This document shows positions 1 to 64,000 of a stretch of DNA of 64,000 bases, piece after piece. Source of the stretch: Chrysogorgia sp. JL179-B06 (lineage: Eukaryota; Cnidaria; Anthozoa; Scleralcyonacea; Chrysogorgiidae); the NCBI GenBank assembly GCA_035772405.1, contig JAYKKM010000438.1:1394001-1458000 (forward strand). The letters are read 5' to 3'. Each line of letters opens with the position of its first letter. The stretch's first letter is position 1. A program made the position numbers and the translations under genes. The notes below the pieces were generated by a model that did not search any database, was not told where the DNA came from, and worked only from the letters and a program-made list of their open reading frames with translations.

Positions 1-3000
1 ACATTCAACTATTTACTTAGAATGTATATTCAACTATTCACTTAGAATGTACATTCAACTATTCACTTAGAATGTACATTCAACTATTCACTTAGAATGT
101 ACATTCAACTATTTATTTAGAATGTACATTCAACTATTCACTTAGAATGTACATTCAACTATTCACTAATTTCACTTAGAATGTACATTCAACTATTCAC
201 TTAGAATGTACATTCAACTATTTACTTAGAATGTACATTCAACTATTCACTTAGAATGTACATTCAACTATTTACTTAGAATGTACATTCCACTATTCGC
301 TTAGAATGTACATTCAACTATTCACTTAGAATGTACATTCAACTATTTACTTAGAATGTACATTCAACTATTCACTTAGAATGTACATTCAACTATTCAC
401 TAATTTCACTTAGAATGTACATTCAACTATTCACTTAGAATGTATATTCAACTATTCACTTAGAATGTACATTCAACTATTCACTTAGAATGTACATTCA
501 ACTATTCACTTAGAATGTACATTCAACTATTCACGTAGAATGTACATTCAACTATTCACTTAGAATGTACATTCAACTATTCACTTAGAATGTACATTCA
601 ACTATTCACTTAGAATGTACATTCAACTGTTCACTTAGAATGTACATTCAACTATTCACTTAGAATGTACATTCAACTGTTCACTTAGAATGCACATTCA
701 ACTATTCACTAATTTCACTTACAATGTACATTCAACTATTCACTTAGAATGTACATTCAACTATTCACTTAGAATGTACATTCAACTGTTCACTTAGAAT
801 GTACATTCAACTATTCACTTAGAATGTACATTCAACTGTTCACTTAGAATGTACATTGAACTATTCACTAATTTCACTTACAATGTACATTCAACTATTC
901 ACTTAGAATGTACATTCAACTATTCACTTAGAATGTACATTCAACTATTTACTTAGAATGTACATTCCACTATTTACTTAGAATGTACATTAAAATGTTC
1001 AGTTATAATGTACATTCAACTATTCACTTAGAATGTACATTCAACTATTCACTTAGAATGTACATTCAACTATTCACTTAGAATGTACATTCAACTATTC
1101 ACTTAGAATGTACATTCAACTATTCACTTAGAATGTACATTCAACTGTTCACTTAGAATGTACATTCAACTATTCACTTAGAATGTACATTCAACTATTC
1201 ACTTAGAATGTACATTCAACTATTCACTAATTTCACTTACAATGTACATTCAACTATTCACTTAGAATGTACATTCAACTATTCACTTAGAATGTACATT
1301 CAACTATTCACTTAGAATGTACATTCAACTATTCACTTAGAATGTACATTCAACTGTTCACTTAGAATGTACATTGAACTATTCACTAATTTCACTTACA
1401 ATGTACATTCAACTATTCACTTAGAATGTACATTCAACTATTCACTTAGAATGTACATTCAACTATTTACTTAGAATGTACATTCCACTATTTACTTAGA
1501 ATGTACATTAAAATGTTCAGTTATAATGTACATTCAACTATTCACTTAGAATGTACATTCAACTATTTACTTAGAATGTACATTCAACTATTCACTTAGA
1601 ATGTACATTCCACTATTTACTTAGAATGTACATTCCACTATTCACTTAGAATGTACATTCCACTATTCACTTAGAATGTACATTCAACTATTTACTTAGA
1701 ATGTATATTCAACTATTCACTTAGAATGTACATTCAACTATTCACTTAGAATGTACATTCAACTATTCACTTAGAATGTACATTCAACTATTTACTTAGA
1801 ATGTACATTCAACTATTCACTTAGAATGTACATTCAACTATTCACTAATTTCACTTAGAATGTACATTCAACTATTCACTTAGAATGTACATTCAACTAT
1901 TTACTTAGAATGTACATTCAACTATTCACTTAGAATGTACATTCAACTATTTACTTAGAATGTACATTCCACTATTCGCTTAGAATGTACATTCAACTAT
2001 TCACTTAGAATGTACATTCAACTATTTACTTAGAATGTACATTCAACTATTCACTTAGAATGTACATTCAACTATTCACTAATTTCACTTAGAATGTACA
2101 TTCAACTATTCACTTAGAATGTATATTCAACTATTCACTTAGAATGTACATTCAACTATTCACTTAGAATGTACATTCAACTATTCACTTAGAATGTACA
2201 TTCAACTATTCACGTAGAATGTACATTCAACTATTCACTTAGAATGTACATTCAACTATTCACTTAGAATGTACATTCAACTATTCACTTAGAATGTACA
2301 TTCAACTGTTCACTTAGAATGTACATTCAACTATTCACTTAGAATGTACATTCAACTGTTCACTTAGAATGCACATTCAACTATTCACTAATTTCACTTA
2401 CAATGTACATTCAACTATTCACTTAGAATGTACATTCAACTATTCACTTAGAATGTACATTCAACTGTTCACTTAGAATGTACATTCAACTATTCACTTA
2501 GAATGTACATTCAACTGTTCACTTAGAATGTACATTGAACTATTCACTAATTTCACTTACAATGTACATTCAACTATTCACTTAGAATGTACATTCAACT
2601 ATTCACTTAGAATGTACATTCAACTATTTACTTAGAATGTACATTCCACTATTTACTTAGAATGTACATTAAAATGTTCAGTTATAATGTACATTCAACT
2701 ATTCACTTAGAATGTACATTCGACTATTCACTTAGAATGTACATTCAACTGTTCACTTAGAATGTATATTCAACTATTCACTAATTTCACTTACAATGTA
2801 CATTCAACTATTCACTTAGAATGTACATTCAACTATTCACTTAGAATGTACATTCAACTGTTCACTTAGAATGTACATTCAACTATTCACTTAGAATGTA
2901 CATTCAACTGTTCACTTAGAATGTACATTGAACTATTCACTAATTTCACTTACAATGTACATTCAACTATTCACTTAGAATGTACATTCAACTATTCACT

Positions 3001-6000
3001 TAGAATGTACATTCAACTATTTACTTAGAATGTACATTCCACTATTTACTTAGAATGTACATTAAAATGTTCAGTTATAATGTACATTCAACTATTCACT
3101 TAGAATGTACATTCGACTATTCACTTAGAATGTACATTCAACTATTCACTTATAATGTACATTCAACTATTCACTTAGAATGTACATGCAACTATTCACT
3201 TAGAATGTACATTCAACTATTCACTTTAAATTAGAATATGTACATTCAACTATTCACTAATTTCACTTAGAATGTACATTCAACTATTCACTTAGAATGT
3301 ACATTCAACTATTCACTTAGAATGTACATTCAACTATATTCACTTAGAATGTACATTAAACTATTCACTTAGAATGTACATTCAACTATTCACTTAGAAT
3401 GTATATTCAACTATTCACTTAGAATGTATATTCAACTGTTCAGTTAGAATGTACATTCAACTATTCACTTAGAATGTACATTCGACTATTCACTTAGAAT
3501 GTACATTCAACTATTCACTTAGAATGTACATTCAACTATTCACTTAGAATGTACATTCAACTATTCACTTAGAATGTACATTCAACTATTCACTGAGAAT
3601 ATGTACATTCAACTATTTACTTAGAATGTACATTCCACTATTCACTTAGAATGTACATTCAACTATTTACTTAGAATGTACATTCAACTATTCACTTAGA
3701 ATGTACATTCAACTATTTACTTAGAATGTACATTCCACTATTCACTTAGAATGTACATTCCACTATTCGCTTATAATGTACATTCAACTATTCACTTAGA
3801 ATGTACATTCCACTATTCGCTTAGAATGTACATTCAACTATTCACTTAGAATGTACATTCGACTATTCACTTAGAATGTACATTCAACTATTCACTTAGA
3901 ATGTACATTCAACTATTCACTTAGAATGTACATTCAACTATTCACTTAGAATGTACATTCAACTATTCACTGAGAATATGTACATTCAACTATTTACTTA
4001 GAATGTACATTCCACTATTCACTTAGAATGTACATTCAACTATTTACTTAGAATGTACATTCAACTATTCACTTAGAATGTACATTCCACTATTTACTTA
4101 GAATGTACATTCCACTATTCACTTAGAATGTACATTCCACTATTCACTTAGAATGTACATTCAACTATTTACTTAGAATGTATATTCAACTATTCACTTA
4201 GAATGTACATTCAACTATTCACTTAGAATGTACATTCAACTATTCACTTAGAATGTACATTCAACTATTTACTTAGAATGTACATTCAACTATTCACTTA
4301 GAATGTACATTCAACTATTCACTAATTTCACTTAGAATGTACATTCAACTATTCACTTAGAATGTACATTCAACTATTTACTTAGAATGTACATTCAACT
4401 ATTCACTTAGAATGTACATTCAACTATTTACTTAGAATGTACATTCCACTATTCGCTTAGAATGTACATTCAACTATACACTTAGAATGTACATTCAACT
4501 ATTCACTTAGAATGTACATTCAACTATTCACTAATTTCACTTAGAATGTACATTCAACTATTCACTTAGAATGTACATTCAACTATTTACTTAGAATGTA
4601 CTTTCAACTATTCACTTAGAATGTACATTCAACTATTTACTTAGAATGTACATTCCACTATTCACTTAGAATGTACATTCCACTATTCGCTTAGAATGTA
4701 CATTCAACTATTCACTTACAATGTACATTCAACTATTTACTTAGAATGTACATTCAACTATTCACTTACAATGTACATTCAACTATTCACTAATTTCACT
4801 TAGAATGTACATTCAACTATTCACTTAGAATGTACATTCAACTATTTACTTAGAATGTACATTCAACTATTCACTTAGAATGTACATTCAACTATTTACT
4901 TAGAATGTACATTCCACTATTGACTTAGTATGTACATTCCACTATTCGCTTAGAATGTACATTCAACTATTCACTTAGAATGTACATTCAACTATTTACT
5001 TAGAATGTACATTCCACTATTCACTTAGAATGTACATTCAACTATTCACTAATTTCACTTAGAATGTACATTCAACTATTCACTTATAATGTACATTCAA
5101 CTATTCACTTAGAATATACATTCAACTATTCACTTAGAATGTACATTCAACTATTTACTTAGAATGTACATTCAACTATTCACTTAGAATGTACATTCAA
5201 CTATTCACTTAGAATGTATATTCAACTATTCACTTAGAATGTAGATTCAACTATTCACTTAGAAATTCAACTATTCACTTAGAATGTACATTCAACTATT
5301 CACTTATAATGTACATTCAACTATTCACGTAGAATGTACATTCAACTATTCACTTAGAATGTACATTCAACTATTCACTTAGAATGTACATTCAACTATT
5401 CACTTAGAATGTATATTCAACTATTCACTTAGAATGTACATTCAACTATTCACTTAGAATATACATTCAACTATTCACTTAGAATGTATATTCAACTATT
5501 CACTTAGAATGTACATTCAACTATTCACTTAGAAATTCAACTATTCACTTAGAATGTACATTCGACTATTCACTTAGAATGTACATTCAACTATTCACTT
5601 AGAATGTATATTCAACTATTCACTTAGAATGTACATTCAACTATTCACTTAGAATGTACATTCAACTATTTACTTAGAATGTATATTCAACTATTCACTT
5701 AGAATGTACATTCAACTATTCACTTAGAATGTACATTCAACTATTCACTTAGAATGTACATTCAACTATTCACTTAGAATGTACATTCAACTATTCACTG
5801 AGAATATGTACATTCAACTATTTACTTAGAATGTACATTCCACAATTCACTCAGAATGTACATTCAACTATTTACTTAGAATGTACATTCAACTATTCAC
5901 TTAGAATGTACATTCAACTATTTACTTAGAATGTACATTCCACTATTCACTTAGAATGTACATTCCACTATTCGCTTAGAATGTACATTAAACTATTCAC

Positions 6001-9000
6001 TTATAATGTACATTCAACTATTTACTTAGAATGTACATTCAACTATTCACTTAGAATGTACATTCAACTATTCACTTAGAATGTATATTCAACTATTCAC
6101 TTAGAATGTACATTCAAGTATTCACTTAGAATGTACATTCAAGTATTCACTTAGAATGTACATTCAACTATTCACTTAGAATGTACATTCAACTATTCAC
6201 TTAGAATGTATATTCAACCATTCACTTAGAATGTACATTCAAGTATTCACTTAGAATGTACATTCAACTATCACTTAGAAATTAGAATATACATTCAACT
6301 ATTCACTTAGAATGTACATTCAACTATTCACTTACAATGTACATTCAACTATTCACTTAGAATATATATTCAACTATTCACTTAGAACGTACATTCAACT
6401 ATTCACTAATTTCACTTAGAATATACATTCAACTATTCACATAGAATGTACATTCAACTATTCACTTAGAATGTACATTCAACTATTCACTTAGAATGTA
6501 CATTCAACTATTCACTTAGAATGTACATTCAACTATTCACTTAGAATGTACATTCAACTATTCACTTAGAATGTACATTCAACTATTCACTTAGAATGTA
6601 CATTCAAGTATTCACTTAGAATATACATTCAACTATTCACTTAGAATGTACATTCAACTATCACTTAGAAATTAGAATATACATTCAACTATTCACTTAC
6701 AATGTACATTCAACTATTCACTTAGAATATATATTCAACTATTCACTTAGAACGTACATTCAACTATTCACTAATTTCACTAAGAATATACATTCAACTA
6801 TTCACATAGAATGTACATTCAACTATTCACTTAGAATGTACATTCAACTATTCACTTAGAATGTAGATTCAACTATTCACTTAGAATGTACATTCAAATA
6901 TTCACTTAGAATGTACATTCAACTATTTACTTGGAATGTACATTCAACTATTCACTTAGAATGTACATTCAAGTATTCACTTAGAAATTAGAATATACAT
7001 TCAACTATTCACTTAGAATGTACATTCAACTATTCACTTACAATGTACATTCAACTATTCACTCAGAATATATATTCAACTATTCACTTAGAACGTACAT
7101 TCAACTATTCACTAATTTCACTTAGAATATGCATTCAACTATTCACATAGAATGTACATTCAACTATTCACTTAGAATGTACATTCAACTATTCACTTAG
7201 AATGTACATTCAACTATTCACTTAGAATGCACATTCAACTATTCACTTAGAATGTATATTCAACTATTCACTTAGAATGTACATTCAACTATTCACTTAG
7301 AATGTACATTCAACTATTCACTTAGAATGTACATTCAACTATTCACGTAGAATGTACATTCAACTATTCACTTAGAATGTACATTCAACTATTCACTTAG
7401 AATGTACATTCAACTATTCACTTAGAATGTACATTCAACTGTTCACTTAGAATGTACATTCAACTATTCACTTAGAATGTACATTCAACTGTTCACTTAG
7501 AATGTACATTCAACTATTCACTAATTTCACTTACAATGTACATTCAACTATTCACTTAGAATGTACATTCAACTATTCACTTAGAATGTACATTCAACTG
7601 TTCACTTAGAATGTACATTCAACTATTCACTTAGAATGTACATTCAACTGTTCACTTAGAATGTACATTGAACTATTCACTAATTTCACTTACAATGTAC
7701 ATTCAACTATTCACTTAGAATGTACATTCAACTATTCACTTAGAATGTACATTCAACTATTTACTTAGAATGTACATTCCACTATTTACTTAGAATGTAC
7801 ATTAAAATGTTCAGTTATAATGTACATTCAACTATTCACTTAGAATGTACATTCGACTATTCACTTAGAATGTACATTCAACTGTTCACTTAGAATGTAT
7901 ATTCAACTATTCACTAATTTCACTTACAATGTACATTCAACTATTCACTTAGAATGTACATTCAACTATTCACTTAGAATGTACATTCAACTGTTCACTT
8001 AGAATGTACATTCAACTATTCACTTAGAATGTACATTCAACTGTTCACTTAGAATGTACATTGAACTATTCACTAATTTCACTTACAATGTACATTCAAC
8101 TATTCACTTAGAATGTACATTCAACTATTCACTTAGAATGTACATTCAACTATTTACTTAGAATGTACATTCCACTATTTACTTAGAATGTACATTAAAA
8201 TGTTCAGTTATAATGTACATTCAACTATTCACTTAGAATGTACATTCGACTATTCACTTAGAATGTACATTCAACTATTCACTTATAATGTACATTCAAC
8301 TATTCACTTAGAATGTACATGCAACTATTCACTTAGAATGTACATTCAACTATTCACTTTAAATTAGAATATGTACATTCAACTATTCACTAATTTCACT
8401 TAGAATGTACATTCAACTATTCACTTAGAATGTACATTCAACTATTCACTTAGAATGTACATTCAACTATATTCACTTAGAATGTACATTAAACTATTCA
8501 CTTAGAATGTACATTCAACTATTCACTTAGAATGTATATTCAACTATTCACTTAGAATGTATATTCAACTGTTCAGTTAGAATGTACATTCAACTATTCA
8601 CTTAGAATGTACATTCGACTATTCACTTAGAATGTACATTCAACTATTCACTTAGAATGTACATTCAACTATTCACTTAGAATGTACATTCAACTATTCA
8701 CTTAGAATGTACATTCAACTATTCACTGAGAATATGTACATTCAACTATTTACTTAGAATGTACATTCCACTATTCACTTAGAATGTACATTCAACTATT
8801 TACTTAGAATGTACATTCAACTATTCACTTAGAATGTACATTCAACTATTTACTTAGAATGTACATTCCACTATTCACTTAGAATGTACATTCCACTATT
8901 CGCTTAGAATGTACATTCAACTATTCACTTAGAATGTACATTCCACTATTCGCTTAGAATGTACATTCAACTATTCACTTAGAATGTACATTCGACTATT

Positions 9001-12000
9001 CACTTAGAATGTACATTCAACTATTCACTTAGAATGTACATTCAACTATTCACTTAGAATGTACATTCAACTATTCACTTAGAATGTACATTCAACTATT
9101 CACTGAGAATATGTACATTCAACTATTTACTTAGAATGTACATTCCACTATTCACTTAGAATGTACATTCAACTATTTACTTAGAATGTACATTCAACTA
9201 TTCACTTAGAATGTACATTCAACTATTTACTTAGAATGTACATTCCACTATTCACTTAGAATGTACATTCCACTATTCACTTAGAATGTACATTCAACTA
9301 TTTACTTAGAATGTATATTCAACTATTCACTTAGAATGTACATTCAACTATTCACTTAGAATGTACATTCAACTATTCACTTAGAATGTACATTCAACTA
9401 TTTACTTAGAATGTACATTCAACTATTCACTTAGAATGTACATTCAACTATTCACTAATTTCACTTAGAATGTACATTCAACTATTCACTTAGAATGTAC
9501 ATTCAACTATTTACTTAGAATGTACATTAAACTATTCACTTAGAATGTACATTCAACTATTTACTTAGAATGTACATTCCACTATTCGCTTAGAATGTAC
9601 ATTCAACTATTCACTTAGAATGTACATTCAACTATTTACTTAGAATGTACATTCAACTATTCACTTAGAATGTACATTCAACTATTCACTAATTTCACTT
9701 AGAATGTACATTCAACTATTCACTTAGAATGTACATTCAACTATTTACTTAGAATGTACTTTCAACTATTCACTTAGAATGTACATTCAACTATTTACTT
9801 AGAATGTACATTCCACTATTCACTTAGAATGTACATTCCACTATTCGCTTAGAATGTACATTCAACTATTCACTTACAATGTACATTCAACTATTTACTT
9901 AGAATGTACATTCAACTATTCACTTACAATGTACATTCAACTATTCACTAATTTCACTTAGAATGTACATTCAACTATTCACTTAGAATGTACATTCAAC
10001 TATTTACTTAGAATGTACATTCAACTATTCACTTAGAATGTACATTCAACTATTTACTTTGAATGTACATTCAACTATTTACTTAGAATGTACATTCAAC
10101 TATTCACTTAGAATGTACATTCAACTATTTACTTAGAATGTACATTCCACTATTGACTTAGTATGTACATTCCACTATTCGCTTAGAATGTACATTCCAC
10201 TATTCACTTAGAATGTACATTCAACTATTTACTTAGAATGTACATTCCACTATTCACTTAGAATGTACATTCAACTATTCACTAATTTCACTTAGAATGT
10301 ACATTCAACTATTCACTTATAATGTACATTCAACTATTCACTTAGAATGTACATTCAACTATTCACTTAGAATGTACATTCAACTATTTAGTTAGAATGT
10401 ACATTCAACTATTCACTTAGAATGTACATTCAACTATTCACTTAGAATGTATATTCAACTATTCACTTAGAATGTAGATTCAACCATTCACTTAGAAATT
10501 CAACTATTCACTTAGAATGTACATTCAACTATTCACTTATAATGTACATTCAACTATTCACGTAGAATGTACATTCAACTATTCACTTAGAATGTACATT
10601 CAACTATTCACTTAGAATGTAAGAATGTACATTCAACTATTCACTTAGAATATACATTCAACTATTCACTTAGAATGTATATTCAACTATTCACTTAGAA
10701 TGTACATTCAACTATTCACTTAGAAATTCAACTATTCACTTAGAATGTACATTCGACTATTCACTTAGAATGTACATTCAACTATTCACTTAGAATGTAT
10801 ATTCAACTATTCACTTAGAATGTATATTCAACTATTCACTTAGAATGTACATTCAACTATTCACTAATTTCACTTAGAATGTACATTCAACTATTCACTT
10901 ATAATGTACATTCAACTATTCACTTAGAATGTACATTCAACTATTCACTTATAATGTACATTCAACTATTCACGTAGAATGTACATTCAACTATTCACTT
11001 AGAATGTACATTCAACTATTCACTTAGAATGTACATTCAACTATTCACTTAGAATGTATATTCAACTATTCACTTAGAATGTACATTCAACTATTCACTT
11101 AGAATATACATTCAACTATTCACTTAGAATGTATATTCAACTATTCACTTAGAATGTACATTCAACTATTCACTTAGAAATTCAACTATTCACTTAGAAT
11201 GTACATTCGACTATTCACTTAGAATGTACATTCAACTATTCACTTAGAATGTATATTCAACTATTCACTTAGAATGTACATTCAACTATTCACTTAGAAT
11301 GTACATTCAACTATTTACTTAGAATGTATATTCAACTATTCACTTAGAATGTACATTCAACTATTCACTTAGAATGTACATTCAACTATTCACTTAGAAT
11401 GTACATTCAACCATTCACTTAGAATGTACATTCAACTATTCACTGAGAATATGTACATTCAACTATTTACTTAGAATGTACATTCCACAATTCACTTAGA
11501 ATGTACATTCAACTATTTACTTAGAATGTACATTCAACTATTCACTTAGAATGTACATTCAACTATTTACTTAGAATGTACATTCCACTATTCACTTAGA
11601 ATGTACATTCCACTATTCGCTTAGAATGTACATTAAACTATTCACTTAGAATGTACATTCAACTATTTACTTAGAATGTACATTCAACTATTCACTTAGA
11701 ATGTACATTCAACTATTCACTAATTTCACTTAGAATGTACATTCAACTATTCACTTAGAATGTACATTCAACTATTTACTTAGAATGTACATTCAACTAT
11801 TCACTTAGAATGTACATTCAACTATTTACTTAGAATGTACATTCCACTATTCGCTTAGAATGTACATTCAACTATTCACTTAGAATGTACATTCAACTAT
11901 TTACTTAGAATGTACATTCAACTATTCACTTAGAATGTACATTCAACTATTCACTAATTTCACTTAGAATGTACATTCAACTATTCACTTAAAATGTACA

Positions 12001-13917
12001 TTCAACTATTTACTTAGAATGTACATTCAACTATTCACTTAGAATGTACATTCAACTATTTACTTAGAATGTACATTCCACTATTCACTTAGAATGTACA
12101 TTCCACTATTCGCTTAGAATGTACATTCAACTATTCACTTACAATGTACATTCAACTATTTACTTAGAATGTACATTCAACTATTCACTTAGAATGTACA
12201 TTCAACTATTCACTAATTTCACTTAGAATGTACATTCAACTATTCACTTAGAATGTACATTCAACTATTTACTTAGAATGTACATTCAACTATTCACTTA
12301 GAATGTACATTCAACTATTTACTTAGAATGTACATTCCACTATTGACTTAGTATGTACATTCCACTATTCGCTTAGAATGTACATTCCACTATTCACTTA
12401 GAATGTACATTCAACTATTTACTTAGAATGTACATTCCACTATTCACTTAGAATGTACATTCAACTATTCACTAATTTCACTTAGAATGTACATTCAACT
12501 ATTCACTTATAATGTACATTCAACTATTCACTTAGAATGTACATTCAACTATTCACTTAGAATGTACATTCAACTATTTAGTTAGAATGTACATTCAACT
12601 ATTCACTTAGAATGTACATTCAACTATTCACTTAGAATGTATATTCAACTATTCACTTAGAATGTAGATTCAACCATTCACTTAGAAATTCAACTATTCA
12701 CTTAGAATGTACATTCAACTATTCACTTATAATGTACATTCAACTATTCACGTAGAATGTACATTCAACTATTCACTTAGAATGTACATTCAACTATTCA
12801 CTTAGAATGTAAGAATGTACATTCAACTATTCACTTAGAAGATACATTCAACTATTCACTTAGAATGTATATTCAACTATTCACTTAGTATGTACATTCA
12901 ACTATTCACTTAGAAATTCAACTATTCACTTAGAATGTACATTCGACTATTCACTTAGAATGTACATTCAACTATTCACTTAGAATGTATATTCAACTAT
13001 TCACTTAGAATGTACATTCAACTATTCACTTAGAATGTACATTCAACTATTTACTTAGAATGTATATTCAACTATTCACTTAGAATGTACATTCAACTAT
13101 TCACTTAGAATGTACATTCAACTATTCACTTAGAATGTACATTCAACTATTCACTTAGAATGTACATTCAACTATTTACTTAGAATGTATATTCAACTAT
13201 TCACTTAGAATGTACATTCAACTATTCACGTAGAATGTACATTCAACTATTCACTTAGAATGTACATTCAACTATTCACTTAGAATGTACATTCAACTAT
13301 TCACTTAGAATGTATATTCAACTATTCACTTAAAATGTACATTCAACTATTCACTTAGAAATTCAACTATTCACATAGAATGTACATTCCACTATTCACT
13401 TAGAATGTACATTCAACTATTCACTTAGAATGTACATTCAACTATTCACTTAGAATGTACATTCAAGTATTCACTTAGAAATTAGAATATACATTCAACT
13501 ATTCACTTGGAATGTACATTCAACTATTCACTTAGAATGTACATTCAACTATTCACTTAGAATGTACATTCAACTATTCACTTAGAATGTACATTCAACT
13601 ATTCACTTAGAATGTACATTCAACTGTTCACTTAGAATGTATATTCAACTATTCACTTAGAATGTACATTCAACTATTCACTTAGAAATTCAACTATTCA
13701 CTTAGAATGTACATTCAACTATTCACTTAGAATATACATTCAACTATTCACTTAGAATGTATATTCAACTATTCACTTAGAATGTACATTCAACTATTCA
13801 CTTAGAAATTCAACTATTCACTTAGAATGTACATTCGACTATTCACTTAGAATGTACATTCAACTATTCACTTAGAATGTATATTCAACTATTCACTTAG
13901 AATATACATTCAACTAT
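1..13917. repeat. 25-bp satellite array with higher-order duplications
   Basis: Head-to-tail array with a 25-bp period, already in progress at the window start. Each unit is ACATTC, 13 bp of spacer, then GAATGT. ACATTC and GAATGT are reverse complements, so every junction is the 12-bp palindrome GAATGTACATTC. Common variants are TTTAC for TTCAC, a single change giving ACATTCCAC, TATATTC for TACATTC, and a unit lengthened by about 9 bp (ACTAATTTCACTTA). Rare marker variants recur at fixed distances. ACATTAAAATG is at 987, 1505, 2666, 3059, 7799 and 8192, and AAGAATGTAC follows an aberrant unit at 10621 and 12811. These show block duplications of about 5133, 2190 and 393 bp. Stops occur in all frames, so it is not coding. 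It ends abruptly near 13917. Confidence 0.98.
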
Positions 13918-14476
13918 GTCAATAATATCGTATTTGAGGTGTTAGACACTTTAATGTCGAAAATCAAATTTCTACATCTTAGTTTAAAGTGCCCCTACCC
14001 TTAATTTATTTTCGTTGGATTAATTTTTGTGTTTTCCTGATAGTATCTTTGCACAAATTATTTTTGATTTGATCAAGTGTGGTGATGAAATACGCACATT
14101 CTAGATAAAATCGCCGCCATTTTCGACCTGGCCGAGTTTCAAGGGGAATGGGTCTACCTATTTTGACAAAGTTGCAGAACTCAGGTTATCAGTTCTACAG
14201 TATTTTTTCACTTATTTGATTGAGAGAAATTGTTATTCTACTCAAGAAGTGCGAAGAAATCATAAGAAGGAGAAAATATAAGCAACGCTAGCGCTTTGTT
14301 GTGAAATTACGTCACAGCCCTCTCTTTCTCCCCAGGACTCCTTTTTGCGTTAATTTATCAGGCAAAAAAAATCGAGGATTTAATGAAATCAAAAATCTAC
14401 AGTAGAAGTACAAATGAGCATTTTAAAAACGCCATTTGGAAACATGCATGTCACTGCTGAGCGACTTCAAACTGAC
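13918..14476. other. Unique sequence, predicted SLC6 intron
   Basis: Non-repetitive sequence between the satellite and the SLC6 exon at 14477. It begins on the minus strand with the GTCAGT donor (14476-14471). No gene, RNA or transposon signature was recognised. Confidence 0.6.
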
Positions 14477-15066
14477 CTTTCCGCTTGACTTGATCCCTTT
14501 CACAACGCAAAGATAAACGATTATCCAAGCCAAGATCAAACATCCGACGAGTTTCCCGTTCAGACCGTTGCTGTAGTCTTCAATGTCCGTGGAGATGTCC
14601 AATACTTTAGTGTAAAAGTACCACTGCGGTGGATCAATAACACAGCAGTCGCTAAAGTTACTTATTGCGCGCATTGCTGACTGGTACATGCTTTTAGAAT
14701 GCATTAGGGAAGAATTATCTGTTGTGTTTTTATAATACGTGTAGTTGTTCTGCCAGTACTCCGCATTCTCCTGCAAGGCATGGTACTCGGGATACTTGGT
14801 ACATAACTCGTCTATCTTCCACGGTAAATTCTTTTGCATGGAGACGAACAAATAGAACAGGCACCATGTTATGACAATGACGTAATATATGCAGAGAAGT
14901 AGCGAAACGACTATGCATCCAATACCAACACCGAACAGAGCAGGGTGGATTTTCTTCCACAATCCTACAGCAGTCATTCGCATTTTCTGGCCAATGGCGA
15001 ACTCCAGTAGCATTAATGGTATGCCTTCGATCAACATGAAAATCACGTAAGGAATAAGGAAAGCCC
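14477..15066 (-). CDS. SLC6 family transporter, coding exon 3 (TM2 to TM4)
   Basis: Third visible exon of a sodium (and usually chloride) coupled plasma-membrane transporter of the neurotransmitter/amino-acid symporter family. It starts after the acceptor TCAATTTCAG (ending at 15067) and completes the family motif NGGGAFLIPY across the splice. It encodes TM2 (FLIPYVIFMLIEGIPLMLLE), the AIGQ signature, TM3 (around VSLLLCIYYVIVITW), a long extracellular loop 2 and TM4 ending VKGIKSSGK before donor GTCAGT. The loop has four N-glycosylation sequons (NYT, NTT, NSS, NFS) and the two cysteine positions that normally form a disulphide (DELC and DCC). The exon is 590 nt, phase 1 in and phase 0 out. 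The loop 2/TM4 pattern (KVLDIS, then KGIKSSGK) looks most like the SLC6A15-A20 amino-acid transporter group; substrate is not established. Frame is uninterrupted. Confidence 0.93.
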
Positions 15067-15473
15067 CTGAAATTGAGAGATGAATGTTGTGAGTCAAATC
15101 GAAGTAGACATATGGAAGACACACTATAGGAAACTATAAACCGGCAGATATATCTACACGTTTTGCGGTAATTACCTGGTAATTGAACTAATATTGTTGC
15201 AACTTATACGCAAGCTAAGACGGCGACGGCGGTAAATAAACAATCTAAATTTTAGTATTAAAGTTCCCCTGCAACGAAATATCACATTACGTTTCCTTGC
15301 ATTTTTTGTTATAAAACATCGTTTTAGGTTAATAAATGTTCGAATTTGCCAAAAAATTAACAACAAACATTCTATCACAAGAAATTTAACCTCCAAAGTC
15401 GCCCAAATTTTGTCCGCCATTGCTCAAAACTTGTTCCAGACGAGCCCGCGATTCCACAGCAGAGTATGTGATT

Positions 15474-15600
15474 GTGACGTCAGAGACTAAACACGTGACA
15501 AAGCTTTATGGAAATTATACGGCAAGTTAGAATAGAAAGTTTTCCCCAAGTACCTTTATATTTATACACAACTAGCCACGTGTTTAGTCTTTGACGTCAC
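15474..15600. repeat. Short inverted repeat with CRE-like ends
   Basis: Arms of 24 bp at 15474-15497 and 15577-15600 match at about 22 of 24 positions as reverse complements. Each contains GACGTCA and ACACGTG and they enclose about 79 bp. It resembles a very small MITE or a palindromic regulatory segment. No target duplication was identified. Confidence 0.5.
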
Positions 15601-15620
15601 TTCCTCTAATCGCAACCTAA

Positions 15621-16763
15621 AGCCTGGTTTCCATATGATCGCTACGATCGATACGATCGCTGCGATCGATACGATCGCTGCGATCGCTCAATTTTAAAAC
15701 CGGCGATCGTAGCGATCATATGGAAACAACACGCTCAGCGATTCTGGCGCTCGCAGCGATCGTAGCGATCGTAGCGATCGCGATCGCCGAGATAGAAAAT
15801 GATAGAAAACCCCCCTGAAAAAACCTCCGGAATTTTTCGCAACAATGCGACAGCTTTACACAGTTTTTCCGTATATATTAGTAAAAAATTCCGGGGGTTA
15901 GGATTCAGGGGTATCGGGGTCATTGTTTAGGATGGCAAAGACCGTTCGAGATGGCAAAGACCGTTTACGAAAGGGAAAACTGCCTCGGCGATCGCAGCGA
16001 TCGTAGCGATTATATGGAAACACTGGTTCAGCGATCCTGGCGATCTCAGCGATCTGTACGGTACCCCAGCGACATTCGGCTATATATCTATAAAACACAT
16101 TACTGTGGTAAGATTAAACGGTTCCTTCATTGTATACATCACGCAAATTTAGATGAATCAGTGAAACTAAAGCATTTTATGTAAATATTTTATGTAAATA
16201 TCTGTAAAAGAATTATCTGTCACGTAGCTGTGCCCGAAACTGTGGGACGAGAGTGTGAAAAGCTCCAAGCTCCTTCTCTCATTCGAAATATCTGTCGAAC
16301 CCAAAAACGATGTTTCCTTGGCGCAAGTTCGTCCAAACAAACTGGGACGAGATTAAGGCAGCACTTTTAAAATGCAATCCGAACGAGTTCTTTTTACGGG
16401 AGGCCGATTATACGTTAGACACATGATAAATTCGATGTTTGAAACCGACGTCGAATTTTGTCGAACCTAATGTGTATTAGATTCGACACATGATAAATTC
16501 GACGTTTGAAGTAGGCCTTACTGATAAGAGCAACTAGAATAAAATGCTGTGCTTGCGATAGTAAAAGAAAGTTGTCTTTGTTTACTTCGTCCATAACGAT
16601 CGCTTCAATCGCCACGATCGCTACGATCGCCGGTTTTAAAATTGAGCGATCGTAGCGATTATATGGAAACATGACGATCGCCGCGATCGCTACGATCGCC
16701 GGTTTTAAAATTGAGCGATCGTAGCGATCGTAGCGATCGTAGCGATCATATGGAAACCAGGCT
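15621..16763. mobile_element. Harbinger-like non-autonomous DNA transposon
   Basis: Termini are AGCCTGGTTTCCATATGATC on the left and its reverse complement on the right. They are flanked by the 3-bp duplication TAA (15618-15620 and 16764-16766), as expected of PIF/Harbinger elements. Subterminal regions are dense tandem runs of a roughly 9-bp CGATCGTAG motif and repeated copies of ATTTTAAAACCGGCGATCG. A 25-bp segment beginning GACACATGATAAATTCGA is repeated directly near 16420 and 16486. No transposase reading frame is visible. Internal copies of the TIR-like motif (near 15710, 16010, 16660) suggest nested or tandem derivatives. Confidence 0.75.
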
Positions 16764-18942
16764 TAAGCGTCCGGAACATGTTCGAGTAATGGCGGCCATA
16801 TAATCTCGTATAAAAACAGCCTGAAAAGGCGACTTCCCATGCTCTTTACAAAGATGTAAAAATTCGGGATACCAAAGATTGGGGCACTTTAAGAAACAAC
16901 GGACACTTACATAATTTACACTTTGTGACGTCCAAAAAAGTTCAATGTTTCTAATTAAAGTATCAGGCTCTTTTTAAGTCTTAACTTTAGAACGAGCATA
17001 AAAAGTGGCATAACCAAGGGGGCGGTCGGTCGCCCACCTCGTGAAAAGTTTAAATCTGTTGAGAAACTTGTGGGAAGGTGGGGGTTATGCTCCCTTCATG
17101 GTCAAGTGAGTTGACCAGTCAAATTGTTATACATGTAGCTTCTAACCAATTATTGACTAAATCTAAAGGTGGGATGGTGGGCTGATATTTTTATTCGATT
17201 CAGCTCACGAGACTTGCGTCTGACTGCTCAATCATTCTTCTCTTTGCATTAAAGTGCATACGCAATGTAAAATTCAGTTTGCAATAAATCTTAGTTTAAA
17301 AAGATCTCGAAATTATAAATATTGGCGTTTAGGACTCTTCCATGTCTCACTTCGCTCTTGAGATATGAAGATTTGTTTCATGGTTTGATATGTAGAGATC
17401 ACACTGCATACGTCACACTGCATTAGCCCTATGTACGACACGTAGCTTTTACTTCTTTCGAACAATGGCAGAAGCTAGTCCCTCCAGTATACCTTTCAAC
17501 TTAGGAACTTGAAAGGGATGTAAGAGATCACGTAATTCAAAAACGACTTTGCCAGCCAAAACGAATATAAATATCATTTTTACCTTCCTAAAAGAGCGGA
17601 TCCTATAGTACTACTACAGTAGTCTCACATTGCAGGAAATGCCATTTCAGAGGCTTCAACATTTTCCGCAAAAGCATAGTCTTTGACCCCTTACGAGTAT
17701 CAGTACCCTAATGAAAATCATTTTGGAAAACTGTTTTATTTTCGCTGGGGCCGGTCAACATTAAAACTGTTGCCCCTATAGCTAAACCAATGCATATGAA
17801 AATGCAGAGTAAGCAATGGTTAACAATGGTTCTGATAATGAAATTTCACTAAATGGAGTTCCCATGTACGTTGAAGCTTCCTATTCGTTTGTTGCTGAAA
17901 CTGGGGCAAAACAAGTAATTGAAAATTATTATTATTATTATTATTACGTCATACCAACATGAAAGCTCTAAATCAGGGCTTACTTATATTCAACAAGACG
18001 CCTGCTCAGGCGTTCACTTGGGCTACTGATTTGGGGGCAAGGCATGCAAGCGAATATGAAGCGAGTTCGGACTTTCGTTTTATTGCCAATGAATCGCTGT
18101 TGGAAAAGTTTACCGAGACCTGTAAACCTGCAAACCATTGCAAAGATTCTCTCCAAGATGAGAGAAACACAGATGAGAGATCTTCAGATCAATCATGAAG
18201 ACGGAAAGAACAGCCAAGGACAAACATATTATTACTCGGGCCTCCCCCCCTTGGGGGGAGAGCACGAGTCTTAGAAAGGGCTCTGTTTATTTTTTTTATT
18301 TTGGCAATGTCGCGAAATGGCAATTATTGCATCATTGTTGACTAAATTAGTAGACTAGTGAGCGAGACTATGAATGTGGGATTACTACATATGCGCAGTG
18401 AAGTTATCCCCAAAACAATTTTGCCCCCCGCAGTCGTTTTCATCATCCCGATCAACCTCTTACCCAGGCTTTCCACCTTTGCGAAACTGAAAACACTGCG
18501 TATATTTCTGATTTATTTACTCATCTGATCTGACACCTTTCTTCGAGTGCTCTTCACTGAAAATCTTTGATGTGGCTGGCAAGTATCTTGATCTTATATA
18601 CGCTCACAATCCAGATCGCTTTTGAAACGGGTTGGTCTACGATTTCGAGAACCTGTACTCGATCAAATTATATGTTTCCATTACCGATTACGCTTTTTGT
18701 CTACTAAATGTTTAATAATTTAATATGAGACTCAACATATGAATGCTTGCATATGAATGCTGTATGGAAATATGTTAACTGTTCTGAGGTAGCTGTAATA
18801 TTTTTATAAGCTTTGTTGCCTGTATTGTTTATTGTTATGTAATTATACAAAATAAAGTCGATGCTACAGTTTATTGTTTCATATTATACCAAGTAGAAGT
18901 ACTATTATTAAAGTATGCAATGTTGCTATATATCGAATTAAT
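16764..18942. other. Unassigned intronic sequence
   Basis: No recognisable coding region. An ATT trinucleotide run lies near 17927-17945 and a small C-rich/G-rich hairpin at about 18240-18262. Short open frames around 17959-18274 have no recognisable domain. Confidence 0.5.
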
Positions 18943-19256
18943 TACCCTGTTTCACTTGATATTGTACCAGTAAGCTTAAATGGGGCTCCAAAATGTTCTG
19001 GGTTATCAGTAAGTTTGTATCGATTGTTCATATTATATGCGAATGCTTACAAATGAACGTACAGTATATAAATCTCTGACACTCATTGTTGCCATTGACT
19101 TGAGTAACCCTGTTTCACTCGATATTTTACCTGTAAGCTTAAATGGGGCTCCAAAATGTTCTGGGTTATCAGTAAGTTTGTATCGATTGTTCATACATGT
19201 ATTATTATACACAAATGCTTACAAATGAACACACAGTATATAAATCTCTGACACCC
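18943..19256. repeat. Tandem duplication, about 164-bp unit
   Basis: Two direct copies, starting at 18943 and 19107, share ACCCTGTTTCAC, the segment TAAGCTTAAATGGGGCTCC and a terminal AATCTCTGACAC. The second copy differs by a small insertion near 19195-19210. Confidence 0.85.
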
Positions 19257-20313
19257 ATACCAACTATCAAGATCAAGGAGTAAAGAGTTTGTTGTTGTTT
19301 GACCTTGCTACTGCCAGCTAAATGCATGGTTTGATTTACTGCCATGCCTTATACACTGAGAAAAAGATTAACTGATTTAATGCTTGCTCAAACTGAACCT
19401 GTTTGCCGGACTGACCATATGAATTCTTATTACATGAGCACAGGCCGGCTCGCTTGCCAGGCTGACCCTGTTGACTAGAACTGGATTAGGTCAGCAAATA
19501 GGATGGCTCATTTGGTGGGGCAGACTTCTCAGTAAGCCAGCTTGGATACTGAGCCAACTCACCTTCATATAATCAAAGCCATTGGCCAACACTATGTTAT
19601 GGGTTTGTAATGATGGAAAATTTAACCACCCCTGCACTGACAGCTGTATCATTACATGTACCATTGTACCTACAACTATAGATTTGTGTATATTGAATTC
19701 AAATCACTGAATTTGCCTACAATGTCTTTCAACAAGCCACAACCTCAAGTAGCCCGAGTTAACGCCTAGCGGGCGTCTTGTTATTATTATACTGTGTTGA
19801 CATTTATCCCGTGAAACTCTGTAATATTAATCATGAAATATTGTGTTTTTGTCCGATTTAAATCAATTCTATATCGAAATGATCACTTGAATCTGGCGAA
19901 TCGAACGCTGTAGGTTTCGTCTACTTAAAATGTGAAGATCAGATGTTATATGAGAAAATGCGTATTAGCGATTAAAGCGAGACTCGTCTCTAAAATCAAA
20001 GGACATGGCTTCAAGATCTATTCGTTGTTTACCCGATGATTTAATGCTCTTATGTCCATTAAACCGATGTAATTTCGTAACAGATATGTTTCGTATGCCT
20101 TGCCGTTGTTTTTTATATAAATTTTGACACACGAAGACCTTCAATCGAACAGATATTAGAAAAAATAACATTGCCGCGTCGGGTATAATATATCACAACA
20201 GCATCAGCATGTTTTATAGTGCCTGTCACTTCATTTATCACTTCATCAATGTTCTTCATTCTTCCATTTACAGCAATTGAGCAACATATTTCAGTACAAT
20301 TTAGCAGCATATT
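19257..20313. other. Unassigned sequence left of the giant element
   Basis: No supported gene. A minus-strand frame at 20312-20170 stays open up to the element boundary, but I do not recognise the product and cannot separate it from chance. Confidence 0.4.
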
Positions 20314-20776
20314 AGTAGATAACCCCCCCCATATGGTGGTATATTTAATGAGGTAGGATGGCATATATAATTAGGCAGGATGCCGTCCTTATGGTGGTAT
20401 ATTTAATGAGGCAGGATGCCGTCCTTATGGTGGTATATTTAATTAGGTAGGATACTGCATAATTAAATATTCAATCGTTATTAACGTCTTAGGCCTCTTA
20501 CACCTTCACGACCCCAATATTGAGGTAGGATGGCATATATAATTAGGCAGGATGCCGTCCTTATGGTGGTATATTTAATGAGGCAGGATGCCGTCCTTAT
20601 GGTGGTATATTTAATTAGGTAGGATACCGTATCATTAAATATATTATATAATTATTAACGTCAAGGGTCTTGTTTAAAGTTTTATATACGATAGCTTCGT
20701 ATTTATACACTTGATATCTATCCATGTGGTCAGACTCATTGTGGAACAGTAGGCATCCCGAAAGCAGCGCATCACA

Positions 20777-21228
20777 ATGGATATTATTTGGGACGAATTG
20801 AGGAGAAATAACGTAAACATCGATAAAGATACGCTATCGTTCCATATCAATACATGTCTTAATGAACACAGAGACTTGTACGAATGTTTTAGCGTTCAAC
20901 TTAATCCAGAATCTTTTCATCTTGTTTACGAAGAAATGAATGTGGATAATTTTGGCCGAGTTATCGCCTATCTTACATTCGTATACCGGTTATGCGATTC
21001 CTGCGATGTACTGAAATAGTCCGAGAAGCCGTAAGAAGAACGATCGAAGATTTCAAACTGATAGACATCAAGGAATATGAACGTAAATCGGTTGGAAATT
21101 GTGGCATGAAAGTAATGCTAGCGAAACTGTTTCTAAAGGCAGTATTTTCATATTTCCGTGTGCAAAGACATCTCCCTCTTCTTCGCGCGTTTTTTATCCG
21201 AGCCAAGAGCGTTGCGTACAAAAAGTAA
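20777..21228 (+). pseudogene. Bcl-2-like (BH1-containing) gene, left arm, frameshifted
   Basis: Left-arm copy of the gene intact at 31041-31499. The frame runs from ATG at 20777 through the BH1-like stretch NVDNFGRVIAYLTF and stops at 21019. A 2-bp insertion near 21008 (TGTACTGAAA against TGTAGAAA in the right arm) shifts the frame, and the C-terminal part continues in another frame from about 20992 to 21228. Because only one arm carries this lesion, it arose after the arms formed or escaped gene conversion. Role in the element is unknown; see the right-arm entry. Confidence 0.6.
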
Positions 21229-21299
21229 TTAGTATTGTTAGCGTGACGAACGCGTAGCACATGTGAGGGACGGAAGTAATTTCGACTCCTTGACTCTCA

Positions 21300-21539
21300 T
21301 TGGGAGTCGTGCGATTACCTAAGCGTTCGTTTGAACCTATATGTCTTCGTTCGAATGAACCTGTGTTTTCACCGCATCTATACAAAGAGATGAACCCTAA
21401 TAATTTTGGCCGTATTATGGCTTATCTCGTTTTAGTGTACACAATTCCTATGATGAAGAAACACTTCGGGAAACAGTTCGAAGAACTGTTCAAGATCTCA
21501 AACATATTGAAAAAATATAAAGTTAATCGTCTTGGTTAA
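21300..21539 (+). pseudogene. Bcl-2-like family, decayed tandem copy 2
   Basis: Diverged copy of the gene at 20777. The window NPNNFGRIMAYLVLVY aligns with NVDNFGRVIAYLTFVY of the outer copy. It then shifts frame, and a segment readable as ETLRETVRRT-like in the next frame matches VREAVRRTIED of copy 1. No intact N-terminus is visible. Confidence 0.5.
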
Positions 21540-21585
21540 ACTGGATGACTCGGCTATTTTATGACGCCGTTGTCATGATGTATAT

Positions 21586-21860
21586 TCACGTTGTTAAGGT
21601 TAAGATTGGCCGAATTATCGCTAATATTCTCGCGTTAGTGTACGGGATTCCAATGGGGGAAGAAACCCTTCGGGAAACAGTGTGAAGAACTGTTCAAGAT
21701 CTCAAACGCATCGACATAGTTAGTTTTGGCGTAAAGTATTGAAGAAACCATTCGCAAAATGATCAGGAATTACAAAATAAGGTTTCCTGGCAGAAGAAGT
21801 ATTATATCTAAGAGTTTTAAATTGGTTGAACGGCTTTACTTCATAGAGAACGACGGAGCG
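21586..21860 (+). pseudogene. Bcl-2-like family, decayed tandem copy 3
   Basis: Reads KIGRIIANILALVYGIP then EETLRETV, a stop and RTVQDLKRIDI. This parallels the BH1-like and following helix of copy 1. A further short match (EETIRKMIRNYKI) and a basic C-terminal stretch follow to about 21860. Confidence 0.45.
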
Positions 21861-21973
21861 AGGAGTTAGAACGAGGATATAAAGCGGACTACCTCTAGCA
21901 GCTTGAATAAATTTGTCCACCAGATCTTATAGATAAAAGCGTGGGAGCCATTAAGTGTAATTAAAGGATTACA

Positions 21974-22135
21974 TGCATGTTTGATAGCATAAGCGTTCAA
22001 ATTGGCAGAAATAACTTACCGAGTAATAATTTCGGGGGAATTATCACTTATCGAACCTTCGTTTATCGATTAAGCGATTCCTGTGTCGAAGAAACACTTT
22101 GGGAAGCAGTGTGAACAACTGTTGGCATTGCTTTC
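21974..22135 (+). pseudogene. Bcl-2-like family, decayed tandem copy 4
   Basis: Reads ISVQIG, then NNFGGIITYRTFVYRL and EETLWEAV before a stop. The order and spacing are those of FSVQL, DNFGRVIAYLTFVYRL and VREAV in copy 1. The arginine of the BH1-like GR pair is replaced by glycine. Confidence 0.45.
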
Positions 22136-22858
22136 AAAGCGTTGCTAGGCCAACTATCCTACGGCCGATATTTGCATATTTCGCCTGAAAGCATGTGTTT
22201 ACAAGGGCACTTATGGAGATATACAAAACCTTATTAATACGTGACACAAATATAGAGTTAAAAAATATTTATATCAGTTACATACGTATACATGTTTTTC
22301 AACGTTTACTTTAACGGGGCATACCTAACAGAAACTAATTAGTATTTTTCGCCTTTCACCTTTACAAGCTTTGGGACCCCCCATGGTATTGTATTAGGCC
22401 CGTTTAGGCCCTATCTGGCCTTCTTTGGCCCGATAAGGCCTTTTGGCCCGTTCGTAGGAGGGAGTTTATACGGTCATCACGCTCCCATCTCTTGTCCTCG
22501 TGAAAGGTTCGAAAGTTTTCTTCGAAATGTAGGCATGAAGATTTGTAAGTCCGTAAGAATAGTGATTATAAATGATTGATTTGAACAAATAACGTTCGAA
22601 ACTAATAAAGTCCCTGTACAAGAACAAAAACCCTAACCATAACCATAACCCAAATAAAAACTCTAGTCCTAGCCCTGAAATAAAGGAATACTAACCCTAC
22701 TTTTAAACAAAAGATTTCAATTATGTAATACACGAAGTAAGAGCCCCATTTTGACTATTTGCGATATTCACCTATTTGCGTATAATATAGCATTTGAGGA
22801 AATTTCTAGCGGGGAATTCAAAATAGGGCTTTTTGGCAATGTTTAAAGACAGATATCT

Positions 22859-23550
22859 CGGACACGAATGGACAAAATCGAAAACCGTAAAAGAACTAAT
22901 CAGCTATTTTTGCGTCCTCTATACAGAGAGAACTAAAATTTATGGAGGGATTATATGATCGAGCTTTAAATTTGGCTGACTCAGTTCATTTTCAAAGTTA
23001 TTGTGTACCTAAAAACCTGTGTAGAGGGACATCAAAGATTGTTCAACGGTATAAGTGTCCAAATAGATGGATTAAATCTTTAACGCGTTTATGATGAAAT
23101 GAAACCTAGCGACTTTAACGTATAACCTAAGGGATTCTCTTGACGAAGAGAAGCCGTACGAAGAACGAATTTTGAATTGTCAAACGAAGCGATGGTTGAG
23201 TGCTCGGACACGAATGGACAAAATCGAAAACCGTAAAAGAACTAATCAGCTATTTTTGCGTCCTCTATACAGAGAGAACTAAAATTTATGGAGGGTTTAT
23301 ATGATCGAGCTTTAAATTTGGCTGACTCAGTTCATTTTCAAAGTTATTGTGTACCTAAAAACCTGTGTAGAGGGACATCAAAGATTGTTCAACGGTATAA
23401 GTGTCCAAATAGATGGATTAAATCTTTAACGCGTTTATGATGAAATGAAACCTAGCGACTTTAACGTATAACCTAAGGGATTCTCTTGACGAAGAGAAGC
23501 CGTTCGAAGAACGAATTTTGAATTGTCAAACGAAGCGATGGTTGAGTGCT
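22859..23550 (+). repeat. Arm-specific 346-bp tandem duplication
   Basis: Two adjacent direct copies starting at 22859 and 23205, both beginning CGGACACGAATGG, nearly identical. Only one copy exists in the opposite arm (about 29104-29450), so the duplication post-dates arm formation. Confidence 0.9.
23041..23536 (+). pseudogene. Bcl-2-like family, decayed copies 5a and 5b
   Basis: Two copies, about 23041-23190 and 23387-23536, created by the local 346-bp tandem duplication. Each reads ISVQIDGLNL, a stop, then VYDEMKPSDFNV and a stop, paralleling the FSVQLNPESFHLVYEEMNVDNF region of copy 1. The right arm holds only one such copy near 29160-29290. Confidence 0.4.
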
Positions 23551-24160
23551 CACTTGGACAATAGCCCGTGGGTCGTTAAGAGGCATTAGTGGTGCAACTC
23601 ACAAATATTTGCATGTCTTGGGAATATTTAATTGTTTTGAGGGTACACACTAGGATATTTATGGGTAAACCGGCATTAGTCAATATGGGATAATTAGGGA
23701 TATTTATCATCCATGACTTCGATGTGAGGCGTTCTTAACACTAATTAAGTATTCCCTCGTAGACTCCTAACTCCAACCTCTTCAAAGCATTCATTTGCCT
23801 GCAAGCGAAATAAAACTTTATCAATATTGCTTTTCTGGATGCAATCGAAATACTGAGAACTTTAACGTGGTTGCTAAGCTTTATTTGGCTGAATCAGACC
23901 ATTCGAGAAGCCAAAGCTAGGCGGTTCTCAGTGTTGCGAACGAAAGTAATTAGCGTTAAGAACGCCTCACATCCCGTGTAGACTCCTAACCCTATTCCAC
24001 GTTCATAACTCTAAATTTAATTATATTTGGAATATCACCGATTCCAATTCCGACTCCTTGACTCTCATCAGGAGTTGTGCGATTGCTTAAGTCTTCGACT
24101 GCACCTATATGTCTGTCTCCGCGTTCGACTGAACCTAGTGTGTTTTCGCCACATCTATAC

Positions 24161-24304
24161 AAAGAGATGAACCCTAATAATGTTTTGCCGTATTATGGCT
24201 TATCTCGCTTTAGTGTACACAATTCCTATGATGAAGAAACACTTCGGGAAACAGTGCGAAGAACTGTTCAAGATCTCACACATATTGACTTGGAAAAAAT
24301 ATAA
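24161..24304 (+). pseudogene. Bcl-2-like family, decayed tandem copy 6
   Basis: Reads LYKEMNPNN, loses frame within the BH1-like motif, then continues as YDEETLRETVRRTVQDL and ends DLEKI. It is closest to copy 2. It is the innermost recognisable member and faces the convergent 148-codon gene at 24517. Confidence 0.5.
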
Positions 24305-24516
24305 ATTTAAACGGCATTGCGTTACAGCGTTGTTATGCTAATGCTTATTGAGATTAGCAAACCATTTGTCGGACTTTCACCAACTACCCTCGGAAGAAAG
24401 GCAATCTATAATTGTCAGGCGAGTGATGAAAATACATTTTAATTTCATTTTATTCCCTAATACACATTACGTGTTGTTACAGCAGTCACTAAAATTAATA
24501 TGCATGGTAAGAATGT

Positions 24517-24963
24517 TTAGTCCCTAATTCCATATAGCAAGTCCCTCGACTGTTCGAATAATAACGCTACAAAATCATCGGCTTCTCTGTCAAACATTAA
24601 TTCGCTTTTCCTTCTTTTTTTCTCTCGCTGCATATTGGCGTAGCTGGTTAACCAATATGATATCTTGTCGTTATGATAGGAACTGCGTTTCTCATTAGGA
24701 TTCCAAGGCTGTATCGTTTCTTCTTTAGCTTTTGTAACCATTTTCTGCAGTGTTTTTCTTGCCTTTAGTTTTAGGATTGTGTGTGCCCGAAGTAATTGCG
24801 TGTTTAAATCGTCGTCTTTTCGGTTCTCCACAAGTTGATGATCTCGTATATAAAGTCGAAGGTTCATTGCCCGTCTCCATTCTTTATTTTCTCCGTCACA
24901 GAACCAAAATGTGCCATTCTTCGTTGTTGATGTAGAAGCGGGTTTTCCACGAAGACACTTCAT
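24517..24963 (-). CDS. 148-codon protein with GRF-like N-terminus, left arm
   Basis: Uninterrupted frame whose predicted protein is identical to the right-arm copy at 27696-28142. The N-terminus has a C-x2-GKPA ... GTFWFC pattern that recalls GRF-type zinc fingers, small nucleic-acid-binding modules. The second and fourth canonical metal ligands are not evident, so this is a weak assignment. The rest is charged and probably helical, with basic clusters (KLKARK, REKKRRKSE) and no signal peptide or membrane segment. On its strand an AATAAA lies about 65 bp past the stop (24454-24449). It converges with the Bcl-2-like array. Being intact beside mostly broken neighbours suggests selection, recent arm homogenisation, or both. 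Confidence 0.55.
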   Translation of the reverse strand: MKCLRGKPASTSTTKNGTFWFCDGENKEWRRAMNLRLYIRDHQLVENRKDDDLNTQLLRAHTILKLKARKTLQKMVTKAKEETIQPWNPNEKRSSYHNDKISYWLTSYANMQREKKRRKSELMFDREADDFVALLFEQSRDLLYGIRD

Positions 24964-25139
24964 TGCGGTGATGTTACGCTGAAGAGAATCAGTACTCGAA
25001 TGGAACGACGCTGTATTTACTCTACGGTTACAGAACTGTTAATCGCCCCATATGCCCCACAAAACACACCAAATGGCCCGGAGGGCCTTTTTCGCGGCCC
25101 TGTGGCCCGTTTGAGAAATATACCCACTATCCCCGCTCT

Positions 25140-25262
25140 AAAGCAAAGTTAAATGTTAAAGTAATGTTAAAAGTTAAAAGTTAATGTAAAGTTAAAAGTA
25201 AAATTAAAAGTTAAAGGCAGGGTCGATCATCACTTGACCGTTCGCTAACAGTTTCTTGACAA
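25140..25262 (-). mobile_element. LINE 3' end with TTTAAC-type tail, inverted
   Basis: On the minus strand, TCAAGAAACTGTTAGCGAAC and the following ATGATCGACCCTGC match the 3' end of the LINE fragment at 25584-25886. They are followed by a TTTAAC-rich tail, so this looks like a second, extremely 5'-truncated insertion in the opposite orientation, abutting the left arm's inner edge. Confidence 0.6.
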
Positions 25263-25309
25263 ACGTTTTTCATGTTTTGTGCAATGAAAAATTTGATCCT
25301 GTGTCAGGG

Positions 25310-25440
25310 GTGAGCGGAGATAGTAGGTATATTTCTCAAACGGGCCACAGGGCCACGAAAAAGGCCCCCAGGGCCATTTTGAAGGATTTATCCCCAGAGA
25401 AAGGGCCACGAAAAAGGCCCTCCGTGCAATTTTGTAAACT
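25310..25440 (+). repeat. Extra partial copy of the arm's inner edge
   Basis: GAGCGGAGATAGTAGGTATA and the following CTCAAACGGGCCACAGGGCC tract repeat the right arm's innermost sequence (27521 onward) with substitutions, then a second GGCC-rich stretch follows. It marks rearrangement of the spacer boundary. Confidence 0.7.
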
Positions 25441-25583
25441 TATCAATATAAATGTTATGCAGTGAACTAAACTATTCAGTTGACATCATTAAAGTAAAGT
25501 TAAAAGTTTAAGTAAAAAGTTAAAGTAAATTTAAAGTTAAAGTTTAAAGTTTAAACTGCTACGGCTGCTACCTCTAGAGGACT

Positions 25584-25886
25584 GCCACCTCTGTCCTACT
25601 GGCACGAGTACATGGACTTAGTATACCTTTTTAAAGCATTAGTTGGTTCATGTGACTCTTACATTTATATTAATTCCTCCAGCCGTGTACCATCCGTACA
25701 AACCGATCAAATCAATTGGTTTTAAATATCCCTAAAGTGAATAGCGTAACTTTTCAGAACAGTTTCTACTGTAGAACGCCTAGGATATTCAACTCTCTGC
25801 CATCACATCTGCGAGACGTTAACCTTTCTATCAAGAAACTGTTAGCGAACGCTCAAGTGATGATCGACCCTGCATTTAACTTTTAA
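25584..25886 (+). pseudogene. LINE reverse transcriptase C-terminal fragment
   Basis: Reads LSYWHEYMDLVYLFKALVG, then after frame changes RTPRIFNSLPSHLRD and SIKKLL before a stop. This is the conserved C-terminal tail of non-LTR retrotransposon ORF2 (a W/F-NSLP-x-xLR pattern). The 3' end runs directly into the TTTAAC-type array, which is best explained as the LINE's microsatellite tail. Strongly 5'-truncated and frameshifted. Confidence 0.75.
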
Positions 25887-27435
25887 TTTTACTTTTAACT
25901 TTACATTAACTTTTAACATTACTTTAACATTTAAATTTGCTGTAACTTTATGTTGCTTTAACTTTAACTTTTAACTTTAACTTTTAACTTTACTGTAACT
26001 TTTAACTTTACTGTAACTTTTAACTTTACTTTAACTTTTAACTTTAACTTTGCGTTGACTTTTAACTTTAACTTTTAACTTTACTTTAACTTTGCTTTAA
26101 CTTTTAAACATTAACTTTGCGTTGACTTTTAACTTTACATTAACTTTTAACTTTACTTTAACATTTAACTTTGCTTTAACTTTTAACTTTACTTTAACTT
26201 TATGTTTACTCTAACTTTTAACTTTACTTTAACTTTATGTTCACTTTAACTTTAACTTTGCTTTAACTTTTAACTTTAACTTTGCGTTGACTTTTAACTT
26301 TACTTTAACTTTTAACTTTAACTTTTAACTTTAACTTTACTTTAACTTTGCTTTAACTTTTAACTTTTAAATCTACTTTAACTTCGCATGCAGCGGGTCA
26401 CAATTTCGGCTATATGGCGATTTGAGGGGTGAATTGTGAGGGAGAGGTATTCTGACTTTTAACTTTACATTAACTTTTAACTTTACTTTAACATTTAACT
26501 TTGCTTTAACTTTTAACTTTACTTTAACTTTTAACTTTACTTGAATTTAACTTTACTTTAATTTTTAAATTTAACTTTAATTTTTAAATTTAACTTTAAT
26601 TTAACTTTACTTTAACTTTTAACTTTGCTGTAACTTTATGTTGCTTTAACTTTAACTTTTAACTTTAACTTTTAACTTTACTGTAACTTTTAACTTTACT
26701 GTAACTTTTTACTTTAACTTTTAACTTTAACTTTGCGTTGACTTTTAACTTTAACTTTTAACTTTACTTTAACTTTGCTTTAACTTTTAAACATTAACTT
26801 TGCGTTGACTTTTAACTTTACATTAACTTTTAACTTTACTTTAACATTTAACTTTGCTTTAACTTTTAACTTTACTTTAACTTTTAACTTTACTTTAACT
26901 TTTAACTTTACTTGAATTTAACTTTACTTTAATTTTTAAATTTAACTTTAATTTTTAAATTTAACTTTAATTTAACTTTACTTTAACTTTTAACTTTGCT
27001 GTAACTTTATGTTGCTTTAACTTTAACTTTTAACTTTAACTTTTAACTTTACTGTAACTTTTAACTTTACTGTAACTTTTAACTTTACTTTAACTTTTAA
27101 CTTTAACTTTGCGTTGACTTTTAACTTTAACTTTTAACTTTACTTTAACTTTGCTTTAACTTTTAAACATTAACTTTGCGTTGACTTTTAACTTTACATT
27201 AACTTTTAACTTTACTTTAACATTTAACTTTGCTTTAACTTTTAACTTTACTTTAACTTTATGTTTACTCTAACTTTTAACTTTACTTTAACTTTATGTT
27301 CACTTTAACTTTAACTTTGCTTTAACTTTTAACTTTAACTTTGCGTTGACTTTTAACTTTTAACTTTACTTTAACTTTTAACTTTTAACTTTAACTTTAC
27401 TTTAACTTTGCTTTAACTTTTAACTTTTAAATCTA
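25870..27435. repeat. Expanded TTTAAC-type array in the element spacer
   Basis: About 1.55 kb of degenerate (TTTAAC/TTTTAAC)n with longer-period variants such as TTTGCGTTGAC, TTTATGTTGC and TTTAAACATTAAC. A unique 70-bp block beginning CTTCGCATGCAGCGGGTCAC occurs at about 26384-26455 and 27434-27512, showing a duplication of about 1.05 kb. It probably grew from a LINE 3' tail. Confidence 0.85.
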
Positions 27436-27695
27436 CTTTAACTTCGCATGCAGCGGGTCACAATTTCGGCTATATGGCGATTTGAGGGGTGAATTGTGAG
27501 GGAGAGGTATTCATGGAGGTGAGCGGGGATAGTGGGTATATTTCTCAAACGGGCCACAGGGCCGCGAAAAAGGCCCTCCGGGCCATTTGGTGTGTTTTGT
27601 GGGGCATATGGGGCGATTAACAGTTCTGTAACCGTAGAGTAAATACAGCGTCGTTCCATTCGAGTACTGATTCTCTTCAGCGTAACATCACCGCA

Positions 27696-28142
27696 ATGAA
27701 GTGTCTTCGTGGAAAACCCGCTTCTACATCAACAACGAAGAATGGCACATTTTGGTTCTGTGACGGAGAAAATAAAGAATGGAGACGGGCAATGAACCTT
27801 CGACTTTATATACGAGATCATCAACTTGTGGAGAACCGAAAAGACGACGATTTAAACACGCAATTACTTCGGGCACACACAATCCTAAAACTAAAGGCAA
27901 GAAAAACACTGCAGAAAATGGTTACAAAAGCTAAAGAAGAAACGATACAGCCTTGGAATCCTAATGAGAAACGCAGTTCCTATCATAACGACAAGATATC
28001 ATATTGGTTAACCAGCTACGCCAATATGCAGCGAGAGAAAAAAAGAAGGAAAAGCGAATTAATGTTTGACAGAGAAGCCGATGATTTTGTAGCGTTATTA
28101 TTCGAACAGTCGAGGGACTTGCTATATGGAATTAGGGACTAA
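27696..28142 (+). CDS. 148-codon protein with GRF-like N-terminus, right arm
   Basis: Mirror copy of 24517-24963 with the same predicted protein over all 148 residues. The ATG at 27696 follows an A-rich/C-rich context (CATCACCGCA) and the frame ends at TAA 28140-28142. AATAAA follows at 28205-28210. It diverges from the inner edge of the arm and converges on the minus-strand Bcl-2-like array. Function unknown; a GRF-like nucleic-acid-binding N-terminus is possible but incomplete. The long K/R/E-rich helical remainder would suit a DNA- or RNA-associated accessory protein (inference). Confidence 0.55.
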   Translation: MKCLRGKPASTSTTKNGTFWFCDGENKEWRRAMNLRLYIRDHQLVENRKDDDLNTQLLRAHTILKLKARKTLQKMVTKAKEETIQPWNPNEKRSSYHNDKISYWLTSYANMQREKKRRKSELMFDREADDFVALLFEQSRDLLYGIRD

Positions 28143-28354
28143 ACATTCTTACCATGCATATTAATTTTAGTGACTGCTGTAACAACACGTAATGTGTATT
28201 AGGGAATAAAATGAAATTAAAATGTATTTTCATCACTCGCCTGACAATTATAGATTGCCTTTCTTCCGAGGGTAGTTGGTGAAAGTCCGACAAATGGTTT
28301 GCTAATCTCAATAAGCATTAGCATAACAACGCTGTAACGCAATGCCGTTTAAAT

Positions 28355-30969
28355 TTATATTTTTTCCAAGTCAATATGTGTGAGATCTTGAACAGTTCTT
28401 CGCACTGTTTCCCGAAGTGTTTCTTCATCATAGGAATTGTGTACACTAAAGCGAGATAAGCCATAATACGGCAAAACATTATTAGGGTTCATCTCTTTGT
28501 ATAGATGTGGCGAAAACACACTAGGTTCAGTCGAACGCGGAGACAGACATATAGGTGCAGTCGAAGACTTAAGCAATCGCACAACTCCTGATGAGAGTCA
28601 AGGAGTCGGAATTGGAATCGGTGATATTCCAAATATAATTAAATTTAGAGTTATGAACGTGGAATAGGGTTAGGAGTCTACACGGGATGTGAGGCGTTCT
28701 TAACGCTAATTACTTTCGTTCGCAACACTGAGAACCGCCTAGCTTTGGCTTCTCGAATGGTCTGATTCAGCCAAATAAAGCTTAGCAACCACGTTAAAGT
28801 TCTCAGTATTTCGATTGCATCCAGAAAAGCAATATTGATAAAGTTTTATTTCGCTTGCAGGCAAATGAATGCTTTGAAGAGGTTAGAGTTAGGAGTCTAC
28901 GAGGGAATACTTAATTAGTGTTAAGAACGCCTCACATCGAAGTCATGGATGATAAATATCCCTAATTATCCCATATTGACTAATGCCGGTTTACCCATAA
29001 ATATCCTAGTGTGTACCCTCAAAACAATTAAATATTCCCAAGACATGCAAATATTTGTGAGTTGCACCACTAATGCCTCTTAACGACCCACGGGCTATTG
29101 TCCAAGTGAGCACTCAACCATCGCTTCGTTTGACAATTCAAAATTCGTTCTTTCGTCAAGAGAATCCCTTAGGTTATACGTTAAAGTCGCTAGGTTTCAT
29201 TTCATCATAAACGCGTTAAAGATTTAATCCATCTATTTGGACACTTATACCGTTGAACAATCTTTGATGTCCCTCTACACAGGTTTTTAGGTACACAATA
29301 ACTTTGAAAATGAACTGAGTCAGCCAAATTTAAAGCTCGATCATATAAACCCTCCATAAATTTTAGTTCTCTCTGTATAGAGGACGCAAAAATAGCTGAT
29401 TAGTTCTTTTACGGTTTTCGATTTTGTCCATTCGTGTCCGAGATATCTGTCTTTAAACATTGCCAAAAAGCCCTATTTTGAATTCCCCGCTAGAAATTTC
29501 CTCAAATGCTATATTATACGCAAATAGGTGAATATCGCAAATAGTCAAAATGGGGCTCTTACTTCGTGTATTACATAATTGAAATCTTTTGTTCAAAAGT
29601 AGGGTTAGTATTCCTTTATTTCAGGGCTAGGACTAGAGTTTTTATTTGGGTTATGGTTATGGTTAGGGTTTTTGTTCTTGTACAGGGACTTTATTAGTTT
29701 CGAACGTTATTTGTTCAAATCAATCATTTATAATCACTATTCTTACGGACTTACAAATCTTCATGCCTACATTTCGAAGAAAACTTTCGAACCTTTCACG
29801 AGGACAAGAGATGGGAGCGTGATGACCGTATAAACTCCCTCCTACGAACGGGCCAAAAGGCCTTATCGGGCCTAATACAATACCATGGGGGGTCCCAAAG
29901 CTTGTAAAGGTGAAAGGCGAAAAATACTAATTAGTTTCTGTTAGGTATGCCCCGTTAAAGTAAACGTTGAAAAACATGTATACGTATGTAACTGATATAA
30001 ATATTTTTTAACTCTATATTTGTGTCACGTATTAATAAGGTTTTGTATATCTCCATAAGTGCCCTTGTAAACACATGCTTTCAGGCGAAATATGCAAATA
30101 TCGGCCGTAGGATAGTTGGCCTAGCAACGCTTTGAAAGCAATGCCAACAGTTGTTCACACTGCTTCCCAAAGTGTTTCTTCGACACAGGAATCGCTTAAT
30201 CGATAAACGAAGGTTCGATAAGTGATAATTCCCCCGAAATTATTACTCGGTAAGTTATTTCTGCCAATTTGAACGCTTATGCTATCAAACATGCATGTAA
30301 TCCTTTAATTACACTTAATGGCTCCCACGCTTTTATCTATAAGATCTGGTGGACAAATTTATTCAAGCTGCTAGAGGTAGTCCGCTTTATATCCTCGTTC
30401 TAACTCCTCGCTCCGTCGTTCTCTATGAAGTAAAGCCGTTCAACCAATTTAAAACTCTTAGATATAATACTTCTTCTGCCAGGAAACCTTATTTTGTAAT
30501 TCCTGATCATTTTGCGAATGGTTTCTTCAATACTTTACGCCAAAACTAACTATGTCGATGCGTTTGAGATCTTGAACAGTTCTTCACACTGTTTCCCGAA
30601 GGGTTTCTTCCCCCATTGGAATCCCGTACACTAACGCGAGAATATTAGCGATAATTCGGCCAATCTTAACCTTAACAACGTGAATATACATCATGACAAC
30701 GGCGTCATAAAATAGCCGAGTCATCCAGTTTAACCAAGACGATTAACTTTATATTTTTTCAATATGTTTGAGATCTTGAACAGTTCTTCGAACTGTTTCC
30801 CGAAGTGTTTCTTCATCATAGGAATTGTGTACACTAAAACGAGATAAGCCATAATACGGCCAAAATTATTAGGGTTCATCTCTTTGTATAGATGCGGTGA
30901 AAACACAGGTTCATTCGAACGAAGACATATAGGTTCAAACGAACGCTTAGGTAATCGCACGACTCCCAA
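28355..30969 (-). pseudogene. Right-arm array of decayed Bcl-2-like copies
   Basis: Mirror image of left-arm copies 2 to 6. The best-preserved pieces are at 30969-30730 (NPNNFGRIMAYLVLVY), about 30690-30540, about 30270-30120, about 29290-29160 and 28582-28355. The lesions are largely shared with the left arm, so most decay preceded the inverted duplication or was spread by gene conversion. Confidence 0.5.
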
Positions 30970-31040
30970 TGAGAGTCAAGGAGTCGAAATTACTTCCGTC
31001 CCTCACATGTGCTACGCGTTCGTCACGCTAACAATACTAA

Positions 31041-31499
31041 TTACTTTTTGTACGCAACGCTCTTGGCTCGGATGAAAAACGCGCGAAGAAGAGGGAGATG
31101 TCTTTGCACACGGAAATATGAAAATACTGCCTTTAGAAACAGTTTCGCTAGCATTACTTTCATGCCACAATTTCCAAGCGATTTACGTTCATATTCCTTG
31201 ATGTCTATCAGTTTGAAATCTTCGATCGTTCTTCTTACGGCTTCTCGGACTATTTCTACATCGCAGGAATCGCATAACCGGTATACGAATGTAAGATAGG
31301 CGATAACTCGGCCAAAATTATCCACATTCATTTCTTCGTAAACAAGATGAAAAGATTCTGGATTAAGTTGAACGCTAAAACATTCGTACAAGTCTCTGTG
31401 TTCATTAAGACATGCATTGATATGGAACGATAGCGTATCTTTATCGATGTTTACGTTATTTCTCCTCAATTCGTCCCAAATAATATCCCCATTGTACAT
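31041..31499 (-). CDS. Bcl-2-like (BH1-containing) protein, intact, 152 aa
   Basis: The only uninterrupted member of the arm gene family. Around residues 62-80 it has FHLVYEEM followed by NVDNFGRVIAYLTF. This matches the shape of the Bcl-2 BH1 region (F-x2-V-x2-EM ... N-W/F-GR-hydrophobic2-A-x2-x-F), with F replacing the usual W. The N-terminal 55 residues are acidic and helical. The C-terminal part (VREAVRRTIEDF, then a basic stretch) lacks an obvious BH2 GGW and a clear membrane anchor. Bcl-2 proteins control mitochondrial apoptosis, and viral homologues occur in several dsDNA virus families; an anti-apoptotic role here is inference. It is the outermost gene of the arm, and six or more relatives lie inward. 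A chance resemblance in a short helical protein cannot be excluded. Confidence 0.5.
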   Translation of the reverse strand: MYNGDIIWDELRRNNVNIDKDTLSFHINACLNEHRDLYECFSVQLNPESFHLVYEEMNVDNFGRVIAYLTFVYRLCDSCDVEIVREAVRRTIEDFKLIDIKEYERKSLGNCGMKVMLAKLFLKAVFSYFRVQRHLPLLRAFFIRAKSVAYKK

Positions 31500-31785
31500 G
31501 CGCTGCTTTCGGGATGCCTACTGTTCCACAATGAGTCTGACCACATGGATAGATATCAAGTGTATAAATACGAAGCTATCGTATATAAAACTTTAAACAA
31601 GACCCTTGACGTTAATAATGATATAATATATTTAATGATACGGTATCCTACCTAATTAAATATACCACCATAAGGACGGCATCCTGCCTCATTAAATATA
31701 CCACCATAAGGACGGCATCCTGCCTAATTATATATGCCATCCTACCTCATTAAATATACCACCATATGGGGGGGGGTTATCTACT

Positions 31786-32064
31786 CACATTTAAACAGTT
31801 TGATCGATTCAATAAAACATGTAAACATAGATTTGATCGAGTCGGAACAACCTGTTTCGAAATCGCTCATCTTTTACTTTTAGTGTAGGTCTACCGCTAT
31901 CGGTGTCTGCGATTGTAAGTAGTGTGAGCATGTTTATTATTAATATACTTGCCAGCCACATTCCTTATCAATCTTATCACAAATTTGCTAGAGTCTTGAA
32001 GTTGATCAATGGCAATGGCGACCAAAGAAGCGTGGATGAATATAAGGTCAGCGCTCGTTTTCAT
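31786..32064. other. Unassigned right flank of the giant element
   Basis: Unique sequence. A minus-strand ATG frame (31837-31781) runs into the element boundary but is only about 18 codons and unrecognised. Confidence 0.4.
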
Positions 32065-32128
32065 CACTGAAACAGTCATGACGTCATGAGAATAAACACT
32101 GAAACAGTCATGACGTCATGAGAATAAA
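32065..32128 (+). repeat. Two 32-bp direct repeats carrying CRE palindromes
   Basis: Two adjacent copies (32065-32096, 32097-32128) of a unit beginning CACTGAAACAGTCATGACGT. Each holds the palindrome CATGACGTCATG (32077-32088 and 32109-32120), whose core TGACGTCA is the consensus ATF/CREB site. Function is inferred only from motif identity. Confidence 0.7.
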
Positions 32129-33050
32129 GAAAACGAAATAAGATCACGTCAGTTTGATAGATGGGAATTAGTTGCATTTTGTTGACCAGAAAAATAAAAA
32201 TAAAAATAATAAAAATAAAAATAATACAGAAGTGCAGCCCGTTTTAAGACTTGGTGCTACCCCACAGGGGGTAGCCCAAGTAATTATTTTTAAAAGTTGG
32301 TTTGGTGTCATACAATCGACGAGGAAATGGAACAAGGCTCGAATAACAATATTTTAGAAAAAATGGATTTTAACTAGCTACGATTATGGCCGAACGTGGA
32401 CACTAATTTATAAATATTTCGAATTCACTGGTTTCCCTTCCCGGCCCCTTTCAATGTTGTAATGTTGTTCCTATTTGTCCATAATATATAAGGACCTGCA
32501 TTCAACTACATCCTACATACGTATTCAACATTGAATAGGCGTGTCGGGGAGAACTTATGACGTATCCTGATATATACAAATAGAATAAAATTAAGGAAAA
32601 CATGAAACATGTCCCTGATACGTTATGAAAAACGAGTATTACAAACTGGCAATGTTCAACACGTGTCTCACGTCATACCAACATATGAAAACTTTAACTC
32701 GCCGTATGCACTTCAGTCATGAATGGCGTACATATATTCATATAAAACTTTTTAAAATTGGTTTGGTACGAATAACATCATTTTAAATTTTCGTGCGGCA
32801 AAACTTATTTTAGCTCTATAACTGGCTTACTTGGTCATGGAACTATATCTTCCAGATACGTCCTGAAATGCGAACCCAATTGAACATTGTAAATGTTGTA
32901 AATGATATAGATCTTTAGCTTGATATATTCGCTAAAATGTCTATGAAGTGAAAAATGCCTATGATCTCATATTTTCCAATAAAATCAAATTTGATCATCT
33001 AAATAACAAATTTCAAAAAAATGAAATAAATGCTGTACGATCAATCAGTA
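32129..33050. other. Unassigned intronic sequence
   Basis: AT-rich, with an AAAATAAAAATAAT run near 32190-32225 and a small hairpin GCTACCCC/GGGGTAGC near 32257-32276. No gene seen. Confidence 0.5.
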
Positions 33051-33270
33051 CGAGCACAATCACAAATTTCACACAACGTTTCACAATCAACTTCGTGTCG
33101 TACCAGACCCAGCTGATGCCATCGGTGTCGCTTCATTCACTGTTTCATCAAGCACAGTCGAACTTAATCCCAAATTTTATATGTTGTTTCACAATCGACT
33201 TCATATCGTATCAAACCCAGCTGGTGCTATCGGTGTCGCTTCAACGACTGTTTCAAAACATTAGACTTCG
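33051..33270 (+). repeat. Polinton left TIR
   Basis: Two diverged tandem units of about 110-120 bp, each with a CAGCTG[AG]TGC[CT]ATCGGTGTCGC-like core. They match the right TIR in reverse complement, starting at CGAGCACAATCAC (33051). Confidence 0.85.
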
Positions 33271-33319
33271 CGGCAAAGTTTGATGGATCCATCATGAAAT
33301 GTTCCTGTCGCATTATGTT

Positions 33320-33672
33320 ATGCAAATAAAAACGTTGAAAACCAAAATTACCACGCGTGGTAAAATAGCCACCGTTGGTATGCAGGTATGCAAATCAGTC
33401 CGTCGCCACTTCTAATTGACATAACACATTGCCACCTGTTATGCAAATAGAGTGTCTTACGCGTCAGACACTTTTCCATGAGAAACAAAAGTGTCTCACG
33501 CGTAATAAAGAGCCACGAGAAACAACGAAACCGTTGAAATGAGAACACGGGAACAACGTGTTATGCAAATAAAGTGTCTTACGCATCAGACACTTTTCCA
33601 TGAGAAATCGAACCAAAAGTGCCATCTGTTATGCAAATAGAGTGTCTGACGCGTAGGACACTTCCATGAGAA
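33320..33672 (+). promoter_or_regulatory. Octamer and GTGTC-ACGCGT-GACAC repeat cluster
   Basis: Five perfect ATGCAAAT octamers, all on the plus strand, at 33320, 33388, 33441, 33563 and 33631. Three of them (33441, 33563, 33631) are followed within 4 bp by a GTGTCTTACGCGTCAGACAC-type palindrome centred on ACGCGT or a one-base variant. A CCACGCGTGG palindrome lies at 33351-33360. ATGCAAAT is the POU/Oct binding site and ACGCGT is an MCB-type element. The position, between the TIR and the 3' end of the polymerase, suggests a promoter or replication-origin region of the element (inference). Confidence 0.6.
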
Positions 33673-33791
33673 ATCGAAACAACAAATCGTTCAAGCTTTT
33701 AACATCCCTCGTTGTGTTTCTTTTAAAGTAATAATCACACACCCGACAATAAACCCAAGAAAGGTATGTATGGTTTGAGTCCACTCGTTTG

Positions 33792-34170
33792 TTAACTATT
33801 TTGTGGGATACTCTTGTGGCCATACGCATAAGACTCAACACCGTCTTCCAAAAGATAACGTTTGTCGTCGAAGCAGGAAAGCGACACCTAATTGTTTATT
33901 TCGTAACTCCCGAGCTCATGTCTGACGCTTCTGATGCTTTTCATTGTGTGGCGCAACTGCTCTTGTTCAAGCAACACTTTTTTGTAATCTTCATGCTTAA
34001 TCACATTCTTAATAATGTTTTTTCTAACTCCCTTAGTGGTCTTCCCACCCCCGCCAGACTCTTTCAAATAACTATACATTACATCTTACTGCGTAATCCA
34101 ATGAACTCAACAATTGGCGTCCCTGCACACTCGTCTTTCATTTTCCCAATCACTTTCTTATTCTCTTACG
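33792..34170 (-). pseudogene. Polinton DNA polymerase B, C-terminal fragment
   Basis: Reads NKKVIGKMKDE and IVEFIGLRSKMYSYL, then a K-rich linker with HEDYKKVLL, then SLSCFDDKRYLLEDG and YAYGH before a stop at 33794-33792. This is the C-terminal tail pattern of the protein-primed family-B polymerase of Polintons. An in-frame TAG (33887-33885) lies within it. The catalytic palm and exonuclease are absent. The missing upstream part is separated by the MITE at 34229-34931 and by deletion. Confidence 0.75.
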
Positions 34171-34228
34171 TGACGTACAACAATCGCGATGTCACGTTTA
34201 TTAACAATGATGAAGGTTTTGCTGTTAA

Positions 34229-34931
34229 GGTAGCAAGATCCCTCTTCATACATTTTTAATACCATACAATATAACAATTAACCCTTACAACCATTTGATA
34301 GAACATATGACAAATAATATTTCCACATAAAAAGTTTGCATAAATTATGCTAATTAGCTGACGAAATGGCCGCCGATTGGTCAAAATCGGGATATACTTC
34401 AAACAAATTTGCCATTTTCCAAACACTATTTCTCCCTCATTTTATTATTTATTTATATACATTTTATTACTCCCATATATTTCAATAAAATTTTCACCAT
34501 AGCCTCCTAACAGGAATATCTAGGGAATGGTGGTAGGAATTTTGAATCTGATTCATACTTATTGAATTATCTGACATAATTAATATAATTTACACTGTAC
34601 AGTAGGTGGCGGAAATTGAAAAAAAAAGAAAAAGCATGTCAGAAAATAGCTGAAAGTTTATATTGAAAATGCTACAACCAGAATATGCCTTAGTATATAA
34701 GCTATAAACTCAGAAACTTTCAGGACCTTATCTCTAAAACTGCCTGAGAAATCTTGTTTGAAGTATATCCCGATTTTGACCAATCGGCGGCCATTTCGTC
34801 AGCTAATTAGCATAATTTATGCAAACTTTTTGTGTGGAAATATTATTTGTCATATGTTCTATCAAATGGTTGTAAGCGTTAATTGTTATATTGTATGGTA
34901 TTAAAAATGTATTCAGAGGGATCTTGCTACC
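34229..34931. mobile_element. piggyBac-type MITE with TTAA duplication
   Basis: 703 bp with about 200-bp inverted arms. Termini GGTAGCAAGATCCCTC are flanked by TTAA on both sides (34225-34228 and 34932-34935), the piggyBac superfamily signature. No transposase. Inserted inside the Polinton. Confidence 0.85.
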
Positions 34932-35163
34932 TTAAAGTAAGCAGTTTTGTACGTCGTCAAATCGTGTTCTAACGCTTTCTCGAAAGTGACTTTAACTGTT
35001 TCACTACCTTCATCCCATGGGTTTCTCGCAATTCACGTTTCAAAAGATCACTATCTGCGGTTCTACTTAGACTCAATTGGCTAATGTCGGTGTCGTGCAC
35101 TACTTCCATTGCGTAAGACCTTGTGTACCATTTCAACGCTCTGTCTAACAACCTGATTGACCA

Positions 35164-35310
35164 CTACACCCCGTTGTCTGATTCCACGTCAATTGTGGGT
35201 TGTCGTTCCTCCTGACTATGAATAACATCACTTCTAACGAGACGTTTGTACACCCGTCCACCAACTTTGACTCGTCTTTTTGTTAATGGATTTTCCACGG
35301 TACTATTCAT
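35164..35310 (-). CDS. 48-aa Polinton fragment with NP-x-T-x-R motif
   Basis: Frame from ATG 35310 to TAG 35164. It contains ENPLTKRRVKVGGRVYKRLV, which fits the short 'NPxTxRxIxxGGxxYxxL' motif of the two-cysteine adaptor type found in proteins of large eukaryotic DNA viruses and Polintons. The flanking cysteines are missing. Downstream sequence on the same strand continues in shifted frames (VKVTFEKALEHDL) to the MITE, so this is probably the N-terminus of a broken virion-associated gene. Confidence 0.45.
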   Translation of the reverse strand: MNSTVENPLTKRRVKVGGRVYKRLVRSDVIHSQEERQPTIDVESDNGV

Positions 35311-35484
35311 GGCTTCTATACTTAAACCGTAGATATCTTGCTAAACCACTCACTGTAATACTCATCGCTGGTGTCGCACCATCCCAACTTTGGATACACT
35401 ACTCCGAACAGATTATCGTCAAACTTTTGCTTCGCCTTTCCGTTTTTAAGGTCTGACACCACCTCAAGCATCTCGAATCGTCTT

Positions 35485-35727
35485 CTATGACACAACCTTA
35501 TATGATATATAGTATCCGTATCTGCTGACGTTTTTACCCTTTATCAACCCACATGATTCTAACACATTAACGACTTTCATGAAGTCTTCTTTTATCAGCT
35601 CTATTTGCTCACACTTCACAATGGCACGTAGTTTCCTCCCCATCCACCAAGACCGCTTGTGAACACTTTTTGATCGCATCACTTTCGCGTCACTATAACT
35701 CACAATTTGGACACACATACCCACCAC
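35485..35727 (-). CDS. Hypothetical basic protein in Polinton
   Basis: Open frame of up to 80 codons, with a first ATG at about codon 4. It overlaps the 3' end of the zinc-ribbon frame by 35 bp in a different phase. It is rich in K/R with a segment KCEQIELIKEDFMKVVNVLE likely to be helical. It could be the displaced C-terminal part of the neighbouring gene after a frameshift. Not recognised. Confidence 0.3.
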   Translation of the reverse strand: MVGMCVQIVSYSDAKVMRSKSVHKRSWWMGRKLRAIVKCEQIELIKEDFMKVVNVLESCGLIKGKNVSRYGYYISYKVVS

Positions 35728-35863
35728 ACTTAGTCCTCACTTTCTTTTTCTTACAATCCCTACAATAATAAAGCTCGAAGGTACCCCCACATTTAACTCG
35801 ATCACGGTTCGCAATTTCGTCAATTGTGTAGCCATAACTCATTAGTCTCATAAGTTCGTCCAT
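35693..35863 (-). CDS. 56-aa zinc-ribbon-like protein in Polinton
   Basis: ATG at 35863-35861, stop TAG at 35695-35693. The C-terminal half has two metal-binding knuckles, YYCRDC and YVCPNC, plus K-C-G-G turns (VKCGG, TKCGG), a compact zinc-ribbon pattern. The N-terminus MDELMRLMSYGYTIDEIA is a short helix-turn segment. Similar zinc ribbons occur in viral transcription factors, but no specific function can be assigned. It lies directly downstream of the membrane/coiled-coil gene on the same strand. Confidence 0.45.
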   Translation of the reverse strand: MDELMRLMSYGYTIDEIANRDRVKCGGTFELYYCRDCKKKKVRTKCGGYVCPNCEL

Positions 35864-35865
35864 CG

Positions 35866-36274
35866 CTTATAATAAGTGAACATTTTTTATCGGGCAACGC
35901 GCGCACCACCATTCCACTGGTGAGACCCACCATACCAATGAACAACAATTGGTATTCCTTCATTTCCGCACTCTCATGATAGTAATCTGCAAACTTCGGT
36001 TTCTCAGTAAACACTCGACCATCGTATACTGAATGGTCATTACGCCTCTCAGCTGATCCAACGCGCGGTTTGTGTCATTGATGTCCGCATTAGCATCTGA
36101 AATCATTTGTCGCAAACGCTGGATTTTGTCTTTTTTAGCGACTAGCTCATTTTCGTACCATGCTTCTTTTGAACTTGTTAATTGTTCCAACGCGCGGTTA
36201 AGCTTCGAAAACAGAAAGCCAGCACCTGCGAAGGCTATCGCATTGAAAATCCCTCCACCCACAACACTCACCAT
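35866..36274 (-). pseudogene. Polinton membrane/coiled-coil protein, frameshifted
   Basis: The N-terminus has a hydrophobic segment (VVGGGIFNAIAFAGAGFLF), probably membrane-spanning. A heptad-like coiled coil follows (NRALEQLTSSKEAWYENEL and RLRQMISDANADINDTNRAL). The frame shifts near 36015, after which FTEKPKFADYYHESAEMKEY and a second hydrophobic stretch follow in another phase. Probably one ancestral gene of about 130-140 residues. Exact Polinton family not recognised. Confidence 0.5.
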
Positions 36275-36450
36275 TAACTTACGTTGATTTTAGTGGGTCT
36301 GTTGGTATCCACTTTTTCGATTGCAACCATTTTACTAACAGCGTTCCTGCACCAACTGCCACATGTTTTATTCACTCATCAAATGTGCAGGTACCACAAC
36401 TGACGTACTTTCCTGCACTTTCACACCTTTGTGCGTATACCACAACGCAG

Positions 36451-36534
36451 AGGTGGCGCCAATGGGGGGCAGGGTGGCTACAGCCCCCGGGGACCTTAGC
36501 CCCTGCGTCGGGGAGTTCCTGGCGCCTGGCGCCA
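36451..36534. repeat. GC-rich palindromic island
   Basis: A sharply GC-rich stretch in AT-rich surroundings. GGTGGCGCCA near the start is repeated inverted as TGGCGCCACC at the end. It looks like a very small inserted hairpin element. Confidence 0.5.
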
Positions 36535-36647
36535 CCCCTGCCACAACGACACAGCACCAACCAATAATGTAACCATAGTCCCACGTTGATTCTTCATGAA
36601 TTATCATTTCACGCATTAACCCTAAGTTAGCTCAATTTGACGATGGA

Positions 36648-37307
36648 ATGGAATTCTACAACGTTGGGGTGAAAAGTTTGTTGAAAGAACGTGGCATTGA
36701 GTACTTTAGCACTAACAGTGATAACAAAGCTGCTGTCGTTGAACGTTTTAACAGAAGCCTTAAAACTATTATGTGGAAGTATTTTTATGCACGTGGAATG
36801 TACAAATGGATTGACATTTTAGACCAGCTTGTGGGAAATTACAATGGTAATGTGAATCGAAGTATTATGATGAAACCAAAGGATGTTAACCATGCAAACG
36901 AAAATGAAGTATGGACCACTTTGTTTGGCCACCAATTTGCAGACACTCCGTTACCAAAGTTCAAAGGCGAATTGGTGAGGATTAGTAAGTACAAAAGTGT
37001 ATTCACAAAGCGCTATGAAACTAACTTTACTGAAGAGCTGTTTAAAGTGACACATGTTATTCGTGGTGACCCGCGGACTGTGTACGAAATTGAGGACAAC
37101 ACCGGTGAACAGATCATTGGGAAATTCTATGAACAGGAATTATCGCTGGTTAATAAGAGAGATGATGTGTACAGAGTTGAAAAGGTATTAAAAAGAAAGA
37201 AAGTCAGGGGAAAGAAAATGGTGTTGGTTAAATGGTTGGGCTATGACAGTAAACATGTAATTCATGGATACCAGAAAGTGACGTGGTCAAAATGTGAGTT
37301 AATGTAA
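36648..37307 (+). CDS. Polinton integrase, C-terminal part with chromodomain
   Basis: About 219 codons without interruption. The first third carries the end of the rve-type integrase core: the SDNKAAVVERFNRSLK stretch with the glutamate of the DDE triad, then NRSIMMKPKDV. The middle (residues about 95-155) resembles the SH3-like integrase tail with YKSVFTKRYETNFTEELFKV. Residues about 172-219 form a chromodomain (YRVEKVLKRKK, LVKWLGY, TWSKCEL). The first two catalytic aspartates are missing, so the gene is 5'-truncated; the apparent start codon is internal to the original gene. It would catalyse element integration if complete. TAA at 37305-37307 overlaps the next frame's ATG by one base. Confidence 0.85.
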   Translation: MEFYNVGVKSLLKERGIEYFSTNSDNKAAVVERFNRSLKTIMWKYFYARGMYKWIDILDQLVGNYNGNVNRSIMMKPKDVNHANENEVWTTLFGHQFADTPLPKFKGELVRISKYKSVFTKRYETNFTEELFKVTHVIRGDPRTVYEIEDNTGEQIIGKFYEQELSLVNKRDDVYRVEKVLKRKKVRGKKMVLVKWLGYDSKHVIHGYQKVTWSKCELM

Positions 37308-38628
37308 TGGCTGAAGGTGGAGAAGGTTTCGATGACTTTGAGATGAAAGACCTCAACTAGTACGAAGACGCTACTAACGAGCAATTAAACGAGGAGCTCG
37401 CTGAGACTGAAGGGTGGCTCAAAGAAATAGACACCAAGTACGTCGAAAAGGATATGCCGAGACGCGTCCGTGTTAGTTACGACGACAATCGCGACATTGT
37501 AAGTAAGATAAAAAACGAGCTATAGCTAGAAGGCAAGGTGAGCAAGAAGAAACGTCATTTAACGACACCGATGGTGCTGGTCCCACTTATTGTCACCGTT
37601 TTACCACGGAAGTCCCAACAGTTGTTGTTGATCCACCATTGAATCCTGAGAACCGACCTTTGCCAAGCATACAAAAGTTCGTTAGTAGTGACATTGAAAG
37701 TGGGTTTAAGTTCAACGAACATGACCCTGACGTATTGGCACTGCGAAACAGAGTGCCAATGAGCAAGGGAAACAGCGTGTTATTCAAACCCAGAAAGAAC
37801 AATAACGAATTCGGTAAAGAACAAATAGTTCTCATCAAACGTGAAAAAGATGGTGTTGTGAGGTATATATAGTGACACTAAGATAGCACAACGGAGTGTC
37901 GATCAATTTAAAGAGCTAATAAACAGAATCTTAGACAACGCAAAAGACCGTGAAAACGTTGCAAGGAGGGTATACCATTGTTAGCCACACCACCACACAC
38001 GCGGAATACGTAGAAGGGTTGACACCAAACGAGAACCGTGAACTGAGTGGTGTGCTTAATCTAAGTGCAGGGAGTGCGTTGCGTGATTCTCGAATAGGTG
38101 ACGATGGTGCACTGCAGGTCCAAGCAGACCACTTCCAAGACACGATAAATAGGACAATGGACGAATTAAACGATGAGGACGACGAAAACATTAGTTCTAG
38201 GTTAAAGGATCGTATCGCAGAGCTTGAAGAAGCGCGAGACAAAACTATTGAACAGTGCATGGGAACTTGAACAAGTTAGAGAACAACAAGAAGTCAACAT
38301 CGACAGGCTGCAGAAGTTCAAGAAGTGGGCTAAAGAAAATATGGTTGGGTTGAGTGCTGTAGTGATTTCAGTGACTGGAATTATAACAACTATTATCATC
38401 GCTGGGAGGTCTGCTGTTTTTAAGGGTGCTCAAGCTTCAAGGTCGTTCGCACAGGCTGTTAAGAACGCGATAATGAAGTTAGGTCCATGGGCTATTGGAT
38501 TGGCTAACTTTTTGTATAATGTAATGTCAGCAGGTGCAAAGGGTCTTGCTTGGCTGGCTCAAAATCTGTGGGTACTTATGGTGATACTTGCGTGCTGGTT
38601 GTACGACTTGTGGAAACAAAATAAATAA
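37307..38628 (+). pseudogene. Polinton virion/membrane protein, several frameshifts
   Basis: Probably one ancestral gene of about 430 codons, now broken by at least two in-frame stops (37358, 37523) and several frameshifts. In order: an acidic N-terminus beginning at ATG 37307; a proline-containing domain (NPENRPLPSIQKF, then FNEHDPDVLALRNRV; 37639-37872); a charged segment (LTPNENRELSGVLNLSAGSA) with coiled coil (DRIAELEEARDKTIEQ); and a C-terminus with two hydrophobic stretches (VGLSAVVISVTGIITTIIIA and LWVLMVILACWLYDLW). The architecture suits a membrane-associated minor virion protein. I cannot name the family. Confidence 0.5.
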
Positions 38629-38697
38629 AATGTGTGCACCATTATATGAACGCCACTGCAGGGGAATTGTCTCCCAGCTAGTTTTAGACGAGCACGA

Positions 38698-39667
38698 ATG
38701 GGGGCTATAAAAGGGACAAGAACGCAGCATGTCATCACGTTGAATCCTAACAAAGTCAACCCTGGTGAGGAACTTTACATTGACGTACCTAAGCTCAAGG
38801 GTATAGTAGCTGTTTAGTGTCTGGTTCGTTGGGTTTGTTGTTTGACTTTAAGAATGCGAACGACAAAACTACAAAAGTCGGTTCTTGAACAATGTGAGTA
38901 AGTTACTTTGTGAAAGGATTATTGTGAGATTGGCTGTGGAAATCATGTGTACGACAACGCTGGGGAGAGTTACATTAGTGTTTTCCACGACCAGTTTGGG
39001 AAAGACCAAATGATCAAATTATCGATTATGGTATGGCGGTGAAAACTTGAGAAAGTTGATCTCTATAAGGACGACAGTGGTGCGACGAGTGGGGACGCTG
39101 CTAAGGTTATAGCGATGCATTGATGTTTAGTGTTATTGGAACGAAACAGCGGATAAACTTGGTAAGATCATGGACGACCATGGTTGTACGCTCCTTTTAG
39201 TATGAACAACAACTTGCAATACGCCATTATACACTTCCTAAGGCTACAGACATAATTATGGTGGCGCAATCCAATGAAAGTCTTGAGTATACGAAACGAT
39301 TGATAACCAGGAACATTCCGATGAAATAACGTCATTGTACGAAAGTGGTCGGAGTTTGTCGTATGAACACATTACGTTGATGAAAAGTGTTGAATGGGGC
39401 AAAGACACGACCATTGTAAACGAGAACATTAATCTACCGAGAAAGAGTATGAAGGCAAGTGTGTTGTTATTTACGAACAAGACACGAACGGACAGTGAGG
39501 AATTTGTTTATCCGAATATTGAAAGTGTTAGAGTCACAATTGAGGGTGTGCCAAATGCGTGTACTCACAAGGCTTTCCAAAATCGAAGTTCTGTGCAGAA
39601 GCGAAACGGCTGTTTGGGTTGGGTGATCGTGACATGTTCAAGACAACCACAACGCGGCCACTGGTAA
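38698..39667 (+). pseudogene. Polinton hexon-like major capsid protein, broken
   Basis: Starts at ATG 38698 and reads NPNKVNPGEELYIDVPKL before a stop. The remainder is scattered over frames: LLFDFKNANDKT, AQSNES, then SYEHITLMKSVEWGKDTT, NINLPRKSMKASVLLFTNKT and EEFVYPNIESVRVTIEGVP (39335-39667). These are characteristic segments of the double-jelly-roll major capsid protein of Polintons. At least five frameshifts or stops make it non-functional. Position upstream of the packaging ATPase matches Polinton order. Confidence 0.75.
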
Positions 39668-39692
39668 AAAGATTGTAAACACGTAATCCGGT

Positions 39693-39938
39693 GTGTTTCT
39701 TGAAATCACTAAGAAAGCGACGACAGCTTGTGGTAAGACACATTACCTGCTTGACACACTGGAATCTGAGTACAAACGTAAGTTCGATTACATTGTGTTG
39801 ATTTGTCCTACTTGGAAATACATACACGACCCTGACGTGTTAGCGATAGACTGTGCACAAGACAATGTCGATGCTGTTCTCAAGTACGTAATGTTACAAT
39901 ATACTTTTAGTATAGCCAACCACCCTACATATAATTAG
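39693..39938 (+). pseudogene. Polinton packaging ATPase, N-terminal fragment
   Basis: Contains TTACGKTHYLLDTLES, a Walker A P-loop of the A32/FtsK-like genome-packaging ATPase type, followed by the strand DYIVLICPTW typical of the family. The normal glycine of GxxxxGKT at the loop start is not evident. The frame is open for about 81 codons and then ends at a stop and the right TIR, so Walker B and the rest are lost. Confidence 0.7.
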
Positions 39939-40133
39939 CATCACGTGACCTAACGTGAGCACATTGTAAATAGGCAAACGAAGGAGCAGGTTTTATGAAT
40001 GAATCAGAGCCATTAAAGTGAACTTGAAACACGTAACAGAAGCTTTAAGGACTAATTTACACACCAACGGGTGTTATTTACCATACACTAAACTGAGTTT
40101 AGTGGGTTTTTTCGCGTGTGAAATTTGCACTCT

Positions 40134-40450
40134 ATAAAGCGACACCGATGGCACCAGATGGGTTTGATATACGATATGAAGTCGATTGTGAAACAACATA
40201 TAAAATTTGGGATTAAGTTCGACTGTGCTTGATGAAACAGTGAATGAAGCAACACCGATGGCATCAGCTGGGTCTGACATGACACGAAGTTGATTGTGAA
40301 ACGTTGTGTGAAATTTGTGACCGTGAAGTGAATGCGCTAGACTGTGCTCGTTGAAACAGTGAATAGTGAAGCGACACCTATGGCATCAGCTGGGTCTGGT
40401 ACGACACGAAGTTGATTGTGAAACGTTGTGTGAAATTGTGATTGTGCTCG
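40134..40450 (-). repeat. Polinton right TIR, three tandem units
   Basis: Three units, starting near 40137, 40246 and 40368, each beginning GAAGC[GA]ACACC[GT]ATGGCA and ending with a GAAACAGTGAAT-like sequence. The outermost matches the left TIR to 40450. The extra unit relative to the left suggests unequal exchange within the TIR. Confidence 0.85.
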
Positions 40451-40493
40451 GTCGTTGAAACAGTTTACGTGTCTCTCCTTGAAGTGCGCTTGA

Positions 40494-40901
40494 GTAGTAT
40501 AGCATATGGGGTTACCGGTGCATTTTTGTAATTTATACGATGGCCTGAGACCAACCCAGTTTTGAGCTGGTGATGGTAGTGTGGCGGGTCGAAATGTTGT
40601 ACGAAGCGACATCGATAACATCAGCTGGTGACCAAAGTTGCGAATGTTCTCCTCGAGATGACATACCAGATGGGGGTGCCAGCACACTCTCAAAATTCGC
40701 ACAACAGCTTGAAACGAACCCCACGTTTACGACCGAGTTTAACGTCTTGAGATAACTTCTCAAGCCACATTTCTCGTTCTCTAATGTCTCCTGTCTAAAG
40801 CTGCACTACCGTACTCAGCTGGGCTTGGCGGAACGCTGGGTTAGTCTCAGGCCATCGTATAAATTACAAAAATGCACCGGTACCCCCATATGCTATACTA
40901 C
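40494..40901. mobile_element. Palindromic MITE, about 410 bp
   Basis: Inverted arms of about 65 bp, starting GTAGTATAGCATATGGGG on the left and ending with the reverse complement at 40901. No clear target duplication. The middle has no transposase. It lies just outside the Polinton right TIR. Confidence 0.75.
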
Positions 40902-41356
40902 GCATTCTCAGTAAAACATGACATTGCACTAGAAGTTGAAAATTACCTATGCAGAGGAACGTGATGAGCTAGGAACGGAGCAAGCCTGGTATCAATGAAC
41001 GAGAAGGACACGGCAAAGAAATGAAGTGTTTTCCTATCGTTGTTCACGACAGCGAACTGGGGAAACAAAAGTATTTTTGTGGTAACTATCTATTCAGTAA
41101 ATATACTCTCAATTTTTATTTTGGAGATAATTGATAGTTGTGCGGTGATTATGATACTATAATGAATATTCTAATATCAGAGTAAGTGTTGTGTGTTTAT
41201 TTTGTGATTATATAACCAGCCTCGTGCGCACGTCACGTAGCAAAATAAACCCCTGGGTACGAGGCAGGTTGTTAACTAGTTACAATACTAACATTAACGA
41301 AAATAACTGGTTAATATTTAAATAGTTGAAAATAAAGGAACGTTGTTATATATAAA
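40902..41356. other. Unassigned intergenic stretch
   Basis: AT-rich sequence between the MITE and the Penelope-like element, ending in a short TATATAAAAAAG tract. No feature recognised. Confidence 0.4.
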
Positions 41357-41434
41357 AAAGTAGAGTGCTGCGTAGACAGTGTTTTGAATATATAAGTGAA
41401 AAGGTGGTAAACTGCCAAGAATTTAGTGATAGAT

Positions 41435-41475
41435 ACTGACGTTTCGAGCGGAGCCCTTCATCAGAGTAAGACGAG
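41435..41475 (-). ncRNA. Hammerhead-like motif in the 3' pLTR
   Basis: The minus strand reads CTGATGA, a stem GGGC-TCC-GCTC, then GAAAC and GTC. This has the order of the hammerhead core, but stem III is absent or reduced to nothing and stem I is only about 4 bp. The same motif is at 44081-44120 (minus), 63211-63250 (minus, mutated) and 63535-63570 (plus). Self-cleavage of a monomer is doubtful. Confidence 0.5.
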
Positions 41476-41739
41476 ATGAAATAAAATAAATAGGGCTTAC
41501 ATATATGCATGCCAAAAGGATGTCACAAGTAGAAAGTAGCCAATCAAATGCACGGGAGATAAACAAACTAATAATTGATGAGATGCGAAAAGTTAAATCA
41601 TATGCTATTTTTACAGTTGATCAGCAAACAGACTGAGGGGGAGGGAGAAATGACAGGTCCAATATCCAAGGGGATTAGGCGATAATATATTAGCAGTAAG
41701 AAACAAAAACTTGAACTTGAAATTGGCAACAGGTTTGTC

Positions 41740-43634
41740 TACATCATTGTTCCTCACGGAACGAAGATGTTCAGCAAACCTGTTGAAAGGCGTCGCCCAG
41801 TTTCACCAATGTAGATTTTAGGGCATTTATCGCAAGAAATGCAATAAATTATGTTGGTGGACGTTCATGAAAAAGTATGGCGGATTGTGTGGTCGAATTT
41901 GGGGACAGTAATAACTGTAGTGGGATTGAGAAAAGGGCATGTGTTGCAGCGGGAACGGCCGCAAGAAATTGTTCCCACTGGTACCCTACCGGCGGTATTT
42001 TGTTTAAGGGCACTATGTACTAAGGAGTCACGAATGTTTTTATTACGGCGAAAGGATACCAAAGGGTTGTCGGTGAAAATGGCTGACGTCTCAGGATCAT
42101 TTTGTAAAATGTGAAAATTCCGATTGATAATATTTTTAACTTTAAAATTGAAAGGACGAAATATTAGAACTAAAGGAATTTTATTGTTTGAAACTTGTTC
42201 CAAAGCTTGTTCAAGGGCGTCTAAACGGGGTACGAGAAAAGCTTTCTGAACGGCGAGGTCTAGAAGGTTGGTAGGGTAACCACGTTGAACAAAAAAAGAT
42301 CTCATTTCTATTGATTTGGCTTGAAAATCTTGGTCGTAGCTACATAAGCGGCGAAGACGCAAGAATTGAGAGTAAGGGATAGATTGCTTATAGTGTGGTT
42401 GGGATGAGAGGATGAAAATAGAAGATAACTATGGGAGTCAGTAAGCTTGTACGAGACCGACATTTTCAGCGAATCAGCATCAATTGAAATTAAAATATCA
42501 AGGAACGACACAGAGGTCTCGCTGATTTCCCACGTGAACTTCAGAGCAGGATGAAAATCATCAACAAAGTTGATCATCAACAAAGTTGATGAACTGCTCT
42601 AAAAGGACACGTGAACACGACGCTGTTCCTAAACAGTCATCGATAAATCTGCCGAAAAAATCAGGCAAGGGACCCGTGTATTGTTCAAAGATCTGTTTTT
42701 CAACATAACCAACAAATAAGTTAGCATAGCTTGGACCCATTTTGGTGCCCATCGCAACACCACTTATTTGTTGATAATGTTCACCATCAAACGAAAAATT
42801 GTTAAGGGTACTAGTTCTGCTAAACGAAGTAATGTGGATGTGGAGGGTTCTAACTGAGTTCGCTGACCAAAGAAAAACTTCAGAGCTTCAAGGCCATCAC
42901 AATGGGGAATGACGGTGTATAAGGACTTGACGTCCATGGTGAAAATAAATTTATCGGAACTACTGAAACGTAACTGGTCGAAAATTTGCAAGGCATGTTT
43001 TGTATCTTTGATATAAGAAGGCAACTTCTTAACCAAAGGATACATAACGTTGTCTAGAAAACTGGAAATGAGCTCGGTGGGGCAACTACAAGCGGAAACA
43101 ATCGGCCTGCCAAGATTGTTAGGTTTATGAATTATAGGTAGGAAATATATGACAGGCGGTTGTTAATATAAGGTTAGATGAGGCAGGCAATTCGCCGGCT
43201 TGGATGAAATTCTTGATGGTAGTTTTGACGGATTTTTGGTTATATTGAGTGGGATCGGAATTCAACTTAGTATGAAAGATGGGGTCACTGAGTTGGCGAA
43301 GAGCCTCTTGTCGATACAAGTCCGCTCTCCAGACAACAACAGCGCCACCTTTGTCCGCAGGTTTTATGACAACGTCATCTCGACATCGCAATGACTTTAA
43401 AGCTAGAAGCTCTTCTTTGTTAAGGTTATGAACTTGTTTTCTGCGCGGAGGGTGCAATTTATCAATGTCATGGCGGCATTGTCTTACGAAAAGATCAAGG
43501 GAGAAAAAATCGCCTTCGGGTGGAGACCAAGACGATTTCTTGGGGTTGAGTTCTTCAAAAATATCCTTATTGTTATTATCTGCATAGCAGCGGATTATAT
43601 CATAGCAGCGGATTATATACTGGTTATATAGCAC
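41740..43634 (-). pseudogene. Penelope-type reverse transcriptase/GIY-YIG endonuclease
   Basis: Read 5' to 3' on the minus strand: DDVVIKPADKGGAVVVW (43634-43125, N-terminal RT region); FTMDVKSLYTVIPHCDG (RT motif A, 43045-42764); GTKMGPSYANLF and the catalytic FIDDCLG (42752-42561); thumb segments FLDILISIDADS (42583-42308); KNKFIPLVL-like region and NTCPFLNP (42362-41865); then YCISCDKCPKIYIGETG (about 41845-41795), the Cys-containing GIY-YIG nuclease signature. The element copies RNA and nicks target DNA with these two activities. Several frameshifts and short deletions break the frame, so this copy is dead. Confidence 0.88.
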
Positions 43635-43949
43635 GATCTTTTAAATGATTTATATAACCTTGCTGTAGTTCATTCAGCTCCGCAGTCAATCCCCCTGGGT
43701 ATTCAAATTCCGCCGCCCCCCACTTTTTATGATGCTAATATAAATATTGGGGATATTAGCGGATTTAGCTATACTGTATACATCCCGCGGTAGATCAAAG
43801 AAAACCAATTACGAGTTTCCAGCTAGATCTGATGAGTGCAACATCATGTGCACGAAACTGAACAGTAATTAAAAATGCTTAAGTGAAAACCTTCGTCTCC
43901 TTTACTTTTATCTTATAATGCTCTGGACTAGTTTCATTGAGCACTCTGC

Positions 43950-43952
<3 letters not shown>

Positions 43953-44000
<48 letters not shown>
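43953..44000. repeat. (TA)n microsatellite
   Basis: Uninterrupted TA dinucleotide run beside the Penelope pLTR. Confidence 0.95.
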
Positions 44001-44005
<5 letters not shown>

Positions 44006-44127
44006 TAGAGTGCTGCGTAGACAGTGTTTTGAATATATAGCAAAGTGAAAAGGTGGTAAACTGCCAAGAATTTAGTGACGAGATACTGACGTTTCGAGCG
44101 GAGCCCTTCATCAGAGTAAGACGAGAA

Positions 44128-44472
44128 GATACAGATATTTATTAAAATATATTTGTTTGACACTGACTAAAATGTTGGTACAAAGACGTTTCGACTAGAA
44201 AACTCTAGTCTTCCTCAGTTAAAAATGTTTTGAAGGCCGAAATATAGGCGTATATATATATAATATATATATATAATATAAGTATATTTACATAACTGTC
44301 AAGATAAAAAACTAAATTAGCATAATGTCATTATTAAAGAATAGTCATCAGGGATTTATACATAGATGGAATTTTTAATTGAGGAAGACTAGAGTTTTCT
44401 AGTCGAAACGTCTTTGTACCAACATTTTAGTCAGTATCAAACAAATATATTTTAATAAATATCTGTATCTTA
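44128..44472. repeat. Inverted repeat with hammerhead-derived arms
   Basis: Arms of about 95 bp, 44128-44222 and 44383-44472. The plus-strand arm reads CTGAGGA, then AGACTAGAG-TTTT-CTAGT, then CGAAACGTC: a hammerhead-like stem II and GAAA box with a CTGAGGA variant core. The loop holds a short TA-rich stretch. It looks like head-to-head retroelement termini. Confidence 0.6.
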
Positions 44473-44499
44473 TATGAATCCTGACTGCCATTTTAACAT

Positions 44500-44898
<399 letters not shown>

Positions 44899-44996
<98 letters not shown>

Positions 44997-44997
44997 A
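44899..44997. repeat. (TA)n microsatellite
   Basis: About 100 bp TA run bounding the retrozyme-like unit on the right. Confidence 0.95.
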
Positions 44998-45025
44998 TGA
45001 AGAAGGGGCTGCGCCCCGAAACGTA
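44998..45025 (+). ncRNA. Hammerhead-like 3' half
   Basis: Immediately after the TA array: GAAGAA, stem GGGGC-TGC-GCCCC, then GAAACGT. This resembles stem II plus the GAAA box of a hammerhead with the CTGATGA core lost or mutated. Probably another pLTR or retrozyme end. Confidence 0.45.
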
Positions 45026-45027
45026 AA

Positions 45028-46938
45028 TGAAAATAAAGATTTTAAATGTTCCTACTGTTAGACTTGTTAATATTCTGGAACTTTGACGAAGGTTGGCTCC
45101 TTGACATCAAAGAGTATCGACTGGAAGAACTAATATATAGATATTAACCCTCTCGCAGGTTGAGTGTAATTTAGTGAGCCCGAGGAATTTTCACAAAATT
45201 ACTCGAATCGTAAGGTGTTTTATTCGGATAGATTTTATTGCTATTAAACATAAGTTCAACACAGGACTATTTTCGGCATGATTCTCCTTGTCTCAGATAA
45301 AAATGTTTCTGTTCAAGTGTTTGATACGTTTTCCTTAACGTTGTCGTTCTGTTTTCCGAACTTTCTAATGATTAGAGCACGCGAGAATGTCCAGCTATAT
45401 AAGGTTCCAAATCCGGTAGATGCATGTTCCTGCATGGCTTCTGAGCTTTCGTCGTTACCATGACGACAACATGTTCCATACTAACAAGTCGAGTTTTAAC
45501 AATCTTAACAGCTTTCAATAACCCAGTTTAAAAACTACTGTTGACAATTTTATACATAATAATTGCACTCAAGGTTGAGAATTAATTGTATCAGTTACAC
45601 TTATCAACTTCTGCATGCTTCTGTTGGCGCGAATTGCTTTGCAAGTTTTTGATCTTTTTCAAAAACTTTCTGAGTGCTTCGACAACGTTAAAATTTATCG
45701 GGTCTATTTCTTATTCTAATGCATTTGATGAAGTGGAGATTTACTCATGAGAGTATTGGGAAATTTACTCGCGAATTTCAAGGTCAGTAATTGACCAGAG
45801 TAATCGCACGTACCTAAGATGCCAAGACAGTGTACATTTACATTCCCAGGCAACGTCATTGCGACTATAGAAATCGGCGATCGATAAATTGACGAGTGTA
45901 ACCCAGCAACTTTAGGCAGGCGCCATCATTGCAAAATGGGAAATATGGATAAGTGATCACACTTCGTTCGCTAGTTTGAAGCGTTTTTGACGTTTTGACT
46001 GCCAATCATTATTATATGTGGATGGCATAATTAAACGTGCGGCAAAGCAGCCGCCATGAATGAATGTATCCAAGTAACCGTGCATCCGTTACGTTGACGT
46101 TTCGCCAAGCAGCGAGTTTTGAACGACAAGATCTTAAAGTGCTTTGCACTCCGATAGTTCAATTTCATATCTACTAAAATACGCTAAAAATACACTGCAA
46201 AAGGAAATTGTACACAAAGAGGAAGGGAAATCCACTCCGAGGATCGTCGAGAATAACTTATACATGGTATGCACACTTGTGAAATTTCCATTGTTTGTAT
46301 GAACGCCCCATCGCTATTTAACAGCAAAAATACTTATCAATATAATCTTATTTACTTCGTATACTGTGATATTATTTTACTGGGCAGTTTGTGCTGACTT
46401 GACACGAATGTCAATTAGAGATACGAAACCTCGGGGTGCAAAACATAAGTATACATAAAAAGCCAGAAAACTAATATCAGATTTCTTCAGTCAGGACTAA
46501 TGTTACCATGGATATGGTAGTTTTTGGAGTATTTGATGACAAGCTGATCTTGTTGCCTCTAGAGATATCCTTTATCTATATGTTTGCCCATCTAATTTGC
46601 AAAATCTATTTTTCAGTAACAGTTGACTGCATTATTTGCGAGTCACTATTGTATTGTACATACTTAATTCAATCGGCATTTTTAGGGTTACCTCAGAAAA
46701 AATATAAGATTTAGACCAAAAACATTAAGTAGTTCAACAAGAGTATACGCGCCGCTAAATATATGAAAACAATTGTTTTTTAATTAAAATACCAATATAA
46801 TTGGATAATAAAATATCAATAAATATAATTGTATAAATTTGCATTTTACTAATTTATTCCTACACAAGTACAACAACAATTAACGACAATAAACTGCTCG
46901 TTTACAAAACGTTTTAAATACCGAAATGGCTAACTCAC
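45028..46938. other. Unassigned intronic sequence
   Basis: No convincing gene, RNA or repeat. A 61-codon plus-strand frame (45278-45463) and a 68-codon frame (46508-46714) have no recognisable features. The right end is the SLC6 intron 2 donor. Confidence 0.5.
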
Positions 46939-47136
46939 CACCACCGTTTCGCTGACATAGATAAGGAAAACGCCAGACATTTCCCAAACCAACCGCAAGT
47001 CCAATAGAGGCCAAAATAAATTCTGCTTTATTCCCCCATGTATCACGATTCCCTTCGATAACATCAGATTTGTCAATTGTCTCCGTTGACATTTCCTCGG
47101 ACACGTCCTTTCCTGGTACATCTTTCAGCTCAACCG
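46939..47136 (-). CDS. SLC6 family transporter, coding exon 2 (TM1)
   Basis: Begins after acceptor TTTCATATAG (ending 47137) with a phase-1 codon. It encodes an acidic cytoplasmic N-terminus, then [20 protein letters not shown] and [17 protein letters not shown], the SLC6 TM1 with its unwound centre and sodium-site residues. It ends at donor G|GTGAGT (46938). At the position of the monoamine-transporter aspartate (SERT Asp98) it has glycine ([10 protein letters not shown]), which in this family goes with amino-acid-type substrates carrying their own carboxylate. The exon is 198 nt. In-frame ATG at 47091-47089 could be an alternative start, but splicing to exon 1 keeps one frame. Confidence 0.93.
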
Positions 47137-47722
47137 CTATATGAAACCATCGAGGAATATTATTACTAAAAATTCCATTTTAGTATTTGTTCAAACTCAT
47201 TATAGAACTTGAATAGTAAAATTTGTTTTGTTGCAATTCGCGATTTCAAAATTATTATATAGAGTTATATTTGTTAAGGCAGGCTATTCGTCTTGTTTTG
47301 CTATTTTTTAATCTTTTTTGTTTAATATTCATTGTTGCGTTTCAGTATTGGCAACGCCGTTTCAATGTCCAATATGATTATTGTATGGTCAAGTCGAATT
47401 GATGCACGTAGACAAGAAATATGTCACAATGTCCTTTCCAGTGCACAGTTTTTGCTAATACGATTGTTTTTTTCTGGGAACTGAATAGTCAGTGTAACTG
47501 AGGGAAATTGATTTCGTTTGAATGCATGTAAAGAAGGCTAATTGTGGCCGTAATGTTACTGACCCGGCCGTTGCAATAATTCGAACAGGTAATTCTAGTG
47601 CTTTCTAAAAAAAATGTTTTATGGCGCAATCACAAAAGCACACGATCACGGAATGTTCTAATCAAGTATATGTTTATGTCTATCGCTCTCACCAACAAAT
47701 TCGGCCTCCTATATAAACTCAC
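47137..47722 (-). other. Predicted SLC6 intron 1 (586 bp)
   Basis: GTGAGT donor at 47722-47717 and TATAG acceptor at 47141-47137, phase 1 on both sides. No other feature seen. Confidence 0.75.
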
Positions 47723-47774
47723 CTGAACCACCAGCAGCGTTGTATTCAAACGTAGCGCCTTCGTTTGTTGGCAT
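47723..47774 (-). CDS. SLC6 family transporter, coding exon 1 (start)
   Basis: ATG at 47774-47772 followed by 17 codons (MPTNEGATFEYNAAGGS) and a single G before donor TTCAG|GTGAGT. Joining to exon 2 gives GCG and the sequence continues [10 protein letters not shown] into TM1. Chosen because it is the nearest upstream ATG frame with a consensus donor in the required phase. No upstream in-frame coding is needed: SLC6 N-termini are short cytoplasmic tails. Sequence above (47775-47880) is probably 5' UTR/promoter; no core promoter element is clear. Confidence 0.7.
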
Positions 47775-48177
47775 ACTGCGAGAGTTCTCAGTTACTATTT
47801 GTCTTAACTGTTGTGGGCAATCCTTGCCACCTCCCTGGTAACTTTAAATGTTCAACTGCCTAACCCAGACTACTGCCTCTATGGCCGTTTTCTTTGCTTT
47901 ATTAAATGGTAATTTGTAATTCAAATTTCCACTTTTCGGCGAGTGGCGAGTTTTGTCATGTGATTGGCTGCGTGGTAATTAAATGCGTTAATTAAAACCG
48001 GTGGAATAATCCGGATTACAATATTTGGCCAATATATATATATATATGATATGAAATGCGGAAAGTGTTGTGTTGTGTAGGCAGCATAGAAATACAAATC
48101 GAAAGCTTCAAAATATCTGTGTACTGCCGAAATATTGTGTAGGAGGTTATTATTATTATTATTATTAAACTTTATTG
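47775..48177. other. Upstream region of the SLC6 gene
   Basis: Probable 5' UTR and proximal promoter. Contains a short TATATA run near 48032-48046 and an ATT trinucleotide run near 48149-48167. No specific promoter element can be supported. Confidence 0.4.
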
Positions 48178-48215
48178 TCTAAAGGTCTAACGTTTCGAGC
48201 GAAGGATCTTCGTTA
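48178..48215 (-). ncRNA. Hammerhead-derived retroelement end
   Basis: The minus strand reads CTAACGA, AGATCCTTCGCTC, then GAAACGTTAGAC, the same layout as the Penelope pLTR motifs with a mutated core. Probably a Penelope-related terminus; not expected to be catalytic. Confidence 0.4.
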
Positions 48216-48430
48216 GAGAGTGAAAAGTATAAAGTCAACCACAAATATTACTTTTTGGCCGATTCATTCGATCAACGCCCCGACTCCCGACATCCTTCCC
48301 TGATACTACGCTAAAAATAGCAAATGACTTCCACGCTAATCTTGGATCCAGTCTTCACGCGAACCGTTATCTCCTCGTAAACCAGGGCGATAATCTCGCC
48401 GCGGCAGGGATCCATTTCTCACGAACAGTT

Positions 48431-48578
<148 letters not shown>

Positions 48579-48579
48579 A

Positions 48580-48905
48580 ACGTTCAAAATAATATGCGAA
48601 GCGGCCGGGCCAGCTGGCTGATTGCCGACTAATTTCTATGTGCATAAATCGTTTTAACGAAGAGTATGCACGTTCTCGTAATATAATAGACACGTACTGT
48701 ACATGTATAATGTTATGTATTTAGATTCGGTGATTCCAAATCTGTTTTCAGAATTGAAATCGAGTAAATATATACTGGCCGAGATAACGTCCAAAATCTA
48801 CGTACAGGGACCCGGGACCATGAATGGGGAACAGAAACTCTAGGTGTGTTTGTGTGTGTGGAGGGGGGGGGGGGGGGTAGGAAAGGCGGGCGAGGGGTTA
48901 TTGCG
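48580..48905 (+). repeat. Copy of a dispersed tandem repeat, with poly-G end
   Basis: Contains AGTATGCACGTTCTCGTAAT, GATTCCAAATCTGTTTTCAG and GAGATAACGT, shared with the repeats at 52830-53290. Both loci are followed by a CCATGAATGGGGA/CCATGGATGGAGA sequence and a run of 15 or more G (48862-48878 here). Confidence 0.75.
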
Positions 48906-49286
48906 GAATGTATATCTAGTAAAAGCGCGTGTATACCTGATCTCTATATACCTGGATTCTGAGTAGTTAAAATCCGGCAGCCATATTGGTGCACCTATAC
49001 CAGTGAACCTTGCGAGCTTAAGATTTGGTCCCAATGCTTTTTCTTAATTGTGGTATCATATCGTACTTGTGGAGTACTTTCACATCGACTTTCACTCGGC
49101 ATTGGTGAAATGTTTTTGGGTTTTTTTTTCGCAGCAACTTTTGATTCTATTTTCGAAGTGTTTCAACAACCACATTACTATATGGAGCTTATCAATATTT
49201 GTTTCAGAAATGTTTTTAAAAGGGTACGTTTAGTATATTTATTATTTTGTATCTACTGCGCAGGCGCATATATGTTGGGAGGCTGT

Positions 49287-50265
<979 letters not shown>

Positions 50266-50469
50266 CAATAGAATGCTTCGGAGCCAAATGAAATTTATTT
50301 TTATTCAATGCCTTATTGCAACAGTAGTCACTACAGTGTATATATTAATGTGGCATTCACTGTAATTATACCAGTAATTATTGGGTGAGACTGATCGCGA
50401 CTGGTGCATTGGCAGTACATAATATACTGTATTAATCGAACCAAATACATTATTGCATGTAACCTCCAT

Positions 50470-51430
50470 CTGAGTCTCGATAGCTCAATCGTTAGAGCAG
50501 CCCTTAACTTCTTCTGCACCATGGTGCTTTTTATCCTTGTATCTAGGATCTTTCTTGGAATGTAACTTGTCCCTCTTCTTAATGAGACGTTTAATCTCAG
50601 TATTAACAAATGGTAAACTGTTTCTGCGCAGCGCTTTGTTTTAGACAGGTTAATAGACAGCTGTCGTTCCTCTATACACATATTGGTAAAATACTCGCTG
50701 AATTTGGCCATGTGGTAATGTAACCCTTCCCAGTCTGCCCTATTGTATAGAGAAGGAATTTTCGGTTTTTTTGCTTGTGAACAATAGGGTGGATGTCGTC
50801 TTCAACATAGACGACGTCGTGATTACTCAAGCCAGGGATTATATTGATCTTATTAACAAGATATTCGTTATTTGTGATAAAGAGATTCAAGGTATTTGGA
50901 CCCCTTGTTGGTTTGGGTGACCATTTGGGTGAGGCTCGTGTCATGAAGTAAGTCCACAAATCGAGTTGTTAATTCTCATGGGTAGGAACAATTTGGTTTG
51001 AGGAAATTATTTTGCCAATCAAATCCCGGAAGGTTCGTATCTCCAGCAATCCAGATATGTGATGTATACTGTATATAGGGTTGTTAACTTTCCTAAGAGA
51101 CGGTTCAAAATTCAACAGTATGATGATCTCATTGCTTTCGTGGGGGTTATATAATGCACACACTTTTACAGCCAATGATGTTGATTAATTCAAAGGTTTT
51201 TACACTCAGTCTCCAGATGACGCTCGCGTGTATATAGATATTCACTAGAGACAGCTATAAATACACCTACACCAATTGAGTGTACCCGATCTCGACGAAA
51301 CACCTTATATTGCTTGGGCGATGTTTGAGGGGATAATTCGCCATTATTAATGTTGTTATTCATAAAGTGCCGTGTCCACAAGATTGCAAAATTCAGTCTC
51401 CTTGTTTCTTATAGACTGACAGTTCATGTT
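50470..51430 (-). pseudogene. LINE endonuclease-region fragment (CR1/L2-like)
   Basis: Minus-strand pieces in shifting frames. VKVCALYNPHESNEI (51175-50969) and TRGPNTLNLFITNNEYLV then IIPGLSNHDVVYVEDDI (50959-50672) match the end of the APE-type endonuclease domain of non-LTR retrotransposon ORF2 (strand motif and SDH catalytic histidine, here SNHD). No RT domain is present. Numerous stops. Confidence 0.75.
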
Positions 51431-51587
51431 AATTATTATTATTAATGTGTCAATCTTCTAGCCAATTAACTACAAGTAGTCTACTAATCGCGGACACTAA
51501 GTGGTAATTAAAACTAATGCTTATACTAAAATATTAATAATTACAATATAAAATACTATTAATGTTCTTTACACTACACAGCAAAAA

Positions 51588-52125
51588 GTCATTTTCTTAT
51601 TAAGAAAATTTTTCTTATTTCAAGAATTATTTGTCTTAAAACAAGAAAATGATTTTCTTAATAAGAAAAAAATTCTTAAAATAAGAAATATTTTGTATTG
51701 CAAGAAATGAGATTTTCCAATTTCTTAAAATAAGAAAATATTTCTTGAAGCAAGAAAATGATTTTCTTGATAAGACAAAAAATTCTTAAAATAAGAAATA
51801 TTTTCCTTTTTCTTAAACTAAGAAAATATTTTTTTGAAGAAAATGTTTCCTTAATAAGAAAAAAATTAATATAAGAAATATATATTTTGTTGCAGAAATA
51901 ATAATTTTCCTTTTTCTTAAAACAAGAAAATGTTTTCTTGAAATAAGAATTGCTATAAATACATAATTATTTTGAGATAATAAAAATTCATGAAATAAGA
52001 AAACATGATCAGGTAATTGTTATATATTTTGTGATTTATTAAGTAAAAGCCTATCCAGAAAAATAGAATATCGATTTTACTTAAAACAAGAAAAATTTAC
52101 TTAAAACAAGAAAATATTTTCTTAT
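51588..52125. repeat. Degenerate TTTTCTTA/TAAGAAAA repeat
   Basis: About 540 bp composed of alternating TTTTCTTA and TAAGAAAA-type words, so it is rich in small palindromes. It starts CAGCAAAAAGTCATTTTCTT. Similar low-complexity palindromic elements occur as MITEs in animal genomes; family not assigned. Confidence 0.6.
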
Positions 52126-52236
52126 CCCCTCGCCTGGTGAGGGCGAGGGTGCTAATATCGACCGGCGTTTAGTCCCTTATCACGCGAGATCCAAGCGGAT
52201 CCTGATCTCGGATCGGCTTTATAGGTATATTAAGTA

Positions 52237-52383
52237 CTTATTAACCGAGCGCGAGGTCCGTACGGGAAAATATTTTGCTTGAGATCTTTTGAGTACAGAC
52301 CGAGCCCGAAGGGCGAGGTCTGTACTCAAAAGATCGAAAGCAAAATATTTTCCCGTACGGACCGAGCTTGTGAGGTTAATAAG
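52237..52383. repeat. Long hairpin (about 70-bp arms)
   Basis: Near-perfect palindrome. The left arm runs from CTTATTAACCGAGCGCGAGG to GACCGAGCCCG, and the right arm is its reverse complement ending GGTTAATAAG. A second hairpin at 52610-52656 has arms GTGCGGGTCCGTAC. Flanking TTATTATATGTCTCG (52387-52402) recurs inverted near 52694-52709, suggesting one MITE of about 470 bp containing both hairpins. Confidence 0.7.
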
Positions 52384-52829
52384 GAATTTATTATATGTCT
52401 CGACTACAACGAGAAATAATTTAGAGAAAACATTATCGTGTACAGTACGTCTTCCTCCACGTCAGCGCGAGCGGAGCGGTCTCACAGTCGCGATTCGATA
52501 TAATTGACAACAAAACAACCAAAATGGAAAACATTTTGAAAATAATATAATTATTTTATTTTTTAATTAATAATTAATAATTATTAACATTTTTTAATCG
52601 AGTAATACCGTGCGGGTCCGTACACCGAGTCCGTACGGTAAAGTACGGACCCGCACGTTAGCCAATCAGCGTTCAAATACGCCAGTTCGGACTCGCAAGA
52701 CATATAATAAATATATATATATATATATATGATCAACCGTCCTCATGCGCGGCATCGGAAAATGTGGCACTGGTAACTAGATACTCAGATTAAATTGAAC
52801 CGTCACCGAGTCCGAGTCCGAGTATGTAT

Positions 52830-53290
52830 TTTGACTCGCTAATTCCAAATCTGTTTTCAGAATTGAAAACGGTTATATATTGATCGAGATATTCAACATA
52901 ATATTCGACGAAGTGACCGGCTAATCATTATTTAGCCGACAAAGCCGACTAACTTTCTAAGTACATAAACCATTTTTACGAAGGGTATTCACGTTCTCGT
53001 AATATAGTAGACACATATGTGATGTATTTTGACTCGCTAATTCCAAATCTGTTTTCAGAATTGAAAACGGTTAAATATTGATCGAGATAACGTTCAAAAT
53101 AATATACGATGAAGTGCCAGTTTATAATCGACTAATTTCTAAGTACATAAACCGTTTTTACGAAGGGTACTCACGTTCTCGTAATATAGTAAACGCGTAT
53201 GTTATGTATGTTGACTCGCTAATTCCAAATCTGTTTTCAGAGTTTAAATCGGTTAAATATTGACCGAGATAACGTTCAAACATTTCTTCG
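52830..53290 (+). repeat. Three tandem copies of a dispersed repeat
   Basis: Units of about 180 bp start near 52831, 53029 and 53212, sharing TTTTGACTCGCTAATTCCAA, CTGTTTTCAGA and GTACATAAACC. The last unit is truncated and followed near 53388-53407 by a G-run. Same family as 48580-48905. Confidence 0.8.
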
Positions 53291-54189
53291 ACGAAACGGG
53301 CTTTTGGAAATTGTGAATATTTGAAAAACAGAAATAATACACGGCCACGGCGTGCGAGGTCTGGGCACCATGGATGGAGAAATTCCCGTAGGGGGGGGGG
53401 GGGGGGCGAATTCGTATTTATAGTTTTAAAAATAAACCAAGAATAAATTTTGCTCAAAAAATGAACAAGCCGTTTTAGTTGCCCGAACGAGGATTTATTT
53501 GTTGTAGACTGTCAACAAAGTCTTGGCTATAACGTTTTGAGTGCAAGGGTCATTAAAAACATTGCGCGACGCGGAGTCGTCTTGGTATCATTTGTAGCTT
53601 TATAAACCGGAAGATACACTGGCTCGCTCAACTTGACATTATGCTGATATTTGATATATAATTTCTACTAGCCTCCTCCATAGGGAACTCTGTGGCTTCT
53701 TTAGCGAAACGCCAAGTAATAGCCAATGTTTTGGCTGGGATTACAGGGAATTATAGGGATAGAAGGGATTGGTGAAGGGTATATGGACATTTCCCAGAGG
53801 TCCTAGCGAGTTAATGTTGCTGCGCCATAATTTGAATCCTGTTTGAATCTCTTGTGGTCGCCGTTGAAACTTGGATTCTTTGTTTGGTAAAGTGCTTTGT
53901 GTTCCAATTCTAAAGAAGTGGCTGATCATCGATTATTCGTCGGTATTACAAAATACTGGCTGCGGGGATAAATACGACAGTGATGCGTTTTCAGGCTGTC
54001 AAAGTACTTCGAAGACGAAGCCGAAGGTAAATCTAACTCTGATCTACGCTTGAACCTGTAACCTGATTGCCTGTGACATGCTCTAATATCAAGACTCTTA
54101 TGGATATCGAAGGTCACGAAAAGTAGTTAGTTTTGTTTTCCATTCAGGTTCTACACACAACTCATACTTACACTACTTAATAACTAATT
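53291..54189. other. Unassigned sequence
   Basis: Contains the poly-G run at 53388-53407. No gene recognised on either strand. Confidence 0.4.
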
Positions 54190-54720
54190 ACTACATAAAG
54201 GACAATTACTATTATTCAGATCCAATTAGATCTCTTTTTCTAATAGTACTCTTAAAAGTATAGAGTGACTCAATATTTATTTCTTCAAATGTTAGTTTAG
54301 ACAATATGACTGGTCTAAAGTATCTTAGTGAATGTTTACCATATCGGACGATATTGGCAGTAGATTGTGTTTAACCTTATATATAGCTATATCCTGTAGG
54401 CGTTTTTGGTAAAGATTGTTCATCTTAGCCCTTTTTAGTAGGTCCTCATACGGTAATTTCCAATTACAGTAGACAGCTTATCTGTGGCTTTACGAAAATG
54501 TCATGACATACTGCAGTAGGTCAAATGATGTAGAATAGCAGTTTTATAAATCTGGAGTTTTGCCTTATTTGGGATAAATTTTCTCAATCTCAACTTACTT
54601 AAGTACTTCAATCAACTTGCTGATCTTTTTACATGAGGAAGATATGTGATAAGAAAAGTTTAACCTCTCATCTATAATTACTCCCAATAGCTTGAATTGA
54701 TCTGTTTTTTAATTATTTCC
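54190..54720 (-). pseudogene. CR1/L2-like LINE, 3' part of ORF2
   Basis: Minus strand reads FKLLGVIIDERLNFSYHI, then after a frame change IPNKAKLQIYKTAILHHLTY, and near the 3' end LRYFRPVILSKLTFEEINI. These are the conserved post-catalytic (thumb) and C-terminal segments of non-LTR reverse transcriptases. The copy is broken. It probably forms one insertion with 55598-56628, with the RT core deleted. Confidence 0.78.
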
Positions 54721-54789
54721 TTGCCTAATTTGAGATTAGATATTGTTGATGTATTTTTGCCGATCTCCATGGCCTGGTATTTGCTAATA

Positions 54790-55298
54790 CAGTAAAAACC
54801 CGCGTATAAGAACCTAGATTTTAAGAACCTGTTAGGCTAAGATTTTCCATTTGGACGCCCTTTACATAAGAACCTGTTTTAGGCTAAAATTTGAAAACAG
54901 GTTCTTATTTTATCAAATAGAGTCAAAACTACAAATTTATAAATCAAAGAAAATAAACTCTACACAGTAATGAAAATGAGCCATAACCAGACAAATAGTG
55001 TACGTATATATTTTGTTCCATTGAATTTACACACAGTAAGCTGTAAATTACATACAGTGTAGCTTTAAAGTGCAATAGGGTTTGTATTTGCTTAGACTGC
55101 AGTCATATGGAGAAAAGTTATGCATAATTTATATAAATAATAGACCACACTTACCAAAACCAAGTCGCTTTTTTCTTAAGAAAATAAGAACCTGTTTAAG
55201 AACCTAAATAGCGTAATTTTGCAGTAAACACCATTTATATAAGAACCTTTTTAGGCTAACTTGGAAAAATCTAGGTTCTTATACGTGGGTTTTTACTG
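54790..55298. mobile_element. Tc1/mariner-type MITE
   Basis: Termini CAGTAAAAACCCGCGTATAA and reverse complement, flanked by TA on both sides (54788-54789, 55299-55300). 509 bp, multiple internal AAGAACCT/AGGTTCTT words, no transposase. It lies within the LINE remnant. Confidence 0.85.
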
Positions 55299-55597
55299 TA
55301 TTACCTTCCAGGAAGTTTGATTTGTAAAATTATCTTCTTTTCTCTACGTATACTTGAACAGTTATCTTTAATTTCTAGTACGTTTCGTAACTACTGAATA
55401 GATTCTGATGTTATAAAAATGTATTTTCCTCTCGTACTGCTCATGCTGCTAATTTATATATAAAATTAAGTAAAAAGGAAGCCCAAATCTTATAAGCCTT
55501 TTGGTTTCTTTTTGGGCTACCTTGTCAGTTATTTATGTTTTTGTCTATAATTTTTAACATTTATTGTGGGTAAATAATATTGACTTGACTTTTATCC

Positions 55598-55974
55598 TTA
55601 TTTAAATTGTTTCGCATATTTCCTTTTCTTCCGAATAACAGCTTTCCATTCATCTGTTATGTATGGTACATCTTTCTCCCTTACTCGCATTTTCGTCATT
55701 GGCATGTGTTTGTCAATTACTTTAGTGATTTGTGTTTGCCAATGTATATATTGACCATCAACAGATGGTGTTGACGTTGTTGTTTCTAAATCTGGCAGGG
55801 AACATTCTGTATCTTTCAGATCTTGTTTAAACTCGTCTAAGATTAGGCTTTTCTTACTCCTGAAGGTAATAACTTTCGCTGGATGCTGTTTAACTTGTTC
55901 ATTTAAGAAACCATAAATAATTAGATGATCACTCAATCCAAATTCAGAAGATTTTTTTGTAAGGAGAGTCTTAC
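55598..55974 (-). pseudogene. CR1/L2-like LINE, endonuclease-RT linker fragment
   Basis: Open for about 125 codons. FGLSDHLIIYGFLNE carries the catalytic SDH of the APE-type endonuclease. KVITFRSKKSLILDEFKQDL and DVPYITDEWKAVIRKKRKYA match the linker before RT in LINE ORF2. Interrupted upstream by the palindromic MITE at 55975. Confidence 0.8.
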
Positions 55975-56393
55975 GCCCGGCGCACACTAGTGCTATCTGC
56001 TTAGCAAAACTTCATTCGTGACCGATGGCGTAAGGCGTTAGCTCCAGTGTGCGGGGCAGTTTCGTAAGCATTTTGTCACTCGTGCCGTCTTTCACAAATA
56101 TTCAACATGTTGGATAATTTTTGTCACGAATGACAATTACCCCTGGTGTGCGGGGAAGTGAAAGCAGCAAGCTTACAACTTACGCATGCGTATTGCCGGA
56201 AAGTCGTAAGCTTGCTGCTTTCACTTCCCCGCACACTAGGGGAAATTGTCATTCGTGACAAAAATTATCCAACATGTTGAATATTTTTGAAAAACGGCAC
56301 GAGTGACAAAATGCTTACGAAACTGCCCCGCACCTCACGCCATCGGTCACGAATGAAGTTTTGCTAAGCAGATAGCTCTAGTGTGCGCCGGGC
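55975..56393. mobile_element. Palindromic MITE, 419 bp
   Basis: Near-perfect inverted arms of about 200 bp, from GCCCGGCGCACACTAGTGCT inward, meeting near 56185. No clear target duplication. Inserted in the LINE: endonuclease sequence resumes on the far side. Confidence 0.88.
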
Positions 56394-56433
56394 TTGAGAA
56401 GAGATGATTATGTAATAATAACGAGTCGCCTGA

Positions 56434-56628
56434 TTAATTAGGCATTAAGCAAACTAATTGGTTGAGATCTGTTTCGCCTCTGGGGAGTATTGAATCTATT
56501 ACAACTCGGCGAGGATGTAGTAAGCGGTATACCAGGACTGATTGGAGTTGCGAAGTGCTAGTAATATCAATGAAGTCACACAGAGGTTCAAAGCTGTTCA
56601 ACATGTCTATACTATGATAGGAGAGCAT
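56434..56628 (-). pseudogene. CR1/L2-like LINE, endonuclease fragment
   Basis: Reads LCDFIDITSTSQLQSVLVYR, a segment of the APE-type endonuclease of LINE ORF2. It lies upstream of the 55598-55974 fragment on the same strand. Confidence 0.55.
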
Positions 56629-57589
56629 TGTCGAATAGTTAGGACAATCACACGACGAACAGACCCATGCTGCTCCGCTAGTATCCGGTGTTTCAAACAG
56701 ACAGTCATCGCTTTGACATGTAATATGAAACCATAAGCCACAATTGTCGCAGTAGAGGCATTGATCAATCCATGAGACGTTGATATTTCATAAGCCACAT
56801 TTGAACTTTTCAGTTGGTGATGTATATAATATAGAATCGTTGGGACCGGGATTGTCCTGAACATCACACACAGAATTAGAGGCTGCAAATTAACTTCTTT
56901 CTGGACACGTCGAACACCATGTTGGTTTTGGGTCGATTCGTTCGAGCAATACAATGCAGGAAAACTGCTTCATTTGGACGGAATGTTAAGTTCTTATACG
57001 AGAATACGTACCACTGGGTACTACTAGCAATGACTGAAGCCAAAGTCAGTGTCGCCTTGTCCGCACTTGTGATTGTGTCATATAGCCAAAAAATTAGAAC
57101 TAAACATGAAGAAACAAAAATCGTGGCCGCCATTGCTGACGGCAACCGCTGACCTCTCTGTTGCATTGCAGGTCACACCTCAAACAACTGTTTTTGTAGA
57201 CAGCAATGGGGACGTTTCACCCCATACAACAAGCCTTTTGGCCACGGCCAAAATAATTAGACGTCTCATTAGTACTTTGAATTTGGTTTGGCTTAGCACC
57301 TAGCTTATTAAAGAGTCTAGCATCTAGTTTGTATACTTTTTGTACCCCTCTGGCTCCTCCGCTGGCAGTTTTGGAATGGGAGTCTAATCCCGCCTCGGCT
57401 TACCGGGACTCAAAACTGTCATCCCATGGGTCTCGGGGCGCGCATATCCTTACCCAAGTAAGGTCCTACTAGTCTATTAAATTTGTTAATGAAATTAACC
57501 TTGCCATATAGGTACGGGGATTCGTTCATCCCGACATATTGTTATTTCAGGTTCCTTAAGGGCTGAAATCCAGAGTCGCACCATAGATT
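56629..57589. other. Unassigned sequence
   Basis: Overlapping open frames on both strands (for example 56919-57152 plus) show no recognisable motif. The right part may be non-coding DIRS-like sequence. Confidence 0.35.
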
Positions 57590-58375
57590 GTTTTGTGTTC
57601 AGACACTTCAATTTTTGCATGCATGGGGTGTGGCCCCCGACTCGCAACCATTACTATCCGTGATTATTGGACTTTCTCGCAACGCCATTTCGATATTAAC
57701 TCCAAGGAAACTCTGGGCATTGCTAATGTTTTGCTCTCGTTCCTACACATCTCTTACTGTTGGGTTGATATTTTCACGCATAGTCAGGTGCTAATTAAGG
57801 CGTGGCAACACCAACGGGAAAATCCCATTCACTCATTGCAGCCCTTAAGAAGCTTTCGACGTCATCTCGTCATCTAACATTCATCTCAGTCTACACTATG
57901 TCAGGTCAAGTGTCAATCCGGCCGATGTACCATCTCGTATTTTAGCTTTAAAATACTCTAAATTATTACCTGAGGTTTGGGTTCGCGTAGAACAATTCTT
58001 TAATTGGTGGTATTTAGGACATTCAGCTCACCTTATGGCTCTGAATGTGCATTCGTCCATTTCCGGCTTCCCTCTACCATTTTTCTCCCCTTACCCCGCC
58101 CCGGGTACTGCCGGGTTTAACCTATTTGCGCAGCATCCTTATCGGCATCCACTCCTTTTTCGCAATCCTTGCGTATTCTTGCCCATTCTCCTTATCTTTG
58201 AGATTCTTCGTTTTATCTCTAGTGTCGGTTTGTCTTGCACTATAGTCGTCCTGGATGTTCGGTTCCGAAATTTTTGGTGGCACCCCTCAGACCCTATAAG
58301 GGTTATCTCCTTGCCCCGTCCCGTACAGGGTTTTCGCCAACCTGGCCTTTTCCTTGGGATTTGTAGGTTTTTAAG
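57590..58375 (+). pseudogene. DIRS-like retroelement RNase H fragment
   Basis: Reads FSQRHFDINSKETLGIANVL and VDIFTHSQVLIKAWQHQ. After one frameshift near 57870 it continues VRSSVNPADVPSRIL and LPEVWVRVEQFFNWW, then HLMALN and LPFFSPYPAPGTAGFNLFAQ. KETLGI, the T-x-SQ site (aspartate of TDSQ replaced by histidine) and NPADxxSR are RNase H landmarks of DIRS-type elements, and the following block is the typical extension before the tyrosine recombinase. Neither RT nor recombinase is seen nearby. Inactive. Confidence 0.72.
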
Positions 58376-58711
58376 TTAACCCCTGCACCGTCGTGTGCAA
58401 CTAAGAAGGCTTAATTCGTATTCTCGAGAATTATCAATTTTCTAGATAGCATGTATGTTTATATTCCTTCGTGTAACCTACAGATAAATAGTTTACCTTG
58501 AGATGTAATACGGATAAATTTTGTAAGTCGACTATTAAACGCATCTACTACCATTCAGTTGATTCAGTTGATTCTTCCTATTCAGGCGCTACGTACCCCT
58601 GTGGCTCGCCTCTTCACCCCGGTTGCCATGTGTCACTACCTTGCTAGTTGTCACTACCATAACGATCATACGTTCCGTTTCCCTTGAATGTATACGTTCC
58701 GTTTCCCTTGA
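58376..58711. other. Unassigned sequence
   Basis: Includes a short direct repeat CATACGTTCCGTTTCCCTTG/TATACGTTCCGTTTCCCTTG near 58668-58710. No gene seen. Confidence 0.4.
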
Positions 58712-59332
58712 GTGATTCGCCCTACCCTTGGATGTGTGCGGTTTCCTACTATTCATTATAACGGATGCCCTCACATTGACAAAAATGGTAACGGCCAAAT
58801 AAAAATGCCGAATCGATGCTTTTTAGGGCCATTATCACTCCGCGTAGGAACAAAAACGACTTTCTTTTCGTTTTTGGACTCTAAATATTCAAAACAAAAA
58901 AAGTTGATTCATCCCCTGCTTCCGAAGATATGGACATCCGAAACAGTCCCTACCCATAGAGCGCCAAATCGCCCACGTAGGGCCCGCGTTGTTATAGGTG
59001 CCGTTTTGCCCCAAAAACATCTATTTTACGGTCACCGTTTTGGCCCCATTTTTGGAGTTCTTTTAGCCCTTTTTCATTTACAGTGCATGGATTTAATTCC
59101 AATTTCATCAAATGATATATCAAAATTATATCTTTTGAAAATTCTAAACATTCAAAACATTATACATTTTCAATGTTTTCCTAATTCATATTTACACCAC
59201 AATTGTGGTTGTTCAAGGGCATTCCAATGGTGTAGTACAAATCCGTTAAGTATTTCAAAATTTGTAAAAAGATTTTTGAGCAATTTACAAAAATTATATT
59301 TTTTCACTTCAATTTTTGACTTTTCTTTTTAA
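58712..59332 (+). CDS. Unrecognised 206-codon open frame
   Basis: Longest unexplained non-repeat frame in the window. It has an ATG at 58712 and no stop until TAA at 59330-59332. The composition is odd: basic N-terminal half, then a hydrophobic segment FGPIFGVLLALFHLQC and an F/L/S-rich tail reflecting TTT/TTA-rich DNA. No domain recognised. It may be a chance frame in non-coding transposon DNA. Confidence 0.2.
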   Translation: MIRPTLGCVRFPTIHYNGCPHIDKNGNGQIKMPNRCFLGPLSLRVGTKTTFFSFLDSKYSKQKKLIHPLLPKIWTSETVPTHRAPNRPRRARVVIGAVLPQKHLFYGHRFGPIFGVLLALFHLQCMDLIPISSNDISKLYLLKILNIQNIIHFQCFPNSYLHHNCGCSRAFQWCSTNPLSISKFVKRFLSNLQKLYFFTSIFDFSF

Positions 59333-60214
59333 TAATAATAAAAATAGGTCCGCTTAGGCGTACATGTATCTGCGCTAATATGTACAGGTATCATATGTAC
59401 ATGAAGATATGTTTTCGGTATTCTCATATGTAATATTTAAAGAATAGAAAACATTTTCCATGTTACCATCGAGTTGATAGAGAAACACGAGTGAAACGTT
59501 GCAATGTGGCATTTATGTGGCTGGGAACACTGGCCCAAAGGGCGAATGTATTATCGCTATTTTGAGTTCTTCCAATGTTCCATGAGTGTTTCTATAATAT
59601 CAACTCGAAGGAAACACAGATCCATTTCATTTATAAAATACTGGTAACCCTTTGAAATTTGATAAACGTGCAATTAATCATCGATTGAGCATGCAGTTAT
59701 ACCAATAACAATGTTATAACTGCAGTCTCAAATAGTACTGTATTTTGCAAGTATAAATAGTATTAAACTATGAAAAATTGAAAAAGAAAAGATTAATCCA
59801 ACTTGGTTCTAAACATGCATGTAAAAGATTAAAAATATATATGAAATTATAACTTATTAACTGTCTTGTATGAAATAGATTAATAGATATTATAAACGTA
59901 AACAAACTGAAGCAGCATTATTGAAACGTGTTAAGTTGCTAACTGTTATTAGCGACTTTGATTAAGCGACTTTAAGTTGATAACTGTTATAGGCGACTTT
60001 GTCTGTGAGCTATATGGTTACTAAATTTCATTACTGAACTTATTTTTTTGCAAGTTGATATCTTTTGTCTGAGATGATAGTTAACCATAACCAACATTAC
60101 TGGAACAGTAAACAAGCTCAATATTGCTGTTTTATTGTATTGATTTGATGTCTATTTTTTATATATTTATTTGAATTAACACAAATTTACTGGTAATACA
60201 CCTTGGAAAACTGT
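59333..60214. other. Unassigned AT-rich sequence
   Basis: Two short near-repeats (AAGTTGATAACTGTTATAGGCGACTTTG-like words near 59934-60000). No gene recognised. Confidence 0.4.
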
Positions 60215-60327
60215 CAAACACAAATTATCCGATATCCGGCAGGATAATAGAAAATATCCGGCCGGATATTGAGATTATCCACTATCCGACCGGATACTAA
60301 ATCCGGTGCACCCCTTAGTAAATAGAC
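60215..60327. mobile_element. hAT-like element end
   Basis: Several TATCCGGCCGGATA-type palindromic words lead to GGTGCACCCCTTAG at 60314-60327. Its reverse complement CTAAGGGGTGCACC resembles hAT terminal repeats (CAGGGGTG...). Only one end was recognised. Confidence 0.4.
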
Positions 60328-60548
60328 TATTTACTATCCATGGTACAACCAGGCACATTTGCGGATGTCTCACGTAACCCCCCCCCCCCCCCGTTGACCC
60401 CCCTAGTGTTGTAAACCGTTTTCAACATCTATTCACAATATAGTAGTTCATGAACATGTGTAATATTAAACAGATGTAAGTTGAACAGTTGCATAAAAAT
60501 GCAGTTGAACATAAAGATAAAATAGTTGTATAACATATTACAACATAG

Positions 60549-60749
60549 ATACAAGAGGTTGTCTGGTCCTTCGAAGAGGTTGTCTTGTCCTTCGAAGAGG
60601 TTGAATTGTCCTCCGAAGAGGTTGAGTTGGCTGTCTTGGCTGAAATATATTTTGATTTTAACGAGGCTTTAAAAATCTTTTGGCGTCATGTCGATGACTC
60701 ATACAACCTACGAAAACTGTTGTATATCACACTTGCAAATTTATTGTAG
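60549..60749 (+). other. 21-bp minisatellite in an open frame
   Basis: Three copies plus a partial copy (60555-60626) of a 21-bp unit GAGGTTGTCTTGTCCTTCGAA, in frame with about 66 open codons giving EVV[WL]SFE repeats. No ATG. Could be a degenerate exon or chance. Confidence 0.25.
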
Positions 60750-61120
60750 TTCATATTAAAAATACTTACCGAATTGTAAAGAGTTCTTCTTGAATGTCTT
60801 GAATAATATTCTTGAAACAATGGCGTCGAAATATATCAAAGTCGGAAGTTGTCGACATCTTATCGGAGCGCGCTGATCGCTGATTGGCTATAAGCTAACA
60901 CACAAACAAACAAACCTAACACGCACGATAGCAATGTATATGCGCTTCGCGCATCTTGGGCTGCTGTGCTTTAAATGATGCCCAGTCCTTCGCGACACTT
61001 ATGTAGAGTCGACATGAATCTCGATTTATGAAAAATTCGGATTTCTGTTCGCAAATCCGGGGCAACAAGGGGGGGGGGGGGGGGCGGGGTGGGGGCTGCA
61101 CTGACGAAGTGGGCGCGAAA

Positions 61121-61321
61121 TGTCTCTACGTTATGTCTCTATTTGCTTGTGGGAATATCCATCAAGGTCATAAACGTTTTAGTGCAGGCGAATCTCGAGG
61201 GAAACAGTGTTCCTTTATGAGGTTATCGGCGCTTTTAAACTCACAGAACATTCCTGTTTATAACCAGTGGAACACAGCAACAATCGACAGCGTCTTAATT
61301 CAAGGAGTTCCATGCTTTTGA
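61121..61321 (+). pseudogene. Possible viral-type cysteine protease (DUB) fragment
   Basis: GNIHQGHKRFSAGESRGKQC followed by SFMRLSALLNSQ and QWNTATIDSVLIQG has the layout H/NQG-x-x-RF-S-x-x-SRG-QC, a short helix, then W-(x)n-ID-x-(V/I)-L-x-G. That is seen at the catalytic-cysteine end of herpesvirus-tegument/OTU-like deubiquitinases carried by some eukaryotic mobile elements. The putative nucleophile is in GKQC. The frame ends at 61321 before Asp/His residues appear, so it is truncated. The start is arbitrary, because a poly-G tract (about 61069-61098) lies upstream. Assignment tentative. Confidence 0.35.
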
Positions 61322-62436
61322 GAACGGTGAATCACTTCCTTCACCAAGAAAACTAAAAAAGACATGTTCTTTGTTTACTGTGAATTAAAGTTGAGCATAT
61401 ATATGGATACACCATCTCCTCAACCTTTGGCACTACATGTATTTATGCTATTATCACATACCACAAAACATCTGACTTGGGGATTTGAGGAAGGTTCGTG
61501 CACAAAGCTGTATGAGGATACACTGTATATGTAATAAATTGTACATGGAATTGTCTTCAAGAAATTATTTACCTCAACTTTGTGAAAATTCAGGAATTGT
61601 CCACTTGTTGTTCATTGTTCATTGGACAATGGAAATTATTTGTGTGCCATAATATTTGGTGTGCACTAAATACAATATTACAAGTAATTTGGAAAAATAA
61701 ATTACAGCGGTTGCAGTGGACTATGGTGTATTCCCGAACGACAATTACAGTATAATATGTGGAGTCGTGGACATGTGCAATTAACTAATACATCACAAAG
61801 ATCTCCTTGAAAGTATTGCATTCGCAACAAGAAGTCCAATAAAAGTTAGTCGATATAAATAATTGTGCAACAATATCGTAAACAGCTGTTGCATACATGC
61901 CATTTCTGGTAGATATCTATTTAGTCAGCGCCTGTTTGTTTAGCGCTTGCTTTGCCGTTAACATATCAGACACTCGCAATTCCACTGACAGCTTCGCACA
62001 ATAAGAAGCATGGTTTATAGTGGCAGTGATTTATCAGAAATTTGTTTACCAATCACCAACTACATAGTCATAATGTATACTGTGTATGCAATCAAAAACT
62101 TGCCAATTATCATTCAGATAAGTGATATTCATTTGTAATTTAAGTCTGCTGTATTTAAATATAATTAAAATAATTGAAATAAATGTGTATATACTACAGT
62201 GGGTTCATTTTAGAAATTTATCAAAAATTAGGCTTCCCATGACATTTGAGGTAGCACTTCCCTTGCGATAGTAACTTCTAGTAATAATAATAAAGACGTA
62301 TTAGGAGCAATATACAATAGTCTCAATGCCCTTAGAACAATATATTCTTATTAATGTTACTTATAAAACTAATTACAGTTTCATTATAAGATTAAGCCTA
62401 TTACATATATTACCACTCTGAAAAAACCTATTAATT
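61322..62436. other. Unassigned AT-rich sequence
   Basis: No gene, RNA or clear repeat recognised. Confidence 0.45.
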
Positions 62437-62562
62437 TTAAAAAAGAAAAGTCTTAAGTGCTGACTTAAAATTACTTAAAATATCAATGCTTCTGATTTCC
62501 TGTGGTAATGAATTCCATAGTTTTGGTGTGGCAACTGAGAATGTTCTGTCTCCATGAGTCAT
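62437..62562 (-). pseudogene. LINE ORF2 C-terminal tail
   Basis: In one open frame ending with TAA at 62439-62437, the minus strand reads THGDRTFSVATPKLWNSLPQ then EIRSIDILSNFKSALKTFLF. This is the highly conserved end of non-LTR retrotransposon ORF2. The intact reading frame suggests a fairly young, severely 5'-truncated insertion; no coding sequence precedes it. Confidence 0.88.
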
Positions 62563-63139
62563 GGATTTTGGCTTTCATCTCGATGGTTTGCTTCTCTATG
62601 TTACATTTGACGTTCAGTTGCTTGCCTTTGGCTTATAGCTGCGAGGTAAGATATCCAATTGAATAATGAAAATAATTGGTGAACGATCGGGGATTGGGTT
62701 CTTGCTATAGCTGTCTTCCAAACCTTCTGATTAGTTGTGGGAATGAGATGGACGATCTGGTGGTTCGTGATCTTCTGATATATTTCAGTTGAACTGTTAG
62801 ACCAATTTATTATTGGAATGCGAGAGTGAGTGAGAGACTACGTACTCTATACCACTTTATATACCTGAAATGACCAATCAGAATGTCCAGAGGAACACGC
62901 CTTGAATTAAGCGTGTCTTGGTGTGAACAATAACATTAGCATAACCTTCAAATAAACTGAAGTTACTTGCATATCAACTCGAAAATACATGCTGAACAGC
63001 ATGCCAGATGTTAGTATTAGCTGCTTAACAACGAAGAAATTTCCTGACTGACAACGCATACAGAGTTGGTAAATTTGTTAGCGAAACGTTATCATCTCGC
63101 ATTCTATTGTTACAGCAAAGGAATAAAAATTAGTATATA
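62563..63139. other. Unassigned sequence
   Basis: May include LINE upstream sequence, but no reading frame can be followed. A short TA run lies at 63134-63147. Confidence 0.4.
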
Positions 63140-63655
63140 TATATATAGAACTTTTAATATTGTAGCAAAGTGAAAAGGTGGTGAACTGCCAAGAATTTTA
63201 TTGACGAAATACTGACGTTTCGAGCGAATCCCTTCATCAGACTAAGACGAGATGAAATAAAATAAATAGGGTATATATATGCCAAAATGGTGCCACAAGT
63301 AGAAAGTAGCCAATCAAATGCACGGGAGATAAACAAACTAATGATTAATGAGATGCGAAAAGTTAAATGATTTGCTATTTTTACAGTAGATCTGCAAACA
63401 GATAAAAAATAGCAAATGATTTAACTTTTCGCATCTCATTAGTAATTAGTTTGTTTATCTCCCATGCATTTGATTGGCTACTTTCTACTTGTGACACCCT
63501 TTTGGCATATATATAAGCCCTATTTATTTATTTTTATGAAGGGCTCCGCTCGAAACGTCAGTATTTCGTCACTAAAATTCTTGGCAGTTTACCACCTTTT
63601 CACTTTGCTATATATTCAAAACACTGTCTACGCAGCACTCTACTTTTTTATATTA
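63140..63655. mobile_element. Palindromic pair of Penelope pLTRs
   Basis: Two inverted copies (about 63155-63395 and 63402-63652) of the pLTR sequence of the element at 41357-41600. Each has GGTGGTAAACTGCCAAGAAT-like and hammerhead-derived segments (CTGATGA-like, GGGCTCCGCTC, GAAACGTCAG). They meet near 63398 at a TGCTATTTTTACAG/AAAAAATAGCA junction. Either head-to-head insertion or a foldback derivative. Confidence 0.8.
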
Positions 63656-63675
63656 CTTTTCATATATATTACTTT

Positions 63676-63726
<51 letters not shown>

Positions 63727-64000
63727 ATATATATTTTTATAATTACATATTACCAGTCATATATATTACTTTTATTAGTCGTTGTTTATCTCGGGGGGTC
63801 ATTCCCTACGGTTTTAGATCCTCTTTTGATTTGTTGTCTTTTAATCTTCCCGCTATCGATCGTCGTTATTCCCATCACATATCAGCGGCTTGTTCGAGTC
63901 ATTCCCGTCGTTTGATGCGTATCACTATTAAATCTATGTCCAGTAATTTACAACATACTGATGACAACATCTCGAGATGTAAGTCCTCTTTCTCCCTGTT
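63656..64000. other. TA microsatellite and unassigned right edge
   Basis: A TA run at about 63678-63734 is followed by unassigned sequence. A plus-strand frame from about 63790 runs to the window edge with no recognised motif. Confidence 0.5.

What the first reader, a model, noticed from the sequence alone, without database searches (positions are those of the whole stretch)
20314..31785. 11.5 kb element with 4-5 kb inverted arms and AGTAG termini
The arms match from the very tips inward, the termini are exact inverses (AGTAGATAACC), and 5 of 6 adjoining bases are shared (CATATT/CACATT). Core genes are absent, yet accessory genes sit inside the terminal repeats. That recalls linear dsDNA viruses with gene-rich termini, or a non-autonomous passenger of a Polinton-type integrase. 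I know of no described transposon with this layout.
Basis: partly seen in the sequence, partly recalled or inferred. Interest (0 to 1): 0.88.

Follow-up and report, generated by a model that had tools for sequence, protein, structure and literature searches.

The report
Palindromic passenger of a Polinton virus
This 11.5-kb piece of an animal-like genome is a mobile element built from one end of a virus-like Polinton copied at both ends; it carries Bcl-2-like (cell-death regulator) genes in its arms but none of the genes it would need to copy or move itself, and it has many relatives in the same genome.

Summary
Left arm 20314-25138 and right arm 27521-31785 differ by 8 substitutions and 7 indels; tips are exact, flanks match 5 of 6 bases. 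The window's own genome (781 Mb) settles the nature. Of 8 further tip-paired copies, both tips were read in 6, and all 6 have exact, mutually different 6-bp target-site duplications. One (C385:554472-569283, 14.8 kb) encodes a viral family-B DNA polymerase, an rve+chromodomain integrase and capsid-like ORFs: a Polinton/adintovirus-type element. Its right end carries the same Bcl-2-like gene (97% aa; 98.7% DNA over 526 bp) and a GRF zinc-finger gene related to the window's second ORF. The window element is a core-less, palindromic derivative of such an end. A subfamily (3 of 3 examined) shows an intermediate: the Bcl-2/integrase end sits at both ends, with one breakpoint at integrase residue 147, and no polymerase match. 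In 6 of 8 copies the two arms are more alike than arms of different copies, so arms seem to be equalised. Replication mode and trans-mobilisation are inferred. I saw no description of such Polinton derivatives in the papers searched.

The parts
20308..20313 (.). left copy of the 6-bp target-site duplication (CATATT)
   Evidence: 5 of 6 with the right copy; other copies have exact 6-bp duplications
31786..31791 (.). right copy of the 6-bp target-site duplication (CACATT)
20314..25138 (+). left arm (terminal inverted repeat), 4,825 bp
   Evidence: 8 substitutions against the right arm
27521..31785 (-). right arm (terminal inverted repeat), 4,265 bp
20314..20324 (+). left tip AGTAGATAACC
   Evidence: same tip in other copies
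31775..31785 (-). right tip AGTAGATAACC
20337..20662 (+). subterminal tandem units (22/36 bp with GG[CT]AGGAT boxes), the block duplicated as a 172-bp tandem in the left arm only
31640..31761 (-). subterminal tandem units of the right arm
31041..31517 (-). Bcl-2-like ORF, 158 aa, open
   Evidence: Pfam Bcl-2 E 0.0041, below cut-off; 51-sequence model pLDDT 81, all 50 listed chains are Bcl-2 family by title; 97% aa over 130 aa to the ORF at the right end of the full-size relative
20753..21228 (+). left-arm copy of the Bcl-2-like gene, split in two frames (20753-21019, 20950-21228)
30730..30975 (-). second Bcl-2-like piece of the right arm (mirror 21294-21539 +)
   Evidence: motif scan; alignment A1; no Pfam hit
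28318..28597 (-). third, broken Bcl-2-like piece of the right arm (mirror 24062-24341 +)
   Evidence: no Pfam Bcl-2 hit
27621..28142 (+). 173-aa ORF related to the GRF zinc-finger gene of the full-size relative
   Evidence: one relative at 67%; GRF protein of C385a matches here at 58% over 43 aa, E 1.5e-9; no credible Pfam hit of its own
24517..25038 (-). left-arm copy of the 173-aa ORF, same translation
22857..23551 (+). 346-bp tandem duplication, left arm only
25139..27520 (.). centre: LINE-like 3' fragment (about 25555-25886 +), short inverted copy near 25217-25259, satellite 25875-27444
   Evidence: the same fragment lies in other copies; 'LINE' label recalled, no Pfam hit

Best explanation
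A non-autonomous, palindromic derivative of a Polinton/adintovirus-type element. One end of the parent type (tip, Bcl-2-like gene, GRF-type gene) now stands at both ends in inverted orientation and the core (polymerase, integrase, capsid) is gone. Shown: shared tips, 6-bp target-site duplications in related copies, right-end genes shared with a polymerase- and integrase-bearing element in the same genome, an intermediate class in which the Bcl-2/integrase end stands at both ends and no polymerase is found, and arms that in most copies are more alike within a copy than between copies. Inferred: that a parent element's integrase inserts these copies in trans; that end duplication happens during replication of a linear, protein-primed genome (as in defective viral genomes); that the arms are equalised because one is copied from the other through a fold-back or panhandle strand; and that the Bcl-2-like protein modulates host cell death.
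For: Tip matches at 51 places, 8 pairs facing each other 8.8-20 kb apart; exact and different 6-bp duplications in 6 of 6 with both tips read: TCTCCA, AATCCT, TATGTT, GACATT, AACATT, GACCTT. C385:554472-569283 has DNA_pol_B_2 E 1e-43, rve 1.5e-15 plus Chromo 1.3e-12 and GRF 2.7e-20. Its right end is 98.7% identical to the window arm over 526 bp and its Bcl-2-like ORF 97% aa. Published vertebrate Mavericks have 6-bp duplications and AGT-repeat end motifs (PMC8097293, passages and section 7). Intermediates: in C34, C264 and C143 (3 of 3) both ends carry Bcl-2-like and integrase 5' sequence, the second integrase copy stopping at residue 147 in all three; PolB has no match in 42 pieces of 13 other copies. 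Core proteins and integrase match none of the pieces of C215, C522, C284, C61, C475, C385b and C244 (C215 and C244 only in part fetched). Four of these are near-complete palindromes: from coordinates, C522 arms 6.3 kb, C61 6.2-6.4, C284 5.0-5.1, C475 4.1 kb, spacers about 0.46-1.6 kb. Within-copy arm identity exceeds the best between-copy value for 6 of 8 copies.
Against: The window copy's duplication is 5 of 6. Two of 8 copies break the within>between rule: C385a (not a palindrome, 245 bp compared) and C385b (0.962 within, 0.970 to C385a over 167 bp; at most 0.919 in its longer comparisons). The inner parts of the palindromes are less alike (main inverted blocks 95-97%, partly satellite) than the outer 2.4 kb. 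Only part of the outer ~680 bp of the window arm matches the full-size relative closely; inner parts match other copies (about 78-98%), so the arm is a mosaic. The GRF-related ORF has the opposite orientation to that in C385a. One related copy (C215) has a P-element-type transposase in its centre. Capsid genes of C385a were named by recall; no Pfam hit. C149 gave 5 of 6 and C82 no tip pair. No movement, transcription or empty site was tested.
Confidence: 0.83

Rival explanations
1. Palindromes form anew from one Polinton end and are not equalised later. High arm identity then only means recent formation.
For: Arms of each palindromic copy are 96-99.8% alike in the outer part, as expected of recent inverted duplication; the inner blocks are only 95-97% alike; end duplication is seen in the C34-type copies.
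Against: C522, C61 and C284 share layout, LINE-like pieces and the same secondary inverted pair of about 235 bp near the centre, so they look descended from one palindrome, yet each has outer arms closer to each other (0.995-0.998) than to the sister copies (0.961-0.980).
Confidence: 0.3
2. A P-superfamily fold-back transposon (Galileo-like), moved by a P-type transposase such as that in C215, which picked up Polinton ends.
For: C215 encodes a 751-aa P-element-type transposase in its centre (TNP-like RNase H 1.4e-19); long inverted arms recall Galileo (recalled).
Against: Duplications are exactly 6 bp, not 7-8 (P/Galileo lengths recalled); tips are those of the PolB/integrase element; the C215 transposase matches none of the other 41 pieces searched. 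It may be a nested insertion (not checked).
Confidence: 0.06
3. A simple inverted segmental duplication of host DNA or an assembly artefact.
For: Large inverted repeats can arise that way.
Against: Further copies with the same tips and different 6-bp duplications; unrelated flanks; arms differ by tandem duplications and enclose a non-palindromic centre.
Confidence: 0.01

Closest known systems
Polinton/Maverick elements (vertebrate set of PMC8097293; passages and section 7 seen)
   Same: 6-bp target-site duplication, tips starting AGT, inverted ends, accessory regions outside the core; the relative C385a has PolB, rve+chromodomain integrase and capsid-like ORFs
   Different: Vertebrate Maverick TIRs there are 46-1,447 bp; here arms are 4.3-4.8 kb, carry genes, and no core is left
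Adintoviruses (PMC11071296; abstract, passages and section 16 seen)
   Same: rve integrase with C-terminal chromodomain in the relative; that paper says most mammal-associated species appear to encode anti-apoptotic homologs and/or candidate oncogenes
   Different: OTU-bearing PolB and hexon, which define them there, were not tested; the window copy has neither gene
Defective viral genomes with duplicated ends and poxvirus terminal transpositions (recalled, nothing read)
   Same: one end copied in inverted form over the other, core lost, an origin at both ends
   Different: here fixed in a host genome as multicopy elements with target-site duplications
Galileo and other fold-back DNA transposons (recalled)
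   Same: very long inverted arms with internal tandem repeats
   Different: P-type transposase and 7-bp duplication there; 6-bp and Polinton tips here
Burro giant retrotransposons of planarians (PMC6431247, passages seen)
   Same: a mobile element that carries a BCL2-like motif
   Different: LTR retrotransposon, unrelated mechanism

Membership tests
[quoted passage not shown]
   tblastn of the C385a PolB ORFs against the element: no match at E 1e-6; no such Pfam hit in the ORFs scanned
Polinton/Maverick (the window element itself) | retroviral-type integrase | tested here: not met
   no match of the C385a integrase in the element at E 1e-6
Polinton/Maverick (the window element itself) | capsid genes | tested here: not met
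   no match of the C385a MCP-, penton- or protease-like ORFs in the element at E 1e-6
Polinton/Maverick-derived non-autonomous element | same termini as a core-bearing element in the same genome | tested here: met
   C385a: PolB, integrase, tips with one mismatch in 11
Polinton/Maverick-derived non-autonomous element | 6-bp target-site duplication | tested here: met
   exact in 6 of 8 tip-paired copies, the other 2 unresolved, and in 3 of 6 Bcl-2-paired copies by script; the window itself 5 of 6
Polinton/Maverick-derived non-autonomous element | mobilised in trans by the parent's integrase | not testable with these tools
   inferred from tips and duplication length
Polinton (the relative C385:554472-569283) | PolB, rve integrase, capsid, TIR, 6-bp duplication | tested here: inconclusive
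   PolB 1e-43, rve 1.5e-15, Chromo 1.3e-12, duplication TCTCCA and inverted ends met; capsid ORFs named by recall only
Adintovirus | PolB with OTU-like domain and adintovirus hexon | not tested
   -
P-superfamily fold-back (Galileo-like) | 7-8-bp target-site duplication | tested here: not met
   duplications are 6 bp; the seven-base comparison fails in all six; the 7-8-bp lengths are recalled
Bcl-2 family (158-aa ORF) | Bcl-2 fold / Pfam PF00452 | tested here: inconclusive

The most novel reading that the evidence does not exclude
The genome preserves, as germline copies, a whole ladder of defective genomes of an integrating DNA virus: a full-size element, an end-duplicated class that keeps capsid and integrase but lacks the polymerase, and core-less palindromes that keep only the ends plus Bcl-2-like genes. 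These act as heritable satellites that compete with the helper virus, with arms rewritten from each other at every replication cycle, and they have spread a cell-death regulator to many places in one animal genome.
Probability: 0.35. Interest if true: 0.88.

Novelty: new variant of a known kind. Interest (0 to 1): 0.74.

Why it matters
Defective genomes with duplicated ends are known from infections (recalled); here comparable forms lie fixed in a genome as mobile elements, with a parent type and an intermediate alongside. That makes questions about Polinton biology testable: whether they replicate as free linear genomes, whether core-less satellites use them in trans, and whether arm divergence can serve as an insertion clock as in LTR elements. 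It also shows how a Polinton accessory gene, a Bcl-2-like cell-death regulator, can be amplified in a host genome (2,510 first-look candidate places, 150 scored, all 150 matching).

Tried and rejected
Simple inverted duplication and assembly artefact: rejected (other copies, duplications, unrelated flanks). P-type fold-back: considered because of C215, thought unlikely on duplication length and tips. Relatives in viral contigs (8 scans) and genome contigs: none; these hold viral and prokaryotic contigs. Phage DNA: none. PDB by sequence for the Bcl-2-like ORF: none at E<=5; by profile one hit, a designed binder at E 0.41. Structure of the 173-aa ORF: unusable model (pLDDT 41.7). A tree of 51 Bcl-2-like proteins left the window protein without a well-supported place. 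The global arm alignment was set aside because it misplaced the 172-bp gap. Tips of two of 8 paired copies (C244 right, C385b left) were not resolved. Of 6 Bcl-2-paired copies with fetched ends, C82 gave no tip pair and C149 gave 5 of 6; for C498 the script returned none, and TACTTT was read by eye on both sides from the edges printed. In C143 the script also returned an inner AGTAG site with TTTAAA, which is its own inverse and so meaningless; the outer-edge pair TATACC is the one used. A whole-genome count of PolB did not complete.
Full report
Observation. The window contains two inverted arms, 20314-25138 and 27521-31785, that match from tip to inner end with 8 substitutions and 7 indels in about 4,260 aligned bases. 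The larger indels are tandem duplications in the left arm: a 172-bp subterminal block and a 346-bp unit. The tips are the exact inverse AGTAGATAACC, flanked by CATATT and CACATT; 5 of 6 is reached by random pairs with P=0.0068 and only the 6-base comparison stands out. Beyond the tips the flanks are unrelated.

Other copies. The window lies in G000:C438:1394001-1458000 of a 780,986,399-base, 522-contig genome. The first 387 bases of the left arm have 51 matches there, among them 8 pairs besides the window that face each other 8.8-20 kb apart. For 6 of the 8 both tips were read, and all 6 have an exact 6-bp duplication, all different. The right tip of C244 and the left tip of C385b were not resolved.

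A full-size relative. The copy C385:554472-569283 (here C385a; 14.8 kb; inverted ends of roughly 0.3 kb) encodes a family-B DNA polymerase (PF03175, E 1e-43), an integrase ORF of 360 aa with rve (1.5e-15) and chromodomain (1.3e-12), and ORFs that I recognise from memory as penton-, major-capsid- and adenain-like (no Pfam hit). Reading from its right tip inward come a Bcl-2-like ORF (97% identity over 130 aa to the window's, E 2e-86), a 259-aa ORF with GRF zinc fingers (PF06839, 2.7e-20) and the integrase. The window arm matches this end at 98.7% over 526 bp, and at 92% over 182 bp at the tip itself. The GRF protein matches the window's 173-aa ORF at 58% over 43 aa, in the opposite orientation. 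None of the C385a PolB, integrase, MCP-, penton- or protease-like proteins matches the window element at E 1e-6. So the arms are made, in part at least, of the accessory region of a Polinton-type end. Vertebrate Mavericks are reported with 6-bp duplications, (AGT)2 or (AG)3 end motifs, TIRs of 46-1,447 bp and, in most, accessory regions flanking the core (PMC8097293; passages and section 7 seen).

Ladder of derivatives. Searching the Bcl-2-like protein in the genome scored 150 of 2,510 first-look candidates, all 150 matching; by eye 14 facing pairs besides the window lie 4-23 kb apart, 8 of them 8.2-8.8 kb. Of these 14 pairs I fetched ends of 6 (C34, C498, C143, C149, C82, C264). Exact 6-bp duplications were found by script in C34 (AACGTC), C143 (TATACC) and C264 (AGTATC), 5 of 6 in C149, none in C82 or C498; for C498 the edges printed read TACTTT on both sides, with tips that differ from each other. 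In C34, C498, C143 and C264 both arms carry Bcl-2-like and integrase 5' sequence. In C34, C264 and C143 (3 of 3 examined further) one side has integrase to residue 360 followed by the penton-like gene, while the other side stops at residue 147 in all three. The two PolB ORFs had no match at E 1e-4 in any of 42 pieces from 13 other copies; only C34 is covered end to end among this class. The centre of C34 holds the capsid-like ORFs at 76-97%. The simplest reading is one event that copied the integrase/Bcl-2 end over the polymerase end, then spread. The window and C522, C284, C61, C475 go further: arms of about 4-6.4 kb, and no match to C385a integrase, polymerase, MCP-, penton- or protease-like proteins in their end and centre pieces.

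Arms seem to be equalised. In the 2.4-kb end pieces, within-copy identity is 0.997 (C522), 0.995 (C284), 0.998 (C61), 0.996 (C215, 1.2 kb only), 0.970 (C475), 0.962 (C385b), 0.939 (C385a, 245 bp) and 0.990 (window, BLAST pieces); the 28 between-copy comparisons, each the best arm pair by identity times length, range from 0.849 to 0.986. Within exceeds the best between value for 6 of 8; C385a and C385b are exceptions. C522, C61 and C284 share centre structure, which suggests one palindromic ancestor, yet each has outer arms nearer to each other than to the sisters. The window arm is a mosaic of segments nearest to C385a, C522/C215, C61, C475 and C215-left, and both arms carry the same mosaic. 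Against complete equalisation: the inner blocks of C522, C284, C61 and C475, which include satellite, are mostly 95-97% alike. One arm copied from the other, by replication through a folded-back strand or by conversion in the host, would explain this; the data do not separate the two. If copied at replication, the 0.19% divergence dates the insertion, with no rate available.

Mechanism, with status. Shown: tips, duplications, shared end genes, the Bcl-2/integrase end at both ends of the C34 class with one breakpoint. Inferred: protein-primed linear replication (from the PolB type), integrase acting in trans (from tips and duplication length), a role of the Bcl-2-like protein in tuning cell death. 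One copy (C215) carries a P-element-type transposase in its centre; it matches none of the other pieces searched and may be a nested insertion. This keeps a P-type rival alive at low weight.

Known or new. Papers searched (listings; one search found none) gave Polinton and adintovirus work but no title or abstract start on palindromic, gene-bearing Polinton derivatives; most subscription papers are not in the library and the main adintovirus paper was not held, so this is no proof of absence. PMC11071296 (abstract, passages and section 16 seen) states that most mammal-associated adintoviruses appear to encode anti-apoptotic homologs and/or candidate oncogenes. A review of viral Bcl-2 proteins (PMC11209288, term search only) does not use the words Polinton, Maverick or adintovirus. 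I file the window element as a new variant of a known kind: a non-autonomous Polinton derivative, not a Polinton.

Limits. The host is unknown; 'animal' is inferred from the gene and repeat content. The assembly may hold both haplotypes, so some copies could be allelic (C143 and C520 look alike), though the nine script-confirmed duplications all differ. Counts of copies are lower bounds.

Noticed in passing
window 1-13917: Satellite array of at least 13.9 kb, unit 25/50 bp (ACATTCAACTATTCACTTAGAATGT), starting at the window edge.
   Followed up: no
window 35820-39938: A decayed Polinton about 4 kb right of the element: integrase part with chromodomain (47% over 215 aa to the C385a integrase; Chromo 3.2e-5, just under the cut-off) and other Polinton-looking ORFs (recalled). 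Its integrase is far from that of the element's relatives.
   Followed up: partly
window 14423-15133: Part of a sodium:neurotransmitter symporter gene (Pfam SNF 1e-41).
   Followed up: no
window 41865-43640: ORFs resembling a Penelope-like reverse transcriptase (recalled; no credible Pfam hit).
   Followed up: no
L043:1047-3299 (G000:C215): 751-aa P-element-type transposase ORF in the centre of a related copy with Polinton-type tips; no match in the other pieces; nested insertion or captured gene not decided.
   Followed up: partly
L040:479-1033 (G000:C385, second copy): DDE_3-type transposase remnant inside another copy (E 4e-5, under the cut-off).
   Followed up: no
L036, L037, L038, L039, L040, L042, L043, L044: The same LINE-like 3' fragment lies in the inner part of these copies, in C522, C61 and C475 as an inverted pair; perhaps an old capture carried along with the arms.
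   Followed up: partly
G000, whole genome: 2,510 first-look candidates for the Bcl-2-like gene; of the 150 scored, most are listed without an inside stop: an unusual amplification of a cell-death gene family.
   Followed up: partly
G000:C159, G000:C481: Clusters of several diverged tip sequences within short distances, perhaps nested or tandem copies.
   Followed up: no
L062 (G000:C149): A copy with other tips (AGTAGTAGAG) whose centre has MCP- and protease-like matches in several frames.
   Followed up: no
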